NCBI RefSeq assembly: GCF_009789075.1
Contig: NZ_WNXQ01000002.1
Coordinates: 372,001-436,000 of the forward strand
Origin: Pseudooceanicola pacificus
Lineage (GTDB): Bacteria; Pseudomonadota; Alphaproteobacteria; Rhodobacterales; Rhodobacteraceae
Length of the DNA: 64,000 nt
Direction: 5' to 3'
The position numbers were made by a program, and so were the translations under genes. The notes beneath the pieces are model-generated. The model was not told where the DNA came from, made no database searches, and worked only from the letters and a program-made list of their open reading frames with translations. Shown here piece after piece: positions 1-64,000 of this stretch (positions within the stretch are counted from its first letter, which is position 1; every line of letters begins with the position of its first letter).

Positions 1-794
1 AGGATGAATTCTGGGTCATCGGGTCCGGCATGGCCGAGCGCTATCACCAGCGCTATTTCCGGCAGGTGCCGCTGCCCGGGGGCACGACCTTCACCTCGCT
101 GACCGAAGCGGTCTGCGGCTTCAACGTGGCGGGGCCGAAATCGCGCGAGGTGCTGCAGCGGCTGACCAATGCCTCGCTTGCGACCGGGGATTTCCCCTTC
201 ATGCGCTCGCAGCGGATCGAACTGGCCGGGATCGGCGTGATGGCGCTGCGGGTGTCCTTTACCGGCGATCTGGGATGGGAGGTGCATTGCGACACCGCCG
301 ATCAGGTCCGGCTCTATCAGGCGTTGCTGGCGGCGGCGCAGGAGGCGGGCGGCGGGCCGGTCGGCTCGCGCGCGCTGATGTCGCTGAGGGTGGAAAAGGG
401 CTATGGCTCGTGGAGCCGCGAATACAGCCCCGAATACTGGCCGCAGGAGGTCGGGCTGGACCGGCTGGTGAAGCTCGACAAGGATTTCCTGAACAAGGCG
501 GCGGTGGAACAGACCCTCGCCAACCCCGCGCGCGAACGGCTGGTGCTGATCGAGGTCGAGGCCGCGACCGCCGACGCCACCGGGGGAGAGCCGATCTTTG
601 CCGGGGGCAAGGGGGTCGGCCGCGTGACCTCGGGCGCCTATGGCTATTCGGTCGGCAAGTCCCTGGCGCTTGGCTACGTCAAGGGGGTTGAGCCGGGCGC
701 GGAGGTCGAGGTGATGATCCTCGGCCTGCCGCACAGGGGCCGCATCCTGCACGAACCGCCTTTCGATCCGGCGGGGGCGCGGTTGAGGGCCTGA
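1..794 (+). CDS. GcvT-like C-terminal part of a dimethylglycine/sarcosine dehydrogenase-type protein (5' truncated)
   Basis: The reading frame is already open at base 3 and ends at 794, so the window shows only the C-terminal part (about 264 residues). It resembles the folate-binding aminomethyltransferase (GcvT) half of dimethylglycine or sarcosine dehydrogenases: FNVAGPKSREVL near the start, FTGDLGWEVHC in the middle (the usual SFTGELGWE-type motif), a MSLRVEKGYGSWSREY segment and a C-terminal beta-barrel with GRVTSGAYGYSVGKSLALGYV. Such enzymes oxidatively demethylate N-methyl amines and pass the methylene group to tetrahydrofolate. The FAD domain would lie upstream of the window, so it cannot be told whether this is a fused dehydrogenase or a stand-alone aminomethyltransferase. 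The family call is firm; the substrate is not. Confidence 0.8.
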   Translation, partial: DEFWVIGSGMAERYHQRYFRQVPLPGGTTFTSLTEAVCGFNVAGPKSREVLQRLTNASLATGDFPFMRSQRIELAGIGVMALRVSFTGDLGWEVHCDTADQVRLYQALLAAAQEAGGGPVGSRALMSLRVEKGYGSWSREYSPEYWPQEVGLDRLVKLDKDFLNKAAVEQTLANPARERLVLIEVEAATADATGGEPIFAGGKGVGRVTSGAYGYSVGKSLALGYVKGVEPGAEVEVMILGLPHRGRILHEPPFDPAGARLRA

Positions 795-906
795 TCCGGG
801 GCTTCGGTCTGCCGCTGCCCGGGGGCCACTGCTGTCTGCGGGCGCGCACCCGGCGGTGCCGCACGCGCCACCCGGCCACGTCAGGGCATTCGCCTGACGG
901 CGCCCC

Positions 907-1911
<1,005 letters not shown>

Positions 1912-2035
1912 GACATGTCCTTCGGTATCGGCCCGGGCGTCCGGATCGTCGCGGGGCCGGGCAGGTGCGGCGGGACCGCGCCCGCAGAACTGAACTAAGT
2001 GGTTTCTTTCGGTAACCGCAAGACCCCCGGCCGGG

Positions 2036-2719
2036 TCATTTTTCCGACCAGCCGAGTTCGAGGCGGTCGATGGCCGCGATGCGCTCGGCGGTTTGCGGGT
2101 GGCTGAGCAGCCAGGCGGGGGCCGATCCGCGCGCGCCGGTCAGCGCCTCAAGCTTGCGGAACAGGGATTTCTGCGGCGCGGTGCCGATGCCGGCCTTGGT
2201 CAGCAGGGCGGCGGCATAGGCATCGGCCTCGTATTCGTCGCCGCGCGACAGGCGGGCGGCCAGCAGCGAGGTGATGAACCCGGCGATGTAGTAGCCGACA
2301 AAGGGGATGATCCGCCCCAGCACCATGCCAAGGGCGGCGCGGATCGCATTCTGGCCGGAAAAGTCGATCATCCGGCGGCGGGAATGGCCAAGCGCCACAT
2401 GGCCGAGCTCATGGGCGACAACCGATGTGATCTCTTCCGCCGTGACCTCTCCGGCGCGGAACTTGGCGTAGAAGCCGCGGGTCAGAAAGATGCGCCCGTC
2501 GGGCGCCGCCAGGCCGTTGACCGGGTCGATCTCGTAGATGTGCACGCGGATGCGCGGCAGGTCGAGCGCCTTGGCCAGCCGGGCGATGGGGCGGGCCAGC
2601 TCGGGGTCCGCCAGCTCGGTCGAGCGCGCGTCAAGTTCGCGCTTGGTGCGCCAGACCGAAAAGCGGTAGGCGACAATCGCGTAGAGGATGGCCAGTAGGA
2701 TCGGGGTGAAGCGCAGCAT
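2036..2719 (-). CDS. M48 family zinc metalloprotease
   Basis: A membrane-anchored peptidase of 227 residues. One hydrophobic segment at residues 3-20 is followed by a peptidase M48 domain with the zinc-binding HELGH (H103, E104, H107) and a downstream [11 protein letters not shown] segment that supplies the third ligand. Family members degrade damaged membrane or periplasmic proteins (HtpX, BepA, Oma1 types). The ATG at 2719 is preferred over an in-frame start at 2761, because the latter would add 14 residues of low-complexity sequence before the membrane anchor and overlap the dedA gene. The gene follows dedA on the same strand with a 16-base gap and is probably cotranscribed. Confidence 0.88.
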
Positions 2720-2735
2720 GTCAGGGATATGGTTG

Positions 2736-3359
2736 CTATCCGCGCCCGGGGCAACTGGCACGGTGACGCCGATGCCGCCGCATCGAGCGTGAAATCCACA
2801 ACCCCGCCACTGCGAGGATCCCCAATGCGATGGTCAGCCCGCCCAGATCCTGGGCCATCTGCGCGGCCATCGTCAGGTCGTCGGCGAAGGCGCGGCCAAG
2901 GCCGACGTAGAGCAGGACCCACACGGCCTCGCCCAATGCGCCCCAGAGAGTGAAGCGCAGATGCCCCAGCCGGGCGATCCCGGCGGCGAAATTGGCATAG
3001 GGTCCGATGGGGGAAAACAGCCAGCGCGACAGGAAGATGCCGGTGCCGCCGTGATCCTCGATCATGTGCCGCGCCCGGTCGTAAAGGCGGGCAGAGCCGG
3101 GGCGCCCCGCGATCCGGCGCAGCAACGGCTGGCGGGCGGCGCGGCCGATGGCATAGCCGGTCTGATCGCCCAGCACCGCCCCGCCAAAGGCCGCGCCGGC
3201 CACCGATCCGGTTGTCAGATCGCCGGTGGCCGAAAAGGCGCCGGCGGCCAGCATGGCCAGCGAGGCGGGGACCGGCAGGGCGAGGCAGGACAGGAAGGTC
3301 ACCAGCATCAGGATCGGGGCGCCGTGGCGGACAAGCATCTCGATCAGCCAGTCGGTCAT
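2736..3359 (-). CDS. DedA family membrane protein (VTT domain)
   Basis: A 207-residue integral membrane protein of the DedA/SNARE-associated (VTT) family. It has hydrophobic segments at about 12-35, 48-70, 130-160 and 170-190, a re-entrant FLSCLALPVPASLAMLAAGAF segment and a GDQTGYAIGRAARQP motif, typical of DedA. DedA proteins are implicated in undecaprenyl-phosphate or phospholipid flipping at the inner membrane. Its ATG overlaps the stop of the upstream small membrane protein as ATGA, indicating translational coupling. The family is certain; the transported lipid is not. Confidence 0.85.
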   Translation of the reverse strand: MTDWLIEMLVRHGAPILMLVTFLSCLALPVPASLAMLAAGAFSATGDLTTGSVAGAAFGGAVLGDQTGYAIGRAARQPLLRRIAGRPGSARLYDRARHMIEDHGGTGIFLSRWLFSPIGPYANFAAGIARLGHLRFTLWGALGEAVWVLLYVGLGRAFADDLTMAAQMAQDLGGLTIALGILAVAGLWISRSMRRHRRHRASCPGRG

Positions 3360-3712
3360 TCCGCGCGGCCCTGGGTGGCGAGGTATGCCTCAAGTTCCGC
3401 GATGACCTGCGCCACGGGCACGCCGCGCAGGCGGGCGATGCCTTCGATCGTGGGGCGGCGGGGCGCGTCGGGCGGCACCTTGAGCGCGGCCGCGACCGCA
3501 TCGGGCGGCAGCTGCCAGGACATGGCGACATAGCGCGGCGTCATCCAGGGCTGCGGCTCGGACCGGCGGTTGGCGGGGTCGGCGAAATGCACCGTGATCA
3601 GCACCAGCCGGACGGCGAAAAGCAGCACGAAGCAGGCGGCCAGACCAAAGGCGGCCGAGGCGACGGGATGCAGCCGGACGATCCGGCCAAGGCTGGCGAG
3701 GCGAGACATCAT
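3356..3712 (-). CDS. Small membrane-anchored protein of unknown function upstream of dedA
   Basis: A 118-residue protein with one transmembrane segment (about residues 18-38) and a soluble C-terminal part rich in proline and alanine (PPDAVAAALKVPPDAPRRPTIEGIARL). I do not recognise a named domain, though the C-terminal half resembles the helix-turn-helix-like folds of small regulatory anchors. Two ATG codons are adjacent (3712 and 3709). Its stop overlaps the dedA start (ATGA), so the pair is almost certainly cotranslated, suggesting a partner or assembly factor for the DedA protein. This is inferred from context only. Confidence 0.6.
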   Translation of the reverse strand: MMSRLASLGRIVRLHPVASAAFGLAACFVLLFAVRLVLITVHFADPANRRSEPQPWMTPRYVAMSWQLPPDAVAAALKVPPDAPRRPTIEGIARLRGVPVAQVIAELEAYLATQGRAE

Positions 3713-3823
3713 TGCGCTCCGGTACCCGGGACAGCATGGACCCGGGTGCCGGCGCGGTCCAGCGCGCGCGGGGCGCGCGGAACGGGCATGGTGTCGCGGG
3801 CCGGCGCTGCGGCCCGCGCCGGA

Positions 3824-4891
3824 TCAGAGGGCGACCATCTGCTCCGGGTCGAATTCCAGCATCACGGTCGCGCCGACCTCGTGCCGGTCCGAGGGCAGGG
3901 CCGAGACGCGCAGCGCCTTGCCGGTCCCGGCCGGGCGCACCAGGTAATCCCAGTTCTCGCCCAGGTAGGAGCGTTCGTCGACCACCGCCTGCACCGCCGG
4001 TTTGCCATTGGGCTGAGAGCCCTCGGGCAAGAGGCGCAGCAGCTGCGGGCGGACCGAGAAATCCACCATCCCGGTGCGCGCGGCGGTTTCGGCCGGGAAG
4101 GCCCCTGCGTCCAGCCGGAAGCCATCGAATTCGAAGGCCCCGCCGACCTGCTTGCCGGTGATCAGGTTCGTCCGCCCGATGAAGCTGGCCACGAAATGGC
4201 TGCGCGGCTTGTTGTAGAGGTCGAAGGGCGTGTCGATCTGTTCGATCCGCCCCGCGTTCATCACCGCGATCCGGTCCGAGGCGACCATCGCCTCGCCCTG
4301 GTCATGGGTGACATAGACGGTGGTGATGCCGAATTCGTCGTGCAGGCGCCGGATCTCGAACCGCATTTCCTCGCGCAGGTTGGCGTCGAGGTTCGACAGC
4401 GGTTCGTCCAGCAGCAGCACGCCGGGTTTCACCACGATGGCCCGCGCCAGCGCCACCCGCTGCTGCTGACCGCCCGACAGTTCGGCCGGGTAGCGGTCGG
4501 CCAGGTGATCCATCTTGGTGACGCGCAGGATCTCCATCACCTGCCTGTCGATCTCGGATTTCGAGAACTTGCGCAGCTTCAGGCCAAATCCGACGTTCTG
4601 CGCGACGGTCATGTTCGGCCAGATCGCGTAGGACTGGAAGATCATCGACATGTCGCGCCGTTCCGGTGGCAGAGAGGTGCGGGCCGAGGACAGCTCGCGC
4701 CCCTCCATCGTGATCGTGCCGCTTGAGGGCCGCATGAAGCCCGCGATCATGCGCAGGGTTGTCGTCTTGCCGCAGCCCGAGGGCCCGAGGAGCGAGACGA
4801 ACTCGCCTTCCTCGATCGACAGGTTCACATCGTCAACGGCCCGGGCCTCTCCGTAGAGCTTGGTGATGCCGTTCAGGTCGAGCTTTGCCAT
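3824..4891 (-). CDS. ABC transporter ATP-binding protein (Fbp/Pot type)
   Basis: A 355-residue importer ATPase: Walker A GPSGCGKT at residues 36-43, Q-loop in MIFQSYAIWP, signature LSGGQQQR and Walker B VLLLDEPLSNLDA, then a C-terminal TOBE/OB-like domain (about 240-355). Sequence class is that of PotA/FbpC ATPases that serve spermidine, iron(III), aminoethylphosphonate or organic-anion importers. The ATG at 4891 shares one base with the stop of the permease gene (TGATG), so the two are translationally coupled. It is the last gene of a four-gene operon (two binding proteins, permease, ATPase) and faces away from the CoA-transferase genes. Confidence 0.9.
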   Translation of the reverse strand: MAKLDLNGITKLYGEARAVDDVNLSIEEGEFVSLLGPSGCGKTTTLRMIAGFMRPSSGTITMEGRELSSARTSLPPERRDMSMIFQSYAIWPNMTVAQNVGFGLKLRKFSKSEIDRQVMEILRVTKMDHLADRYPAELSGGQQQRVALARAIVVKPGVLLLDEPLSNLDANLREEMRFEIRRLHDEFGITTVYVTHDQGEAMVASDRIAVMNAGRIEQIDTPFDLYNKPRSHFVASFIGRTNLITGKQVGGAFEFDGFRLDAGAFPAETAARTGMVDFSVRPQLLRLLPEGSQPNGKPAVQAVVDERSYLGENWDYLVRPAGTGKALRVSALPSDRHEVGATVMLEFDPEQMVAL

Positions 4892-6633
4892 CAGTGGTTC
4901 GTCCTCATCATGAAGTCGCGTCCAACCAGCTTGAAACCCAGCCAGACGAAGAAGGTGGTGGTGACCAGGATGATGCAGCCGATAGCCGCAACCGCTTCGA
5001 AGCGGCCTTCCTCGGTCATGTCGAAGATCAGAACCGACATCACGCGGGACGAAGGGCCGACCAAGAAGATCGCCGCCGACAGCTCGCGGGTTGCCGGGAT
5101 GAACACCAGCAGGAAGCCGGCGAAGAGGGTCTTTTTCAGCAATGGCGCCACGACGTAACGGATCGCCGTCAGGCGACCGCCGCCGAGGACGCGCACCGCT
5201 TCCTCCATCTCGGGGTTGATGGAGCGCATCCCCGCCGCCGCCGTGCCGTAGGAAATCGGCAGGAAGCGGGCGATGAAGGCCACGATGATGATCGCCGAGG
5301 TGCCGTAAAGGCCAAGCGGCGGCGGCGCATAGGCCGCGTAGAAGCCGATGGCCAGCACGATGCCGGGGATCACGAAGGGCGCCATGCACAGGAAGGCCAG
5401 CACATTGGCAAAGGGCACCAGCTTGCGCGTGACCACATAGGCCACGCAGAGCGCGATGGTGAGCGCGCCACAGGCCGCCACGCCGGCGAAGTAGAACGAG
5501 TTCACGATCGCCTCCTGCGTCAGGCGCGAGACGAAGAGCACGTCATAGTAGTTCGCCAGCGTCAGGTTCGAGGCGGACATGCCCTTGCCCCAGGCCTCGG
5601 AGAACGAGGCGACGACCATGGTATAGCCGGGCAGGTACATCGCCAGCGCGCCGACGAAGCCGCACCAGGCCAGCAGGACCCATTTCCACTTGCCGATATC
5701 CAGCTCGCGCCGTTCGCCGCCCTTGCCGGTCTGGGTGACAAACCCTTTGCGGTTGAGAAGCAGACGCTGCACCCAGATCAGCGAGATGGTGATCAGCAGC
5801 AGCGGCATCGCATAGGCGGCGGCGACCTCCATCTTGAAGGGGTAGCCGAAGAACTGGAACAGCTGCGTTGTGACCAGGTTGATCCGCGCCGGGATACCCA
5901 GGATGGCGGGCACGCCGAAAAGCGCGATGGATTCAAGGAAGACGATGATGATGCCCCCCAGGATCGACGGCCAGACCAGCGGCAGCGTGATCTTGAGCGA
6001 GGTGTACCAGGTGGGCGAGCCGAGGATTGCCGCCGCCTCTTCCATCTCGGTCGAGATCATGTCGAGCCCGGCCTTGGTGAACAGGAAGATGAACGGAAAG
6101 GCGTTCAGCGCGATCATCAGCACGATGCCGAAGAAGCTGTAGATGTTGAACAGGGGCGTTTCCGCGCCGGTCAGCCATCTCCACCCCTCGTTCAGCCAGC
6201 CCGAATTCGGGCCCGCGATGAGGATCCAGCCGATCGAGGTCAGATAGGGCGGCAGGATGAAGGCGCCCAGGACCGAGGCCCAGGCGAACCACTTGGCCGG
6301 CATGTTGGTGCGCGACACGGCCCAGGCCATGGGCACCGCGAAGATGACGCAGAGCAGGGCCGTGCAGGCCCCCAGCAGGCAGGAATTGATCAGCGCCTGC
6401 AGATAGCGCCAGCGGCCATAGGCCTCCAGGTAGTTGTCCAGGGTGAAGGAGCCGTTGCCGCCCTCCTGGAAACTCACCTTGATCAGAAAGCCGATCGGTC
6501 CGACGACGAGGACGATCAGGACAAGGAAAAGCAGCGCCCAGAGCAGATTGATCGGCTCCAGGTTGAGGAACCGGCGCATATAGCCCCGGTTCCCTGCCGC
6601 GCTTCCGACGTATGGGGTGACATTGTCGGTCAT
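4891..6633 (-). CDS. ABC transporter permease, fused two-module (FbpB-like)
   Basis: A 580-residue permease made of two homologous BPD_transp_1 modules in tandem with about twelve membrane helices. Two EAA-loop signatures are visible: EEAAAILGSP in the first half and EEAVRVLGGG in the second; these contact the ATPase. This fused arrangement is typical of the FbpB/AfuB group, annotated as iron(III) permeases but also used for sugar phosphates, aminophosphonates and other anions. The start ATG at 6633 follows a GGAG-like site (GAAGGAGAC). It lies 30 bases after the binding-protein gene at 6664-7689. Given the CoA-linked neighbourhood, an organic substrate is more likely than iron. Confidence 0.9.
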   Translation of the reverse strand: MTDNVTPYVGSAAGNRGYMRRFLNLEPINLLWALLFLVLIVLVVGPIGFLIKVSFQEGGNGSFTLDNYLEAYGRWRYLQALINSCLLGACTALLCVIFAVPMAWAVSRTNMPAKWFAWASVLGAFILPPYLTSIGWILIAGPNSGWLNEGWRWLTGAETPLFNIYSFFGIVLMIALNAFPFIFLFTKAGLDMISTEMEEAAAILGSPTWYTSLKITLPLVWPSILGGIIIVFLESIALFGVPAILGIPARINLVTTQLFQFFGYPFKMEVAAAYAMPLLLITISLIWVQRLLLNRKGFVTQTGKGGERRELDIGKWKWVLLAWCGFVGALAMYLPGYTMVVASFSEAWGKGMSASNLTLANYYDVLFVSRLTQEAIVNSFYFAGVAACGALTIALCVAYVVTRKLVPFANVLAFLCMAPFVIPGIVLAIGFYAAYAPPPLGLYGTSAIIIVAFIARFLPISYGTAAAGMRSINPEMEEAVRVLGGGRLTAIRYVVAPLLKKTLFAGFLLVFIPATRELSAAIFLVGPSSRVMSVLIFDMTEEGRFEAVAAIGCIILVTTTFFVWLGFKLVGRDFMMRTNH

Positions 6634-6663
6634 GGACGGAATAGTCTCCTTCGACTCTTGGGC

Positions 6664-7689
6664 CTAGGCGCCGAACACGCGCCGCCAGAGCTCGATCACC
6701 GGCTGCACGCCGTTGATCAGCTCGTCCTGCGTGGGCGAGGCGAGGTTGATTTCGTCGATCGCCTTGGCTCCGGGCGGAGGTGCCACTTCGGGCCGCATCG
6801 GCTGCAGGCCGTAGGTCACCATCAGATCCGAGGCGCGTTCGCTGAGAAGGTAATTGACGAACAGCTGTGCCGCATTGGGATGGGGCGCATTGGCCGGTAT
6901 GGCGGTGCCGCTCAGGGTCAGCTTGGCGCCGTCTTCGGGATAGATGATCTCGATCGGGTTGCCGGCGTTCTTGAGCCGGGTGACCGTGGCGAGGGTGCCG
7001 ATGCCGATGGCGCGTTCACCTGCAACCAGCGTATTGGGCGGGTCGGACAGCGAACGCCCGATCAGCGGGTCGTTGGCTTCGAGCTGTTCGAAGAACTCGT
7101 CGCCGTAGAGGCGGCGCATCAGCACGGCCCAGGACCCGGTGGAGCCGCTGAACCCCGGATGGGACATCGCAACCTTGCCTTTCCACTTCGGATCGACGAG
7201 GCCGGTCCAGTTGGTCGGCGCCTCCTCGGCCGTCACCAGGTCGGTGTTATAGGCCATGACGGTGGGGTTGGCCGAGGTCGTGTACCAATAGCCGTCGGGT
7301 TCGAAATCCAGGTAGGGCTTGCGCAGTTTCGGCCCGTTCTCGGGCGAGAACTGCAGCAGGTTGCCCTCTTCCTTGAGCGAGATCAGATGGGTCTGGTCGC
7401 TGCCGCTGAACACGTCGGCCTGCGCCACGCCGTTGCGCAGATCCTGCGCCAGCCGCGAATAGACGACCTGACCCGTCGCACGGATCACGTTCACATTCAC
7501 GCCCGGATAGGCATTGGTGAAGTCCTGGCCGATGTCTTCGGCGATGCTGGTGGTGAACTGGGCGACATACCATGTCACCTCGCCCTCTGCCTTGGCCTTT
7601 TCGTACAGCTCGTCGGTCGAAGTCTGGGCCGAAGCCCCGGTCGCGACAAAGGCGCCGAGGACGGCCGCTGCCAGTCTCGTGTAATGCAT
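6664..7689 (-). CDS. Periplasmic extracellular solute-binding protein, copy 1
   Basis: A 341-residue secreted binding protein of the FbpA/AfuA class. A signal peptide covers about residues 1-22 (hydrophobic run ending ATGASAQ). The mature protein shows EGEVTWYVAQF, ADVFSGSDQTH and DPKWKGKVAMSHPGFSGS, all characteristic of the family. The ATG at 7689 follows GGGAGGAAC at good spacing; an upstream in-frame ATG at 7806 would bury the signal peptide and is rejected. It is a close paralogue of the next gene (7775-8806), with long shared stretches, and lies directly upstream of the permease. The ligand is unknown. Confidence 0.9.
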   Translation of the reverse strand: MHYTRLAAAVLGAFVATGASAQTSTDELYEKAKAEGEVTWYVAQFTTSIAEDIGQDFTNAYPGVNVNVIRATGQVVYSRLAQDLRNGVAQADVFSGSDQTHLISLKEEGNLLQFSPENGPKLRKPYLDFEPDGYWYTTSANPTVMAYNTDLVTAEEAPTNWTGLVDPKWKGKVAMSHPGFSGSTGSWAVLMRRLYGDEFFEQLEANDPLIGRSLSDPPNTLVAGERAIGIGTLATVTRLKNAGNPIEIIYPEDGAKLTLSGTAIPANAPHPNAAQLFVNYLLSERASDLMVTYGLQPMRPEVAPPPGAKAIDEINLASPTQDELINGVQPVIELWRRVFGA

Positions 7690-7774
7690 GGTAGTTCCTC
7701 CCTGTGCCCGTATCGCCGGGCCCGCGTCCTTGATTTCCGGCCGGTGCACCCGGCCGGAAACCGTCATGCAGCTT

Positions 7775-8806
7775 TCAGCCGCCGAAGATGTCGCGCCATT
7801 CTTCAATGATGGGCTGCACGCCTTCGATGACTTCTTCCTCGCTCAGATCCGCAATCGGGATTTCCTCGAGCGAGCGCACGCCCTCGGGCGGTGCGACGTC
7901 CTTGCTGACCGGCAGCAGCCCGTTTTCGACCTGCCGCTGCGAGGCCTCGGGCCCGAGCAGGAAGTTGACGAACAACTGGCCGGCATTGGGGTGCGGCGCG
8001 GATGACAGCACGGCCGTCCCGCCAAAGGTCAGTTTCGCCCCGTCGGTCGGGTACACGATCTCGATCGGGTTACCCGCCAGCTTGTTGCGCACGGCAACCG
8101 AGAAGACGGCGATGCCCACGGCGCGTTCCCCGGCGGCGATCACGGTCGGCGGGTCGATCATAGAGCGGCCGATATAGGGGTCGTTGTCGCGCAGACCGAT
8201 GAAGAACTCGTCACCGTAGAGTTTCTTCATCAGCACCGCCCAGGATCCGGCGGAGCCGGAGAAGCCCGGATGCGTGATCGCCAGCTTGCCCTTCCACTTC
8301 GGATCGGTCAGATCGTCCCAGTTGGTGGGCGCGTCCTCGGCCGACACCTGGTCGGTGTTATAGGCCATAACCGAGGGGTTCGCGGTCGTGGCATACCAAA
8401 ACCCGGGCTGCATGTCCTTGAACGGAGCGCGCACACCATCGGCATCCGGGGGCGTGAATTCAAGCAGTTGGCCCTGTTTCTTCAGCTCGTAGAGGTGGCC
8501 GAGGTCAGAGCCGCTGAACACGTCCGCCTGGGCCACGCCGGCACGGATGTCCTGGGCCAGACGGGCATAGACGACCTGGCCCGTGGCGCGGATCACATTG
8601 ACCTTCACGCCGGGGTATTTCTCGGTGAAAATGGCGCCCATGTCTTCGGCCAGACCGGTCGAGAACTGGGCCACATACCACGTCAATTCCCCTTCTTCCT
8701 TGGCTTTCTCGTAGAGGGCCTGCACTTCGGGCGACATGTCCGCGGCGGCAACCGGGGCGGTTGCGGCGGACAGTACAAATGCAGCCGTTGTCAGAATTCT
8801 CTTCAT
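7775..8806 (-). CDS. Periplasmic extracellular solute-binding protein, copy 2
   Basis: A 343-residue paralogue of the preceding protein, with a signal peptide ending near AAAPVAAAD-like sequence (about residue 22) and the same landmarks: LTWYVAQFSTGLAEDMG, VNVIRATGQVVYARLAQD, DPKWKGKLAITHPGFSGSAGSWAVLMKKLYGDEFF. The ATG at 8806 lies just after a GGAGGAG site encoded in the leader; the in-frame start at 8821 would place that site inside the gene. It is the first gene of the importer operon and its promoter region holds a GntR-type operator (8953-8963). Two binding proteins for one permease suggest either a widened ligand range or a recent tandem duplication. Confidence 0.9.
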   Translation of the reverse strand: MKRILTTAAFVLSAATAPVAAADMSPEVQALYEKAKEEGELTWYVAQFSTGLAEDMGAIFTEKYPGVKVNVIRATGQVVYARLAQDIRAGVAQADVFSGSDLGHLYELKKQGQLLEFTPPDADGVRAPFKDMQPGFWYATTANPSVMAYNTDQVSAEDAPTNWDDLTDPKWKGKLAITHPGFSGSAGSWAVLMKKLYGDEFFIGLRDNDPYIGRSMIDPPTVIAAGERAVGIAVFSVAVRNKLAGNPIEIVYPTDGAKLTFGGTAVLSSAPHPNAGQLFVNFLLGPEASQRQVENGLLPVSKDVAPPEGVRSLEEIPIADLSEEEVIEGVQPIIEEWRDIFGG

Positions 8807-8952
8807 CGGGTCTCCTCCCATCAGGGCGGCGCGGTTCTGTCGCGTCTCGCCGTACCGGACGGTGCTGGCCTGCGGATTTCAGACGCTCCCGGCGGAGTTC
8901 GAACCCCGCGCTTTCCCGGGCGCCGCTTTGTCTGACCATCGCCGTCATTTTT

Positions 8953-8963
8953 TGGTATGACCA
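8953..8963. promoter_or_regulatory. GntR-type operator site A (TGGT-ATG-ACCA)
   Basis: TGGTATGACCA is a perfect TGGT-N3-ACCA inverted repeat, the core recognised by FadR-subfamily GntR regulators such as PdhR. The core is identical to the site in front of the GntR gene at 17310-17324. It sits 147 bases before the start codon of the first importer gene. Confidence 0.65.
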
Positions 8964-9053
8964 TACTGACGGGGGTGCGATTTCTGTCAAGGTATATTTG
9001 GTATGCTGTCATGACAACTCATATCTGAAGTGGATTCCGGTTGTGTGCCTTCT

Positions 9054-9066
9054 TTGGTCGGACCAA
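9054..9066. promoter_or_regulatory. GntR-type operator site B (TTGGT-CGG-ACCAA)
   Basis: TTGGTCGGACCAA is a perfect 13-base inverted repeat of the same type as sites A and C. It ends 34 bases before the ATG of the CoA-transferase gene, where a bound repressor would block transcription or early elongation. Confidence 0.68.
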
Positions 9067-9100
9067 TATGCCTCAACCGTGAAAACCAGGGAGGTACGAC

Positions 9101-10312
9101 ATGGCAGGCGCATGGACCGGGGCGGATGCCCGTGCGGGAAAACCGCTGGCGCGAATCAAGGTGATCGACCTGACGCTTGCCCGGGCGGGGCCAACCGCCG
9201 TGCGGCACCTGGCGGACTGGGGCGCCGACGTGATCCGGATCGAGCCTCCGGCGGCGGATGCCGGATCGGACCCGACGGGCGCCACGCGGCACGGATCGGA
9301 CTTCCAGAACCTGCACCGCAACAAGCGGGCGATCACGCTGAACCTGAAAAGCGAGGAGGGGCTGGCGCTCTTCATGAAGCTCGCCGCAGAGGCCGACGTG
9401 ATCGTCGAGAACATGCGCTCTTCGGTCAAGGCCCGGCTCGGCGTCGATTACGAGTCGGTGCGCAAGGTGAATCCGGGGATCGTCTACGGCTCGATCTCGG
9501 GCTTCGGGCAGGACGGGCCCTATGCCACGCGCGGCGGGGTCGACCAGATCGCCCAGGGCATGGGCGGGCTGATGTCGATCACCGGGCTGCCGGGGCAGGG
9601 GCCGGTGCGCGTGGGCATCCCGATTGCCGATCTCTGCGCCGGGGGCTACCTGGCGATGGGGATCATGATGGCGCTGTTCGACCGCGAGGCGACGGGGCAG
9701 GGACGCTGGGTCACCACCTCGCTGCTCGAGGCGATGGTGGCGATGCTCGACTTTCAGGGCTCGCGCTGGACGATGGATGGCACGGTGCCGCAGCAGGCGG
9801 GCAACGACCACCCGACCGGCATCCCGACCGGGGTCTTTCCCACCAGCGACGGCAATATCAACATCGCGGCCTCGGGCCAGCGGTTGTGGGAACGCTTTGC
9901 CCATGCGGCGGGGCTGGAGGCGCTGATCGCCGATCCGCGCTTTGTCGACGGCAAGAGCCGGTCCGCGAACCGGGTCGGGCTGAACGCCCTGATCGCCGAA
10001 AAGACGCGCCTGCAGACATCCGCCCACTGGGTCGATGCGCTGATGGAGGTGGGCGTGCCCTGCGGTCCGATCAACTCCATCGACCAGACCTTTGCCGACC
10101 CGCAGGTGCAGCATCTGGGCCTGTCCAAGAGCGTCACCCATCCGGAGATCGGCGCGATCAACATCGTCGCCTCGCCGCTGCAGATGACCGGCACGGATCG
10201 CGAGATCGCCAGCGCCGCACCGGATCGCGGCCAGCACACCGACGACGTGCTGGGCGCCCTGGGCCTGGGCGCGGACGAGATCGCGGGCCTGCGCGCCCGC
10301 AACGTGATCTGA
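9101..10312 (+). CDS. CaiB/BaiF (family III) CoA-transferase
   Basis: A 403-residue family III acyl-CoA transferase, which moves CoA between carboxylic acids through an aspartyl-CoA intermediate. It shows the family N-terminus (IKVIDLTLARAGPTAVRHLADWGADVIRIEPP), the HRNKRAITLNLK motif and the catalytic aspartate region PIADLCAGGYLA with D177 as the likely nucleophile. The C-terminal small domain contains GVPCGPINSIDQTFADPQV. The ATG at 9101 follows GGGAGGTACGAC. It begins a two-gene operon with a crotonase and is preceded by operator B. Its likely role is activation of the imported carboxylate to its CoA thioester; the acid is unknown. Confidence 0.92.
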   Translation: MAGAWTGADARAGKPLARIKVIDLTLARAGPTAVRHLADWGADVIRIEPPAADAGSDPTGATRHGSDFQNLHRNKRAITLNLKSEEGLALFMKLAAEADVIVENMRSSVKARLGVDYESVRKVNPGIVYGSISGFGQDGPYATRGGVDQIAQGMGGLMSITGLPGQGPVRVGIPIADLCAGGYLAMGIMMALFDREATGQGRWVTTSLLEAMVAMLDFQGSRWTMDGTVPQQAGNDHPTGIPTGVFPTSDGNINIAASGQRLWERFAHAAGLEALIADPRFVDGKSRSANRVGLNALIAEKTRLQTSAHWVDALMEVGVPCGPINSIDQTFADPQVQHLGLSKSVTHPEIGAINIVASPLQMTGTDREIASAAPDRGQHTDDVLGALGLGADEIAGLRARNVI

Positions 10313-10323
10313 GGGAGCCTCAC

Positions 10324-11127
10324 ATGCAGAACCTGGAAACCAGCAGCCCCCGCATCCTGGCCGCCAAGGGCGACGGGATCGGCTGGCTGACCTTCAACCA
10401 GCCCGAAAAACGCAACGCCATGTCGCTGGACATGTGGCAGGCCACCGGCGAGGTGCTGGAGTCCTTTGGAGCGGATGACGAGGTGCGCGTGGTCGTGATG
10501 CAGGGCGCGGGGGATCGCGCCTTTGTCTCGGGCGCCGATATCTCGCAATTCGAGAAACACCGCAGCAATGCCGAAGCCTCGGCCGAATACAACCGGATCG
10601 CGGGCCATTCGCGCAAGATGCTCGCCATGCTCGACAAGCCGCTGATCGCCAAGATCCGGGGCTATTGCATCGGCGGCGGGCTGGCGGTGGCGCTGGCGGC
10701 GGATTTCCGCATCGCCTCGGAGGACAGCCAGTTCGGCATCCCGGCGGCCAAGCTGTCGATTGTCTACCCCTATGACGGGATCAGACTGCTGAAGGAGCTT
10801 GTCGGACCGGGCAATGCCAAGAAGATCCTCTTTTCGGGCTTCCGCTATCCGGCGGCCGAGGCGCTGCGCATGGGCCTGATCGAAGAGGTCACGCCGGTGG
10901 AGGAGCTGGACGCCGTGGTGCGCAACTATGCCGAAACCATCGCGGGCAACGCGCCCCTGTCGATCAACGGCACCAAGCAGGCGATTCGCGAGATGGGCCG
11001 GAACGAGGCCGACCGCGATCTCGACCGGCTGGCGGCCCTGCAGACCGAGGCGATGAATTCGGCCGATTATGCCGAGGGGCGCCGCGCCTTCATGGAAAAG
11101 CGCAAGCCGGTCTTTACCGGGACCTGA
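10324..11127 (+). CDS. Enoyl-CoA hydratase/isomerase-family protein (crotonase) lacking both catalytic glutamates
   Basis: A 267-residue crotonase. The oxyanion-hole segments are intact (FVSGADISQF near 67-76; IRGYCIGGG at 111-119), and the C-terminus ends with the usual RRAFMEKRKPVFTGT. However, the two positions that hold acid-base glutamates in classical enoyl-CoA hydratases (second residue after GGG, and the E of FGQPE) are alanine here (A121, A141). Water addition by the standard mechanism is therefore doubtful; other crotonase reactions such as isomerisation, hydrolysis or C-C cleavage are possible. The ATG at 10324 lies 11 bases after the CoA-transferase stop, with GAGGGAG between, so the two genes form an operon. 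Confidence 0.88.
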   Translation: MQNLETSSPRILAAKGDGIGWLTFNQPEKRNAMSLDMWQATGEVLESFGADDEVRVVVMQGAGDRAFVSGADISQFEKHRSNAEASAEYNRIAGHSRKMLAMLDKPLIAKIRGYCIGGGLAVALAADFRIASEDSQFGIPAAKLSIVYPYDGIRLLKELVGPGNAKKILFSGFRYPAAEALRMGLIEEVTPVEELDAVVRNYAETIAGNAPLSINGTKQAIREMGRNEADRDLDRLAALQTEAMNSADYAEGRRAFMEKRKPVFTGT

Positions 11128-11154
11128 GCGCCTGTCCGGTGGCGGGGTCCGGTG

Positions 11155-13149
11155 TCAGGACTTGCCGCCGGATTTCCCCGGGCCTTTCGATGCGCCCCAG
11201 ACCGCCTTGGTCCCGCCGCGCCGCGCGGCCGGGGCGGGGGACCGGTCCTTGGCCGGGCCCGATTTGGCGGGGCCGGACTTGCCCTTGCCACCGGCGCGCA
11301 CCGGGCGGTCGAACCCGCCGTCGCTGCGGCTCGCCGACTTGCCCGGCGCACCTTTGGGCGCGGATTTGGCTGCGGATTTTGCCGGGCCCTGGAACTGGCC
11401 CTTGGGCTTGTAGGCCTTGACCCCGCCGGGGCGCATCGGCTCGGGCGCATCCTGGGGGGGCTCGCTGCGGGCGGGGGCCTCCTGGGGTCTGGAATAGTCC
11501 GATTTCGGCGCATAGGTCCGGGGCGCGGCGGCCGCGGGCTTGCGGGCCGGGGTTGCGGCGGGGGCGCGTCCGCCTGCGGGCGGGCCGTCGACCGGGCGGG
11601 CCGAAACGCCTTCCTCCAGCGTGCCGTCATCGCCGAGCGCGGCGACAAAGGACGTCGCGGCCACCTCGGTCAGTTCGACAAATGTCTCGCTCTGCTGCAC
11701 GCGGATCGCGCCGATGGCGTCCTTGTCCAGCCCGGCGGACCGGCAGATCAGCGGCAGCAGCCAGCGCGGTTCCGCCCGGTCGTCGCGCCCGACGGACAGG
11801 GCGAACCAGCGGCTGGGGCCAAAGGGGGCGCGCTCGGGGCGCGGGGCGCGGGTGTCGGGATCGGCCAGATCCTCGGGTGCGGAATGGCGCGCGCGGTAGA
11901 GCCTGAGATAGGCGGCGGCAATCGCGCGGGCATCGTGCAGGCCCAGCAGACGGTCGGCAAAGGCCGCGGCCTCCTCCGTCACCTCTTCGTCCCAGACCGG
12001 ATCGCCCAGCAGGCGTTCCTCGTCCTTGCGCAGGATCTCGTCGGCGCCGGGGGCGGCGATCCATTCGGCGGTCACGCGCGCGGTCTTCAGCAGGCGTTCG
12101 GCCCGTTTGACCATCTTGGGCGGCACGATCAGCGCCGAGATTCCCTTGCGTCCGGCGCGCCCGGTGCGGCCCGACCGGTGCAGCAGGCCCTCGGAGTTGG
12201 TCGGCAGTTCGGCATGCACCACCAGCTCCAGGTTCGGCAGGTCGATGCCGCGCGCCGCCACGTCGGTGGCCACGCAGACCCGGGCCCGCCCGTCGCGCAT
12301 CGCCTGCAGGGCGTGGCTGCGTTCCGCCTGGCTGAGCTCTCCGGACAGGGTGACAACCGCAAAGCCCCGGTTGCCAAAGCGCGCGGCCAGCCGGTTCACG
12401 GCGGCGCGGGTGTTGGCAAAGACGATGGCGTTCTGCGCCTCGTGGAACCGCAGCACGTTGATGATCGCGTTCTCGGCATCCTGCTGGGCGACGCGCAGGG
12501 CCTGATAGGCGATGTCGGCATGCTGGCGGGTGTCGGACAGGGTGGTCACGCGGACCGCCTCGCGCTGGTACTTCTGCGCCAGGGTGGCGATCATCGGCGG
12601 CACGGTGGCGGAAAAGAGCAGGGTGCGCCGGTCCTCGGGCGCTTCGCCCAGCATGAATTCCAGATCCTCGCGAAAGCCGAGGTCGAGCATCTCGTCCGCC
12701 TCGTCCAGCACCACGGCGCGCAGGGCGCTCATGTCCAGCGATCCGCGCTGGATGTGGTCGCGCAGCCGGCCGGGCGTGCCGACGACGATATGCGCGCCGC
12801 GCTCCAGCGCGCGCCGTTCGTCGCGCATGTCCATGCCGCCGACGCAGGTGGCGACCCGGGCGCCGGTGCGCGCGTAAAGCCAGCCGAGTTCGCGTGCCAC
12901 CTGAAAGGCCAGTTCCCGCGTCGGGGCGATCACCAGCGCCAGGGGCGAGGCCGCATGGCCGAGCTTGCCCGCCTCGTCCAGGATCGAGGGGCCGATGGCC
13001 AGCCCGAAGCCCACCGTCTTGCCCGATCCGGTCTGGGCCGAAACCAGCAGGTCGGCCGCGTCGAGCGCCGGGTCGGTGACCGCCAGCTGGACGGGGGTCA
13101 TGGTGTCGTAACCACGCTCGGCGAGCGCATCGGACAGGGTCTGGATCAT
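11155..13149 (-). CDS. DEAD-box ATP-dependent RNA helicase with DbpA-type RNA-binding domain and long basic tail
   Basis: A 664-residue RNA helicase of the DeaD/CsdA-DbpA type. Motifs in order: Q motif GYDTMTPVQ (13-21), Walker A AQTGSGKT (38-45), PTREL, the DEAD box in VLDEADEMLDLGF, SAT in FSATVPP, and HRSGRTGRAGRKG (motif VI). A DbpA-like RNA-binding domain follows (WFALSVGRDD to QQSETFVEL), then a tail of about 130 residues very rich in Pro, Ala, Lys, Gly and Ser. The start is taken at 13149 because the family begins with a short segment before the Q motif. It unwinds structured RNA, probably in ribosome assembly or cold adaptation, and has no functional link to the catabolic genes on both sides. 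Confidence 0.92.
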   Translation of the reverse strand: MIQTLSDALAERGYDTMTPVQLAVTDPALDAADLLVSAQTGSGKTVGFGLAIGPSILDEAGKLGHAASPLALVIAPTRELAFQVARELGWLYARTGARVATCVGGMDMRDERRALERGAHIVVGTPGRLRDHIQRGSLDMSALRAVVLDEADEMLDLGFREDLEFMLGEAPEDRRTLLFSATVPPMIATLAQKYQREAVRVTTLSDTRQHADIAYQALRVAQQDAENAIINVLRFHEAQNAIVFANTRAAVNRLAARFGNRGFAVVTLSGELSQAERSHALQAMRDGRARVCVATDVAARGIDLPNLELVVHAELPTNSEGLLHRSGRTGRAGRKGISALIVPPKMVKRAERLLKTARVTAEWIAAPGADEILRKDEERLLGDPVWDEEVTEEAAAFADRLLGLHDARAIAAAYLRLYRARHSAPEDLADPDTRAPRPERAPFGPSRWFALSVGRDDRAEPRWLLPLICRSAGLDKDAIGAIRVQQSETFVELTEVAATSFVAALGDDGTLEEGVSARPVDGPPAGGRAPAATPARKPAAAAPRTYAPKSDYSRPQEAPARSEPPQDAPEPMRPGGVKAYKPKGQFQGPAKSAAKSAPKGAPGKSASRSDGGFDRPVRAGGKGKSGPAKSGPAKDRSPAPAARRGGTKAVWGASKGPGKSGGKS

Positions 13150-13317
13150 CAGGAAACCGTTTCGCGTCTGTGGGCGATGCGCCGCACCGCCTCCCGTCAT
13201 GGCGACGGGTGAAAACGCGCCTCCTAACGCAACACGGGGGCAATGTATATGGGGATTATCGCGGGCAGGCGTTTTCGGGGCCCGCGCGGGCGCCGCGCCC
13301 GTGCCCGGCGCGGTGAG

Positions 13318-13338
13318 GTCCCCGCGCAAGGCGGGGAC
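13318..13338. repeat. Hairpin repeat, copy 1
   Basis: GTCCCCGC (13318-13325), loop GCAAG, GCGGGGAC (13331-13338): a perfect 8-base stem. A second copy with loop ACAAG lies 113 bases downstream, within a partly duplicated surrounding sequence. Confidence 0.7.
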
Positions 13339-13430
13339 GCGGGGGGACGTGGGGCGGCTGACCTTGGTTCAGGGCGGGCCGGATTGGGTCGGGTCTGGCG
13401 TGGGGAGCGGTTGTGCCCAGGTCCCGCCGG

Positions 13431-13451
13431 GTCCCCGCACAAGGCGGGGAC
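13431..13451. repeat. Hairpin repeat, copy 2
   Basis: GTCCCCGC (13431-13438), loop ACAAG, GCGGGGAC (13444-13451): same stem as the copy at 13318-13338 with one loop change. Confidence 0.7.
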
Positions 13452-13474
13452 GTGGGGACGTGGACGGGGCGGGC

Positions 13475-13882
13475 TCAGCCGGTGGGGACCCGTGGCCGGA
13501 ACTGCGGGATGGTCTGGCCGAAGCTTTCGCCCAGCTCCAGCCTCAGGGGCATGTCGATCCTGAGCGAGTCGTTCGGGGCGAGGATGTTCGAGATCAGCCG
13601 CGGCCCCTCGTCCAGTTCCACCACCGCAACGTTATAGGGAATCCGGTCCTTGAACGCCTCGTGATACGGGCGGTGGTAGACGACCCAGGAGATCAGCGTC
13701 GCGCCGCCCTGTGCCGCCTCCCAAGCCAGATCGGGCGAGAGGCAGGCGGTGCATTCCTCGCGCGCCGGAAGCTGGGCCGCCCCGCAGGCGCGGCAGCGCT
13801 GGAACTCCAGCCGCCCGCCGTCGAGCGCGGACCAGAAGGCCCCGGCGGGGCCGGTGCGGTCGGGCTTCACCTCGGCGCTCAT
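13475..13882 (-). CDS. Zn-ribbon / OB-fold (DUF35) acyl-CoA-associated protein
   Basis: A 135-residue protein of the DUF35 family: an N-terminal rubredoxin-like zinc ribbon (CRACGAAQLPAREECTAC, four cysteines at about residues 32-50) followed by an OB-fold (TLISWVVYHRPYHE to VAVVELDEGPRLISN). DUF35 proteins pair with thiolase-like enzymes or with aldolases such as the steroid side-chain enzyme Ltp2 and help bind the acyl-CoA. Its ATG overlaps the stop of the thiolase-like gene (ATGA at 13879-13882), as expected for subunits made together. It is the last gene of the acyl-CoA dehydrogenase operon. Confidence 0.88.
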   Translation of the reverse strand: MSAEVKPDRTGPAGAFWSALDGGRLEFQRCRACGAAQLPAREECTACLSPDLAWEAAQGGATLISWVVYHRPYHEAFKDRIPYNVAVVELDEGPRLISNILAPNDSLRIDMPLRLELGESFGQTIPQFRPRVPTG

Positions 13883-15009
13883 TGGCCCAGCACCAGTGTG
13901 GAATGGGTCTGCATCACGCCCCCCTGATTGGAAATCACCACGTTGCCCGCCCCCTTGACCTGGTTGACCGAGGTGCCGCGCATCTGGCGCACGCCCTCGT
14001 GGATCAGCTGCATCCCCGGCATCCCGGTTTCCGACAGCAGCCCGCCCGAGGTGTTGAAGGGCAGGGCCCCGTCCTGCATCAGCGCGCCATCCTTGACGAA
14101 ATCGGCCGCCTGGCCTTTCTGGCAGAAACCGTAGTCCTCCAGCGTCATCAGCGCGGCGATGGTGAAGCAGTCGTAGATCTGCACGCAATCGACATCCTGC
14201 GGGGTCAGGCCCGCCATCTTCAGCGCGGTCGCGCCCGAGGTTTGGGCCATCGTGCTGGTCATGTCGCGGCGATAGGCGACCTCGTAGAAGGTCTGCCCGT
14301 AGCCCCAGCCGAGGATCGGGACGGGCGCGTCGACGCCCAGTTCGGCGGCCTTCTTCGCGCTCATGATCACCACCGCGCCGCCGCCGTCCGAGATCAGGGT
14401 GCAGTCGTCGCGCCTGAGCGGAGCGACCAGCGGATCGGCGGCAAGGTAGTCGTCCATGTTCAGCGGGTTCCGCACCTGCGCCTTGGGGTTCCTTACGCCG
14501 TGGTTGCGCGCGGCCATGGCGATAGCACCAAAGGCCTCGGGCGGGGTTCTGAATTCACCGATATGGCGCTGCATGATCATGGCATAGCCGGGGAGGGTGC
14601 CGAACCAGCCGTAGAGGCTGTCATCGCCCCGGGGCCTGGCATAGACGGCGGCATTCCCGGTGCGCGGATTGTCGGCGAAGGAAACGACGGCGATGTCGAT
14701 CTGCCCCGCCTCGATCGCCATGCAGGCGATGGAGATCAGCGTGGCATTGGCCGCGCCGCCCTGATCCCAGGCCCCGCCCATCCGGGGCTGGATGCCGAGG
14801 GCCGAGGCGACCTTGACCGTGTAGAGCATCTGGAAGTCGCTGGTCGGAGGCTTGACGAAGAGCGCATCGACCCGGTCCTTGTCCACCCTGGCGTCACTCA
14901 GCGCCGCGCGGATCGCCTCGACATTCAGCGAGACCGAAGAGCGGCCGGGATGCTTGCCAAAGGCGGTGGCCCCGATGCCGGCGATGACGCATGTGCCGGA
15001 GAGGGTCAT
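13879..15009 (-). CDS. Thiolase-fold (SCP-x/Ltp2-like) protein without thiolase Cys/His
   Basis: A 376-residue protein with the thiolase fold: CVIAGIGATAFGKHPG at the start, a central DNPRTGNAAVYAR region and the C-terminal NTSGGLLSETGMPGMQLIHEG and VKGAGNVVISNQGG loops. Classical thiolases carry a nucleophilic Cys near residue 85; here the equivalent stretch is WDQGGAANAT, with no Cys. The GHP histidine motif reads GMP, and the C-terminal CxG cysteine is replaced (SNQGG). This resembles the Ltp2 class, which with a DUF35 partner performs retro-aldol cleavage instead of thiolysis. It is coupled to the DUF35 gene and lies 98 bases after a crotonase in the same operon. Aldolase function is an inference; SCP-x-like thiolase is the alternative. 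Confidence 0.82.
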   Translation of the reverse strand: MTLSGTCVIAGIGATAFGKHPGRSSVSLNVEAIRAALSDARVDKDRVDALFVKPPTSDFQMLYTVKVASALGIQPRMGGAWDQGGAANATLISIACMAIEAGQIDIAVVSFADNPRTGNAAVYARPRGDDSLYGWFGTLPGYAMIMQRHIGEFRTPPEAFGAIAMAARNHGVRNPKAQVRNPLNMDDYLAADPLVAPLRRDDCTLISDGGGAVVIMSAKKAAELGVDAPVPILGWGYGQTFYEVAYRRDMTSTMAQTSGATALKMAGLTPQDVDCVQIYDCFTIAALMTLEDYGFCQKGQAADFVKDGALMQDGALPFNTSGGLLSETGMPGMQLIHEGVRQMRGTSVNQVKGAGNVVISNQGGVMQTHSTLVLGQ

Positions 15010-15106
15010 GGGTGGGGTCCTTGGGATTGTTCACAGTTTGCGGATGGAACGGGGCATTGCGGATTCATTGTTTCGGAAATCAGCGTCAATGCGACGGCCA
15101 TGCCAG

Positions 15107-15883
15107 TCATCGCCCCTTGAACTCCGGCTTGCGCTTCTCGCGGAAGGCCTTAGGCCCTTCCTTGGCGTCCTCCGTCTCGCGCAGGGCCCTCGAGACCATC
15201 GCCTCCATCCGCAGCCCGGTGGTCAGATCCATGTCGAACGAGCGCACCGCCAGCTCCTTGGAGGCCTGGACCGCCAGCGGCCCGTTGGCGGCGATCCGGT
15301 CGGCATAGTCCAGCGCCGCGTCCATCAGCTGATCGGGCGGCACCACCTTGTTGATCAGCCCCCAGTCCCTGGCCGTGGCCGCGTCGATCCGGTCGCCGGT
15401 CAGCAGGAATTCCATCCCCAGGCAATAGGGCAGCTGCTTCAAGGTCCGCTGCGTGCCGCCATTGGCCGCGATGATGCCGCGCTTGACCTCGGACAGGCCA
15501 AAGGTCGCGGTTTCGGAGGCCACGCGGATGTCGGTGCCGTAAAGCATCGTCACCCCGCCGCCCAGGCAATAGCCGTTCACGGCGGCGATCACCGGCTTCC
15601 AGACCTCCAGCCCGCGGTTGAGCAGCTGGTCGCGCTGCGTCAGCCAGTTGTCGGCCCAGTCGGCCTGCACCGTCACGACCGATTTCAGGTCGGCCCCGGC
15701 GCAAAAGCTCTTGTCGCCCGCGCCGGTCACCACGGCCACGCGGACGGCCTTGTTGTCGCGGACCTCGATCCAGGCCGCCGACAGCGCCTTGTAGTGATCG
15801 GCATCGAGCGCGTTCATCGCCTCGGGCCGGTTGATGGTGATCGTGGCGATGCCCTCGGGGCTGAGGGTCCAGTCGATGGACAT
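15107..15883 (-). CDS. Enoyl-CoA hydratase/isomerase-family protein
   Basis: A 258-residue crotonase. The oxyanion-hole residues are in FCAGADLK (60-67) and VNGYCLGGG (102-110); the C-terminus is KAFREKRKPEFKGR. Of the two classical hydratase glutamates the second is kept (E132 in FGLSE) while the first is threonine (T112), a pattern more like isomerases or other crotonases than standard hydratases. The start ATG shares a base with the acyl-CoA dehydrogenase stop (TGATG at 15881-15885), so it is translationally coupled. It probably acts on the unsaturated acyl-CoA made by that dehydrogenase. Confidence 0.88.
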   Translation of the reverse strand: MSIDWTLSPEGIATITINRPEAMNALDADHYKALSAAWIEVRDNKAVRVAVVTGAGDKSFCAGADLKSVVTVQADWADNWLTQRDQLLNRGLEVWKPVIAAVNGYCLGGGVTMLYGTDIRVASETATFGLSEVKRGIIAANGGTQRTLKQLPYCLGMEFLLTGDRIDAATARDWGLINKVVPPDQLMDAALDYADRIAANGPLAVQASKELAVRSFDMDLTTGLRMEAMVSRALRETEDAKEGPKAFREKRKPEFKGR

Positions 15884-17088
15884 CAGCGCCTCCCGTTCAG
15901 CAGGTTGCGGGCGACGACCATGCGATGCACCTCGGACGGACCCTCGCCGATACGGTGGATGCGCAGCTCGCGGTACCAGCGTTCCAGCGGCAGTTCCTTG
16001 GACACCCCCAGCCCGCCGAGGATCTGCATGCAGCGATCCACCACGCGGCCTGCGGTTTCGGTTGCGGTGACCTTGGCGATCGAGGCCTCCAGCTTGAAAT
16101 CCTGCCCCAGATCGCCGCGCCAGGCGGCGTCATAGACGATCAGCCGGGCGGCGCGCAGCTCCATCTCGCTATCGGCCAGCATCCACTGGATTGCCTGCTT
16201 GTCGGCCAGGGCCGAGCCGAAGGTTTCACGCTCCTTGGCCCATTTCACCGCGATATCCAGCGCCGCCTGGGCCACGCCGATGGTGCCGGCGGAATACTGG
16301 ATGCGGTTGTCGACCAGCCATTTCTCGGCCAGGCGAAATCCGCCGCCTTCCTCGCCCAGCAGGTTTTCGGCCGGGATCTCGACACTGTCGAAATGCAGCT
16401 CAAAGGGCGAATAGGCCCGGATCACGGGGATCTCCTTCATTGTCAGGCCGGGGGTGTCCCGGTCGACGATGAAGGACGAGATGCCGGACCGCCCGCGCCC
16501 GCCGGTGCGGGCATAGACGATGCCCCAGTCGGCCTTGGCCGCCCCGGTGATCCACATCTTGGAGCCGTTGAGGATGTATTTCCCGCCGACCTTTTCGGCC
16601 TTGAGCTGGATCGCCCGGCCCGGATCGGCCCCGCCCGAACTTTCCGAGATCGCGACAAAGCATTTGCTGCCCTTTTCGACCCCGGGCAGGCCGTATTTTT
16701 CGACCTGCTGGCGGTTGCCTTCCCAGATCACATTGGGCGGATCGGCGCCAAAGGCCCCGCATGCGGCGTTGTAGAGGCCCATACGGACCTGTTTCGCCTC
16801 TTCGGCCCAGACCGCCTGGCCCAGCAGGTTCAGCCCCGCGCCGCCGTAGTCGACGGGCGTGCGCACGCACCACAGGCCCAGCGATTTTGCCTTGTCCTGC
16901 AAGGGTTTCAGCTTGTCGGGCGGGCAGAAGGTGGCGTCATGCTCCAGCGTGTCCTCGACCGCCTTGACGTCGTTCTGCACGAAACGGCGCACCGTCGCCT
17001 GCAACTCGCGGTATTCGTCCGGCATCTGCCAGGCGCCGAATGCGCGCCCGGTGTCCTCGACACCGGAACCTTCGACAAAGCTGTCCAT
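15883..17088 (-). CDS. Acyl-CoA dehydrogenase
   Basis: A 401-residue FAD-dependent acyl-CoA dehydrogenase: N-terminal helical domain (YRELQATVRRFVQNDV), the substrate/FAD loop CFVAISESSGGADPGRAIQL, the beta-domain with GSKMWITGAAKADWGIVYARTGG and the C-terminal helical domain with QILGGLGVSKELPLERWYRELRIHRIGEGPSEVHR. The catalytic base is E382 in IGEGPSEV, at the medium-chain (MCAD-type) position. It introduces the alpha-beta double bond in an acyl-CoA and passes electrons to ETF. First gene of a four-gene leftward operon; operator C (17310-17324) lies 222 bases upstream. Confidence 0.93.
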   Translation of the reverse strand: MDSFVEGSGVEDTGRAFGAWQMPDEYRELQATVRRFVQNDVKAVEDTLEHDATFCPPDKLKPLQDKAKSLGLWCVRTPVDYGGAGLNLLGQAVWAEEAKQVRMGLYNAACGAFGADPPNVIWEGNRQQVEKYGLPGVEKGSKCFVAISESSGGADPGRAIQLKAEKVGGKYILNGSKMWITGAAKADWGIVYARTGGRGRSGISSFIVDRDTPGLTMKEIPVIRAYSPFELHFDSVEIPAENLLGEEGGGFRLAEKWLVDNRIQYSAGTIGVAQAALDIAVKWAKERETFGSALADKQAIQWMLADSEMELRAARLIVYDAAWRGDLGQDFKLEASIAKVTATETAGRVVDRCMQILGGLGVSKELPLERWYRELRIHRIGEGPSEVHRMVVARNLLNGRR

Positions 17089-17470
17089 TCAGATCACTCC
17101 CAAGCTCTCATCCATCACGTCGCCCGCGCGGGGCCAGGCCCGGATCGGACAGGCGGCGCGGTCTTCAACTGGCGGCATGGGGTGGGGCAGGGCACAGGCA
17201 TCCCGCTGCCGTGGCGCCCATGCACGGGCCGCCGCAGACCAGAGGGATATCCGGTGCGCTGATGGGTCCTCCCCGGCACGATAGTTGGTGTTGCGTGCCG
17301 CCTCGATTAATTGGTATGACCAATGAAACGGGGTGTCAATATGGCATCCGCGACCGTGTCACCGCGGCGGCAGCATTGATTTCCGCAATGGGCCGACGCA
17401 CTACAACCGGACAGATCGGGCCGCCTGTGGCCGCAATCGGGGACCAGAACCCATAGGAAGTCTGCAGTCA
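17089..17470. promoter_or_regulatory. Divergent control region between acyl-CoA dehydrogenase operon and GntR gene
   Basis: About 380 bases with no convincing gene. The key element is the perfect inverted repeat ATTGGT-ATG-ACCAAT at 17310-17324. From 17285 to 17345 the sequence is richer in A and T than its surroundings, fitting overlapping divergent promoters. A GTG at 17333 could start a longer regulator but the added 46 residues look non-coding. Confidence 0.55.
17310..17324. promoter_or_regulatory. GntR-type operator site C (ATTGGT-ATG-ACCAAT)
   Basis: A perfect 15-base inverted repeat that matches the PdhR-type consensus ATTGGT-N3-ACCAAT. It lies between the divergent acyl-CoA dehydrogenase operon and the GntR gene and shares its 11-base core with site A at 8953. 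Autoregulation and control of the catabolic operon are the obvious inference. Confidence 0.75.
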
Positions 17471-18241
17471 TTGAGAGAGTCGCTTGCGATCCGGTTCAGC
17501 GCCGGGGGCGAGACAGCCGTGCAGCGCCGCTACGAGATCCTGGCGCAGGAGCTGCGCGGCCTGATCCTGTCCGGCGAGCTGAAAGTGGGCGACCCGCTCC
17601 CGGCCGAGCGCGACCTGGTCGAGATCACCGGCCTGGGGCGCGGCTCCGTCCGCGAGGCGATCCGCATCCTGGAGATCGAGGGCCTTCTGTCGCCCAAGAA
17701 GCCGGGCCGCAAGGGGGTGAGCGTGGTGCAGAACGCCTCGGACCAGACGGTGCAGCGGCAGCTGGAACTGTTCATCGGCGGCGACAGCGTGTCCAACGAC
17801 CACCTTTTGCAGGCCCGCATGGTGATCGAACCGGCGCTGGCCCGCATCGCCTGCGACATGCGCACCGATGACGATATCGAGGCGATGCGCGCGATAAACG
17901 CCAGGATCGAGGCGATCGGCAATGCCGACCGGGGCGCGCTGGTGCAGCTGAACCTGGACTGGCATTCGCAGATGTTCGCCGCCAGCCACAACGACCTGCT
18001 GGTTGCCATCGCCATCGGGCTGACCGAAACCCAGCACCGCGCCGGGGTGATGGGGCAATACGGTTCGCAGGAACATGTGCGCCTGATGGTCGAGGCGCAT
18101 GGCAAGATCCTCGAGTCGATCATCGCCCGGGACGGAGAGCGGGCCTATCGGCGCACCTATCTTCACCTGCGCGGATATGCCGATACGCTGGCCAAGAAGA
18201 ACCCGCGCGAATTCGACCTCACGCCGCTGAACCCGCGCTGA
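17471..18241 (+). CDS. FadR-subfamily GntR transcriptional regulator (FCD domain)
   Basis: A 256-residue regulator from a TTG at 17471, preceded by AGGAAG at about nine bases. An upstream in-frame GTG at 17333 is the alternative; its extra 46 residues do not resemble the family. The N-terminal winged helix (about 15-85) contains LSGELKVGDPLPAERDLVEITGLGRGSVREAIRILEIEGLL. The C-terminal FCD ligand-binding domain (about 105-230) has scattered His and Asp residues (DWHSQMF, SHNDLL, EAHGKI, LHLRGY) suited to metal and carboxylate binding. Three operators of the expected type (8953, 9054, 17310) lie in this region. It probably represses uptake and catabolism until the carboxylic acid or its CoA ester appears. 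Confidence 0.88.
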   Translation: MRESLAIRFSAGGETAVQRRYEILAQELRGLILSGELKVGDPLPAERDLVEITGLGRGSVREAIRILEIEGLLSPKKPGRKGVSVVQNASDQTVQRQLELFIGGDSVSNDHLLQARMVIEPALARIACDMRTDDDIEAMRAINARIEAIGNADRGALVQLNLDWHSQMFAASHNDLLVAIAIGLTETQHRAGVMGQYGSQEHVRLMVEAHGKILESIIARDGERAYRRTYLHLRGYADTLAKKNPREFDLTPLNPR

Positions 18242-18382
18242 ACGCCCGTGCCCCGGGCGCGGCGGTATCCGCCTGACCCTGCGGCGCTCTGCGCCTCGGG
18301 ACTGGCGAAGGTCGGGTTTTGGCGCTACGTCCTGAGGGGAACCGGACAACGGACTGGCCTGGCAGGATATGGTGCAGGGAGA

Positions 18383-18808
18383 ATGCGGCGGATGATCATC
18401 TGGATTGCAGGAGCGGTGCTGCTGTTGGTCGTGCTCTTCGGGGCCTATGTCCGCCTCGCGCCGTCCGACCCGTTGCGCTGGCATGTGGATCCGCAGGTCA
18501 CCCGCAACCAGGACCTGCCAAACGGCGTGCGCCGCCTGCAGCCCACCTGGCCCGACGGGCTGGCGCGGCTGGACGGAATCATCATGTCCGGGCCGCGCAC
18601 GCGCTGGCTGGCGGGCAGTGTCCGGGCGGGGATGGTGACCTATGTCACGCGCTCGGCCTTCTGGGGATTTCCGGATTACACCACGGTGCTGATGGCCGAC
18701 GGCAAGCTTGAGATCTGGGCCCGCTCGCGTTTCGGCACGTCAGATATGGGCGTCAACAAGGCCCGTGTCGACGGCTGGCTGAAGGTCCTGATCGGGGACG
18801 ACGACTGA
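18383..18808 (+). CDS. DUF1499 family protein
   Basis: A 141-residue protein with an N-terminal membrane segment (about residues 5-22, IIWIAGAVLLLVVLFGAYV) and a DUF1499 domain ending in the characteristic LEIWARSRFGTSDMGVNKARVDGWL. The domain has no assigned biochemical function. The ATG at 18383 follows GCAGGGAGA closely; a second ATG at 18392 has better spacing and could be the true start. It runs convergently into a small secreted protein with a 69-base overlap. Confidence 0.72.
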   Translation: MRRMIIWIAGAVLLLVVLFGAYVRLAPSDPLRWHVDPQVTRNQDLPNGVRRLQPTWPDGLARLDGIIMSGPRTRWLAGSVRAGMVTYVTRSAFWGFPDYTTVLMADGKLEIWARSRFGTSDMGVNKARVDGWLKVLIGDDD

Positions 18809-19057
18809 GCGCGACGACAGGCAGCCATCCTGCACCTCGCGCCACATCGGCACGTTGAGCGACATCTGGCACTGCGCCGTGAACATGCGCCCGTCGACCT
18901 GCAGGCAGATCATCTCGCCCAGCTCGACCCGGGCGCCGGAGCGGTCGGTGCAATAGCAGTCGATGACCTTGCCGCCCATCGTCCCGTCCGCCAGCGCGGG
19001 CAGGGTCGCGGCCAGCAGGGCCGAAAGCGGGGTTGCGAGGGTGATGAAGCGTGTCAT
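18740..19057 (-). CDS. Small secreted cysteine-containing protein of unknown function
   Basis: A 105-residue protein with a signal peptide (about residues 1-23, ending LPALADG) and a mature part containing CYCTDRSGARVELGEMICLQVDGRMFTAQCQMSLNVPMW and a late Cys (DGCLSS). I do not recognise a named family, but the cysteine spacing and the folded-looking core argue for a real periplasmic protein. Its 3' end overlaps the end of the DUF1499 gene by 69 bases, so the last 20 or so residues are read opposite another coding sequence. It is divergent from prfA, 61 bases away. Confidence 0.6.
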   Translation of the reverse strand: MTRFITLATPLSALLAATLPALADGTMGGKVIDCYCTDRSGARVELGEMICLQVDGRMFTAQCQMSLNVPMWREVQDGCLSSRSVVVPDQDLQPAVDTGLVDAHI

Positions 19058-19118
19058 ACAACCAGCTTACCATGCGTCAGGCCCTTGACCAAGCGTTCCG
19101 TATACGGGACAGGACAGC

Positions 19119-20168
19119 ATGATTTCCGACGACAGACTTCAGCAGATCATCCAGCGTTTCGGCTATATCGAGGCGCGCATGTCCGAGGGTTCGGGCGATA
19201 TCGCGGCGCTTGGGCGCGAATATGCAGAGCTGCGCCCGGTGGTCGAACAGATCACCGCCTACCGCGCCCTGCGCGACGAGATGGCCGAGGCCGAGTCGAT
19301 GCTGCGCGATCCCGAGATGCGCGAGCTGGCCGAGGAGGAATTGCCCCGCCTCAAGGCGCGGCTGCCCGAGGCCGAGCATGCGCTGCAGCTGGCGCTGCTG
19401 CCCCGCGATGCCGCCGATGCCCGCCCCGCGATGATCGAGATCCGGCCCGGCACCGGCGGGGACGAGGCGGCGCTGTTTGCCGGTGACCTGCTGCGGATGT
19501 ACCAGCGCTACGCCGAGCGGCGCGGCTGGCGCTTCACCGTGATCGAGGAAAGCCAGACCGAGCTGGGCGGGATCAAGGAGGTCGTCGCCAATATCCAGGG
19601 CGAGGGGGTCTTTGCCCGGCTGAAATACGAAAGCGGCGTGCACCGCGTCCAGCGCGTGCCCGAAACGGAAAGCGGCGGGCGGATCCATACCTCGGCTGCA
19701 ACGGTCGCCGTGCTGCCCGAAGCCGAGGATGTCGATATCCGCATTGATCCCAATGACTTGCGGATCGACACGATGCGCAGCTCGGGGGCAGGGGGGCAGC
19801 ATGTGAACACCACGGACAGTGCCGTGCGGATCACCCATATCCCCTCGGGCATCGTGGTGACCTCGTCCGAGAAATCGCAGCACCAGAACCGCGCCATCGC
19901 CATGCAGGTCCTGCGCAACCGCCTGTTCGACATGGAACGGCAGCGCGTCTCGGACGCGCGGGCGGCGGACCGCAAGGCACAGGTCGGCAGCGGGGACCGG
20001 TCCGAACGGATCCGCACCTACAACTTCCCCCAGGGCCGGATGACCGATCACCGGATCAACCTGACGCTCTACCGGCTGGACCAGATCATGCAGGGCGACC
20101 TGGACGAGACCGTGGATGCCCTGATCTCGGAACACCAGGCCGCCCTGCTGGCCGAGATGGACGGGTGA
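19119..20168 (+). CDS. prfA: Peptide chain release factor 1
   Basis: A 349-residue class I release factor. The stop-codon recognition tripeptide of RF1 is seen as PET (181-183, in [14 protein letters not shown]), not the SPF of RF2, so it should read UAA and UAG. GGQ, the peptidyl-tRNA hydrolysis motif, is at 225-227 ([10 protein letters not shown]). The C-terminus [18 protein letters not shown] is typical. It is translationally coupled to prmC, whose product methylates the GGQ glutamine. Confidence 0.97.
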
Positions 20169-21013
20169 GCGACACCCTCGCCACCGCCCTGCGCGCCGCC
20201 GTCGCGCGGCTGGCCGGGGCGGGCCTGCCCGACGCCCCGCGCGACGCCCGCGCACTGGTGGCCGCCGCCGCCGGGCTGCCGCCCGACCGCCTGACGATCG
20301 AGGCGGGATCGCCCTGGACAGCGCAGATGCAGGCCGCTCTGGACCTTTCCCTGGCGCGCCGCATCGCGCGTGAGCCGGTGACGCGCATCCTGGGCCACCG
20401 GCTGTTCTGGGGCCGCCGCTTTGCCGTGACCCCGGACGTGCTGGACCCCAGGCCCGACACCGAAACCGTGATCGCCGCCGCGCTGGAGGGCGGCACGGCC
20501 CGGCGCGTGCTGGACCTCGGCACCGGCAGCGGCATCCTTGCCCTGACCCTGCTGGCCGAATGGCCCGGGGCGACGGCGCTGGCCACCGATGTCTCGCCCG
20601 CCGCGCTGGCCGTGGCGCAGGGCAATGCCGATGCGCTTGGACTGGGCGACCGGGTGAGTTTCCTGCACTCCGACTGGTTCGCCGCGGTGGCGGGGCGGTT
20701 CGACATGATCGTCTCGAACCCGCCCTATGTGAGCGAGGCCGAGATGGCCGGGCTCGACCCCGAGGTGGCGCTGCACGATCCCCGCCAGGCCCTGACCCCG
20801 GGCGGCGACGGGCTGGACCCCTACCGCGTGATCGCGGCGCAGGCGGCGGCGCATCTGCAGCCCGGCGGGCGTCTGCTGGTCGAGATCGGGTGGCGGCAGG
20901 GGCCTGCCGTCGCCGCCCTGTTCCAAGGGGCCGGACTTGAAGCCATCGCGGTTCATCCCGATATGGAAGGAAGGGACCGTTGCATCGCCGCGCGGCGTTC
21001 CGAAACGGGCTGA
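20165..21013 (+). CDS. prmC: Release factor glutamine N5-methyltransferase
   Basis: A 282-residue SAM-dependent methyltransferase: an N-terminal helical substrate-binding part, the SAM motif [13 protein letters not shown] near residue 115-127 and the catalytic NPPY in [14 protein letters not shown]. It methylates the glutamine of GGQ in release factors. The GTG start overlaps the prfA stop (GTGA at 20165-20168), a conserved arrangement that pairs enzyme and substrate. Confidence 0.95.
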
Positions 21014-21251
21014 AGGTGGCCCAGGGGTGACCAATCACCGCGCTTTGGGAAATTTTCCGTACTTTTCCCTTGTCATACACGCCGCAAGATGGTTACTCGT
21101 AAGTCGTCACGGCTGCGGATGCCCCAACCGGGCTGTCCCGCGTGACACCAAGCCAGACAACGTCGCTAACCGATTACGAGGCAAGGCGCGCAATAGCGCA
21201 GAGCACGGGTGAAGCGGCAGCCAGACAAACCAAGGCTGGACTACAGGACAT

Positions 21252-21926
21252 ATGAGATCTTCGAAATCACGTTCGCGGTCTAAGAACAACCGCAACCGTT
21301 CCGTCGGCAACATCGTCAACCGGGTCTTCGACAGTTCGGGCCCCGAAGGCAAGGTGCGCGGAACCCCGCAACAGATCATCGAGAAATACAATCAGCTGGC
21401 ACGCGATGCGCAGCTGTCCAACGACCGCGTGGCGGCCGAGAACTTTCAGCAGCACGCCGAACACTACCTGCGCATGCTGGGCGAGGCCCAGAAGGAGCAG
21501 GACCAGCGGCGCGAGCAGCAGGAAAACGAGAACCGCCAGCGCCAGGCCGAACGGGACCGCGAGCGCACGCAGCGGCAGGATCGCGACGGCAACGACGGCC
21601 AGGGCGAGCCATCGCAGCCCGACACCTCGGCGCAGCAGCAGCCCGAACCGCGCCCCAAACCCGAGCCGGTGGCCGAAACCCGCGACACGCCCAAGCCGAA
21701 ACCCCAGCCGAAACCGGCCCAGCCCGCCAGCGATGCGCTTGGTGTGGTCGAGGATACCGACAGCGGCGAGGACAGCGGCCTGGTCGAGACGCCCGAGAAC
21801 AAGGCGCCCAAGCCCAAGCGGACCTACAACCGCAAGCCCCGCGCCAAGAAGACGGACGACAAGGCAGAGGGCGGCGACAAGCCCTCCGATGGCGGCACCT
21901 CGGGAGAGCAGGCCGCGGCCGAGTGA
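21252..21926 (+). CDS. DUF4167 domain-containing protein
   Basis: A 224-residue, strongly charged protein. The N-terminal DUF4167 domain (about residues 1-80) starts with an Arg/Ser/Asn-rich stretch and contains VFDSSGPEGKVRGTPQQIIEKYNQLARDAQ and ENFQQHAEHYLRML. The rest is low complexity: a Gln/Arg/Glu-rich coiled-coil-like part followed by Pro/Lys/Glu repeats and a basic end. The family is nearly confined to Alphaproteobacteria and its function is unknown; the basic N-terminus suggests nucleic-acid binding. A strong terminator follows at 21954. Confidence 0.88.
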   Translation: MRSSKSRSRSKNNRNRSVGNIVNRVFDSSGPEGKVRGTPQQIIEKYNQLARDAQLSNDRVAAENFQQHAEHYLRMLGEAQKEQDQRREQQENENRQRQAERDRERTQRQDRDGNDGQGEPSQPDTSAQQQPEPRPKPEPVAETRDTPKPKPQPKPAQPASDALGVVEDTDSGEDSGLVETPENKAPKPKRTYNRKPRAKKTDDKAEGGDKPSDGGTSGEQAAAE

Positions 21927-21953
21927 TCGGGCGACATATCTGACCTTATGAAC

Positions 21954-21985
21954 AAGGCCGGTCCCGCGACCGGCCTTTTCGTTTT
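21954..21985 (+). terminator. Rho-independent terminator after the DUF4167 gene
   Basis: Perfect 9-base stem AAGGCCGGT / ACCGGCCTT (21954-21962 with 21969-21977), loop CCCGCG, then TTCGTTTT. It lies 27 bases after the stop codon. Confidence 0.9.
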
Positions 21986-22119
21986 GCGCCATCCCGGCAG
22001 GCGGTGAGCGGAGCAAGAAACCTTTCCCGAATCGCGGCCCGCCCCAGGGGTCATCCGGCCGGGTGAACGCCCCGGCGTTGACGGCGAGGGGCACAGGGCA
22101 GCCTGTCAGCGCGCGCGGT

Positions 22120-22962
22120 TCAGCCCGCGGCGACCGCCCGGGCGAGGGCGCAGAATGCCTCCAGCGGCACCTGTTCGGCCCGTTCGGTCGGGGCGATTCC
22201 GGCGGCGATCAGCCGGTCCTCGATATCCGGTGCCAGGCCCTTCAGCGCCGCGCGCAGCATCTTGCGCCGCTGGTTGAAGGCGGCGGCGACCACACGTTCC
22301 AGCACCTTGGGGTCCGCCGGATAGCGCGGCTCGGGCAGGGCCGTCAGATGCACGACGGCCGAGGAGACCTTGGGCGGCGGGGTAAAGGCTTCGGGCGGGA
22401 GGGACAGCACGATCCGCGCCTCGGCCCGCCACGCGGCGAGCAGCGCCAGACGGCCGTAGGCCTTGGAGCCGGGCGTGGCGGTGATGCGTTCGGCCACCTC
22501 GCGCTGAAACATCAGCGTCAGGCTCTCCCAGAACGGCGGCCATTCCGGCGGGGTGAGCCAGCGCACCAGCAGCTCGGTCCCGACATTGTAAGGCAGGTTG
22601 GCCGCGATACGGATCGGCGGCGTCAGATGGGCCAGCGGGTCGATCTTGAGCGCGTCGCCCTCGATCACCTCCAGCCGGCCGGGATAGGCCTCGGCGATTT
22701 CGGCCAGGGCAGGCAGGCAGCGGGCATCCTTTTCGATCGCCAGTACCCGGCGCGCGCCCTCGGCCAGCAGGCCACGGGTCAACCCGCCGGGCCCGGGCCC
22801 GATCTCCAGCACGTCCGAGGCGCTCAGATCGCCCGCATGGCGGGCGATCTTGGCGGTCAGGTTCAGGTCCAGCAGGAAGTTCTGGCCCAGCGACTTGCGC
22901 GCCGACAGGCCATGCGTCGCGATGACCTGGCGCAGCGGGGGCAACCCGTCTATCGCCGACAC
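22120..22962 (-). CDS. rsmA: 16S rRNA (adenine1518/1519-N6) dimethyltransferase
   Basis: A 280-residue KsgA/RsmA enzyme: [16 protein letters not shown] at residues 26-41, the SAM motif [15 protein letters not shown], and the catalytic [11 protein letters not shown]. It dimethylates two adjacent adenines in the 16S helix 45 loop late in small-subunit assembly. The gene follows surA by 36 bases. In many alphaproteobacteria pdxA lies between surA and rsmA; it is absent from this position here. Confidence 0.96.
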
Positions 22963-22998
22963 GGCATCAGCCCCGGGACCGGCCTGAAGGGCGCGGGC

Positions 22999-24240
22999 TC
23001 AATAGATCTCGATCTGCGCTTCCGAGCGCAGCTGCGACAGGTAGGTTTCTGCATAGCGGCCGATGCGTTCGTTCTGCAGCCGGGTCAGCACGTCGCGCCG
23101 GTTCTGATCCCCGGCCGACGAGGCGGTCTTGCGGTTGCACAGCATCAGGAAGACCAGCGTCTGACCGTTCGACCGGGTGAGCGCCGTCGAAACCTCGTTG
23201 GCATCCAGCTTGGCCAGTTCGATGGCGATGTCCTGCGGGATCTCGCCGGGCTTCTTGCTGCCACGCTCCAGCACGCTTTCGGGCTGACCCTTGGCGATGC
23301 CGTACAGGTCGTTGCAGGTGTCGACCTGCGCCCTGACCTTGGCCGCCCGGGCCAGCGCCTCGGGGCTGCGGCCCCCGGCGATGTAATAGGCGGCATATTC
23401 GATCTCGGTCACGTCGGGGGCGGAATAGGGCCCTTCCTCGATGGCGCGCAGCTGGAACAGGGCGATGGCACCCTGCACCGGCAGCGGCGGCGTCACCTCG
23501 CCCGGTTTCAGGCCAAGGATCACCGGGCGCAGGGCCGGCGGCAGGTTCGACACCTGCATCCAGTTGATGCGCCCGCCGGCGGCCCCGGTGGGCGCGGCGG
23601 AATATTCGCGAGCCGCGCGGGCAAAACCGTCGAAGCTGGTGATCTGGGACAGCTCGTCCGCCAGCGCCTGTGCCTGGGCTTCCTGGCCCTGGGGCGCGGG
23701 AATGAAGATTTCCGACAGCAGCACGCGCAGGCTGGAGGCGCCGGTGCCGCCACTGTTGGCGATGGCCTTGTCGATTTCGTCGTCCGAGATGTTCACACGC
23801 GCGCCGAACCGCCCGCGCACCAGTTCGCGCCACATCAGGCCGGGGCGGACAAAGTCGCGGAAGGTCTGTTCGGACACGCCGTTCTGGCCAAGCGCGGCGA
23901 TGAACTGGTCGGCATCCAGATTGGCCCGCTGGGCGAATTCCTCCATCCCCGCGCGGACATCCTCGTCAGACGCGGTGATCTTGAACTGCGCGGCGGCGTC
24001 CAGCTTCAGCCGGTCGTCGATCAGCTGTTCCAGCGCCAGCTTTTCGACATTGCCGGGGGTGCGCAGCAGCCTGAGCATGGTGGCGCGCTGGTCCAGTTCA
24101 TAGCGCGTGACAACCCGGTCGTTGACCTTGGCCACGGGCGCGAACAGCCCCTGGGCGGCCGCCGGAGAGGCCATCGGCAGCAGGGTTGCGAGGGTCATGA
24201 GAACGGCAAGACAGAGCTTGGCGGCAGGGAAACGGGTCAT
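22999..24240 (-). CDS. surA: SurA-type periplasmic chaperone / peptidyl-prolyl isomerase
   Basis: A 413-residue secreted protein with a signal peptide (residues 1-29, ending ASPAAAQG). It has the SurA N-terminal chaperone domain (VAKVNDRVVTRYELDQRATMLRLL and LIDDRLKLDAAAQFKI), a parvulin-like domain (LLSEIFIPAPQ to LKPGEVTPPLPVQGAIALFQL) and a C-terminal extension (NERIGRYAETYLSQLRSEAQIEIY). It escorts outer-membrane proteins, including LptD. It lies directly downstream of lptD with a 29-base gap, as in many Rhodobacterales. Confidence 0.9.
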   Translation of the reverse strand: MTRFPAAKLCLAVLMTLATLLPMASPAAAQGLFAPVAKVNDRVVTRYELDQRATMLRLLRTPGNVEKLALEQLIDDRLKLDAAAQFKITASDEDVRAGMEEFAQRANLDADQFIAALGQNGVSEQTFRDFVRPGLMWRELVRGRFGARVNISDDEIDKAIANSGGTGASSLRVLLSEIFIPAPQGQEAQAQALADELSQITSFDGFARAAREYSAAPTGAAGGRINWMQVSNLPPALRPVILGLKPGEVTPPLPVQGAIALFQLRAIEEGPYSAPDVTEIEYAAYYIAGGRSPEALARAAKVRAQVDTCNDLYGIAKGQPESVLERGSKKPGEIPQDIAIELAKLDANEVSTALTRSNGQTLVFLMLCNRKTASSAGDQNRRDVLTRLQNERIGRYAETYLSQLRSEAQIEIY

Positions 24241-24269
24241 GTGTGCTCGACGTCTTCTGGTCTGAGGTC

Positions 24270-26477
24270 CTATTTGCAGGACCGGTTATAGGTTTCGCCC
24301 CCGGTCTCCATGTTCAGCCCGCGCAGGATGACCGTGAAGGCAAAGTCGGTCGACGGCTCGACGATAGTGGAAGAGGTAAACCGATGCGAGACCGAAAGCT
24401 GCACCTGGAGGCATTCGTTGGTGTAAGTCAGCCCGGCCCCGGCATAGGCCGACCTGTCGTTGGCCACGTCGTAACGCCAGTTGGCCGATCCCACAATGTT
24501 GCGCGAGACCTTGAAGGCGCTGTCGATGGACCATTCCGAGACCAGCGAGCTGCGCCCCTCGGACAGGTCGACGCCCTGCCAGATATAGCTGCCGCCAAAG
24601 GCGAAGCGGGGCTTGATATAGGCGGCGCGGGCCTCGGCCTTGTTGACCTGGCCTTCCTCGAAGAAGACCCCGCGCGCGGTGAGCGACAGGCCGTTGGGCG
24701 CGCGGAACTGGCCGGCGACCAGCAGATCCGAAGTGGTGCCTGACAGGCCCGACGAGGTGGTGAAATTCGGATCCGCCTCGTGGCGCATGACCTTGCCGAA
24801 GGTCAGCGAGCTGGTCCAGCCCGCCGGCGTCACCCGCGACCAGGTCAGCCCCAGTGCGGCAGAGGGCCCGCGCTCGCGCCGGTCGACGGCGGGGAATCGC
24901 GACAGGGACAGCAGGTTGGCTTCGTCGAATTCGACCAGGGTGCTTTCGTCATTGGCCACGTCCAGCGGACTGCCGCCGACCCAGCCGAACTGCGCCACCG
25001 GTTCGATTACATGCACCGCGCCGGTGGCTGTGGTCTTGGAAAACGGCCAGCGCAGGGTCACGCCCACCCGGGGCGCCACCCCGGTCTGCGATGCGGGCAG
25101 ACCGGCATCCTGCGCCGTGTGGAAGCTGTCGATCGCCACGCCGGTTTCCAGCCCGACGCGCAGGCCCTCCGGCAGGGTCCAGTTGCGCAGCCAGGCGGCA
25201 TCCACCGTCAGCCGGGTCACGTCGCGGCCGTCCACGATGCTGTCGGCGTCGTTGCTGTCGGTGTCCAACTTGGAATAGCGGAAATGGTGGTGGGCATCGA
25301 CGCCCAGCCGGATTTCGCCCCCCAGCCGCGCGGGGAAATGGCGCTGCTCGAAATCCGCGTCCCCGGTGATCGAGGCGATGGTGGCGTTGTCCTCGTCGAC
25401 CCTGAGGGAGTGGTAATGCGACAGGCGAATCGCGCTGTACTGGTTGCTCGACGCGCGGGCGATCTTGACGTCGCTGTCCAGCCGGTCCTTCGAGGAATAG
25501 CCGTACTGGGTCAGATAGGCGTCATCCGACACCGCCTCGATATCGAAGGAAAACACATAGTTGCGGGGCAAAGCGAAGCTGCCGTCGGCAAAGACATAGG
25601 CGCGGGTCTCGTCCTGCATCAGGCTGTCTTTGGAAAAGGCGCCCTTCACCTCCATGTTGCCGGTGCGGAAGGCCTGCCGGTAGCGGTATTCCAGCGTCGT
25701 CGTCTCGGCCGAGAGATAGGGCGTCAGAGTGATGTCGCGGTGATCGCCCAGGGTGATGAAATAGGGCAGCTTCACCCCGGTATCGAGCTGGGTGTTCTGG
25801 TTGATCGAGGGGATCAGAAAGCCGGTCGCGCGGTCCACGGTCGGGTCCGGCACCCGCAGCCAGGGCAGCCAGAAGACAGGGAAACCAAAGACTTCGAACC
25901 GGGAATTGTAGATATAGACGCGTTTCTTTTCCTGGTCGTGCAGCACGCGCTTGGCCCGGATCTGCCACAGCGGCGCGCGCCCGTCGCAGACATGGCACGA
26001 GCTGATGGTCGCCTTGTAGGCCTGCGAATAGGCCCCGTCGATCCGGTTCAGCTGATAGGCCGACACCTGAAGCTGCTGGTTCAGCACCAGCTGCGCCCCG
26101 GTGACGATGCCGTTGCGCAGGTCGGCGTCCAGCTCGGCCGCGTCGGCGATCAGAACCGCCTCGCGCCCGTTCTGGCTGATGGTGATCGGGCCTTCGACGC
26201 TCAGCTTGCCCGCGGCCCGGTCATAGACGATGCGCGCCGCGCGCAGCCGCACGCCGTCCTGCAGCGCCTCGACATTGCCCTCGGCGATCACGGTGTCCTG
26301 CCCGTCGAGGAAGACCTTGTCGGCCACCAGCAGCGCAGGCCCCGAGGCCTCGGCCCCCGCTTCGGGCGCGTTCTGCGCGACGACCGGCGCGGGCAGGGTG
26401 CCAAGGCCCAGGGCAAGCGCCAGGGGCAGGGCGCCCAGCCTGGTGCGCGGGCGTCTTGCGGGGGCGGTACGTGTCAT
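24270..26477 (-). CDS. lptD: LPS-assembly protein LptD
   Basis: A 735-residue outer-membrane protein. A signal peptide (about 1-35) is followed by an OstA/LptA-like N-terminal domain (VFLDGQDTVIAEGNVEALQDGVRLRAARI) and a long beta-barrel with LPWLRVPDPTVDRATGFLIP and a C-terminal repeated-strand region ending NMETGGETYNRSCK. With LptE it inserts lipopolysaccharide into the outer leaflet. Its start overlaps the lptG stop (ATGA at 26474-26477), so permease and assembly protein are produced together. Confidence 0.95.
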   Translation of the reverse strand: MTRTAPARRPRTRLGALPLALALGLGTLPAPVVAQNAPEAGAEASGPALLVADKVFLDGQDTVIAEGNVEALQDGVRLRAARIVYDRAAGKLSVEGPITISQNGREAVLIADAAELDADLRNGIVTGAQLVLNQQLQVSAYQLNRIDGAYSQAYKATISSCHVCDGRAPLWQIRAKRVLHDQEKKRVYIYNSRFEVFGFPVFWLPWLRVPDPTVDRATGFLIPSINQNTQLDTGVKLPYFITLGDHRDITLTPYLSAETTTLEYRYRQAFRTGNMEVKGAFSKDSLMQDETRAYVFADGSFALPRNYVFSFDIEAVSDDAYLTQYGYSSKDRLDSDVKIARASSNQYSAIRLSHYHSLRVDEDNATIASITGDADFEQRHFPARLGGEIRLGVDAHHHFRYSKLDTDSNDADSIVDGRDVTRLTVDAAWLRNWTLPEGLRVGLETGVAIDSFHTAQDAGLPASQTGVAPRVGVTLRWPFSKTTATGAVHVIEPVAQFGWVGGSPLDVANDESTLVEFDEANLLSLSRFPAVDRRERGPSAALGLTWSRVTPAGWTSSLTFGKVMRHEADPNFTTSSGLSGTTSDLLVAGQFRAPNGLSLTARGVFFEEGQVNKAEARAAYIKPRFAFGGSYIWQGVDLSEGRSSLVSEWSIDSAFKVSRNIVGSANWRYDVANDRSAYAGAGLTYTNECLQVQLSVSHRFTSSTIVEPSTDFAFTVILRGLNMETGGETYNRSCK

Positions 26478-27571
26478 CCGTCCTCCATGTGCAGCAACAG
26501 GCCAAGGGCCAGCAGGATGGACGCGGCGGGCGGTGCCCAGGCGGCCAGCATGATGGGGATTTGCCCATTCTGACCAAGGATTTGCGCGAAGTTCCTGATG
26601 TAGTAAAGGGCAAATCCCAGCAAGATCGCCGTCAGCACCGCCACGCCGGTCCGTCCGAACCGCACATGGCGCATGGTGAAGGCGGCCGAGATCAGCACCA
26701 TGGCCACCATGAACAGCGGCTTGGACAGTTCCATCTGGTACCAGACCGCGTGGCGGCGGGCGGAAAAGCCCGCGGCTTCAAGCTGTTGGATGTAATCCGG
26801 CAGGTCCCAGAAGGAAATCGCCGAGGGCTTGCCGAAGGTGTCGCGGATCCGGCTTTCGGTCAGATCGGACGGCACCTCGTAGAATTCGAAGCGTTTCGAT
26901 TCCGCCTCGGCGTTCACATTGCGGCCCAGGGGCCAGACCTTGGCGTCCTTCAGCTGCCACGCGCCGTTGGCGATGGCGGCGCTGCGCGCCTCGATCCGCC
27001 GCACCGGTCCGGCGCCGGGGGCATAGGTCAGCAGCGTCAGGTCATAAAGCGTCGTCGCCTCGGCGTTCGAGCGCGCGGCGCGGATCACCGTCTGCCCCTC
27101 GCTGCCGCCCTGGCGCAGCCAGAGCCCCTCGGCGCTGATCGACAGGATCGAACCGCCCCCGGTGCGATAGCTTTCCGACAGTTCGGAATAGCGCTTGGTG
27201 GTGGCCGCCACGATGGGGTTGTAGATCGCCAGCGCCAGCGTGCCGATGATCAGCGCGACAAAGGCCGGCGCCACGAGGCTGCGCAGGGCCGAGCGCCCGG
27301 CCGCGCGGGTCACCACCAGTTCGGAGGTGCGCGACAGGCCCAGAAACAGCGTGGCGGTGGCCAGGATCATCACCAGCGGCATGAAGGTGTACAGCCCGTC
27401 CTGCACGTTCAGCAGCACCAGCACGACGATCTGGCCAAAGCTGACGTCGCTGTCGGTATAGCGGCGCAGCTGATCGACCAGGTCGATCAGCGACAGCAGC
27501 AGGAAGAACAGCAAGGTGATCGCGGCAAAGATCCGCAGGAACTTGCGGGCGAAATAGAGGTGCAGGATCAT
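26474..27571 (-). CDS. lptG: LPS export ABC transporter permease LptG
   Basis: A 365-residue permease of the YjgP/YjgQ family with six predicted helices (three near the N-terminus: about 12-35, 60-85, 95-118; three at the C-terminus) flanking a periplasmic jellyroll. It begins with ILHLYFARKFLRIFAAITLLFF and contains GLSRTSELVVTRAAGRS, the coupling region next to the ATPase LptB. The ATG at 27571 overlaps the lptF stop (ATGA). With LptF and LptB it extracts lipopolysaccharide from the inner membrane. Confidence 0.94.
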   Translation of the reverse strand: MILHLYFARKFLRIFAAITLLFFLLLSLIDLVDQLRRYTDSDVSFGQIVVLVLLNVQDGLYTFMPLVMILATATLFLGLSRTSELVVTRAAGRSALRSLVAPAFVALIIGTLALAIYNPIVAATTKRYSELSESYRTGGGSILSISAEGLWLRQGGSEGQTVIRAARSNAEATTLYDLTLLTYAPGAGPVRRIEARSAAIANGAWQLKDAKVWPLGRNVNAEAESKRFEFYEVPSDLTESRIRDTFGKPSAISFWDLPDYIQQLEAAGFSARRHAVWYQMELSKPLFMVAMVLISAAFTMRHVRFGRTGVAVLTAILLGFALYYIRNFAQILGQNGQIPIMLAAWAPPAASILLALGLLLHMEDG

Positions 27572-28731
27572 GTCGGCGTCACCTCGGCCCCGGTCTCGCC
27601 GCCGGGCGGGGCGACCCGCCGGGCGCGGCCGCTCCAGGCCAGCTGCGCCATCGAGATCCCCAGCCCCAGGACAATCGGCAGATAGATCAGCGGCCAGAGC
27701 CGGGCATCGTCGCGCACCGGGTCGACGATCACGCTTTCCACGATCTTGAGCAGCACCAGCAGCAGCACGGCGGCCACGACCTGCCGCCAGACCCCGAAGC
27801 GGCTGAACCCGCCCACCAGCAGGGTCGAGAACCCGATCAGCGCCGAGACCGCGCACATCAGCGCCTGCTGGAACCGGCCATGCAGCTCGTCGGCGATGCG
27901 CCCGGCGGACTGGCCGGAAATCCGCTCCACCTCGCCCGGCTGGGCCATCAGCATCCAGCTGGGCATGGCCCGCACATCCGGCCCGGGCGGCGAGCCGCTG
28001 CCCAGCATCGCGCTAAGATCATAGGCGAAGTCATTGAAATGCGTGGTGAAAAGGTGCTGCGTTTCGACCTGATAGCTTTGCGACAACCCGTCGATCATCA
28101 CCAGCTTGGGATCCGGGGGCTCGCCGGCCTCTTCATCCGCGCCGTTCACCAGATAGGCCTTGTCGGCGGTGAAGGTCTGCGGTTTCAGCGGGTTCGAGCG
28201 GTCCGACAGGAAGACGTCGTTCAGCGTCCCGTCAGTGTCGATCTGGCGGATGTAGAAGGTCACGCCGCTGGACGGATGGGTAAAGGTCCCCTCGACCAGC
28301 AGCTGCGCGGTGACATTCTCGGCCACCGCCTGTTCGCGCTGCTTGAGCTGCGCCAGCGACACCGGCACCAGCAGATGCGTCATCACCGACATCATCAGCC
28401 CGACCAGCAGGCCAAAGACCAGCACCGGCCGCGCCAGCCGCCAGGGCGAAAAGCCCGTGGCCTGCATCACCACCAGCTCGCTTTCGCTGCTCAGCCGGTT
28501 GGTGACATAGACGGCCGCGGCAAAACTGGCGATCGGCAGGATGGTGCGGATCACATTGGGCAGGGTCAGGGCCGAGAATTCAAGGAACAGCATCGCCGAC
28601 TGGCCGTCGCCGATGAGCCGGTCGAAAATGCGCACCGCGCCGTTGATCCAGAAGACGAGGACCAGCACGAGGGCGAAGAATCCGAACAGCACCATGAGTT
28701 GCGACAGCAGGTACCTGTCGAAGCGTGCCAA
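27568..28731 (-). CDS. lptF: LPS export ABC transporter permease LptF
   Basis: A 387-residue YjgP/YjgQ-family permease, partner of LptG. It has the typical start ARFDRYLLSQLMVLFGFFALVLVLVFW, the coupling segment RLSSESELVVMQATGFSPWRLARPVL and C-terminal helices. The start is a TTG at 28731 preceded by AGGGGGAC, because the first in-frame ATG lies inside the first helix. First gene of the lptF-lptG-lptD-surA-rsmA series, all overlapping or closely spaced, and divergent from pepA. Confidence 0.93.
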   Translation of the reverse strand: MARFDRYLLSQLMVLFGFFALVLVLVFWINGAVRIFDRLIGDGQSAMLFLEFSALTLPNVIRTILPIASFAAAVYVTNRLSSESELVVMQATGFSPWRLARPVLVFGLLVGLMMSVMTHLLVPVSLAQLKQREQAVAENVTAQLLVEGTFTHPSSGVTFYIRQIDTDGTLNDVFLSDRSNPLKPQTFTADKAYLVNGADEEAGEPPDPKLVMIDGLSQSYQVETQHLFTTHFNDFAYDLSAMLGSGSPPGPDVRAMPSWMLMAQPGEVERISGQSAGRIADELHGRFQQALMCAVSALIGFSTLLVGGFSRFGVWRQVVAAVLLLVLLKIVESVIVDPVRDDARLWPLIYLPIVLGLGISMAQLAWSGRARRVAPPGGETGAEVTPT

Positions 28732-28886
28732 GAAGTCGTCCCCCTGCTGCAGTCCCGGTCTGCCCCGGGACCGCGTTTCGCGCCAGTGTTACAGGAATTG
28801 AAACCGGTGGAAAACTCCTATCTGGTCAAAGCCATGACCCGGCGGTAGCGTTCCGCCGACCTCTTCAGCAAGTACGGAGCACGCCA

Positions 28887-30359
28887 GTGACCGACCCGGT
28901 TTCCATCTCATTCCAGGCCACCGACCTCGACGCCATCGCCGAGGCCCAGGGCATTGTCGCCGTCCTCGTCGAGGCGGGCGGCAAGCTCGATCCGGCGGGA
29001 CGGCGGGTGAACAAGCTGACCCGCGGTGCGCTGGAACGGCTGGTGCAGGGTGCGGCCTTTGGCGCCAAGAAGCCGGGCGAGGGGATGACGCTGGCCTGTC
29101 CCGTGGGGATGAAGGCCGACGCGGTCCAGGTGATCGCCCTGCCGCGCGGCCCCTCGGTGGCCGAGGCGCGCCGCGCCGGTGCCACCTTCGCCAAGGTGCT
29201 GGGGACCGCGGGCGGGCTGCTGCTGGCCGGCAACACCCGCCGCGTCGCCGACATCGCCCTGGGCTGCGCCCTGCGCGGCTATGATTTCGACGCGCAACGG
29301 ACCAAGAAGGCCGACCCGCGCGGCGCCGTCACCGTGATGGCGACGAAGTTCGAGGACGCCGAGGCCGAAGCCGCCCCCCTGCTGGCCGTGGCGCAGGGCG
29401 TCTTCTTCACCCGCGACCTGGTGAACGAACCCGCCAACGTGCTGACCACCACCGAATTCGCCAACCGCCTCTCTGCCCTGGCCGATCTGGGGGTCGAGGT
29501 CGAGGTGCTGGAAGAGGACCGGCTGGAAGAGCTCGGCATGGGCTCGCTCCTCTGCGTGGGCCTCGGTTCCGCCAGCCCCTCCAAGGTCGTGGTGATGCAG
29601 TGGAAGGGCGGGGCCGAAGGCGAGGCCCCGCTGGCGCTGGTCGGCAAGGGCGTGGTCTTCGACACCGGGGGCATTTCCCTGAAACCCGCCGCCGGGATGG
29701 AGGATATGACCATGGACATGGGCGGCGCCGGCGTCGTCTCGGGCGTGATGAAGGGCCTGGCCCTGCGCAAGGCGCCCGCCAATGTCGTCGGTCTTGTCGG
29801 CCTGGTCGAGAACATGCCCTCGGACCGCGCCACCCGCCCCGGCGATGTGGTCAGGTCGATGAAGGGCGACACGATCGAGGTGATCAACACCGATGCCGAG
29901 GGGCGGCTCGTCCTGGCCGATGTGCTCTGGTACACGCAGGAGCGGTTCGCGCCCGCGGGCATCGTCGACCTCGCCACCCTGACCGGCGCGATGATCATCG
30001 CGCTCGGGCATGAAAATGCCGGCGCCTTCTCGAACAACGATGCCTTCTGCAATGCCTTCCTCAAGGCGGCCGAATCGGAATGCGAAGGCGCCTGGCGCCT
30101 GCCGATGGGTCAGGCCTATGACGATCAGCTGAAAAGCCGCATCGCCGACATGAAGAACGTCGGCGGCCGGCCCGGCGGCTCGATTACCGCCGCGCAGTTC
30201 CTGCGCCGGTTCGTCAAGGACGAGGTGCCCTGGATCCATCTCGACATCGCCGGGGTCGCCTCGCTGAAATCCGACTCGATGCTGGCGCCCAAGGGCGCGA
30301 CGGGCTGGGGCGTTCTGGCGCTCGACCGGCTGGTGCGCGACGGGTTCGAAAAGGGCTGA
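28887..30359 (+). CDS. pepA: Leucyl aminopeptidase (M17)
   Basis: A 490-residue M17 aminopeptidase. The C-terminal catalytic domain shows LVGKGVVFDTGGISLKP and the family signature NTDAEGRL, which holds metal ligands for the two Mn/Zn ions; the Lys of KGVVFDTGG is part of the active site. It removes N-terminal residues from peptides and may also bind DNA, as in other bacteria. A GTG at 28887 follows CGGAGC at suitable spacing. It is divergent from lptF and followed by holC after four bases. Confidence 0.95.
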   Translation: MTDPVSISFQATDLDAIAEAQGIVAVLVEAGGKLDPAGRRVNKLTRGALERLVQGAAFGAKKPGEGMTLACPVGMKADAVQVIALPRGPSVAEARRAGATFAKVLGTAGGLLLAGNTRRVADIALGCALRGYDFDAQRTKKADPRGAVTVMATKFEDAEAEAAPLLAVAQGVFFTRDLVNEPANVLTTTEFANRLSALADLGVEVEVLEEDRLEELGMGSLLCVGLGSASPSKVVVMQWKGGAEGEAPLALVGKGVVFDTGGISLKPAAGMEDMTMDMGGAGVVSGVMKGLALRKAPANVVGLVGLVENMPSDRATRPGDVVRSMKGDTIEVINTDAEGRLVLADVLWYTQERFAPAGIVDLATLTGAMIIALGHENAGAFSNNDAFCNAFLKAAESECEGAWRLPMGQAYDDQLKSRIADMKNVGGRPGGSITAAQFLRRFVKDEVPWIHLDIAGVASLKSDSMLAPKGATGWGVLALDRLVRDGFEKG

Positions 30360-30363
30360 TCCC

Positions 30364-30831
30364 GTGGGCGCTGCCTATTTCTACCACCTGACGCGGCAGC
30401 CGCTGGAACAGGCCCTGCCGCGCCTGCTGGAGCTGTCGCTGGCCCGCGGCTGGCGCGTCGCCCTGCGCGGCCGCCAGGACCGGCGGATGGACTGGCTGGA
30501 CCAGAAGCTCTGGCTGGGCGACGACCAGGGCTTCCTGCCGCATGGCCTCGCCGGCGGTCCCCATGACGCGCTGCAGCCCGTGCTGCTGACCACAACCCCC
30601 GACCGTCCCAACGCCGCCGCCTGCGTGATGAGCGTGGACGGCGCCGAGATCACCCCCGACGAGGTCCGCAGCCTCGAACGCTGCTGCATCCTCTTCGACG
30701 GCGGCGATGCCACCGCGCTCGAACGCGCCCGCGCCCAATGGCGCGACCTGACAGCCGCCGGCTGCGCCGCGCAATACTGGTCCGACGAGTCCGGCAGCTG
30801 GCAAAAGAAATCCGAACGCCCGCAATCCTGA
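30364..30831 (+). CDS. holC: DNA polymerase III subunit chi
   Basis: A 155-residue HolC-like protein: it begins with AAYFYHLTRQPLEQALPRLLELSLARGWRVAL and contains DQKLWLGDDQGFLPHGLAGG, typical of the chi subunit that links the clamp loader to SSB. The GTG start lies four bases after the pepA stop; the pepA-holC pair is conserved in alphaproteobacteria. Confidence 0.92.
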   Translation: MGAAYFYHLTRQPLEQALPRLLELSLARGWRVALRGRQDRRMDWLDQKLWLGDDQGFLPHGLAGGPHDALQPVLLTTTPDRPNAAACVMSVDGAEITPDEVRSLERCCILFDGGDATALERARAQWRDLTAAGCAAQYWSDESGSWQKKSERPQS

Positions 30832-30862
30832 CACCCCGGCCCCGCCAGGCGCACCCCGCCTG

Positions 30863-30940
30863 CTTCCTCTGGCCGGAAATATCCTCGGGGGGTGAATTGC
30901 GCCGCAGGCGCAAGAGGGGGGCGGACAGCCCCCCTTTCCC
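30863..30940. repeat. Dispersed repeat, copy 1
   Basis: CTTCCTCTGGCCGGAAATAT followed by CCTCGGGGGG, a GCGCCGCAGGCGC-type stem and a GGGGGGC...GCCCCCC hairpin. A second copy lies inverted at 36513-36579 with the same core. The element occurs between holC and the GlxA regulator. Confidence 0.75.
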
Positions 30941-30986
30941 CGGCCGGGGCGCGCCCCGCGCCCGGCCACCCCTCAGCGCCGCGAGA

Positions 30987-32006
30987 TCAGATCGACAACC
31001 GCGCCGCGTGGCTCCCGCGCTCGCGATAGGGCGTCGTCTCGTAATGCGCCCGGTAACATTTCGAGAAATGCGAGGGCGAGGCAAACCCGCAGGCCAGCGC
31101 CACGTTGATCACCGACATGTCGGTCTGCATCAGCAGGTTGCGCGCCTTCTGCAGCCGCAGTTCCATGTAATACCGCTTGGGCGACCGGTTCAGGTAGCGC
31201 CGGAACAGCCGTTCCAGCTGCCGGGTCGACATGCCCACGTCCTTGGCCAGGATCGAGGGGCTGATCGGCTCCTCGATATGGCTTTCCATCTTGTGGATCA
31301 CCTGGCTCAGCTTGGGATGGCGCACGCCGATGCGGGTCGGCACCGACAGCCGCTGCGTGTCCTGGTCGGTGCGGATCGAGGAATAGATCAGCTGATCCGC
31401 CACCAGATTCGCCAGATCCTCGCCGTTGTGATCCGCGATCAGCTTCAGCATCAGGTCGATGGAGGAGGTTCCCCCGGCGGTGGTCAGGCGCGGGCCGTCG
31501 ACCACGAAGACCGACTTGGTCAGGTTCACCTCCTCGAATTCCTCCGAAAAGCTGTCCTGGTTTTCCCAGTGGATCGTCGCGCGCTTGCCATCCAGCAGCC
31601 CGGCCTTGGCCAGCACATAGGCGGCAGTGCAGAGCCCGCCGACCGTCAGCCCCTTGCGCGCCTCGCGCCGCACCCAGTTCAGCAATCTGCGCGAGGTTTC
31701 GTCCTGCACCGCGATGCCCGCGCAGAGCAGCACGGTATCCTCGCGCGACAGCTCGCCCAGCGGGCCGTCCACGGCAAAGGTCGTCCCGGCCGAGCACGAG
31801 ACCATCTCGCCATCCTCGCTGGTCAGGGTCCATTCATAGAGCGGCAGGCCCGACATCCGGTTCGCGATGCGCAGGCATTCCATCGCCGAGGCAAAGGACA
31901 GCAGCGAGAAATTGTTCAGCAGGACAAAGACGAAACGTCGGGTTTTGGGCGCCGCGGCCGGGGCGGCGAGGGGGCTTTTGCGGTCGGTCGTTCTGGTACT
32001 GGGCAT
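30987..32006 (-). CDS. GlxA-family (DJ-1/PfpI-like + AraC HTH) transcriptional regulator
   Basis: A 339-residue regulator with an N-terminal class I glutamine amidotransferase-like domain (FVFVLLNNFSLLSFASAMECLRIANRMSG, GGLCTAAYVLAKAGLLDGKRATIHWE) and a C-terminal double AraC helix-turn-helix (LAKDVGMSTRQLERLFRRYL and VALACGFASPSHFSKCYRAHY). This architecture is shared with GbdR and CdhR, which sense quaternary amines. The start is taken at 32006; an ATG at 32096 would add 30 residues and has an AGGAGA site too close to it. Divergent from the DAHP synthase gene, but control of aromatic biosynthesis is not implied by the family. Confidence 0.88.
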   Translation of the reverse strand: MPSTRTTDRKSPLAAPAAAPKTRRFVFVLLNNFSLLSFASAMECLRIANRMSGLPLYEWTLTSEDGEMVSCSAGTTFAVDGPLGELSREDTVLLCAGIAVQDETSRRLLNWVRREARKGLTVGGLCTAAYVLAKAGLLDGKRATIHWENQDSFSEEFEEVNLTKSVFVVDGPRLTTAGGTSSIDLMLKLIADHNGEDLANLVADQLIYSSIRTDQDTQRLSVPTRIGVRHPKLSQVIHKMESHIEEPISPSILAKDVGMSTRQLERLFRRYLNRSPKRYYMELRLQKARNLLMQTDMSVINVALACGFASPSHFSKCYRAHYETTPYRERGSHAARLSI

Positions 32007-32168
32007 GAGGAACCGTGCGATAGGGGTCTGGCGGCCATGTTTCCAAGGGGTTTGAAGCAACAGGACAGAAGCCGTTAGCGCCGTCAAGTGTCGCATTTCT
32101 CCTGTGGCCATATCGGCGGACGATTTGTATAAGGCACGCCTCACACCCAGCGAGTGGAGTAGGAGACG

Positions 32169-33545
32169 ATGGGCAATTGGCAGAAATCCGGCTGGCGCGC
32201 GAAACCGCGGATCCAGATGCCGGACTATACCGACGCCGCCGCCCTGGCGGAGGTCGAGGCGAAACTCTCGAAATACCCGCCGCTCGTCTTTGCGGGCGAA
32301 GCGCGGCGGCTCAAGGCAGCCCTGGGGCAGGCGTCCCGTGGCGAGGCCTTTCTGCTGCAGGGCGGCGACTGCGCCGAGAGCTTCGACCAGTTCAGCGCGG
32401 ATGCGATCCGCGACACCTTCAAGGTGATGCTCCAGATGGCGATGGTGCTGACCTTCGGCGCCAAGGTCCCGGTGATCAAGGTCGGCCGCATGGCGGGCCA
32501 GTTCGCCAAGCCCCGGTCCGCCCCGACCGAGGTGATCGACGGCGTGGAACTGCCCAGCTATCGCGGCGATATCGTCAACGACCTGGGCTTCACGCCCGAG
32601 GCGCGGATCCCCGATCCCTCGCGGATGTTGCAGGCCTATACCCAGTCCGCCGCCACGCTGAACCTGCTGCGGGCCTTTTCGACCGGGGGCTATGCGGATG
32701 TGAACGAGGTCCATCGCTGGATCCTCGGCTTCACCGAAAGTGACGAGGCCGAACGCTTCCGCGACATGGCGAATCGCATCACCGACGCGCTGGATTTCAT
32801 CCGCGCGGCCGGTGTCAGCGCCGAGCGGCAGCACACGCTGCGGCAGGTGGATTTCTACACCTCGCACGAGGCGCTGCTGCTGGAATACGAAGAGGCGCTG
32901 ACCCGCGTCGATTCGACCACCGGCCAGTGGCTGGCGGGGTCGGGTCACATGATCTGGATCGGCGACCGCACGCGGCAGCCGGACGGCGCGCATGTGGAAT
33001 TCTGTTCGGGCGTGCAGAACCCGATCGGCCTGAAATGCGGCCCCTCGATGGAGGTGTCGGATCTCAAGAAGCTGATGGCCAAGCTGAACCCGCGCAACGA
33101 GGCCGGGCGCCTGACGCTGATCGCCCGGTTCGGCGCCGGCAAGGTCGGCGAGCACCTGCCGCGCCTGATCCGCGCGGTCGAACAGGAGGGCGCCAAGGTC
33201 ACCTGGGTCTGCGACCCGATGCATGGCAACACGATCAAGTCGAATTCGGGCTACAAGACCCGCCCCTTCGACAGCGTGCTGCGCGAGGTGCAGGAGTTCT
33301 TTGCCATCCACCGGGCCGAGGGCACGGTCCCCGGCGGGGTGCATTTCGAGATGACCGGCCTGGACGTGACCGAATGTGTCGGCGGCGTCATGGCTGTCAG
33401 CTATGAGGACCTGTCGGATCGGTATCACACCGCCTGCGACCCGCGCCTGAACGCGTCGCAGTCGCTGGAACTGGCCTTCCTGGTGGCCGAGGAACTGACC
33501 GAGATGCGCCGCCTGGGCCAGGTGAAACCCGCCGCGGTGATCTGA
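32169..33545 (+). CDS. Class II 3-deoxy-7-phosphoheptulonate synthase
   Basis: A 458-residue class II (plant-like) DAHP synthase, first enzyme of the shikimate pathway: condenses erythrose 4-phosphate with phosphoenolpyruvate. Visible family segments are [14 protein letters not shown] (metal-binding Cys), [53 protein letters not shown] and [15 protein letters not shown]. The length matches the family. A strong terminator follows at 33592. Confidence 0.96.
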
Positions 33546-33591
33546 GCACAGCGCAACGTCATGCGCGCCGGCCCTGCGCCGGCGCCTCACC

Positions 33592-33623
33592 GGGCGGCGG
33601 GCCATCCCGCCGCCCGTTTTGCT
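33592..33623 (+). terminator. Rho-independent terminator after DAHP synthase
   Basis: Perfect 10-base stem GGGCGGCGGG / CCCGCCGCCC (33592-33601 with 33606-33615), loop CCAT, then GTTTTGCTT. Confidence 0.88.
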
Positions 33624-33822
33624 TGCGTACGGGCGGGCCCTTTAGCGGGGATCTCGCTTTCGTGTTCTGCGCCCGCGCCTTTCCGCCACCCCCGATCCCG
33701 GTTTTCCGCGGTCCGCCGCCGGTGGCCCGGCGGTCCCGTGGACCGGGGGAACGGATGGCCGCGCCGCTGGTTCGCCTTCTGCCCGGCAGCTCCCGTGCCG
33801 GGGAATCGAGAGGAGAACCAAA

Positions 33823-34428
33823 ATGCAACTCAAGCATCACACCGCAATCGCCGCCCTGATGGCCGCCTTCATGGCCACCGGAGCCGTGGCGCAATCGGCC
33901 AACGCCAGTGCGACCGGGTCCGCCAATGCGACTGACAATTCCGGTGTGGCCGCAGGCGCCGGCAGCGAGATGGGCCAGTCCATGGACGGCACCGAACCGA
34001 AGCAGACCTATGGCCTGGGTTCGGGCACTTCGCAAACCGCGTCCGACACGGGCGGCGCGTCCATGAGCGACGGCGCGGACAACGGCATGGGCATGGCCTC
34101 GGCCGAGGGGGTCAAGTCCTACGGTGACCTCGTGTCCAGCCTGCGCAGCGATCAGACGGCAAATGCCGACCTGTCCGGCTTTGCCGAGGGGGACGAGATG
34201 ACAGTGGCCCGCCTGTCGGCCCTGCAGGGCGAGGCGGCCGATAATGCCGAGGGGCTGGACCAGGCCATCGCCGAGAACCAGGACAAGGTCGACGAGATGC
34301 GCGATTCCATCGCCGCCAATGCCGACCTGGTCGCGGCGCTGGATGCCGAAGGCTTCACCGCCGACCAGGTGGTCGCGGTGGACGAATCCGGCGGTGCGCT
34401 GACGGTCTATGTCGACGACACGATCTGA
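33823..34428 (+). CDS. Secreted low-complexity protein of unknown function
   Basis: A 201-residue protein with a clear signal peptide (residues 1-23, ending GAVAQ) followed by a Ser/Ala/Gly/Asn/Met-rich, probably disordered stretch (about 24-95) and a more ordered acidic part (96-201) with the helix-like AENQDKVDEMRDSIAANADLVAALDAEG. No named domain is recognised. GAGAGGAG lies a few bases before the ATG. Two strong GC hairpins lie just after the stop. Confidence 0.72.
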   Translation: MQLKHHTAIAALMAAFMATGAVAQSANASATGSANATDNSGVAAGAGSEMGQSMDGTEPKQTYGLGSGTSQTASDTGGASMSDGADNGMGMASAEGVKSYGDLVSSLRSDQTANADLSGFAEGDEMTVARLSALQGEAADNAEGLDQAIAENQDKVDEMRDSIAANADLVAALDAEGFTADQVVAVDESGGALTVYVDDTI

Positions 34429-34435
34429 GTGTTTG

Positions 34436-34505
34436 CCCGGGGGGCCGCGACGCATCATGCGGCCCCCCGGGCAGGGGCCCCGTACCGCCCGGTGCGGGGC
34501 CCTTG
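34436..34505 (+). terminator. Double hairpin after the secreted protein gene
   Basis: A perfect 13-base stem CCCGGGGGGCCGC / GCGGCCCCCCGGG (34436-34448 with 34459-34471) is followed by an 8-base stem GGGCCCCG / CGGGGCCC (34475-34482 with 34495-34502) and a short T-rich tail. It can also face the convergent PAS gene, so it may stop transcription from both sides. Confidence 0.65.
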
Positions 34506-34523
34506 TCCTGCCGTCCCGCGCGA

Positions 34524-35183
34524 TCAGTCCTCGGACCGGTGCACCAGACGCAGATGCGGGTGCGCGGCGGGCGCGGCGGGTTCGAACCTTGCGGCGTCCT
34601 CGGCCAGATCGCTCACCCGCAGCGCCTCCACCCGCGGTTCGACAGCTGCGCCGATCAACGGCCTGACCTCGCTCTGCTCCACCACGAACCGCCGCGGCGC
34701 GCGTCCGATGGCGCCCCGCGTCGACAGGCAGCCAAGCGCGCGCGAGATGTCGCCCAGATCGCTTTTCATCGGCAGCAGGATCATCCGGGCGTCGATGGCC
34801 GGCTTGCCGACCCCACGTTCCGCGCTCAGCGACAGTTCGGCTGTGGCGGGGCCGTCAAAGACCTGTTCCAGCACGTCGCTCGCCAGGTTCCGCGCGGCGG
34901 GGGTGAAGAACGAGGAAATCGGCATCCCCCGGACCTCCATCCCCATCAGGTCCGACAGGTGCGACCCGGCGATGCGCAGCCGCGCGATGCCCGGCGCGAT
35001 CCGTTCCAGGATAAAGGCATATTCCAGCGAGCGTTCGATCCCGCGCGGGTCGATCTCCGAGCGGCGCGGGACAAGGCGCCCGGCGCGCAGCGCCTGCCAA
35101 TAGCCCTCGACCTCGCGGATCGAGGGGTGGCGGTGATCGCTCATGAAAGCGGACATGTCGATGACGTTGCGATCTCGTTCCAT
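34524..35183 (-). CDS. PAS-domain protein (PAS_5/DUF1457 type)
   Basis: A 219-residue soluble protein with one PAS_5-like domain (residues about 20-140: REVEGYWQALRAGRLVPRRSEIDPRGIERSLEYAFILERI and RLRIAGSHLSDLMGMEVRGMPISSFF). No output domain is attached; the C-terminal 80 residues are Ala/Pro/Glu-rich. Members occur across alphaproteobacteria, often as small cell-cycle or polarity-related proteins. A TTAA-N7-TTGA sequence upstream (35296) resembles a CtrA site. Function unknown. Confidence 0.82.
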   Translation of the reverse strand: MERDRNVIDMSAFMSDHRHPSIREVEGYWQALRAGRLVPRRSEIDPRGIERSLEYAFILERIAPGIARLRIAGSHLSDLMGMEVRGMPISSFFTPAARNLASDVLEQVFDGPATAELSLSAERGVGKPAIDARMILLPMKSDLGDISRALGCLSTRGAIGRAPRRFVVEQSEVRPLIGAAVEPRVEALRVSDLAEDAARFEPAAPAAHPHLRLVHRSED

Positions 35184-35492
35184 TGTGGCAAGCTGTTCCG
35201 AACTGGCATTGGCATTCTACCCTCTCTCGTCAGCCCGGCATCCTGCGGACCCACCCAGTGTCACCATCGGGCCCGGCGTCAGCATCGGGTCATGATTAAC
35301 AGTAGGTTGAGAGAAGTTACTCGACCATTAACATGCCAGCTTTCGCGACAAATTTGGGAAAAATCCCCGGCAATGGTTAACCCGCCTCCGCTCCGCCGGG
35401 CCGCAGATTGCCGGCGGGCGCCGGGGCCGGGCGGCTTGCGAGGGGGCGCCGCTGCCCGTAAGTGTCCCCAAACCCTGACCGAGGAGCACGAG
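35184..35492. promoter_or_regulatory. Divergent spacer between the PAS gene and yicC
   Basis: A 309-base region with no gene. Its AT-richer part (35285-35390) holds TTAA-N7-TTGA at 35296-35310 and further TTAAC motifs near 35328 and 35377. The right side (35390-35490) is GC-rich and includes the yicC ribosome site GAGGAG. Confidence 0.45.
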
Positions 35493-36380
35493 ATGCAGTC
35501 GATGACCGGCTTTGCCACTGGCCGCGGAACCCACGGGCCGCATTCCTGGAGCTGGGAGCTGCGCAGCGTGAATGCGCGCGGGCTGGACCTGCGCCTGCGC
35601 CTGCCGGACTGGATCCCCGGGCTGGAGATGGCGCTGCGCGGCGCGCTGAATGGCGCCGTGGCGCGCGGCAGCGTTTCGCTGAACCTGCGCATCACGCGCG
35701 AGGAGGGCAGTTCCACCCTGGCGCTGAACGAGCCGCAGGCGACGGCGGTGCTGGACGCGCTGGCCCGGATCGAGGAGCTGGCGCTGGACAAGGGCATGAC
35801 CCTTGCGCCTTCGCGCGCCGCCGATGTGCTGGGGCTGCGCGGCGTGCTGGAGGCCTCGCAGGAGGCCGACGAGACGGCGCCCCTGCTGGCCGCGCTGATC
35901 GCGGATTTCGCCCCGCTGCTGGAGGATTTCCTGGCCATGCGCCGTTCGGAAGGGGCGGCGCTGAACGCGCTGCTGTCGGCCCAGATGGACCAGATCGGGA
36001 CGCTTTCGGCCCGCGCGGGCGAGTTTTCCGAGGCGCGGCGCATCCAGGCCGCCGGATCGCTCAGGGCCGCGCTGGCCCGGGTGATGGAGGACGCGCCCGA
36101 GGTGGACGAACAGCGCGTCGCGCAGGAACTGGCGCTGCTGGCCGTGAAGGCCGACGTGACCGAGGAGCTGGACCGCCTGGGCGCGCATCTGGATGCCGCG
36201 CGGGAGCTGCTGGCCGCCGAGGCCCCGGTGGGGCGCAAGCTGGATTTCCTGACCCAGGAGTTCAACCGCGAGGCCAACACCCTGTGTTCCAAGTCCCAGA
36301 ACGCCGAGCTGACCCGCGTGGGGCTGGAGCTGAAGGCGGTGATCGACCAGTTCCGCGAGCAGGTGCAGAACGTCGAGTGA
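35493..36380 (+). CDS. YicC family protein
   Basis: A 295-residue YicC/YloC-type endoribonuclease-like protein. It starts with MQSMTGFATGRG and contains WELRSVNARGLDLRLRLPDW and the C-terminal signature FLTQEFNREANTLCSKSQNAEL, diagnostic of the family. The family has been linked to RNA decay. In many bacteria yicC is next to gmk; here gmk lies 13 kb away (48789-49430). A GAGGAGCACGAG site precedes the ATG. Confidence 0.92.
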   Translation: MQSMTGFATGRGTHGPHSWSWELRSVNARGLDLRLRLPDWIPGLEMALRGALNGAVARGSVSLNLRITREEGSSTLALNEPQATAVLDALARIEELALDKGMTLAPSRAADVLGLRGVLEASQEADETAPLLAALIADFAPLLEDFLAMRRSEGAALNALLSAQMDQIGTLSARAGEFSEARRIQAAGSLRAALARVMEDAPEVDEQRVAQELALLAVKADVTEELDRLGAHLDAARELLAAEAPVGRKLDFLTQEFNREANTLCSKSQNAELTRVGLELKAVIDQFREQVQNVE

Positions 36381-36738
36381 TCCCGGGCGGCGGATGCAGT
36401 GCGCGGTGGCGGTCCGGGGGATACGACCCGGCCGCCGGGCCTGCCGGTCAGCTTCCGGCAGGGGGCGAACCGGACATGATGGCCAACCGCCCGCGGGGCG
36501 GCTGGCGGGGCAGGGGGGCTGTCTGCCCCCCATCGTCCTGCGGACGAATCCCCCCGAGGATATTTCCGGCCAGAGGAAGATCGGAACCGGGCTTGCGGCG
36601 GCCGGGGGGAGGGTGTAAGGGAACGCCACTCACTTCGCAGGCGGGGTTGGGTGCACGGGGGAGACATCCCCGGACATCCGCCGGTTGACCATCTGGTCTC
36701 TCTCCCCGCCGAGGCATGAAACCGGAAAGGACATATGC
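36381..36738. other. Spacer before rpsB with an inverted dispersed repeat
   Basis: About 360 bases without a gene. Position 36513-36579 holds a copy of the repeat also seen at 30863, in opposite orientation. The right part (36600-36738) contains the rpsB leader and probably its promoter and the GGAAAGGA ribosome site. Confidence 0.5.
36513..36579. repeat. Dispersed repeat, copy 2 (inverted relative to copy 1)
   Basis: GGGGGGCTGTCTGCCCCCC hairpin, GTCCTGCGGAC stem, then CCCCCCGAGGATATTTCCGGCCAGAGGAAG. The last 30 bases are the reverse complement of the start of copy 1 at 30863. This looks like an intergenic family repeat of the Rhodobacterales. Confidence 0.75.
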
Positions 36739-37521
36739 ATGGCTCTGCCTGAGTTCTCCATGCGTCAGCTGCTGGAAGCTGGCGTTCACTTTGGCCACCA
36801 GACGCAGCGCTGGAACCCCCGCATGGGCGAGTTCATCTACGGCGCGCGCAACGGCATTCACATTCTCGACCTGACGCAGACCGTCCCGATGCTGGACGCG
36901 GCGCTGAACGTGATCCGCGAGACCGTCGCCAAGGGCGGCCGCGTGCTGTTCGTCGGCACCAAGCGCCAGGCCTCGGCCCCCGTTGCCGAAGCCGCAGAGA
37001 AATGCGCGCAGTACTACATGAACCACCGCTGGCTGGGCGGCACGCTCACCAACTGGAAAACCGTCTCGCAGTCGATCAACCGCCTGAAGCAGATCGACGA
37101 GCTGATGGAAAACGGTGCCGAGGGCCTCACCAAGAAAGAGCGCCTTGGCATGGAACGCGAGCAGGCCAAACTGCAGGCCTCGCTGGGCGGCATTCGTGAA
37201 ATGGGCGGCGTGCCCGACCTGCTTTTCGTCATCGACGTCAAGAAAGAGCAGCTGGCCATCGCCGAAGCCAACAAGCTGGGCATCCCGGTTGTCGCCATTG
37301 TCGACACCAACTGCCCGCCCGATGGCGTGGATTACATCATCCCCGGCAACGACGATGCGGCACGGGCGATCTCGCTCTACTGCGATCTCGTCAGCCGCGC
37401 CGCTCTGGACGGCATGACCGCGCAGATGGGTGCGGCCGGTGTCGACCTGGGCGCCCTGGAAGAGGCCCCGGTGGAAGAGGCCGTGGCCGAGGCCGCCCCG
37501 GCGGCCGACGCCGGCGCCTGA
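36739..37521 (+). CDS. rpsB: 30S ribosomal protein S2
   Basis: A 260-residue S2 protein: starts [21 protein letters not shown], with the family motif [25 protein letters not shown] and [12 protein letters not shown]. The C-terminal 25 residues are Ala/Glu-rich, as in other alphaproteobacterial S2. Followed by tsf, the usual order. Confidence 0.97.
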
Positions 37522-37716
37522 TTCCGGGCGGCAGTGTCAAGGAACTGTCATCGGCCGCGGGCATATCCGCGGCCGGACGCTTCCGGACAGGACCGCGCGG
37601 ACAAGGATACCAGGACCGGGACCGCGCGCGATGTGCGGACGGAACGATCCGGATTATCAGGATGGTCGCGGCCGGGTGCCGCGGCCTGACCCAATTGAGA
37701 ACTTAGGAGAGCCCCA

Positions 37717-38592
37717 ATGGCGATCACTGCTTCGATGGTGAAGGAACTGCGCGAAACGACCGGCGCAGGCATGATGGACGCGAAGAAGGCACTGACCGAG
37801 ACCGATGGCGACATGGAAGCGGCCATCGACTGGCTGCGCACCAAGGGCCTGGCCAAGGCCGCCAAGAAATCGGGCCGCACCGCGGCCGAGGGCCTGGTGG
37901 CCGTGGCGGTCGACGGCGGCACCGGCGTCGCGATCGAGGTGAACTCGGAAACCGACTTCGTCGGCAAGAACGCCGAATTCCAGGCGATGGTTGCCGATTT
38001 CTCGAAGGCGGCCCTGTCGGTTGGCGATCTGGACGCGCTGAAAGCTGCCGACCTGGGCGGCAAGACGGTCGAGGCCACCCTGACCGACAAGATCGCCAAG
38101 ATCGGCGAGAACATGACCCTGCGCCGGATGGCCAAGCTGGAAGGCGCGCAGGTCGTGTCCTACGTGCACAACTCGGTTGCCGAGGGCATGGGCAAGATCG
38201 GCGTTCTGGTTGCGCTCTCGGGCGAGAACGAGACCTTCGGCCGCCAGGTCGCCATGCACATCGCCGCCGCCAACCCGGCCTCGCTGGGCGAAGCGGATCT
38301 CGACCCGGCGCTGGTCGAGCGCGAGCGCAACGTGCTGACCGAGCAGGCGCGTGAATCGGGCAAGCCCGAGGCCGTGATCGAGAAGATGATCGAGGGCCGG
38401 ATGAAGAAGTTCCTGTCCGAAGTGACCCTGCTGGGCCAGGCCTTTGTCATCGACCCCGACAAGACCGTCGCCGCAGCCGCCAAGGACGAAGGCGTCGAGG
38501 TCACCGGCTACATCCGTCTCGAAGTGGGTGAAGGCATCGAGAAGAAGGAAGAGGATTTCGCCGCCGAGGTCGCCAAGGCCGCGAAAGGCTGA
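37717..38592 (+). CDS. tsf: Elongation factor Ts
   Basis: A 291-residue EF-Ts. N-terminal UBA-like domain with [19 protein letters not shown], the core [14 protein letters not shown], then the second dimerisation module. It exchanges GDP for GTP on EF-Tu. ATG at 37717 after TTAGGAGAG. A terminator follows at 38635. Confidence 0.97.
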
Positions 38593-38634
38593 TCCGGGGA
38601 CCGGGCAGGGCGCCCGGGTCCCAGAGACTGCAGG

Positions 38635-38668
38635 AACGCCGGTCCATCTGGGCCGGCGTTTTTCTTTT
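38635..38668 (+). terminator. Rho-independent terminator after tsf
   Basis: Perfect 8-base stem AACGCCGG / CCGGCGTT (38635-38642 with 38653-38660), then TTTCTTTTATT. Confidence 0.9.
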
Positions 38669-39041
38669 ATTGTGGATTTTCATGATCTTGTGGCGCGCTG
38701 TTAAAGCGGAAACGGTGCCGATCTCTGAGATCGACACCGTCCGCTATCGTCCGCCCCATTTTAGATGGGGATGAGATGAGGCGGTCCGACGTGCCGACCG
38801 GATGGCGACAATACACCACCGGCCGGCGTCCGGGTTTGACCGGCCGATCCGCGGACACCTGCCGAATACCAGGGCCTCGAACCGGATGTTCCATGGCATC
38901 AAAGCCACCACTCACGGAACACCGTCAGATTGACCTGTTACGTTGCGTCACGAAAGTAAGGGAATCCTTACCTTTCGGTCAAACTCGGGGTCCAAGGGGC
39001 TGAAACTATGGAATTCCTTACCCGGCGGAAAATGGCCGTGG
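38669..39041. other. Structured gene-free region between tsf terminator and the LuxR gene
   Basis: About 370 bases with no convincing gene but three inverted repeats. A 29-base near-palindrome (38712-38740: ACGGTG-C-CGATCTC-T-GAGATCG-A-CACCGT, one mismatch); CCCCAT-TTTAG-ATGGGG (38754-38770); and CGAAAGTAAGG-GAAT-CCTTAC-C-TTTCG (38951-38977). One may be the LuxR gene's terminator (minus strand); the others may mark a small RNA or regulator sites. Confidence 0.5.
38712..38740. repeat. 29-base near-perfect palindrome
   Basis: ACGGTGCCGATCTC, centre T, GAGATCGACACCGT: fourteen complementary pairs with one mismatch. It lies 44 bases after the tsf terminator. Could be an operator or the stem of an RNA hairpin. 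Confidence 0.65.
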
Positions 39042-39797
39042 TCAGAATTCCAGCACGAACATCTGGTTCAGGAACGCGGCCTTAAGCACCGCCTGGGCGG
39101 TGGTTTCCACATTCAGCGTCTCGCGCGCGAGGCGCAGGTGCTTTTCCACGGTGGCGGCCGTCAGGCCCATCAGCAGCGCGATGTCCTGCGTGGTCTTGCC
39201 GTCGCCGACCCATTGCAGGGCCTCGCGCTGGCGCTTTGTCAGCTCACGCGAGGGGCCGCTGTAGGGCAGGGTGAGGATCTTCAGATGCGCCACGTTGTTG
39301 AAGATGACAATGTCGCGCCCATGCACCGCCCAGATGGCGTCGGCCTCGTCCTGGGTCATGCCGGTGCGCGCGGTCAGCGCGATGGCGCCCTTGGTGCGTG
39401 GCGATATGCTCTTGAAACTGATCGAATAACCGGCGGTGACGCCCATCGAGCGGTTGAACTGGATGACCTTCTTTTCACTCTCGGTCAGCGTGCCGCTCAT
39501 CGTCATCTCGGCCAGGATACGCCAGGAACAGTCGCCTTCGTGCTCCAGCGCCCATTTCACCATCGGCGCGTGGAAATACAGGCCCTGGCCCATGAAGACA
39601 TCGGTATAGGCGTTCGAGTGATTGGTCAGGATCACGAAATCCTCGGGATCGCCCAGCGAGGTCGTCGTGCGGTAACGTGTGAAGCCATAAAGCAGACGGT
39701 CGAAGCCATAGCTTGCCATCTTGTCGCAATGCAGGGTCCAGAGCTCTTCGATGGACTGCGCGTTGGTCAGTTGTTCGAGGTAGTCCCGGCGCGACAT
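39042..39797 (-). CDS. LuxR-family autoinducer-binding regulator (no adjacent luxI)
   Basis: A 251-residue quorum-sensing-type regulator. N-terminal autoinducer-binding domain (about 15-160) and C-terminal LuxR helix-turn-helix (about 180-240) with LTKRQREALQWVGDGKTTQDIALLMGLTAATVEKHLRLARETL. The ATG at 39797 is used; the codon before it is TTG. No acyl-homoserine-lactone synthase is found in the window, so it is an apparent orphan (solo) receptor. It lies downstream of phoB, with a 350-base gap between them. Confidence 0.88.
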   Translation of the reverse strand: MSRRDYLEQLTNAQSIEELWTLHCDKMASYGFDRLLYGFTRYRTTTSLGDPEDFVILTNHSNAYTDVFMGQGLYFHAPMVKWALEHEGDCSWRILAEMTMSGTLTESEKKVIQFNRSMGVTAGYSISFKSISPRTKGAIALTARTGMTQDEADAIWAVHGRDIVIFNNVAHLKILTLPYSGPSRELTKRQREALQWVGDGKTTQDIALLMGLTAATVEKHLRLARETLNVETTAQAVLKAAFLNQMFVLEF

Positions 39798-40149
39798 CAA
39801 CAGGCCCCCGGAAACGGGATCAACGGGATGGAACGCGACGGGGCGCGGTCCGATATGGCCGACTCGAATTGCATCATTGGAAACTTCCCTCGTGGGGAGT
39901 CTTTTAATCCCGTGCCACAGCAGATGTCGAGAGCGTGAATGCCCGTGTTACCGAATGAGAGCAGCGCATCTGCCTGCTATTCTTGGATATTGATCAGCCC
40001 GGCGGCACACAGGCCGCGATGCGGGACCGTGCGGCGGGTTCATCAAATATTTACCATAATACCGATTATCGGAAACACCTGTGGGCGATGCGGGGGCTGG
40101 CGTTTGGACCGCGCGCGCCCCGCGCCCACGGGTGTTCATCCGATCTGGA
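39798..40149. other. Gene-free spacer between phoB and the luxR-type gene
   Basis: Some 350 bases with no gene. An AT-rich part near 40040-40075 (ATCAAATATTTACCATAATACCG-type sequence) includes the palindrome CCGAT-T-ATCGG at 40062-40072 and is a candidate promoter region for the LuxR gene. No lux-box-like dyad is clear. Confidence 0.4.
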
Positions 40150-40836
40150 TCAGCCGAGCGCGTATCCGGCGCCGCGCACGGTGCGCAGCGGATCGTCACC
40201 GCCGTGCTGGCACAGCGCCTTGCGCAGCCGCCCGATGTGCACGTCCACGGTCCGCGTGTCGACATAGATGTCGCGGCCCCAGACCCGGTCCAGCAGCTGT
40301 TCGCGCGACCAGACGCGGCCCGGTTTCTCCATGAAGGTCGACAGCAGCCGGAACTCCGTCGGCCCCAGCTTCAGCTGGTGGTCCGACCGCGTGACGCGAT
40401 GCGTGTCGCTGTCCAGCACGATGTCCTCGTACTCCAGCCGCTCGCCCACCGTCGAGGGCCGCGTGCGGCGCAGCTGAGCGCGCACGCGGGCCATCAGCTC
40501 GACCACCGAATACGGCTTGACCACATAGTCGTCCGCCCCGGTTTCCAGGCCGCGCACCTTGTCGACCTCCTCGGACCGGGCCGAGAGCATGATGATCGGC
40601 ACGCCGCGCGTTTCGGAGCGGGTCTTGAGCTGGCGGCAGACCTCGATGCCCGAGACATTGGGCAACATCCAGTCGAGCACGATGATGTCCGGCGCCGCCT
40701 CGTTGACCAGCATCAGCGCCTCTTCGCCATTGCCGGCCTTGGCGACGCGAAAGCCCTCGGCCTCCAGGTTATAGGCCAGGACCTCGCGCTGCGCCGGTTC
40801 GTCTTCGACCACCAGCACGGTGGGTTGTTCGGCCAT
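40150..40836 (-). CDS. phoB: Phosphate regulon response regulator PhoB
   Basis: A 228-residue OmpR-type response regulator: receiver domain with the acidic pair in VVEDEP, the phospho-acceptor aspartate in LDWMLPNVSG and the conserved Lys in YVVKPYS, and a winged-helix C-terminus (EFRLLSTFMEKPGRVWSREQLLDRVWG, RTVDVHIGRLRKAL). It activates phosphate-starvation genes through Pho boxes. ATG at 40836, two bases after phoU stop region; last gene of the cluster. Confidence 0.96.
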   Translation of the reverse strand: MAEQPTVLVVEDEPAQREVLAYNLEAEGFRVAKAGNGEEALMLVNEAAPDIIVLDWMLPNVSGIEVCRQLKTRSETRGVPIIMLSARSEEVDKVRGLETGADDYVVKPYSVVELMARVRAQLRRTRPSTVGERLEYEDIVLDSDTHRVTRSDHQLKLGPTEFRLLSTFMEKPGRVWSREQLLDRVWGRDIYVDTRTVDVHIGRLRKALCQHGGDDPLRTVRGAGYALG

Positions 40837-40838
40837 GG

Positions 40839-41585
40839 TCAGTCGTCCCCGTCCGCATCGGCCCAGGCGGCCTCGGGCGCGACACGCGGGTCGGTCGAGG
40901 TCTTGTCCCCCTTGGGCCGGGGATCGTCGGGCGTCTCGCCCGACACGAGATAGATCACCTGCTCGGCGATCGAGGTCACATGGTCGCCCATGCGTTCGTT
41001 GTTCTTGGCGATGAAGTGCAGATGCATGCACGCCGTGATGTTGCGCGGGTCTTCCAGCATGAAGGTCAGGAATTCGCGGAACAGTGCGTTGTACATCTGG
41101 TCCACGTCCTTGTCGCGGTTGATGACCTCCTGCGCCAGAACCGCGTCACGCTGGATATAGGCGTCCAGCGCGTCCTTGAGCATCAGCTGCACCTCGCGCG
41201 CCATGCGGCGGAGCGAGGCATGAGTGCCGGCAATCGGCGACATCTGCACCAGAACGCCGGTCCGCTTGGCCATGTTCTTGGCATAGTCGCCGATGCGTTC
41301 CAGGTTGGCCGAGATCTTCATCACGGTCAGGACGATGCGCAGATCAATGGCCGTGGGCGAGCGCAGCGCGATCAGCAGCGCGGCCTCTTCGTTGATCATC
41401 TCTTCCAGCGCGTCGATGGCGCGGTCCCCTGCCCTGACCTTCTCGGCCAGTTCCTCGTCGCGGTTTTCCAGCGATTCGGCGGCGCTCAGGATCGCCTCCT
41501 CGACAAGGCCGCCCATCTTCATGATACGCGCCTGGATACCTTCGAGGTCGCGGTCGAAGGCGCTTGCGATGTGTTGGTCGTGCAT
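40839..41585 (-). CDS. phoU: Phosphate-specific transport system accessory protein PhoU
   Basis: A 248-residue PhoU protein made of two three-helix repeats with the metal-binding E/D-rich motifs (ERIGDYAKNMAKRT and ERMGDHVTSIAEQV). It damps PhoR signalling when phosphate is plentiful. Follows pstB by 19 bases. Confidence 0.96.
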   Translation of the reverse strand: MHDQHIASAFDRDLEGIQARIMKMGGLVEEAILSAAESLENRDEELAEKVRAGDRAIDALEEMINEEAALLIALRSPTAIDLRIVLTVMKISANLERIGDYAKNMAKRTGVLVQMSPIAGTHASLRRMAREVQLMLKDALDAYIQRDAVLAQEVINRDKDVDQMYNALFREFLTFMLEDPRNITACMHLHFIAKNNERMGDHVTSIAEQVIYLVSGETPDDPRPKGDKTSTDPRVAPEAAWADADGDD

Positions 41586-41604
41586 GAATGCCTCCCGGGG
41601 CGTC

Positions 41605-42408
41605 TCAGCCGATGCGGCCGGTGATGTAGCTTTCGGTCCGAGGATCGTTCGGATTGGTGAAAATCTGACCTGTCATGCCGTATTCTACCAGGTTGCCCAG
41701 GTGGAAGAACGCGGTCTTCTGGCTGACCCGTGCGGCCTGCTGCATCGAGTGCGTCACGATCACGACCGAGAAATTCTCGCGCAGTTCGTCGATCAGCTCT
41801 TCGACCTGGCCGGTGGCAATCGGGTCGAGCGCGGAACAGGGCTCGTCCATCAGCAGCACTTCGGGTTCGGTCGCGATGGCGCGGGCGATGCACAGGCGCT
41901 GCTGCTGGCCACCGGACAGGCCGGTGCCGGGCGCGTGCAGGCGGTCCTTGACCTCGTTCCAGATGGCGCCACGGCGCAGCGATTTCTCGACGATGTCGTC
42001 AAGATCGGCCTTGGAACGCGCCAGCCCGTGGATACGGGGGCCGTAGGCGATGTTGTCGTAGATCGACTTGGGGAACGGGTTCGGCTTCTGGAACACCATG
42101 CCCACCTTGGCGCGCAGCTGCACCGGATCGACGCGCTTGTCGTAGATATCCTCGCCGTCCAGCAGGATCTCGCCCTCGACGCGGCAGATGTCGATGGTGT
42201 CGTTCATCCGGTTCAGGCAGCGCAGAAAGGTCGACTTGCCGCAGCCCGACGGGCCGATGAAGGCGGTGACGGTCTTGTCCTCGATCTGTACGTCCACGTC
42301 CTTGATGGCATGCGTGTCGCCATAATAGACCTGAACCTTGTTCGCGGAGATCTTGATGGCCTTCTGGCCGATCTTGGCTTCGGAGTTGGGAGAGTCGTAC
42401 ATGTTCAT
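41605..42408 (-). CDS. pstB: Phosphate ABC transporter ATP-binding protein PstB
   Basis: A 267-residue PstB: Walker [25 protein letters not shown], Walker [14 protein letters not shown], and the PstB-specific [18 protein letters not shown]. It powers high-affinity phosphate uptake. AAGGA precedes the ATG at 42408. Confidence 0.97.
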
Positions 42409-42419
42409 AGGTCCTTACC

Positions 42420-43781
42420 TTACCACCGACGCTCGAAGCGGCGACGCAGGATGATGGCGATGATGTTCATGGTCATCAGGAAGAGCAGCAGGATGATGAT
42501 CCCGCCCCAGGCCCGTTCGTAATAAGCGGGATCGGCCCGCTTGGCCCATTCGTAGATTTGTGCCGGCATGGCAGAGTTGGGGGCCAGGAAGCCGGATGCA
42601 ATACCGTCGGGCGCATTCGACGCAATGAAGCCCACCATGCCGATCAGCAGCAGCGGCGCGGTTTCGCCAAGCGCCTGCGCCAGGCCGATGATCGTGCCGG
42701 TCAGGATGCCGGGCATGGCCAGCGGCAGCACATGGTGGAACACCGCCTGCATCTTGGACGCCCCGACGCCAAGGGCTGCGTCCCGGATCGAGGGCGGCAC
42801 CGCCTTGAGCGAGGCGCGCGTCGAGATGATGATCGTCGGCAGCGTCATCAGGGTCAGCACCAGCCCGCCGACCAGCGGGGCCGACTGCGGGAAGTGCATG
42901 AACTGGATGAAGACCGCCAGACCCAGGATACCGAAGACGATGGAGGGCACCGCCGCCAGGTTCGAGATATTCACCTCGATCAGGTCGGTCCATCGGTTCT
43001 TGGGCGCAAATTCCTCAAGGTAGATCGAGGCGGCGACGCCAATCGGCAGCGACAGCGCGAGCACCACGAGCATCATGAAGAACGAGCCGATCATCGCGAC
43101 ACCGATGCCCGCCTGTTCGGGCCGGCTCTCCGAGGCATCGGCGCCGAAGATGAAGGCCCAGTTGAACTGTTTCTTGATCAGCCCGGCGGCCTGCAGCTGG
43201 TCCACCAGGTCCAGATGTTCGGCATCCAGGTTCTTGTCGCGCGCCAGGCTGTCACGGGTCACGCGGCCCTTGAGGTAGCCATCCACCCGCGACGAGGCGA
43301 GCATGCGGAATTCGATGGTCTTGCCGATGTCGTCGGGGTGCTGCAGCACGTAGTCGCGCAGCTGTGCCGGCGCCGAGGCCGAGACCAGGTTGCGCAGATC
43401 CTTCTGTTTCTCGAAGGGCGAGTCGATGCCGTTTTCCTCCAGGGCCCGCGCGACCGCCACCTCGATCAGCGGCGCGTAGCCAAAGGTGGTCACCTTGCTC
43501 AGGTCCGCGGGGTCGCGGTTGCCGTTCTTGTCCAGCTTGGCCTCGGGCAGCTCCACCGGGATGGTCAGGAAGGTCTGGGTGAAGGCCGGCGTGCCGTTGC
43601 GGATGATCGCGAAAAGCAGCGCGACCAGGAAGATCAGGCCGATGCCGACCGCGGCCAGGCCATAGGCCTTGAACCGGGCCTCGGCGGCATTGCGGCGCTT
43701 GGTCCGCACATCGGCCGCCAGCAGCGACGACGGATGTTTGGGTGCGGGCGCGGCGCCGGCGGGATTGGTTGCGTCGGTCAT
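42420..43781 (-). CDS. pstA: Phosphate ABC transporter permease PstA
   Basis: A 453-residue PstA. It is longer than the E. coli form (about 296 residues) because of an N-terminal extension of roughly 150 residues between the first helix and the permease core, a common feature in this group. The core has SRTSLKA-like permease EAA sequence (RDAALGVGASKMQAVFHHVLPLAMPGILTG). Its start overlaps the pstC stop (ATGA). Confidence 0.95.
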   Translation of the reverse strand: MTDATNPAGAAPAPKHPSSLLAADVRTKRRNAAEARFKAYGLAAVGIGLIFLVALLFAIIRNGTPAFTQTFLTIPVELPEAKLDKNGNRDPADLSKVTTFGYAPLIEVAVARALEENGIDSPFEKQKDLRNLVSASAPAQLRDYVLQHPDDIGKTIEFRMLASSRVDGYLKGRVTRDSLARDKNLDAEHLDLVDQLQAAGLIKKQFNWAFIFGADASESRPEQAGIGVAMIGSFFMMLVVLALSLPIGVAASIYLEEFAPKNRWTDLIEVNISNLAAVPSIVFGILGLAVFIQFMHFPQSAPLVGGLVLTLMTLPTIIISTRASLKAVPPSIRDAALGVGASKMQAVFHHVLPLAMPGILTGTIIGLAQALGETAPLLLIGMVGFIASNAPDGIASGFLAPNSAMPAQIYEWAKRADPAYYERAWGGIIILLLFLMTMNIIAIILRRRFERRW

Positions 43782-45244
43782 TCGTATTGCTCCCGATAGG
43801 TCCGGACGATCCAGAGCGCAAAGACGTTGAGTGCCAGGGTGATCACGAAGAGCGTCATGCCCAGGGCAAAGGCCACCAGCGCCTCGGGCGAGGCAAAGTC
43901 GGCATCGCCGGTCAGCTGCGACACGATCTTGGCGGTCACCGTGGTCATGGCGTCGAAGGGGTTGAGCGACAGCCGTGCCGCGGCCCCTGCCCCCAGCACC
44001 ACGATCATCGTCTCGCCGATGGCGCGCGATGCCGCCAGCAGCACGGCGCCCACGATGCCCGGCAGTGCCGCGGGCAGCACGACCTGACGGATGGTTTCCG
44101 ACTTGGTCGCGCCAAGGCCGAGCGATCCGTCACGCATGGATTGGGGGACCGAGTTGATGATGTCGTCGCTGAGCGAGCTGACAAAGGGGATCAGCATGAT
44201 GCCCATCACAAGGCCCGCGGTCATCACGGCGGTGCCGCCCTGCATCCAGCCCAGGCCCCCCTGCTCGCCAAAGACCGAGACGAGCAGCGGCCCGACGGTC
44301 AGCAGCGCGAAGAGGCCGTAGACGATGGTGGGAATACCGGCCAGCACTTCCAGCAGCGGCTTGGCAAAGCCGCGCACATAGGGCGAGGCATATTCCGACA
44401 GGTAGACGGCGGCGAAGAGCCCGATCGGCACGGCCACGGCCAGGGCGATCAGCGAGATGTAGAAGGTGCCCCAGAACAGCGGCAGGATGCCCAGTTCCGA
44501 TCCGCCACCGAACGACGGCGACCAGGTGGTGCCGAAGAAGAAGTCCATCGCCGGGTAGAGCTTGAAGAACTCCACCGTGTTGAAGATCAGCGACAGCACG
44601 ATGCCCACCGTGGTCAGGATCGCCAGCGAGGCCGCCCCGATCAGCAGGGCCATGACGACCTTTTCCACCGAGTTGCGGGCGCGGAACTCGTGGTTGGTCT
44701 TCCAGAGCGACAGGCCAAGGCCCGCCAGTGCGGCCAGGATCACCAGCGCGTTGCGGATGGCGTTGCCGGTGGCGTTCAGCGCGCGGTAGCGCTGCGCGGC
44801 GGTCAGCGTGGTCCGGTCGACATCGGATCCGAGCGCCACGCCGATATCGGCCAGGCGGCTGCGGACGTCGGTAAACTCGGTCCGGATCGAACTGGCCTCC
44901 TCGCGGGTCAGCGCGTCACGCTCTACCGCCAGGTCCAGCCCGTCGGCCACGCGGCGGACGTCGGACATGATCAGCGACAGCTCGCCCCGGTCCGCATAGC
45001 GGTCCTGCGGGATCATCGACTGGACGCGGTTTTCGATCAAGGCGGGCTGGGCGATCAGCCAGACCACCAGAAGGATCAGCGCCGGCACCAGCGCCGAAAG
45101 CGCGACGTTGAAGGCATAATAGGAGGGAAGCGAATGCAGGTTGCGGATATCGCCGCCGGCCGAAGCCATGGCGCGACCGCGTCCCAGCACGAACCCGACC
45201 GCGGCAAGTGCCACGACGATCAGGAAGATCAAACTAGCGGACAT
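43778..45244 (-). CDS. pstC: Phosphate ABC transporter permease PstC
   Basis: A 488-residue PstC with the same type of N-terminal enlargement as PstA: helices near residues 3-20 and 45-65, then a periplasmic segment of about 100 residues before the permease core. The EAA-type loop reads RDGSLGLGATKSETIRQVVLPAALPGIVGA. Follows pstS after a hairpin terminator/attenuator; ATG at 45244. Confidence 0.95.
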   Translation of the reverse strand: MSASLIFLIVVALAAVGFVLGRGRAMASAGGDIRNLHSLPSYYAFNVALSALVPALILLVVWLIAQPALIENRVQSMIPQDRYADRGELSLIMSDVRRVADGLDLAVERDALTREEASSIRTEFTDVRSRLADIGVALGSDVDRTTLTAAQRYRALNATGNAIRNALVILAALAGLGLSLWKTNHEFRARNSVEKVVMALLIGAASLAILTTVGIVLSLIFNTVEFFKLYPAMDFFFGTTWSPSFGGGSELGILPLFWGTFYISLIALAVAVPIGLFAAVYLSEYASPYVRGFAKPLLEVLAGIPTIVYGLFALLTVGPLLVSVFGEQGGLGWMQGGTAVMTAGLVMGIMLIPFVSSLSDDIINSVPQSMRDGSLGLGATKSETIRQVVLPAALPGIVGAVLLAASRAIGETMIVVLGAGAAARLSLNPFDAMTTVTAKIVSQLTGDADFASPEALVAFALGMTLFVITLALNVFALWIVRTYREQYE

Positions 45245-45310
45245 AAAGACCTCACCGGGGTCAGTGAAGGGAAACGCGCCGGACCCCTGCTGGCAGCATT
45301 GTCCAGTCGC

Positions 45311-45347
45311 GCGGAAAAGCGGACGGCACCGGAGTGGCGCCGCCCGC
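45311..45347 (-). terminator. Hairpin between pstS and pstC (attenuator or partial terminator)
   Basis: On the minus strand a 12-base stem GCGGGCGGCGCC / GGTGCCGTCCGC (two G-U pairs) is followed by TTTTCC. It lies 11-50 bases after the pstS stop, so it can make the binding protein more abundant than the membrane parts. Confidence 0.7.
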
Positions 45348-45358
45348 GAAGGGGTCGA

Positions 45359-46399
45359 TTACATCGACGAACCCATGGTGTTCTCGTCGGCGACGACAGC
45401 CTGAGTCTCGGCCAGCTCGGGGTCGGAGACCAGGCCGTATTCGCTCAGCGGGCCGTCGGGGCCTGCCATGTCGTCGGAGACGAAGAATTCGGCGAATTCC
45501 TTCAGGCCGGGGATCACGCCGATATGAGCTTTCTTGACGTAGAAGAACAGCGGACGCGACACCGGGTATTCACCCGAAGCGATGGTCTCGGTCGAGGGGG
45601 CAACGCCGCCCATGGTCGCGACCTTCAGCTTGTCGGTGTTGTTCTCGTAGAACGCCAGGCCAAAGACGCCGACGCCGTTGGCGTTGCTGTCGATGCGGGC
45701 CAGGGTCTCGGTGTAGTCGCCGTCGATGTCGACCGACTTGCCGTCGGTGCGCACGGCCATGCAGGCGTGCTCGGCCGCGTCTTCGTCCATGCCGCTGTCA
45801 AGGAAGCCCTGCATTGCGCCGGTGTCTTCGCAGCCCTGCTTCAGGACCTTTTCCTCGAACACTTCACGGGTGCCGTGCTTGGTGCCGGGGATGAAGGTGA
45901 TGATTTCCTGTGCCGGCAGGTCGGGGTTCACATCGGCCCAGGTCATGTTGGGGTTGTCGACGACCTTGCCGTCCACGACGACCTTGGCGGCCAGCGCCTT
46001 GAACCAGTCGGAGGGTTCGAAGGCGGTGAATTCCGGGCCGTTCAGCTGCGAGGCGAAGACGATGCCGTCATAGCCGATGCGCACTTCGATGATGTCGCTC
46101 ACACCGTTGTCGGCACAGGCCTTGATTTCCTTTTCGCGGATCTGGCGCGACGCGTTGGCGATGTCGATGGTGTTCTCGCCCACGCCTTCGCAGAAGCGCT
46201 TCAGGCCAGCCGAAGACCCGCCCGATTCCACGACCGGGGTCGGGAAGTCGAAATTCTCGCCAAAGGCTTCGGCAACGATCGATGCGTAGGGAAGGACGGT
46301 CGACGACCCTGCAACCTGCACCTGGTCACGCGCGGCGGCCGCCGTGGCGGACACTGCAGCGATGGCCACGGCCGACGCGGTGAGTTTCATGAAAGACAT
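45359..46399 (-). CDS. pstS: Phosphate-binding protein PstS
   Basis: A 346-residue periplasmic phosphate-binding protein with a signal peptide (residues 1-26, ending TAAAARD) and the phosphate-binding landmarks VAGSSTVLPYASIVAEAFG, ESGGSSAGLKRFCEG, and IGYDGIVFASQ. The ATG at 46399 lies eight bases after CAGGAG. A Pho box lies 85 bases upstream (46484-46516). Confidence 0.95.
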   Translation of the reverse strand: MSFMKLTASAVAIAAVSATAAAARDQVQVAGSSTVLPYASIVAEAFGENFDFPTPVVESGGSSAGLKRFCEGVGENTIDIANASRQIREKEIKACADNGVSDIIEVRIGYDGIVFASQLNGPEFTAFEPSDWFKALAAKVVVDGKVVDNPNMTWADVNPDLPAQEIITFIPGTKHGTREVFEEKVLKQGCEDTGAMQGFLDSGMDEDAAEHACMAVRTDGKSVDIDGDYTETLARIDSNANGVGVFGLAFYENNTDKLKVATMGGVAPSTETIASGEYPVSRPLFFYVKKAHIGVIPGLKEFAEFFVSDDMAGPDGPLSEYGLVSDPELAETQAVVADENTMGSSM

Positions 46400-46483
46400 T
46401 CGGATTGCTCCTGAAGTGTAAGGTTTGCCTTGATCACCATCCCCGGGTGACCCTGCCTGCGTCCTAGTGCTGATGGACAATGC

Positions 46484-46516
46484 TTTTGTGAACGTTATGT
46501 AACGGTTTCATGACAG
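46484..46516 (-). promoter_or_regulatory. Pho box (three 11-base direct repeats)
   Basis: On the minus strand: CTGTCATGAAA, CCGTTACATAA, CGTTCACAAAA (46516 down to 46484). This fits the PhoB consensus CTGTCAT plus four A/T-rich bases, repeated every 11 bases. It lies between phoR and pstS and should activate pstS and the following genes when phosphate is scarce. Confidence 0.8.
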
Positions 46517-46589
46517 CGGGGGTGCCGTTGCGGAAATTCGTTAACTTTCGCCGAAGGGCATCCTGTCGCAGATTGCCCCTGCCCGGCCG

Positions 46590-47630
46590 TCACAGCGAAG
46601 GCAGGATGACCGAGAATCGCGACCCCTCGCCCGGCTCGCTGTCGATGCGCAGCCGCCCGCGGTGGCGGTTCACGATATGCTTGACGATGGCCAGTCCCAG
46701 ACCCGTCCCGCCCATCTCGCGCGAGCGGTGGCTGTCGACCCGGTAGAAACGTTCCGTCAGGCGCGGCAGGTGCACCAGGTCGATGCCGGGCCCCTTGTCC
46801 GCCACGACGATCGAGGCCCCCGGCCCCCGCAGTGCGCCGGTCATGTCGGACCGGGTCAGGGTCACCGACACCTCGCCCCCGGCGCCGCCGTATTTGATCG
46901 CGTTCTCGATCAGGTTGGTGAGCACCTGGCGCAGCTGATCCTCGTCCCCCGGCACCACCACGGGCGTGGCGGGCAAGTCGCGCCGCAAGGCGACATGCGC
47001 CGAACTGGCCAGCGGATCCAGCCGGTTGAGCACCGAGGCGGTGAGTTCGCTCAGGTCGACACGCGCGGTCGGGCGCATCCGCTCCTCGCTTTCCACCCGG
47101 CTGAGCGAGAGCAGGTCCTTGACCAGCCGTTCCATGCGCTCCGCCTCGGCGGCCATGATGCCCAGGAACCGGTCGCGCGCGGCCTCGTCATTGCGGGCCG
47201 GGCCGCGCAGCGTCTCGATGAAACCCAGCAGCGCGGTCAGCGGCGTGCGCAGTTCGTGGCTGACATTGGCCACGAAATCGCGCCGCATCTGCCCGGCCTG
47301 TTCGACATGGGTCACATCCTCGAACGAGACCAGCACCCCGGTGCCGATGGGCGTGTCGAAGAAGGCGCAATGCACCACAAAGGTGGTGTCCTGCGCCCCG
47401 TCATTGGTCAGAAACCGCGCCTGGCGGTCCTGCCTGTCGGCAAAACAGGCCTCCACCGCGTCCAGAACGGCGGGCTGGCGGATCGCGGTGATGAAATGCC
47501 GGCCCTGGATTTCGTGGCCCAGCAATTCGGTCGCGCGGCGGTTGGCGGCCACGATCCGCTCGTTCCGCCCGATGATCACGGCGGCCAGCGGCAGGGCGCG
47601 CAGAAGGGTGTCGATCGTGTCCTGGGGCAT
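46590..47630 (-). CDS. phoR: PhoR-like sensor histidine kinase lacking transmembrane segments
   Basis: A 346-residue kinase: an N-terminal PAS domain (ALPLAAVIIGRNERIVAANRRATELLGHEIQG), HisKA with FVANVSHELRTPL (phospho-His), and HATPase_c with NLIENAIKYGG, ADKGPGID and GGTGLGLAIVKH. No membrane helix is visible, unlike E. coli PhoR. The ATG at 47630 is preceded by GAGGA; a start at 47660 lacks one. Position upstream of pstS and phoB makes the PhoR role very likely. Confidence 0.93.
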   Translation of the reverse strand: MPQDTIDTLLRALPLAAVIIGRNERIVAANRRATELLGHEIQGRHFITAIRQPAVLDAVEACFADRQDRQARFLTNDGAQDTTFVVHCAFFDTPIGTGVLVSFEDVTHVEQAGQMRRDFVANVSHELRTPLTALLGFIETLRGPARNDEAARDRFLGIMAAEAERMERLVKDLLSLSRVESEERMRPTARVDLSELTASVLNRLDPLASSAHVALRRDLPATPVVVPGDEDQLRQVLTNLIENAIKYGGAGGEVSVTLTRSDMTGALRGPGASIVVADKGPGIDLVHLPRLTERFYRVDSHRSREMGGTGLGLAIVKHIVNRHRGRLRIDSEPGEGSRFSVILPSL

Positions 47631-47960
47631 CGCTCGGTCCTCGGCGGTAAAGTCGGGCACGGTATGGCGCGGATCGGACAGGGGCGCCAGTACCGGCGGC
47701 GCGAACCGAATCTTAATTCGGGCAGGCTAGACAGGGGGCGATAGTCAGATCGGAGTGCAAATTATGACTGCCTGGCCCCCTCCTGTCCGCCACCTTTGCA
47801 AGCTCAGGTTGCAATGGCCGGGCTGACCGCGCGCCTTGCGGCTGAGCACAGGCACTTGCGATCCGCCGGGGGCGGTGTCAGGGGCCCGCACGGTGTTGAC
47901 CGGGGCGGGCAATTGCGCCACGCTTCCGCCCGGTTGGGGGCATCTTCACCCGGGGTGAAC
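47631..47960. other. Gene-free region upstream of phoR and DUF1330
   Basis: About 330 bases. Nothing gene-like. The left part should hold the phoR promoter; an AT-richer patch at 47740-47770 (TCAGATCGGAGTGCAAATTATGACTG) may be a promoter for either gene. No Pho-box copy seen. Confidence 0.4.
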
Positions 47961-48257
47961 ATGCCGTGTTACGTGATAGCGCATCTGCGATTCTCCGATA
48001 GATCGGAATTCCGCACGGCGCAGGCCAAATTTGCACGTATCTTCCGTGAAGCGGGCGCACGCCTGCTTGCCGCGGACGAGGAACCGCATTGTGTCGAGGG
48101 CGACCTGACCGCGGACCGCATCGTCATGGTCGAATTCCCCTCGGTCGCGGTTGCCACGGCCTTCCTGGACTCGCCCGAATACGATCAGCTGCGCCGGGAC
48201 CGCGCGGTGATGGCCGACGCGACCTCCGTCTTCATCCGGGGCATCGACAGCGCCTGA
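47961..48257 (+). CDS. DUF1330 domain-containing protein
   Basis: A 98-residue protein of the DUF1330 family (ferredoxin-like alpha-beta fold): MPCYVIAHLRFSDRSEFRTAQ, EEPHCVEGDLTADRIVMVEFPSVAVATAFLDSPEYDQLRRDR. Function unknown. It converges with the gamma-carbonic anhydrase gene, with only four bases between stops. Confidence 0.85.
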   Translation: MPCYVIAHLRFSDRSEFRTAQAKFARIFREAGARLLAADEEPHCVEGDLTADRIVMVEFPSVAVATAFLDSPEYDQLRRDRAVMADATSVFIRGIDSA

Positions 48258-48261
48258 GGCC

Positions 48262-48792
48262 TCAGCCGATGGCCGTCAGCGTCTCGCGGAACCGGCGCAT
48301 ATTGGCCTGGTAGCCCTCGGCCGACTTTTTCAGCCGCGCGGCCCATTCCGGCCCCAGCTCCTTGACCACCTTGCCGGGGGAGCCCAGGACCATCGAATTG
48401 TCAGGGATCACCTTGCCCTCGGTGATCAGCGCGCCGGCCCCGATCAGGCAGTTGCTGCCGATCACCGCGTTGTTCAGGATCGTCGCGCCCATCCCGATCA
48501 GCGAGTTCTCTCCGATGGTGCAGCCGTGCAGCATCGCCTTGTGCCCGATGGTGCAGTTGCGCCCGACGGTCAGCGGGCAGCCCATGTCGGTGTGCAGCAC
48601 GCAGTTTTCCTGCACGTTCGACCCCTCGCCGATCACGATGCGTTCGTTGTCGCCACGCAGGGTGCTGCCGAACCAGACCGAGGATCCCGAATGCAGGATG
48701 ATCTGCCCGATCACATTGGCATCCGGCGCGACCCAGTAATCGCCGTCCTCGGGGAATTGCGGGGCAAGGTTGCCCAAGGCGTAGATGGTCAT
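48262..48792 (-). CDS. Gamma-class carbonic anhydrase family protein
   Basis: A 176-residue left-handed beta-helix of hexapeptide repeats ([37 protein letters not shown]). The three zinc-ligand histidines H67, H84 and H89 are present, so it can bind metal as gamma-carbonic anhydrases do (CaiE/YrdA type). Its start overlaps the gmk stop (ATGA at 48789-48792). Confidence 0.88.
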
Positions 48793-49430
48793 GATGTCTC
48801 CTCGAATTCCGCCTGCAGCTTGCGGACATGGGCGGTAATGCCCGGTTGCTGGCTCCGCCTGAGGCGCGCGGCCGTCAGGATGGCGCGCAGCTTGTCCTCC
48901 GTCGCGTCCAGATCGTCGTTGACCAGCACGTAATCGTAACCGTCCCAGTGGCTGATCTCGTCCCAGCTCTTCTGCATCCGCTTGGCGATGACCTCGTCGC
49001 TGTCCTGCCCGCGCGTGCGCAGACGGCGGTGCAGCTCGGCGATCGAGGGCGGCAGGATGAAGATCGACAGCGTGTGCTGGCCAAGTGCCGAGTTGCGGAT
49101 CTGCTGCGCGCCCTGCCAGTCGATGTCAAACAGCACGTCCTCGCCCCGGTCGATGGCCTCTTGCACGATGGCGCGGGGCGAGCCGTAGAAATTGCCGAAG
49201 ACATGGGCATGCTCCAGCATCCCGCCATCGCTCACCCGCGCCTTGAAGGTTGCCTCGTCCATGAAGTGGTAATGCTGCCCGTCGACCTCGCCGGGCCGGG
49301 GCGCTCGGGTGGTGGCCGAGACCGAGAAGCGGATCGTCGGGTCCCAGTCCACCAGGCGGCGCGAGAGCGTGGATTTCCCCGCGCCCGAGGGCGAAGAGAG
49401 GATGATGAGCAGGCCGCGGCGGTCGGACAT
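48789..49430 (-). CDS. gmk: Guanylate kinase
   Basis: A 213-residue guanylate kinase: P-loop [15 protein letters not shown], the GMP-binding [22 protein letters not shown] and [11 protein letters not shown]. It converts GMP to GDP. The start at 49430 (MSDRRG) is used; an upstream start at 49490 would add 20 atypical residues. Downstream of proA, upstream of carbonic anhydrase. Confidence 0.95.
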
Positions 49431-49499
49431 CGTGATCCCGGAACTGGCTATGGTTTCCAGCGGGATGGCATCAAACGCGCGCGGAGGCAACCGCGCGGA

Positions 49500-50765
49500 T
49501 CATTTCCGCAGGGTGCCGTTGCCCTCGACCAGGTATTTGAAGCTGGTGAGCTGTTCCGCCCCGACCGGCCCGCGCGCATGCATTTTGCCGGTGGCGATGC
49601 CGATCTCGGCACCCATGCCGAACTCTCCGCCATCGGCGAACTGGGTCGAGGCGTTGCGCATCAGGATCGCGCTGTCCAGCCGCTCAAAGAAATGCGCGGC
49701 CGCCTGATCGTCGGCGGTGATGATCGCATCGGTGTGGTTCGAACCGTAGGTGCGGATATGCTCGATCGCCTCATCCACGCCGTCGACGAGCTTGACCGCA
49801 CAGATCATGTCCAGGAATTCGCGCCCGAAATCATCGGCTTGCGCGGGCACGACGCCCTTGACCTTGGTCAGCTCCCCTGCCCCGCGCACCTCGACCCCGG
49901 CCTTGATCAGCGCCTCGGCCAGGATGGGCCCGTGCTGGGTGTAGAACCGCCAGTCGATCAGCAGGCATTCCATCGCACCGCAGATGCCGGTGCGCCGGGT
50001 CTTGGCGTTCAGCACGACCTCAAGCGCCATCACCGGATCCGCCGTGGCGCCGACGTAGATGTGGCAGATGCCCTCCAGATGCGCAAAGACCGGCACCCGC
50101 GCCTCGCGCTGCACCAGACCCACCAGCCCCTTGCCCCCGCGCGGCACGATCACGTCGATATGGTCGGTCATGGTCAGCATCTCGCTGACCGCCGCGCGGT
50201 CCCGTGTGGGCACCAGCTGGATCGAGGCCTCGGGCAGATGCGCGGCCTTGAGCCCGTCGACCAGGCAGGCATGGATCGCGGTCGAGCTGTGGAAACTTTC
50301 CGACCCGCCGCGCAGGATCACCGCATTGCCCGATTTCAGGCACAGCGCGCCGGCATCGGCGGTCACATTGGGGCGGCTTTCGTAGATCACGCCGATCACG
50401 CCAAGCGGCGTGCGCACCCGGCGGATATGCAGGCCCGAGGGCATGTCCCATTCCGCCATCACCTGGCCCACCACCTCGGGCTGGGCGGCGACGTTGCGCA
50501 GCCCCTCGGCCATCGCGCGGATCCGCTGACTGTCGAGCATCAGGCGGTCCATCATCGCCGCCGACAGGCCCTTTTCCTCGCTATAGACGAGGTCCTCGGC
50601 ATTGGCGTCGAGGATCTCGCCCTCGCGCGCGACGATCGCATCGGCGGCCGAGATCAGCGCGGCATGACGGCGGTCCGGTGCGGCACAGGCCAGCTCGGCC
50701 GAGGCCGCCTTGGCCGCGTCGCCGATCCCGCGCATGATCTCGGGGATAGTTTCCAGGTCCTTCAT
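49500..50765 (-). CDS. proA: Gamma-glutamyl phosphate reductase
   Basis: A 421-residue aldehyde-dehydrogenase-like enzyme: [39 protein letters not shown] and the catalytic Cys in [13 protein letters not shown]. It reduces gamma-glutamyl phosphate to glutamate semialdehyde in proline synthesis. It follows proB by 21 bases. Confidence 0.96.
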
Positions 50766-50786
50766 CGCCCAGCTCCTTTTGCCGTC

Positions 50787-52978
<2,192 letters not shown>

Positions 52979-53000
52979 TTACCCTACCGGACGGTGCGGC

Positions 53001-53594
53001 TCAATCCTGTTTTCGGGACTTCAGCGCCAGGCTGTACGTCCAGGTGGGCAGGGTTCCGCCCCGGGCGACCGAAAAGACCTCGGCATCGCCCAGGTACTGG
53101 AACCCGCAATTTGTCAGCACCCGGGCCGAGGCCGGGTTGTCCTGGAACACCGTGCCAAACAGCGTGCGGCAGTCCAGCGGGTTGGCGGCGACCATCGCCG
53201 CCACGGCAGCCGAGGCGACGCCGGTGTTCCACCAGACCGGGGCGACCCAGTACGAGATCTCGGCCTGCAGCCCCTCGGGCGATGGTGGAAAGCGGCTGTC
53301 GCGCGAGGTGTCGATGCGGGTCAGCCCGATCAGCCCCATCACCTCGGGCCGGTCGCTTGGGGTGCCGTCGATGGCCCAGACGTCTTCGTCCCGGTTGGGG
53401 CTCTGGGCGCGGCGGATGAAATCCTCTGTCGCGCCGGGCGGCAGCGGGTGCGGGACCGAACGGGTCATCCGCGCGACACGCTCGTCGCCCGCGTTCAGCC
53501 GGATCAGCCCGGCATCCGAGGCGCGCAGTGGGCGCAGAACGAATCCCTCCCCGGCAATCACGGCCTGTTTGTCCATCGTCTGGTCGGGCGTCAT
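53001..53594 (-). CDS. GNAT family N-acetyltransferase
   Basis: A 197-residue GNAT: FVLRPLRASDAGLIR at the start, ISYWVAPVWWNTGVASAAVAAMVA (beta4/alpha3 pyrophosphate-binding region) and ASARVLTNCGFQYLG. It resembles RimJ/RimL-type protein acetyltransferases. Start at 53594 with GGGAGGAG at good spacing. Lies between rpmA and obgE, as in related genomes. Confidence 0.85.
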   Translation of the reverse strand: MTPDQTMDKQAVIAGEGFVLRPLRASDAGLIRLNAGDERVARMTRSVPHPLPPGATEDFIRRAQSPNRDEDVWAIDGTPSDRPEVMGLIGLTRIDTSRDSRFPPSPEGLQAEISYWVAPVWWNTGVASAAVAAMVAANPLDCRTLFGTVFQDNPASARVLTNCGFQYLGDAEVFSVARGGTLPTWTYSLALKSRKQD

Positions 53595-53634
53595 GGGCGT
53601 CTCTCCTCCCGCATCCCCGGGTCTCGTCCCCACA

Positions 53635-53669
53635 CACGAAACGGGGGACCGGCACTGTGCCGATCCCCC
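53635..53669 (-). terminator. Hairpin after rpmA
   Basis: GGGGGA-T-CGGC / GCCG-G-TCCCCC stem with loop ACAGT (53643-53669), followed on the minus strand by CGTTTCGT. It separates the ribosomal pair from the obgE genes and may end or attenuate transcription. Confidence 0.75.
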
Positions 53670-53697
53670 ATCTGTGTCATCAGACCTTTAGGTCGGC

Positions 53698-53967
53698 TTA
53701 CTCAGCGGCCTCCGCCGTTGGCAGAACCGAAATAAAGGTGCGGCCCTTGAGGCCCTTGTGGAACTTCACATTGCCGTCGACGGTCGCGAAAATGGTGTGG
53801 TCCTTGCCCAGGCCCACGCCTTCGCCCGGCCACCACTTGGTGCCGCGCTGCCGGCAGAGGATGTTCCCGGCGATGACCGATTCACCGCCGTATTTCTTGA
53901 TGCCGAGGCGGCGACCGATGGAGTCGCGGCCGTTGCGGGAGCTACCGCCAGCTTTCTTGTGTGCCAT
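53698..53967 (-). CDS. rpmA: 50S ribosomal protein L27
   Basis: An 89-residue L27: [26 protein letters not shown] and [26 protein letters not shown]. Directly downstream of rplU with a 15-base gap. Confidence 0.97.
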
Positions 53968-53982
53968 CTGTCGTGTCTCCTC

Positions 53983-54615
53983 TTACTTGGCCAGGTCTTT
54001 GGCCTGGTCGACCCAGCCCTCGCGCTCGATACGGCCCTTGAACGACAGCTTTTCGTCCATCTCGGCGATATCGGCCTCGGTCCAGGCGGCGATCTGCGCA
54101 AAGGTCGTCACACCGGCCTCGTGCAGTTTCTTTTCCAGCGCCGGGCCGACGCCCGACAGCTTCTTCAGGTCATCTGCGCCGGATGCGGCTTCGGCCTTGG
54201 GGGCCGCGGTCGCGGTCGGTGCAGCGGCAGCGGCCGGAGCAGCGGCGGCTTTCGGAGCCGAACCTGCGCCCAGGGCTGCCTTGACGCCCGATGCGCCTGC
54301 GCCCGAGGACAGGATGTCGGTCACGCGGAGCAGCGTCAGCTGCTGGCGGTGGCCCTTGGTGCGCTGCGAGGAATGCTTCCGGCGGCGCTTGACGTAGTGG
54401 ATGACCTTGTCGCCCTTGATCTGGTCGACCACCTCGGCCTGCACGGCCGCATCGTCGACAAGGGGCGCGCCCAGGACGGTGTCATCACCGCCGAGCATCA
54501 GGATCTCATTGAACTGGACTTTCTCGCCGGCGTCAGCCGCCAGCTTTTCGACGCGAAGCAGGTCGCCCGATTGGACCTTGTACTGCTTGCCGCCGGTCTT
54601 GAGGACCGCAAACAT
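53983..54615 (-). CDS. rplU: 50S ribosomal protein L21 with C-terminal helix-hairpin-helix extension
   Basis: A 210-residue protein. Residues 1-103 are L21 ([33 protein letters not shown]). The next 50 residues are an Ala/Pro/Thr-rich linker; residues about 155-205 form a helix-hairpin-helix-like domain ([27 protein letters not shown]). Typical L21 is about 105 residues, so the extension doubles the protein. Such extensions occur in alphaproteobacterial L21, but the role is not known. Confidence 0.93.
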
Positions 54616-54793
54616 CTTGCTCTTCCTTCGTATACCGCGTCCTGTGGTCCCCTTGCGGGCGTTTCCGGGGCATCGCCCCACCGGCAGACAGCGCGCCCCA
54701 TACGGGCGTCATTTCAATAACCCGGCACGGGCCAGGGCCCGGTCAGGAAGCTGGCGTATGCACGCGAAGCCCGGCGAAGTCAAGGGGCCGGGG

Positions 54794-55630
54794 TCACAGA
54801 TCCTGGCCCGACATCTGATAGGCCACGGCCAGGCCAAGCGCATGGTAGACGTCGTTATACATCCGCTCGAACCCCATGAAGAGCGCACTGTTCAGCCTCT
54901 GGCCCGGCTCGGTCGCCGACAGGTCGACATAGGCGCGCAGATCGTCGTCGCTGAGCGGTTCATAGGCCATCAGCAGAAAGGCGCGCAGCCAGCTGATAGT
55001 GTCGCTGCGGGTCTGCGCCTCCTGGGCCCAGACCTCGGCCAGCATCTCTTCGTCCGTCATCTCGAATGTGCCGGTCTCGGTCAGGCCCTGATAGAAGCGG
55101 TAGTTGGAATTCAGCGCGCCCATCACGTTGAATTCCACCAGGTCGTTCACCTCGATATAGCGGTCGATCAGCGCCAGCCGCGATGCCGGCGTGTCGGGGT
55201 CGCTCACCTGGCGGCGGGCGGCCTCTTCCGTCGCCGGGTCGAGGAAGGCGCGGCGGGCGTCCAGCTCCAGCTCGGCGATGCGGCTGCCCGTCTCGCCCTG
55301 GAAGAAGTCGATCAGCGGGGCGATCTCGGCCCCCTCGATATCGCTGCGAAAGGCGGCTTTCATCGCCGCCTCCATCTTGGCGGGGTCGTAGATCCGCCGC
55401 ATCAGCTGCGCCCAACTGTCGCCCGGCGGAAAGGCCAGATAGTCGAAGGCCAGCGATTCCGACTGGGCCATCCCCTCGTCCCGCATCAGCGCGATCATCT
55501 CGGGCAGCTTGAGCGCGGTGTATAGCCGGTCGACCCCGTCATCGGCCCCTGCCCTGAGCGGCGCCAGACTCAGCAGCGCCAGCGCAAGACACAGAACCAC
55601 GGTCCCGGCGGCCTGACGCAATGGTGTCAT
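54794..55630 (-). CDS. DUF2059 domain-containing secreted protein, copy 1
   Basis: A 278-residue protein with a signal peptide (residues 1-29, ending LRAGAD) and a DUF2059-like all-helical domain (AEIAPLIDFFQGETGSRIAELELDARRAFL). Probably periplasmic. Function unknown. Paralogue of the next gene (55673-56506), 42 bases upstream on the same strand. Confidence 0.78.
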   Translation of the reverse strand: MTPLRQAAGTVVLCLALALLSLAPLRAGADDGVDRLYTALKLPEMIALMRDEGMAQSESLAFDYLAFPPGDSWAQLMRRIYDPAKMEAAMKAAFRSDIEGAEIAPLIDFFQGETGSRIAELELDARRAFLDPATEEAARRQVSDPDTPASRLALIDRYIEVNDLVEFNVMGALNSNYRFYQGLTETGTFEMTDEEMLAEVWAQEAQTRSDTISWLRAFLLMAYEPLSDDDLRAYVDLSATEPGQRLNSALFMGFERMYNDVYHALGLAVAYQMSGQDL

Positions 55631-55672
55631 GGATTGGGCCCTTTCGCTCGGCAGTTACAGGCCCGAAAAGCC

Positions 55673-56506
55673 CTAGAGTTCCTGGCCCGGGTCAAGCGCG
55701 GCCATGCGCCCCGCGACGACTTCGAACCTGTTCGCCATGATCTCGTACTGCACGGCGTTCATCAATTCGTAAACCTCCTGCATCAAAGGCTGTTCCAGCG
55801 CTTCGGCATAGTCGGTCAGTTCGGCATCGCTGAAATCGCGATAGGCGCCGGCGGATGCGGCCAGGCTCGACAGGCGCATGTCGGCCTTCAGCTCGTCGGC
55901 CTGCTCTGCCTGCATGGCGCGCAGCCCGTCCTCGTCGACCTTCATCTGGATGATCCCGGCATCGCGGGCCGCAATCAGGAACCGGAATTCGATCTCCTGC
56001 ACCGCGCGCACCGAATTGCCGTCGGCGTCGATCGCATCGCTCATCCGTTCCAGGATCGCGACCCGTTCGGGATTGTCCCGCTGCAACTCGGCCAGGATGT
56101 CGCGGCCCGAGGCCTGCTTGTCCTTCGAATCGGTCATGTGCGAGGCGTTCTCGGCCGCGACCAGCCGCTGGCCCAGATCGGTGGCATAGAACTGCGCCGC
56201 GTGGGTCAGCGCCTCGTCGCTCAGGGTCCCGGCGAGGATGTCCATCGCCATGCCCTGCATTTCTTTCACGTCGAACACCTCGTTCGCCAGCCGGGTCCAG
56301 CTGGCGCCGAAGTCGCGGGCCTCGAAGCCCAGCATCCGGGGGGCGTCGGCGGCCGAGAGCTTGATGCTCTCCAGCGCGACGTCGAACCCCGTCACGTTGA
56401 GGAAGGCGCGCAGTCGGTCGCGGTCGGCGGCGGCCGAGGCGGCAACCGAGCCGACCACCATGACGGCGGCGGCAACGAGGGTAGGAATATGGCGCAGGAC
56501 TCGCAT
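55673..56506 (-). CDS. DUF2059 domain-containing secreted protein, copy 2
   Basis: A 277-residue protein of the same architecture: signal peptide (1-27, ending AASAAAD) and helical DUF2059-like repeats (EALTHAAQFYATDLGQRLVAAENASH). GAGGAG precedes the ATG at 56506. The pair is a probable operon. tRNA-Ser lies upstream on the other strand. Confidence 0.78.
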   Translation of the reverse strand: MRVLRHIPTLVAAAVMVVGSVAASAAADRDRLRAFLNVTGFDVALESIKLSAADAPRMLGFEARDFGASWTRLANEVFDVKEMQGMAMDILAGTLSDEALTHAAQFYATDLGQRLVAAENASHMTDSKDKQASGRDILAELQRDNPERVAILERMSDAIDADGNSVRAVQEIEFRFLIAARDAGIIQMKVDEDGLRAMQAEQADELKADMRLSSLAASAGAYRDFSDAELTDYAEALEQPLMQEVYELMNAVQYEIMANRFEVVAGRMAALDPGQEL

Positions 56507-56635
56507 CGTGACGGCTCCTCTGGACCGGTCTGCTCTTGGTTCCTGCAAACCTAGGACATTTGCTGCGCCACGCAACGCAATTCCCCCCTTGCGGGCCGCC
56601 GGGATTGCCATTAGAGGGAGCCCCCAGACCCCCGC

Positions 56636-56725
56636 GGAGAGGTGCCGGAGTGGTCGAACGGGGCGGTCTCGAAAACCGTTGAAGGTGCAAGCCTTCCCAG
56701 GGTTCGAATCCCTGTCTCTCCGCCA
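56636..56725 (+). tRNA. tRNA-Ser (anticodon CGA)
   Basis: 90 bases including an encoded CCA. Acceptor stem GGAGAGG pairs with TCTCTCC; the anticodon loop CTCGAAA gives CGA at 56670-56672 (reads UCG); a long variable arm (GTTGAAGGTGCAAGCCTTCCC) is typical of serine; the T-loop is GGTTCGAATCC. Discriminator G. Confidence 0.97.
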
Positions 56726-57244
56726 CATTCCCCTTGGGAATGTCCGCAATACGCTGAAATGACATAAGAATTTTCGCCAGTTGGCGGGCCGCAAGGCCGC
56801 CGCGGCGCCTGGCGTGTCTGCCGTCCGCCTGCCCCGTGGTGCCTGTCGGTGCCGCGCGGCTGGCCTGCCGACTGCACTGGCCCGCTGCCCCGGAACACTC
56901 CAATTCGTGATCGGCGGCGAGGTGCCGCCTGCCCGATGGCTTGGCGATGGCCCTGCCCGGTGACGCAGATGGGGGCCGCCGTTCCGGCAGGGCGCTGGCC
57001 CCGCTGCGGGACTTGCGCGCCCCGACGGCGGCGTTGGGTTGGTTGCGCAGAGGCCCCTGTTCGATGTCCAAGCCCGATCCGCCGACCGCCGGGCCGCAGC
57101 GCAGCCTTTCCGTCAGGATCGGGTTCCGTTGCCGGGCATGGCGGCTGGCGCCCTGCCCCGCACAGCCGCCTTTGCCTGTACGCCCTTGACTGGCACAAGG
57201 AACGGTCGATCCGGCCGGCCCTCGCGACCGGACCGGGGCGCGGC
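56726..57244. other. Gene-free region after tRNA-Ser
   Basis: About 520 bases without a recognisable gene: open frames on both strands are low-complexity GC shadows. No integrase or repeat of the tRNA 3' end is seen, so an integration scar cannot be supported, though the position downstream of a tRNA is where such remnants occur. Confidence 0.5.
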
Positions 57245-57931
57245 TCAGCCCGCCGGAAAGGCGATGTCGCTGGCCTGCCGTATGCTGGCCAGTTGCCCGG
57301 CCAGCCCGGGGGCCCGGGCCGGAAACACGCCATCCAGCGCCGCCGTGCCCACGGTGAACCCCGCCGCACCGCAGCCTGCCAGTTCCGCGATGCGGTCCGG
57401 CCCGTCGACGGATCCCGCCACGATCACCGGCTTGGGCGTCACCGCGCAGACTGCCCGGATCAGCGCCGGGACATCCCCGGCAAACCGCCAGGCCAGCAGG
57501 TCCAGCCCGTGCACCCCGTCAAGCGCCGCCAGACGCGCGGCCGAGGCGAGGATGTCGCCGGCCGGCCCGTGCAGCACCGATGGCAGGCCGCTGATCCGGC
57601 CCGGAAAGGGCATGTAGCGGATGCCGCTGCCGGTCAGCTCGGGCAGGACGCTGTCGGCATTGGTCCCGCCCAGCAACACATCCACCCCGATCCGCCGGGC
57701 CGCCCGGGCCGAGGCGACCTCGCTCGCGCGGTCCTCCGACACCACTTCGAGGTAGCAGACTCCCCCGGCCTCGCGAATCCGGTCGCGCAGGCGTTGCAGC
57801 TGCGGGACCGGCAGGCCGATGTCCTTGAACCCGATGTGGCGGATGCCGCAGGCCAGCGCCGTCTCCAGATGCTCTGCCGCGTCCTGAACCGTCCGGTCGT
57901 TCCGCGTGAGCATGAAGACGAAACCGATCAT
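57245..57931 (-). CDS. TIM-barrel-like protein of unknown function, coupled to PdxA-family gene
   Basis: A 228-residue protein that looks like an alpha-beta barrel: regularly spaced strand-helix units (HIGFKDIGLPVPQLQRLRDRI, YLEVVSEDRASEVASARAA, GVDVLLGGTNADSV, VIVAGSVDGPDRIAELAGCGAAGFTVGTAAL). The last motif resembles a phosphate-binding loop of HisA/PyrF-like barrels. I do not recognise a named family. Its ATG overlaps the PdxA-like stop (ATGA), so both proteins are probably part of one pathway or regulated together. Confidence 0.72.
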   Translation of the reverse strand: MIGFVFMLTRNDRTVQDAAEHLETALACGIRHIGFKDIGLPVPQLQRLRDRIREAGGVCYLEVVSEDRASEVASARAARRIGVDVLLGGTNADSVLPELTGSGIRYMPFPGRISGLPSVLHGPAGDILASAARLAALDGVHGLDLLAWRFAGDVPALIRAVCAVTPKPVIVAGSVDGPDRIAELAGCGAAGFTVGTAALDGVFPARAPGLAGQLASIRQASDIAFPAG

Positions 57932-58932
57932 GCCGTCTCTCGCGCCCTGGCCAGTTGGCGCGCCATGCGCAGGGCCGCAATCAGGCTGTCGGGCGAGGCG
58001 ATGCCCTGCCCCGCGATGTCGAAGGCCGTCCCGTGATCGGGCGAGGTGCGCACGAAGGGCAGCCCAAGCGTCACGTTCACCCCCTTCTCGAGCCCGAGGT
58101 ATTTCACCGGGATCAGCCCCTGATCGTGATATTGCGCGACCACCACGTCGAACTTGCCGGTGCGCGCGGCCATGAAGACCGTGTCGCCCGGCCAGGGCCC
58201 CGAAGCGTCGATCCCCTCGGCCCGGGCGGCGGCGATGGCGGGGGCGATGATCTCGATCTCCTCGCGCCCGAACAGCCCGCCCTCGCCCGCATGGGGGTTC
58301 AGCCCCGCCACGGCGACGCGCGGATGGGCGATGCCGAAGGCGCGGCAGCCCTCATGCGCCAGGCGGATGGCCGACATCTGGGCGTCGAAATCGGCCTGTG
58401 CGATGGCATCGCGCAGGGCCACGTGGATGGTCACCAGAACGGTGCGGATCTCGTCATTGGCCAGCATCATGGCGACCCGCCTGGCGCCGCCGTGATGGGC
58501 CAGCATCTCGGTATGGCCGGGAAAGCCGATGCCCGCGGCCGACAGCGCCTCCTTGTGGATCGGGGCGGTGACAAGGCCCGCGACATGGCCGGCGCGCGCC
58601 AGTTCGATGCCGCGCAGGATGGCATCCGCCGCCGCCTGCCCGGCATGGGCCGAGACCTCGCCATAGGCGGGCGCCGCGACGTCAGCCCCGGCCTGCAGAA
58701 CGCGGATGTGGCGGGGCGAGGCGGGGCGGTCCTGCGGGCCTGCGACGCGCTGCACCTGCCAGCCGGGCGCAACCAGGGCCACCGCCCGTTCCACCGCCGC
58801 GCGGGTGCCGATGATCAGCGCATCGCCCGCCTCGGGGCCTGTCATGGCGCGGACCGAAATTTCCGGGCCGATGCCCGCTGGATCGCCCATCGTGATCGCG
58901 AGGGGGAGCGTGTTGTGCAATTGTGACCTCAC
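57928..58932 (-). CDS. 4-hydroxythreonine-4-phosphate dehydrogenase family protein (PdxA or PdxA2)
   Basis: A 334-residue PdxA-family dehydrogenase: GDPAGIGPE, TAPIHKEALSAAG, GHTEMLAHHGG (metal His), GLNPHAGEGGLFGREE, YHDQGLIPVK and VTLGLPFVRTSPDHGTAFDIAGQG. The chemistry is NAD-dependent oxidative decarboxylation. It could be the vitamin B6 enzyme PdxA (pdxA is missing between surA and rsmA) or a PdxA2 acting on 4-phospho-D-threonate/erythronate; sequence alone does not decide. The coupled TIM-barrel gene argues for a non-standard role. Confidence 0.85.
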   Translation of the reverse strand: MRSQLHNTLPLAITMGDPAGIGPEISVRAMTGPEAGDALIIGTRAAVERAVALVAPGWQVQRVAGPQDRPASPRHIRVLQAGADVAAPAYGEVSAHAGQAAADAILRGIELARAGHVAGLVTAPIHKEALSAAGIGFPGHTEMLAHHGGARRVAMMLANDEIRTVLVTIHVALRDAIAQADFDAQMSAIRLAHEGCRAFGIAHPRVAVAGLNPHAGEGGLFGREEIEIIAPAIAAARAEGIDASGPWPGDTVFMAARTGKFDVVVAQYHDQGLIPVKYLGLEKGVNVTLGLPFVRTSPDHGTAFDIAGQGIASPDSLIAALRMARQLARARETA

Positions 58933-59256
58933 CGTACAGCCGCATTCACCGTCGGCCGCCTGCGCTCAGGATAGGACCGCAGCGGGTTTGGGCAAAGATG
59001 CAATTCGGGCTCCGCGCGGAAATGGCACGGGCCTGCTTGATGTTTTGCATGAATATCATCTCGCAATATCCTGTTATTAAAATAGTTTCTTAAGATACTG
59101 GCTCGCTGAATGTGCCGTGGGTTCAGCCGCGCCGGGACGGGGTTCGCCGTCAAGGCAATCGTGAACGGGCGTGATGTGCGGCGGAACATTTCCGCTCAAC
59201 CCCACGTTGGCCCTGCAGACAGCGGCGCCGGACGTGCCGCACCACGGGAGTTATTC
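58933..59256. promoter_or_regulatory. Divergent spacer with an AT-rich island
   Basis: About 320 bases. Position 59035-59105 is an AT-rich island unusual for this genome (TGTTATTAAAATAGTTTCTTAAG), the likely promoter region of the PRC-barrel gene, followed by a GC-rich leader and CGGGAG ribosome site. No gene. Confidence 0.5.
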
Positions 59257-60900
59257 ATGCGACACCTCATGCTCACGACGGCGCTTGTCGCCGCTTCTGC
59301 CTTCCCCGCGATGGCCCAGACGGCCAGCAGCACGGATCTGTTCCGCTCGGCCCCTGCCGCGACCGAAATCCGCGCCTCGGATTTCATTGGCATGCGCGTC
59401 TATGCCGCCACCGAGCGCCCCGAGGGCGATGCCTTCGCCGCAGCCGACGGCTGGGACGCGATCGGCGAGATCAACGACGTGATCCTGAACCGCAACGGCT
59501 CGGTCGACGCGGTGCTGGTGGACATCGGCGGCTTCCTCGGGATCGGGGAACGCCAGGTCGCGCTGAAGATGGATGCGATCGACTTCATCGCCGACGATTC
59601 GACGGAGGATTCGGGGGATTTCTTCCTGGTTCTGACGGCCAACCGCGAGGCTCTGGAAGGTGCTCCGGCCTATTCCGCCACTGCCCCTGACCCCGCGCTG
59701 ACCGCCCAGGCACCGACCCCGGCGCCTGTGGCCGAGCAGCCCGTGGCCGAAGACACGGCTGCCGCCGAGACCGAGCAGCCGAAGGCCGAGGACACGGCTG
59801 CCGCCGAGACCGAGGAACCTAAGGCCGAAGACACGGCTGCCGCCGAGACCGAGCAGCCGAAGGCCGAGGACACGGCTGCCGCCGAGACCGCAGAGCCGAA
59901 AGCCGAAGACAAAGCTGCTGCCGCATCCGAGGAGCCGAAAGTCGAGGACACGGCTGCCGCCGAGACCGAGCAGCCGAAGGCCGAGGATACGGCTGCCGCC
60001 GAGACCGAGCAGCCGAAGGCCGAGGATACGGCTGCCGCCGAGACCGCACAGCCGCAAGCCGAAGACACGGCTGCTGCCGAGACCGAAGAACCGAAGGCTG
60101 AGGACACGGCTGCCGCTGAAACCGCAGAGCCGAAAGCCGAAGACACGGCTGCCGCCGAGACCGAGGAACCGAAGGCCGAGGACACAGCTGCCGCCGCGAC
60201 CGAGGAACCGAAAGCCGAGGATACGGCTGCCGCCGAGACCGAGGAACCGAAGGCTGAGGATACGGCTGCCGCTGAAACCGCAGAGCCGAAGGCCGGGGAT
60301 ACGGCTGCCGCCGAGACCGAGGAACCGAAGGCCGAGGACATGGCTGCCGCTGAAACCGCAGAGCCGAAAGCCGAAGACACGGCTGCCGCCGAGACCGAGG
60401 AACCGAAGGCCGAAGACACGGCTGCCGCTGAAACCGCAGAACCGAAGGCCGAGGATACGGCTGCCGCTGAAACCGCAGAGCCGAAGGCCGAGGATACGGC
60501 TGCTGCCGAGAGCGCAGAACCGAAGGCCGAAGACACAGCAGCCGCCGAAACAGCTGCTCCCGCAGCGGCTCCGGCCGCGCGGCGGATCGCTCCGGATGAC
60601 CTGACCGGCTATCAGATCACCGACGCGGCATCGGTCACAAGCGAAGAGCTGACCGGCGCGCGGGTCTACGATGCGAACGACAAGTGGGTCGGCGAGGTCT
60701 CGCAACTGGTGACCGATGACGGCGGCAAGATCACCGATGCGGTGGTCGATGTGGGCGGCTTCCTGGGCCTGGGCGAAAAGCCCGTGGCGGTGCAGATCAA
60801 GGACCTTGAAATCCTGCGCAAGGACAGTGACCGGGGCCTGCGGGTCTATACCGCCCTGGTCGAGGACCAGCTGGAAGAACTCCCCGAGTTTTCCAGGTAA
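59257..60900 (+). CDS. Secreted dual PRC-barrel protein with 21 tandem 13-residue repeats
   Basis: A 547-residue protein. A signal peptide (1-21, ending AMAQT) is followed by a first PRC-barrel domain (about 37-115; EINDVILNRNGSVDAVLVDIGGFLGIGERQVAL), a repeat region (161-433) of 21 units with consensus E-P-K-A-E-D-T-A-A-A-E-T-(E/A), and a second PRC-barrel (about 445-525; GEVSQLVTDDGGKITDAVVDVGGFLGLGEKPVAV). The repeats are acidic and alanine-rich, likely an extended or helical stalk. PRC barrels in secreted alphaproteobacterial proteins are often stress-related; no function is proven. ATG at 59257 with CGGGAG; starts further upstream would bury the signal peptide. A hairpin follows at 60924. 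Confidence 0.9.
   Translation: MRHLMLTTALVAASAFPAMAQTASSTDLFRSAPAATEIRASDFIGMRVYAATERPEGDAFAAADGWDAIGEINDVILNRNGSVDAVLVDIGGFLGIGERQVALKMDAIDFIADDSTEDSGDFFLVLTANREALEGAPAYSATAPDPALTAQAPTPAPVAEQPVAEDTAAAETEQPKAEDTAAAETEEPKAEDTAAAETEQPKAEDTAAAETAEPKAEDKAAAASEEPKVEDTAAAETEQPKAEDTAAAETEQPKAEDTAAAETAQPQAEDTAAAETEEPKAEDTAAAETAEPKAEDTAAAETEEPKAEDTAAAATEEPKAEDTAAAETEEPKAEDTAAAETAEPKAGDTAAAETEEPKAEDMAAAETAEPKAEDTAAAETEEPKAEDTAAAETAEPKAEDTAAAETAEPKAEDTAAAESAEPKAEDTAAAETAAPAAAPAARRIAPDDLTGYQITDAASVTSEELTGARVYDANDKWVGEVSQLVTDDGGKITDAVVDVGGFLGLGEKPVAVQIKDLEILRKDSDRGLRVYTALVEDQLEELPEFSR
59737..60555 (+). repeat. Coding minisatellite, 21 x 39 bases
   Basis: Tandem 39-base units, each coding 13 residues, in frame without interruption. 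Variants differ mainly at the first, third and last codons (Gln/Glu start, Glu/Ala end), plus single changes such as KAEDK, KVED, KAGD, KAEDM. Two alternating unit types (ending TE or TA) suggest expansion by units or pairs of units. Confidence 0.92.
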
Positions 60901-60923
60901 GCCGACGCGCCGATCGGAACCGG

Positions 60924-60955
60924 GCCCCGCCGCGCCGATGCGCTGGCGGGGCTTC
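60924..60955 (+). terminator. Hairpin after the PRC-barrel gene
   Basis: GCCCCGCC / GGCGGGGC stem (60924-60931 with 60945-60952), then TTCG. Lacks a strong T-run, so the call is tentative. Confidence 0.5.
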
Positions 60956-61047
60956 GACGTCGCGTCACCCGGCGCGGGCCGGGGAACCCCCGGGCTCCGG
61001 GCGGCGTTGACGGATACCTGCCCGCTTTCCCTGCCAACGAGGTTCGC

Positions 61048-62058
61048 ATGAACGCCCAAACCCCCGCTGCCGAAAAGGCACGCATGGCGACCCCGGTCGG
61101 GACAGACCGGGCCCACGAGGATCTGACCGTGATCCTGAATCCCGGTTCGGGCAAGAAGGCGGGAACGCTTTCGGTGGAGGAGCTTGAGGAGCGGGTCGCC
61201 GCCCTGCCCTTTCCCACCACTGTCCGGCACGCCAAATCCGGCGGGGATATCGCCCGCCTCGCCCGCGAGGCGCTGAACTCCGGCACCGGTCCCATCGTGG
61301 CCGCCGGCGGCGACGGGACGATCTGCGCCGTCGCCTCGGTCCTGGCCGGGACGGGGCGGACGATGGGTGTGATCCCGATGGGCACCTTCAACTTCTTCGC
61401 CCGCGGCCTGGGAATCCCCGAGGATGTCGAAGGCGCGGTCGAGGTGCTGCAAAGCGGCACCCCGGTGCCCGTCACCGTGGGCGAGGTGAACGGCAGCCTG
61501 TTCCTGAACAACGCCAGCATCGGGGCCTATCCCGCGATCCTCGACCAGCGCGAGGGGATCTACAAACGCTGGGGCCGCTCGCGCATTGCCGCCTACTGGT
61601 CGGTGCTGGCCGCGCTGGCGACCTTTCACCGGCCGATGACGATGAAGATCACGGTCGACGGCCAGGAACTGCGCCGGCGCTCGCCGCTCGCCTTCGTGGC
61701 GATGAGCGGCTACCAGCTGGAACAATACGAGCTCGACGGCGCCGAAGATGTACGCGCGGGCCGCTTCGCGCTTTACGTCGCGCCCGACACGGGCGGATGG
61801 GGCTTGCTGATCCATGCCGTGAAACTGGCCTGGCGGCGGTTGCGGCCCGGGCGGGACCTGGAACTGTTCACCGGCCGCGAGATCCTGATCGAAACCCGCC
61901 GCAAGCGGCGCCTGGTGGCCCGCGACGGCGAGAAGGAAGAGATGCGCAACCCGTTCCACTTCGTCGCCCGACAGGACGCCCTTTCGGTGCTGGCCCCGGC
62001 CCCGGCCCCGGGCGAGGTGGACTCCGCAAGAGGGAGCGAGGAAGACACCCCCGGATGA
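61048..62058 (+). CDS. Diacylglycerol kinase-family lipid kinase
   Basis: A 336-residue DAGK catalytic-domain protein (YegS/DgkB-like). Motifs: VILNPGSGKKAG, GGDGT in VAAGGDGTICAVAS, and GTFNFFARGLGIP. It phosphorylates a lipid such as diacylglycerol with ATP. A Pro/Ala tail ends the protein. The stop overlaps the metallophosphoesterase start (ATGA), so kinase and phosphoesterase are translationally coupled. Confidence 0.9.
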   Translation: MNAQTPAAEKARMATPVGTDRAHEDLTVILNPGSGKKAGTLSVEELEERVAALPFPTTVRHAKSGGDIARLAREALNSGTGPIVAAGGDGTICAVASVLAGTGRTMGVIPMGTFNFFARGLGIPEDVEGAVEVLQSGTPVPVTVGEVNGSLFLNNASIGAYPAILDQREGIYKRWGRSRIAAYWSVLAALATFHRPMTMKITVDGQELRRRSPLAFVAMSGYQLEQYELDGAEDVRAGRFALYVAPDTGGWGLLIHAVKLAWRRLRPGRDLELFTGREILIETRRKRRLVARDGEKEEMRNPFHFVARQDALSVLAPAPAPGEVDSARGSEEDTPG

Positions 62059-62897
62059 CCCGGATCGTACATATGTCCGACCTGCATTTCGGCCGCGACC
62101 GGCCCGAACTCCTGGGCCCGCTGATCCGCGCCGTGAACGGCGCGCGCGCGGATCTGGTGGCGGTCTCGGGCGATCTGACGCAACGCGCGCTTGGCCAGCA
62201 GTTTCAGGCGGCCGCCGCGTTTCTGAAGAATATCGAGGCGCCCACCCTGGTTGTCCCCGGAAATCACGACGTGCCTGTGCACCTGCCGGTGTCGCGTTTC
62301 GTCCGTCCGTTTCACCAGTACCGCAAGTGGATCAACCGCGACCTGGCCCCGGTGGCGCATCTGCCGGGGCTGAACGTGATCGGGTTGAACACGGTCGACC
62401 CCTGGCGCTGGCAGCGCGGACGGATCCGCAGCGCGGCGGTGCGCCGGGCCTGTGCCATCTGCGCCGAGGCCGAGACGGGAGATCTGAACATCCTGGTCGG
62501 CCATCATCCGTTCGAACATCGCCCCGGTTCGGGCAAGGCGCCGATGCGCGGGGCGGAAAAGGCGCTGAGGCGGCTGTCGGATTGCGGCGCCGACGTGATC
62601 CTGTCGGGCCATCTGCATCTCTGGCTGGCCGAGCCCTTCCTGACGCGCCCCTTTGGCGCCGGGATGCTGCAGATCCACGCGGGCACCGGCCTGTCGACCC
62701 GCCATCGCGGCGAGCCCAACGATTTTGCAGTCATCGACCGCGAGGGCGACGACCTGCTGATCACCCGCTGGGCCGCGACCCCTTCGGGCAACGGTTTTGC
62801 GCCCATGTCCGAGCAGAAATTCCGGCGCGGCGGCGATGGCTGGCGGGGCGTCGGCACGCGGGCCGAGGCCGACCCCAGGTGCGAGGTGACCGCATGA
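62055..62897 (+). CDS. Calcineurin-like metallophosphoesterase
   Basis: A 280-residue phosphoesterase with a complete two-metal site: MSDLHFG (D9, H11), SGDLTQ, VPGNHD, VGHHPFE and SGHLHLW. It resembles CpdA/Icc-type 3',5'-cyclic-nucleotide phosphodiesterases or lipid phosphatases. Coupling to a lipid kinase suggests a phosphorylated lipid or nucleotide substrate, but this is an inference. Confidence 0.92.
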   Translation: MTRIVHMSDLHFGRDRPELLGPLIRAVNGARADLVAVSGDLTQRALGQQFQAAAAFLKNIEAPTLVVPGNHDVPVHLPVSRFVRPFHQYRKWINRDLAPVAHLPGLNVIGLNTVDPWRWQRGRIRSAAVRRACAICAEAETGDLNILVGHHPFEHRPGSGKAPMRGAEKALRRLSDCGADVILSGHLHLWLAEPFLTRPFGAGMLQIHAGTGLSTRHRGEPNDFAVIDREGDDLLITRWAATPSGNGFAPMSEQKFRRGGDGWRGVGTRAEADPRCEVTA

Positions 62898-62971
62898 CCG
62901 CCCTGCCCTCAGGGCACCGGCCCGGCGCGCATCGCCTGCCGCGCGCCATGCCGGACCTTGCCGCGAGGCGC

Positions 62972-63502
62972 TCAGATCCGACGCGCCCAGGCCGTCACCA
63001 GCGCGGCCGAGGCATCGGCCAGGTAGCGGCGGCGCTGCATGCGCAGCCGCTCGGCCACCGCGCCGATGCGTTCCAGATCGCCCGACAGGGCGCCGGCATG
63101 GGCCATCGCTTCCTCGAGTGTGTTTTCCGCGGCGGTCAGCTCGAACTGCGAACCCAACATGTAACGGCTGGTCTGCCCGCCGACGGAAACCGGATGCAGG
63201 AACAGCAGGTTGTCGAAGGCCTCGCCCGACTTGCGCCGGTTCTTGAGCACCACCTGCGCCTCGGTCCGGTTCTCGATGGCCTGCCGGATGTCGGCCCGCG
63301 CCCGGCCGTTGTCCAGATCGCCCTGCAGGAACCGGCAATTGCGCCCCTCGGTCTCGCGGAACGAGAATCCGGTCAGGGTTTCGAACCGGGCGTTTGCCAG
63401 CACCAGCGGGCAATCTACTTCTTCGAGATCAGCCAGCGACAGGGCCACCATGGAGCGTTCGAAAACACCACGTATCCGTTCCAGCTTTACGTCCAGTGCC
63501 AT
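62972..63502 (-). CDS. Short LOV-domain blue-light photoreceptor
   Basis: A 176-residue protein with a LOV (PAS) domain: the diagnostic GRNCRFLQ motif with photoactive Cys56, and Q119 in MLGSQFELT, which binds and switches with flavin mononucleotide. N- and C-terminal helices flank the domain and no kinase or HTH output is attached. Length and layout match the short LOV proteins described from Rhodobacter sphaeroides and Dinoroseobacter. Light should form a Cys-FMN adduct and change oligomer state. It is divergent (81 bases) from a CheB-type gene. Confidence 0.93.
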   Translation of the reverse strand: MALDVKLERIRGVFERSMVALSLADLEEVDCPLVLANARFETLTGFSFRETEGRNCRFLQGDLDNGRARADIRQAIENRTEAQVVLKNRRKSGEAFDNLLFLHPVSVGGQTSRYMLGSQFELTAAENTLEEAMAHAGALSGDLERIGAVAERLRMQRRRYLADASAALVTAWARRI

Positions 63503-63583
63503 TGCGGTCCTCCTGCAGACGGGTCAGGCTATACGCATCATCCGGGACTGCAAGTCCGAGACAACGCATAAGAAATCGAAGCA

Positions 63584-64000
63584 ATGACCAAAAGTTCCGA
63601 CAGTTCTGACATGTCCGACACCGATGCCGCGCAATCGTCGCCCCCTGTGATCCTGGGGGTTGGCGCCTCGGCCGGCGGGCTGGAGGCGTTTCAGAGCCTG
63701 CTGGCCACGCTCAGGGCGACAGACGATTTCGCCATGGTGCTGGTGCAGCATCTCGACCCCGAACACGAAAGCCTGCTGCCCGAACTGCTGTCCAAGCGCA
63801 CCCGCCTGCCGGTGCGTCCGATCACGGACGGGATGGAGCTGAAGGCGGGCGAGGTCTACCTGATCCCCCCGGCCTTCGAACTGGATATCCAGGGCACAAC
63901 GCTGAAGCTGGTCGAATTCGACACCCCGCGCGGGCTGCGCCGCCCGATTGACCGCTTCTTCGAATCCCTCGCCCGTGAGCAGGGCACCAATGCGGCGGCG
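63584..64000 (+). CDS. CheB-type methylesterase domain protein, probably CheB/CheR fusion (3' truncated)
   Basis: The window ends 139 codons into this gene. The visible part is a CheB methylesterase domain: VILGVGASAGGLEAF, FAMVLVQHLDPEHESLLPELLSKRT and VYLIPPAFELDIQG. No receiver domain precedes it, which is typical of the large CheB-CheR-PAS(-kinase) fusions. An ATG at 63584 is used; a second in-frame ATG lies at 63611. It is divergent from the LOV gene, suggesting light input into this signalling protein. Confidence 0.85.
   Translation, partial: MTKSSDSSDMSDTDAAQSSPPVILGVGASAGGLEAFQSLLATLRATDDFAMVLVQHLDPEHESLLPELLSKRTRLPVRPITDGMELKAGEVYLIPPAFELDIQGTTLKLVEFDTPRGLRRPIDRFFESLAREQGTNAAA

Follow-up and report, generated by a model that had tools for sequence, protein, structure and literature searches.

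Genes of the island and its probable operator sites

The window (the whole 64-kb stretch of DNA that was analysed) carries an island made up of an ABC importer, a CoA-transferase/crotonase pair, an acyl-CoA dehydrogenase operon and a regulator gene. The importer genes lie on the minus strand and encode an ATPase (3824..4885, start approximate; ABC_tran 2.3e-38 and TOBE_2), a permease (4891..6633, by domain searches) and two solute-binding proteins assigned by Pfam, protein 2 (6664..7686, start approximate) and protein 1 (7775..8821), which are 62-64% identical to each other. No plasmid match to an importer protein was found at E<=1e-80. A 2-aminoethylphosphonate importer (PhnS2/U2) was considered and rejected, with NCBIfam equivalog scores of 98.1 of 392.75 and 174.6 of 593.25. 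On the plus strand follow a family III CoA-transferase gene (CaiB/BaiF, 9101..10312; Pfam 7.1e-113) and a crotonase-family gene, ECH1 (10312..11127; PRK06127 subfamily, above the cut-off). The dehydrogenase operon is on the minus strand and consists of the acyl-CoA dehydrogenase (15883..17088; Pfam and solved relatives), a second crotonase-family protein and presumed hydratase, ECH2 (15107..15883; Pfam ECH_1 2.3e-65), a thiolase-like protein with a YDCF motif and a putative retro-aldolase function (13879..15009; Pfam, solved relatives and alignment) and its DUF35 partner of the ChsH2-type zinc-ribbon/OB-fold (13475..13882; ChsH2 domains). The regulator gene (17471..18241, plus strand) encodes an N-terminal GntR helix-turn-helix (PF00392, 1.8e-14) and a C-terminal FCD domain (PF07729, 3.1e-20), both above the Pfam cut-off, in line with its earlier assignment as a FadR-type GntR protein. 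Its TTG start at 17471 is our own reading; the longest ORF begins at 17333. No published description of this island was recognised among the matches listed (open-licence literature).

The sequence-only reading had proposed three matching palindromes in two divergent control regions, and all three were confirmed at exactly the positions given. Operator 1, TTTGGTATGACCATA (8951..8965; core TGGTATGACCA at 8953-8963), is about 130 bp ahead of the gene for solute-binding protein 1, and operator 2, TTTGGTCGGACCAAT (9053..9067; containing TTGGTCGGACCAA at 9054-9066), is 33 bp ahead of the CoA-transferase gene in the same divergent gap. Operator 3 is a perfect ATTGGTATGACCAAT (17310..17324) in the gap between the dehydrogenase and GntR genes (genes as assigned here). 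TGGTN3ACCA occurs exactly three times in the window, against a mean of 0.35 in dinucleotide shuffles (0/100 shuffles reached three). The 15-mer with up to three mismatches was found 9 times, with 8.62 expected, so the signal lies in the exact core together with its A/T flanks. Scanning the organism's own genome sequence (3,888,276 bases, 66.85% complete) with the consensus, as that reading had suggested, gave two TTGGTN3ACCAA sites and three WWTGGTN3ACCAWW sites, all of them inside the island; the reversed control of the latter gave none. For the bare 8-base core the same sequence has 21 matches, compared with 63 for its reversed control. Of the 18 core matches that fall elsewhere in the genome, six were given bit scores. 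The best of them (16.3 bits) was set aside, as it runs into the beginning of an ORF whose product has PHP and DNA polymerase III alpha domains. The scoring matrix was trained on six of the operator sites themselves, whose own high bit scores are therefore circular.

The thiolase-like protein and the predicted breakdown route

The top three solved relatives of the thiolase-like protein include the Ltp2 chain of 6ok1 (7.7e-52) and 9myr (2.6e-38), the latter taken here to be Sal. The DUF35 protein has its two best solved relatives in the partner chains of these two entries, and it is encoded alongside the thiolase-like gene, with zinc-ribbon cysteines spaced C-x2-C-x10-C-x2-C. A canonical thiolase has a nucleophilic Cys and an HGG histidine. 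Neither was found in the window protein when it was aligned to 6ok1 and 9myr rather than to a canonical thiolase: it reads DQGGAANAT and NTSGG, in contrast to GGGAAC in Ltp2 and to NTHGG in both Ltp2 and the 9myr protein. The YDCF motif is found in 12 of 13 aligned aldolase-like sequences. These 12 are the window protein and every one of its 11 orthologue-like counterparts; the 13th, a paralogue, has YDAF. Sal carries YDCY and TbSLP carries YDCF, and YDC(Y/F) contains the Tyr/Cys catalytic dyad described for Sal (PMC12329534); the motif expected of such enzymes is either YDC(Y/F) or YDHF. We infer that the window protein is a retro-aldolase of the Sal/Ltp2 type, a likeness that the sequence-only reading had passed over. 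The YDCF signature and the DUF35 partner together suggest that a carboxylate would be activated with CoA, dehydrogenated, hydrated and then cleaved aldolytically.

The Sal/Shy-DUF35 bile-acid aldolase of Comamonas and Ltp2-ChsH2 of Thermomonospora share with the window pair a thiolase-like subunit, a DUF35 protein and YDC(Y/F). The window has a separate crotonase, whereas those systems use a MaoC-DUF35 hydratase; the zinc ribbon of the window DUF35 protein is C4 and that of Sal C3H1; and the position of Tyr344 in Ltp2 and Gln352 in Sal appears to differ in the window protein, where a Gly aligns to Tyr344 of Ltp2 (the second acid residue) and a 2-residue gap adjoins in the alignment to 9myr. 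The Bbs (benzylsuccinate) route of anaerobic toluene breakdown is also alike in composition, with a family III CoA-transferase, an acyl-CoA dehydrogenase, a crotonase and a thiolase-like protein with a zinc-ribbon partner, and relatives of BbsB and of benzylsuccinate CoA-transferase are among the matches listed for the island proteins. Unlike the Bbs route, the island has a single CoA-transferase gene, and no 3-hydroxyacyl-CoA dehydrogenase was detected by Pfam among the ten island proteins scanned. The Bbs assignment was rejected: NCBIfam lists BbsB at 3.3e-32, but with 111.8 bits against a cut-off of 750. The carnitine Cai enzymes, alike in their CoA-transferase, crotonase and acyl-CoA dehydrogenase families, were rejected as well (NCBIfam scores far under the cut-off, 107.3 of 413, 183.1 of 500 and 145.2 of 540).

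One alternative, which we regard as rather unlikely, is ordinary thiolysis: the thiolase-like protein would be a genuine BbsB-type thiolase, working with a 3-hydroxyacyl-CoA dehydrogenase encoded elsewhere. The BbsB match listed by NCBIfam speaks for it, as do two of the 12 aldolase orthologues, which read GGAAC (the rest have N at the Cys position), and the presence of Ldh, SDR or 2-hydroxyacid dehydrogenases at other loci. Against it stand the island proteins scanned, with no such dehydrogenase, the replacement of the Ltp2 motif by GGAANA, the NTSGG motif and the Sal dyad within YDC(Y/F).

The block of dehydrogenase, crotonase, CoA-transferase, thiolase-like and DUF35 genes is common to other bacteria, where it stands next to other regulators. 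The importer and CoA-activation genes vary between relatives. A second and unlikely alternative is that the CoA-transferase/ECH1 pair and the importer serve a different acid from that of the dehydrogenase-aldolase operon and share with it only the switch. The window CoA-transferase is just 32-37% identical to those inside the five-gene blocks of five genomes; plasmids of Roseivivax and Octadecabacter carry CoA-transferase/enoyl-CoA hydratase pairs together with genes for malonyl-CoA synthase and a GntR protein; and ECH1 lacks both Glu positions that we take to be catalytic in crotonase, as placed on the alignment. A single route is favored by a CoA-transferase gene lying inside the block at six other loci and by the congener G309, in which the pair adjoins the dehydrogenase operon too (78% and 74% identical to those of the window).

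The regulator and its probable operators in relatives

FadR-subfamily operators are described as A/T-rich palindromes, TKGT-N3-ACMA, with 3 nt separating GT and AC, and the PdhR box as (A)ATTGGTnnnACCAAT(T) (PMC4494728, PMC7660256). The island motif, which had been likened to the FadR-subfamily/PdhR operator type, agrees with this published consensus, and in the window such a palindrome adjoins both the regulator gene and the presumed target genes. The protein resembles FadR-subfamily regulators of the PdhR, LldR, GlcC and ExuR kind in its GntR winged helix, FCD domain and operator type. It differs in NCBIfam equivalog scores far under the cut-off (70.6 against 330 for PdhR, of which it is therefore not taken as an orthologue, and 94 against 260 for NanR) and in its predicted targets, which form a catabolic island around it. 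Matches to the regulator are confined to its genus at the E-values applied, except for one weak partial match. A profile search of genome contigs with the regulator alignment recovered only Pseudooceanicola onchidii and a weak partial match of 34%. It is well supported that the regulon is a further case of the known FadR-type kind.

G309 has a regulator 68% identical to that of the window, and AATGGTATGACCATT is kept in the matching dehydrogenase/GntR gap. Its second site stands ahead of a sucC-like gene. Ahead of the CoA-transferase/TRAP genes no operator was found, the best match within 18 kb reaching 8.2 bits, and the stretches examined contain TRAP transporter genes in place of an ABC importer homologue. 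In G313 the regulator is 50% identical and the dehydrogenase gene is on a separate contig. The only two extended sites of this genome lie in the GntR/DUF35 gap and approximately 35 bp before the unlinked dehydrogenase gene; a weaker one, scoring 16.7 bits and with one mismatch in the core, is found between an operon for ECH2 and the aldolase and a gene for an ADP-forming acyl-CoA synthetase (by domains). The G313 dehydrogenase is 88.5% identical to that of the window and the remaining island genes 53-62%, which indicates a separate history for the dehydrogenase gene. The operator retained in G309 and the G313 sites at the regulator and at the unlinked dehydrogenase support one regulon. In G192 no core site was found beside the regulator gene, and its two sites are near genes for an RTX/Hint protein and a VTT protein. 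Given these off-module sites and that of G309, the regulator may have further targets, or some of the sites may have arisen by accident. The proposed joint control of the three units is partly supported: a site on the dehydrogenase/GntR side is conserved in two relatives, the CoA-transferase site is not conserved in G309, none was found at the G192 regulator gene, and the importer has no counterpart in the G309 stretches examined.

All four genus genomes that encode the regulator contain at least one extended site, as do 5 of the 18 that lack it (one-sided Fisher 0.017). By ORF scan the sites are non-coding in nine of nine cases in the former group and in one (or two) of six in the latter, six being the number of operator-like sites across the 18 regulator-free genomes. 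One of these six, in G314, is identical to that of G309 but lies within a coding frame.

It is improbable that the sites belong to another FadR-type regulator, above all the paralogue on contig C2 of the same genome, with the local GntR protein acting elsewhere or sharing them. This paralogue is 53% identical to the window regulator, has a near-identical DNA-recognition helix (RGSVREAIRILESEGLL versus RGSVREAIRILEIEGLL in the window regulator) and stands before a CoA-transferase gene whose product is 70% identical to that of the window; however, no core site is near it in the window's own genome, and G309 and G313 have one regulator each at E<=1e-30, with a site beside it. Chance matches are a very improbable source of the three palindromes: the rarity of the bare core relative to its reversed control and the lack of enrichment of the loose 15-mer would allow it, but the exact extended sites all fall in the island and their placement is conserved in G309 and G313.

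The predicted regulon and its meaning

By eye, candidate -35 boxes (TTGACA, minus strand) were found at 8985-8990, 19 bp from operator 1, and at 17334-17339, 9 bp from operator 3; no TTGAC box was seen beside operator 2. All four promoters facing a dehydrogenase or DUF35 gene in the window and its relatives have, again by eye, a TTGAC(A/T) that precedes the operator by 9 or 11 bp, a spacing from which operators 1 and 2 depart. A promoter scan gave no sigma-70-like match in the window gaps.

We consider it likely that the local FadR-subfamily regulator switches the three units at WWTGGT-N3-ACCAWW and that the island encodes import and aldolytic breakdown of a carboxylate. Binding at three places, the regulator is predicted to control three transcription units jointly: the genes for the ABC importer, those for the CoA-transferase and ECH1, and the operon that runs from the dehydrogenase through ECH2 and the aldolase to DUF35. 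The regulator gene itself adjoins operator 3. As long as inducer is absent the protein is most likely a repressor, since operator 3, like the corresponding sites of the relatives, sits just downstream of a presumed -35 box. The carboxylate or its CoA ester would release it. A carboxylic acid would then be imported and receive CoA, the acyl-CoA would be dehydrogenated and the double bond hydrated, and a Sal-type retro-aldol step would split the beta-hydroxyacyl-CoA into a short acyl-CoA and an aldehyde, ketone or keto acid.

Tentatively, and with somewhat more doubt than confidence, the island may be viewed as a version of a widely scattered, uncharacterised "aldolytic beta-oxidation" module for a non-steroid carboxylic acid, with exchangeable parts and captured by a dedicated FadR-type operator. 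The module would comprise the acyl-CoA dehydrogenase, the crotonase and the Sal-like YDCF aldolase with DUF35, and the exchangeable parts the importer (ABC, TRAP or TTT), CoA activation (CoA-transferase or ADP-forming synthetase) and the regulator. In this genus the operator would be kept even where the module genes have separated. On plasmids of Hydrogenophaga and Roseomonas the module also has neighbouring GntR genes, but their similarity to the window regulator is mostly limited to the DNA-binding part, and a search around them gave no TGGTN3ACCA.

Two relatives conserve such a switch, one of them even before a relocated breakdown gene; it is therefore probably real, and the substrate can be sought. 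The operator offers a handle on an orphan catabolic module, with a regulator, its sites and predicted target genes. If the aldolase reading is true, acyl-CoA removal by the Sal/Ltp2-type retro-aldol reaction, met on steroid side chains, reaches another substrate class, and the regulator could act as a biosensor for finding the substrate.

Predicted operators and gene layout of the island

The three palindromes proposed in the sequence-only reading are present in the window at 8953-8963 (operator 1), 9054-9066 (operator 2) and 17310-17324 (operator 3). They are the only matches to TGGTN3ACCA in the window; shuffled sequences gave a mean of 0.35 matches and none of 100 shuffles contained three. 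When the whole P. pacificus genome was scanned with the consensus, as that reading had proposed, the A/T-flanked 15-base form (WWTGGT-N3-ACCAWW, the extended site) was found three times and the 13-base form twice, all in the island. The bare 8-base core is common in this genome (21 matches) and loose 15-mer matching in the window showed no enrichment, so the exact core with A/T flanks is the informative part. In a comparative GntR study, the FadR-subfamily consensus is given as A/T-rich palindromes with TKGT/ACMA boxes, typically with 3 nt between GT and AC (PMC4494728). The PdhR box is published as (A)ATTGGTnnnACCAAT(T) (PMC7660256). With 70.6 bits against the 330 required, the window regulator is not itself PdhR.

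Leftward of operator 1 are genes for two solute-binding proteins, a permease and an ATPase. Rightward of operator 2 come genes for a family III CoA-transferase and for ECH1, a protein of the crotonase family (10312-11127, plus strand). Operator 3 is flanked on the left by minus-strand genes for an acyl-CoA dehydrogenase (15883-17088), a second crotonase (ECH2, 15107-15883), a thiolase-like protein (13879-15009, here called the aldolase) and a DUF35 protein (13475-13882), and on the right by the GntR/FCD regulator gene (17471-18241, plus strand). The adjacent solute-binding protein genes (6664-8821) show 62-64% mutual identity and are followed by one permease and one ATPase gene, which suggests two substrates or affinities served by a single importer. 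A long minus-strand ORF (11155-13329) lies between the two enzyme groups and by our own reading resembles a DEAD-box helicase. No homolog was detected by tblastn (1e-8) in the stretches fetched from G309, a congener.

Four promoters, read by eye, show TTGAC(A/T) at 9 or 11 bp ahead of the operator: those of the dehydrogenase gene in the window, in G309 and in a second congener, G313, and that of the G313 DUF35 gene. The operator would lie over the spacer and -10 region, a spacing that suggests repression by occlusion. Operator 1 has TTGACA 19 bp off and operator 2 has none. A sigma-70 scan of the window gaps gave no match, and occlusion is therefore put forward only as a suggestion.

Conservation of the regulator and its sites

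The regulator is found in four of 22 genus genomes (E<=1e-30) and in two of 295 family genomes drawn at about one per genus (E<=1e-40), P. pacificus included in both counts. A scan of named genomes for the regulator identified Pseudooceanicola onchidii. In G309 the regulator is 68% identical to that of the window and the enzyme genes lie in synteny with it (dehydrogenase 92%, crotonase 88%, aldolase 88%, DUF35 74%, CoA-transferase 78%, ECH1 74%), with AATGGTATGACCATT in the dehydrogenase/GntR gap. The G313 regulator is 50% identical, and TATGGTCCTACCATT is located between the GntR and DUF35 genes. The only other extended site in G313, AATGGTCACACCATT, is on a different contig, about 35 bp before a dehydrogenase gene whose product is 88.5% identical to that of the window. 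We rank this site as the strongest single evidence for the regulon because the dehydrogenase gene is unlinked yet carries the operator. The other G313 island genes are only 53-62% identical to those of the window, so this dehydrogenase has its own history. A weaker G313 site, AAAGGTAACACCATT, scores 16.7 bits. On one side of it is the crotonase-aldolase operon, located there by homology, and on the other a gene whose domains indicate an ADP-forming acyl-CoA synthetase. Taken alone this site is weak, since random sequence should contain about three places as strong in every 3.9 Mb.

Other results count against the regulon. The G309 CoA-transferase gene, which is preceded by genes for a TRAP transporter and a 2-hydroxyacid dehydrogenase, has no site upstream. 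The P. onchidii genome (G192) encodes the regulator, but a search for the aldolase at E<=1e-100 gave no match, and neither of its two sites has a neighbouring gene visibly linked to the pathway. A perfect ATTGGTTCGACCAAT precedes an RTX/Hint-domain protein gene there (stretch L042, 9642-9656). A paralogous regulator on P. pacificus contig C2 (L008, 14391-16460) is 53% identical with a near-identical recognition helix and precedes a CoA-transferase 70% identical to that of the window; no operator core was found nearby. In G309 a sucC-like succinyl-CoA synthetase gene has an extended match about 90 bp upstream (L040, 10162-10176), possibly reflecting succinyl-CoA supply for the CoA-transferase, or chance.

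All four genomes with the regulator have a site, vs 5/18 of those without the regulator (six extended sites; one-sided p 0.017). The reversed control pattern gave three matches over all 22 genomes. By simple ORF calls, 9/9 sites are non-coding in regulator genomes vs 1/6 in the others (p 0.002), or 2/6 discounting one doubtful ORF (p 0.011); the G313 dehydrogenase site counts as non-coding by the homology start, while the longer start of the ORF caller would include it. One of the six sites in genomes without the regulator, that of the congener G314 (L044, 8917-8931), is identical over its 15 bases to the G309 operator and falls inside an MFS-transporter-like coding frame, a caution against single-site evidence. 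On comparative-genomic grounds, foremost the unlinked G313 site, the predicted regulon is well supported. The pathway mechanism is a putative one.

Proposed aldolase chemistry and spread of the enzyme module

The best solved relatives of the thiolase-like protein are 4u4e, 6ok1 (Ltp2 with ChsH2) and 9myr, and the DUF35 protein in turn matches best the chains that accompany these relatives in 6ok1 and 9myr. Judging by its motif and the names of its chains, we take 9myr to be the Sal complex. The catalytic residues of CtSal are Tyr302 and Cys304 of YDCY, TcLtp2 relies on YDHF plus Tyr344, and the thiolase nucleophile is replaced by Gly in Sal (PMC12329534). The alignment comprised 13 sequences: that of the window protein, four carried on three plasmids, and eight from loci in other genomes, of which two are congeners. 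YDCF is present in the 12 orthologue-like sequences; the 13th, a second thiolase of a Hydrogenophaga plasmid, has YDAF. The final position of the GGAAN motif is Asn in 10/12 and Cys in G037 (a genome from the family sample) and the NT-25 plasmid; TcLtp2 has GGGAAC near this position. Read against the Sal/Ltp2 catalytic residues, this pattern argues with moderate confidence that the protein would carry out retro-aldol cleavage, not thiolysis. Of the positions that we take to be the crotonase Glu residues, ECH2 keeps one and ECH1 neither, so it is uncertain which of the two hydrates.

Sampling of a further 384 genomes from the whole class showed the aldolase at E<=1e-90 in five. Four of them (G680, G665, G538 and G606), G037 and the NT-25 plasmid share the order dehydrogenase-crotonase-CoA-transferase-aldolase-DUF35; in the stretch fetched from the fifth, G507, neither the dehydrogenase nor the CoA-transferase had a match. 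Beyond this block, the G665 and G606 loci encode hydantoinase/oxoprolinase A and B as well as a beta-keto acid cleavage enzyme, and they have an IclR regulator. For two further genes present at both loci the scan covered G606, where they encode an aminotransferase and a dehydrogenase of the Ldh type. On plasmid pBPS33-1 of Hydrogenophaga sp. BPS33, a related block (L037, 9028-17686) is flanked by two IS1071 transposase genes, which suggests a mobile catabolic cassette; the block includes TctC, the second thiolase and a 3-oxoacid CoA-transferase. Roseivivax and Octadecabacter plasmids (L050, 6545-11419; L051, 6585-11429) carry a CoA-transferase/enoyl-CoA hydratase/thioesterase set, with genes for GntR and malonyl-CoA synthase transcribed divergently from it. 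Across the aldolase loci the uptake and activation genes therefore vary, and the dehydrogenase, crotonase, aldolase and DUF35 genes mostly stay together. The regulatory system is of a known kind, and the novelty lies more in the enzyme module.
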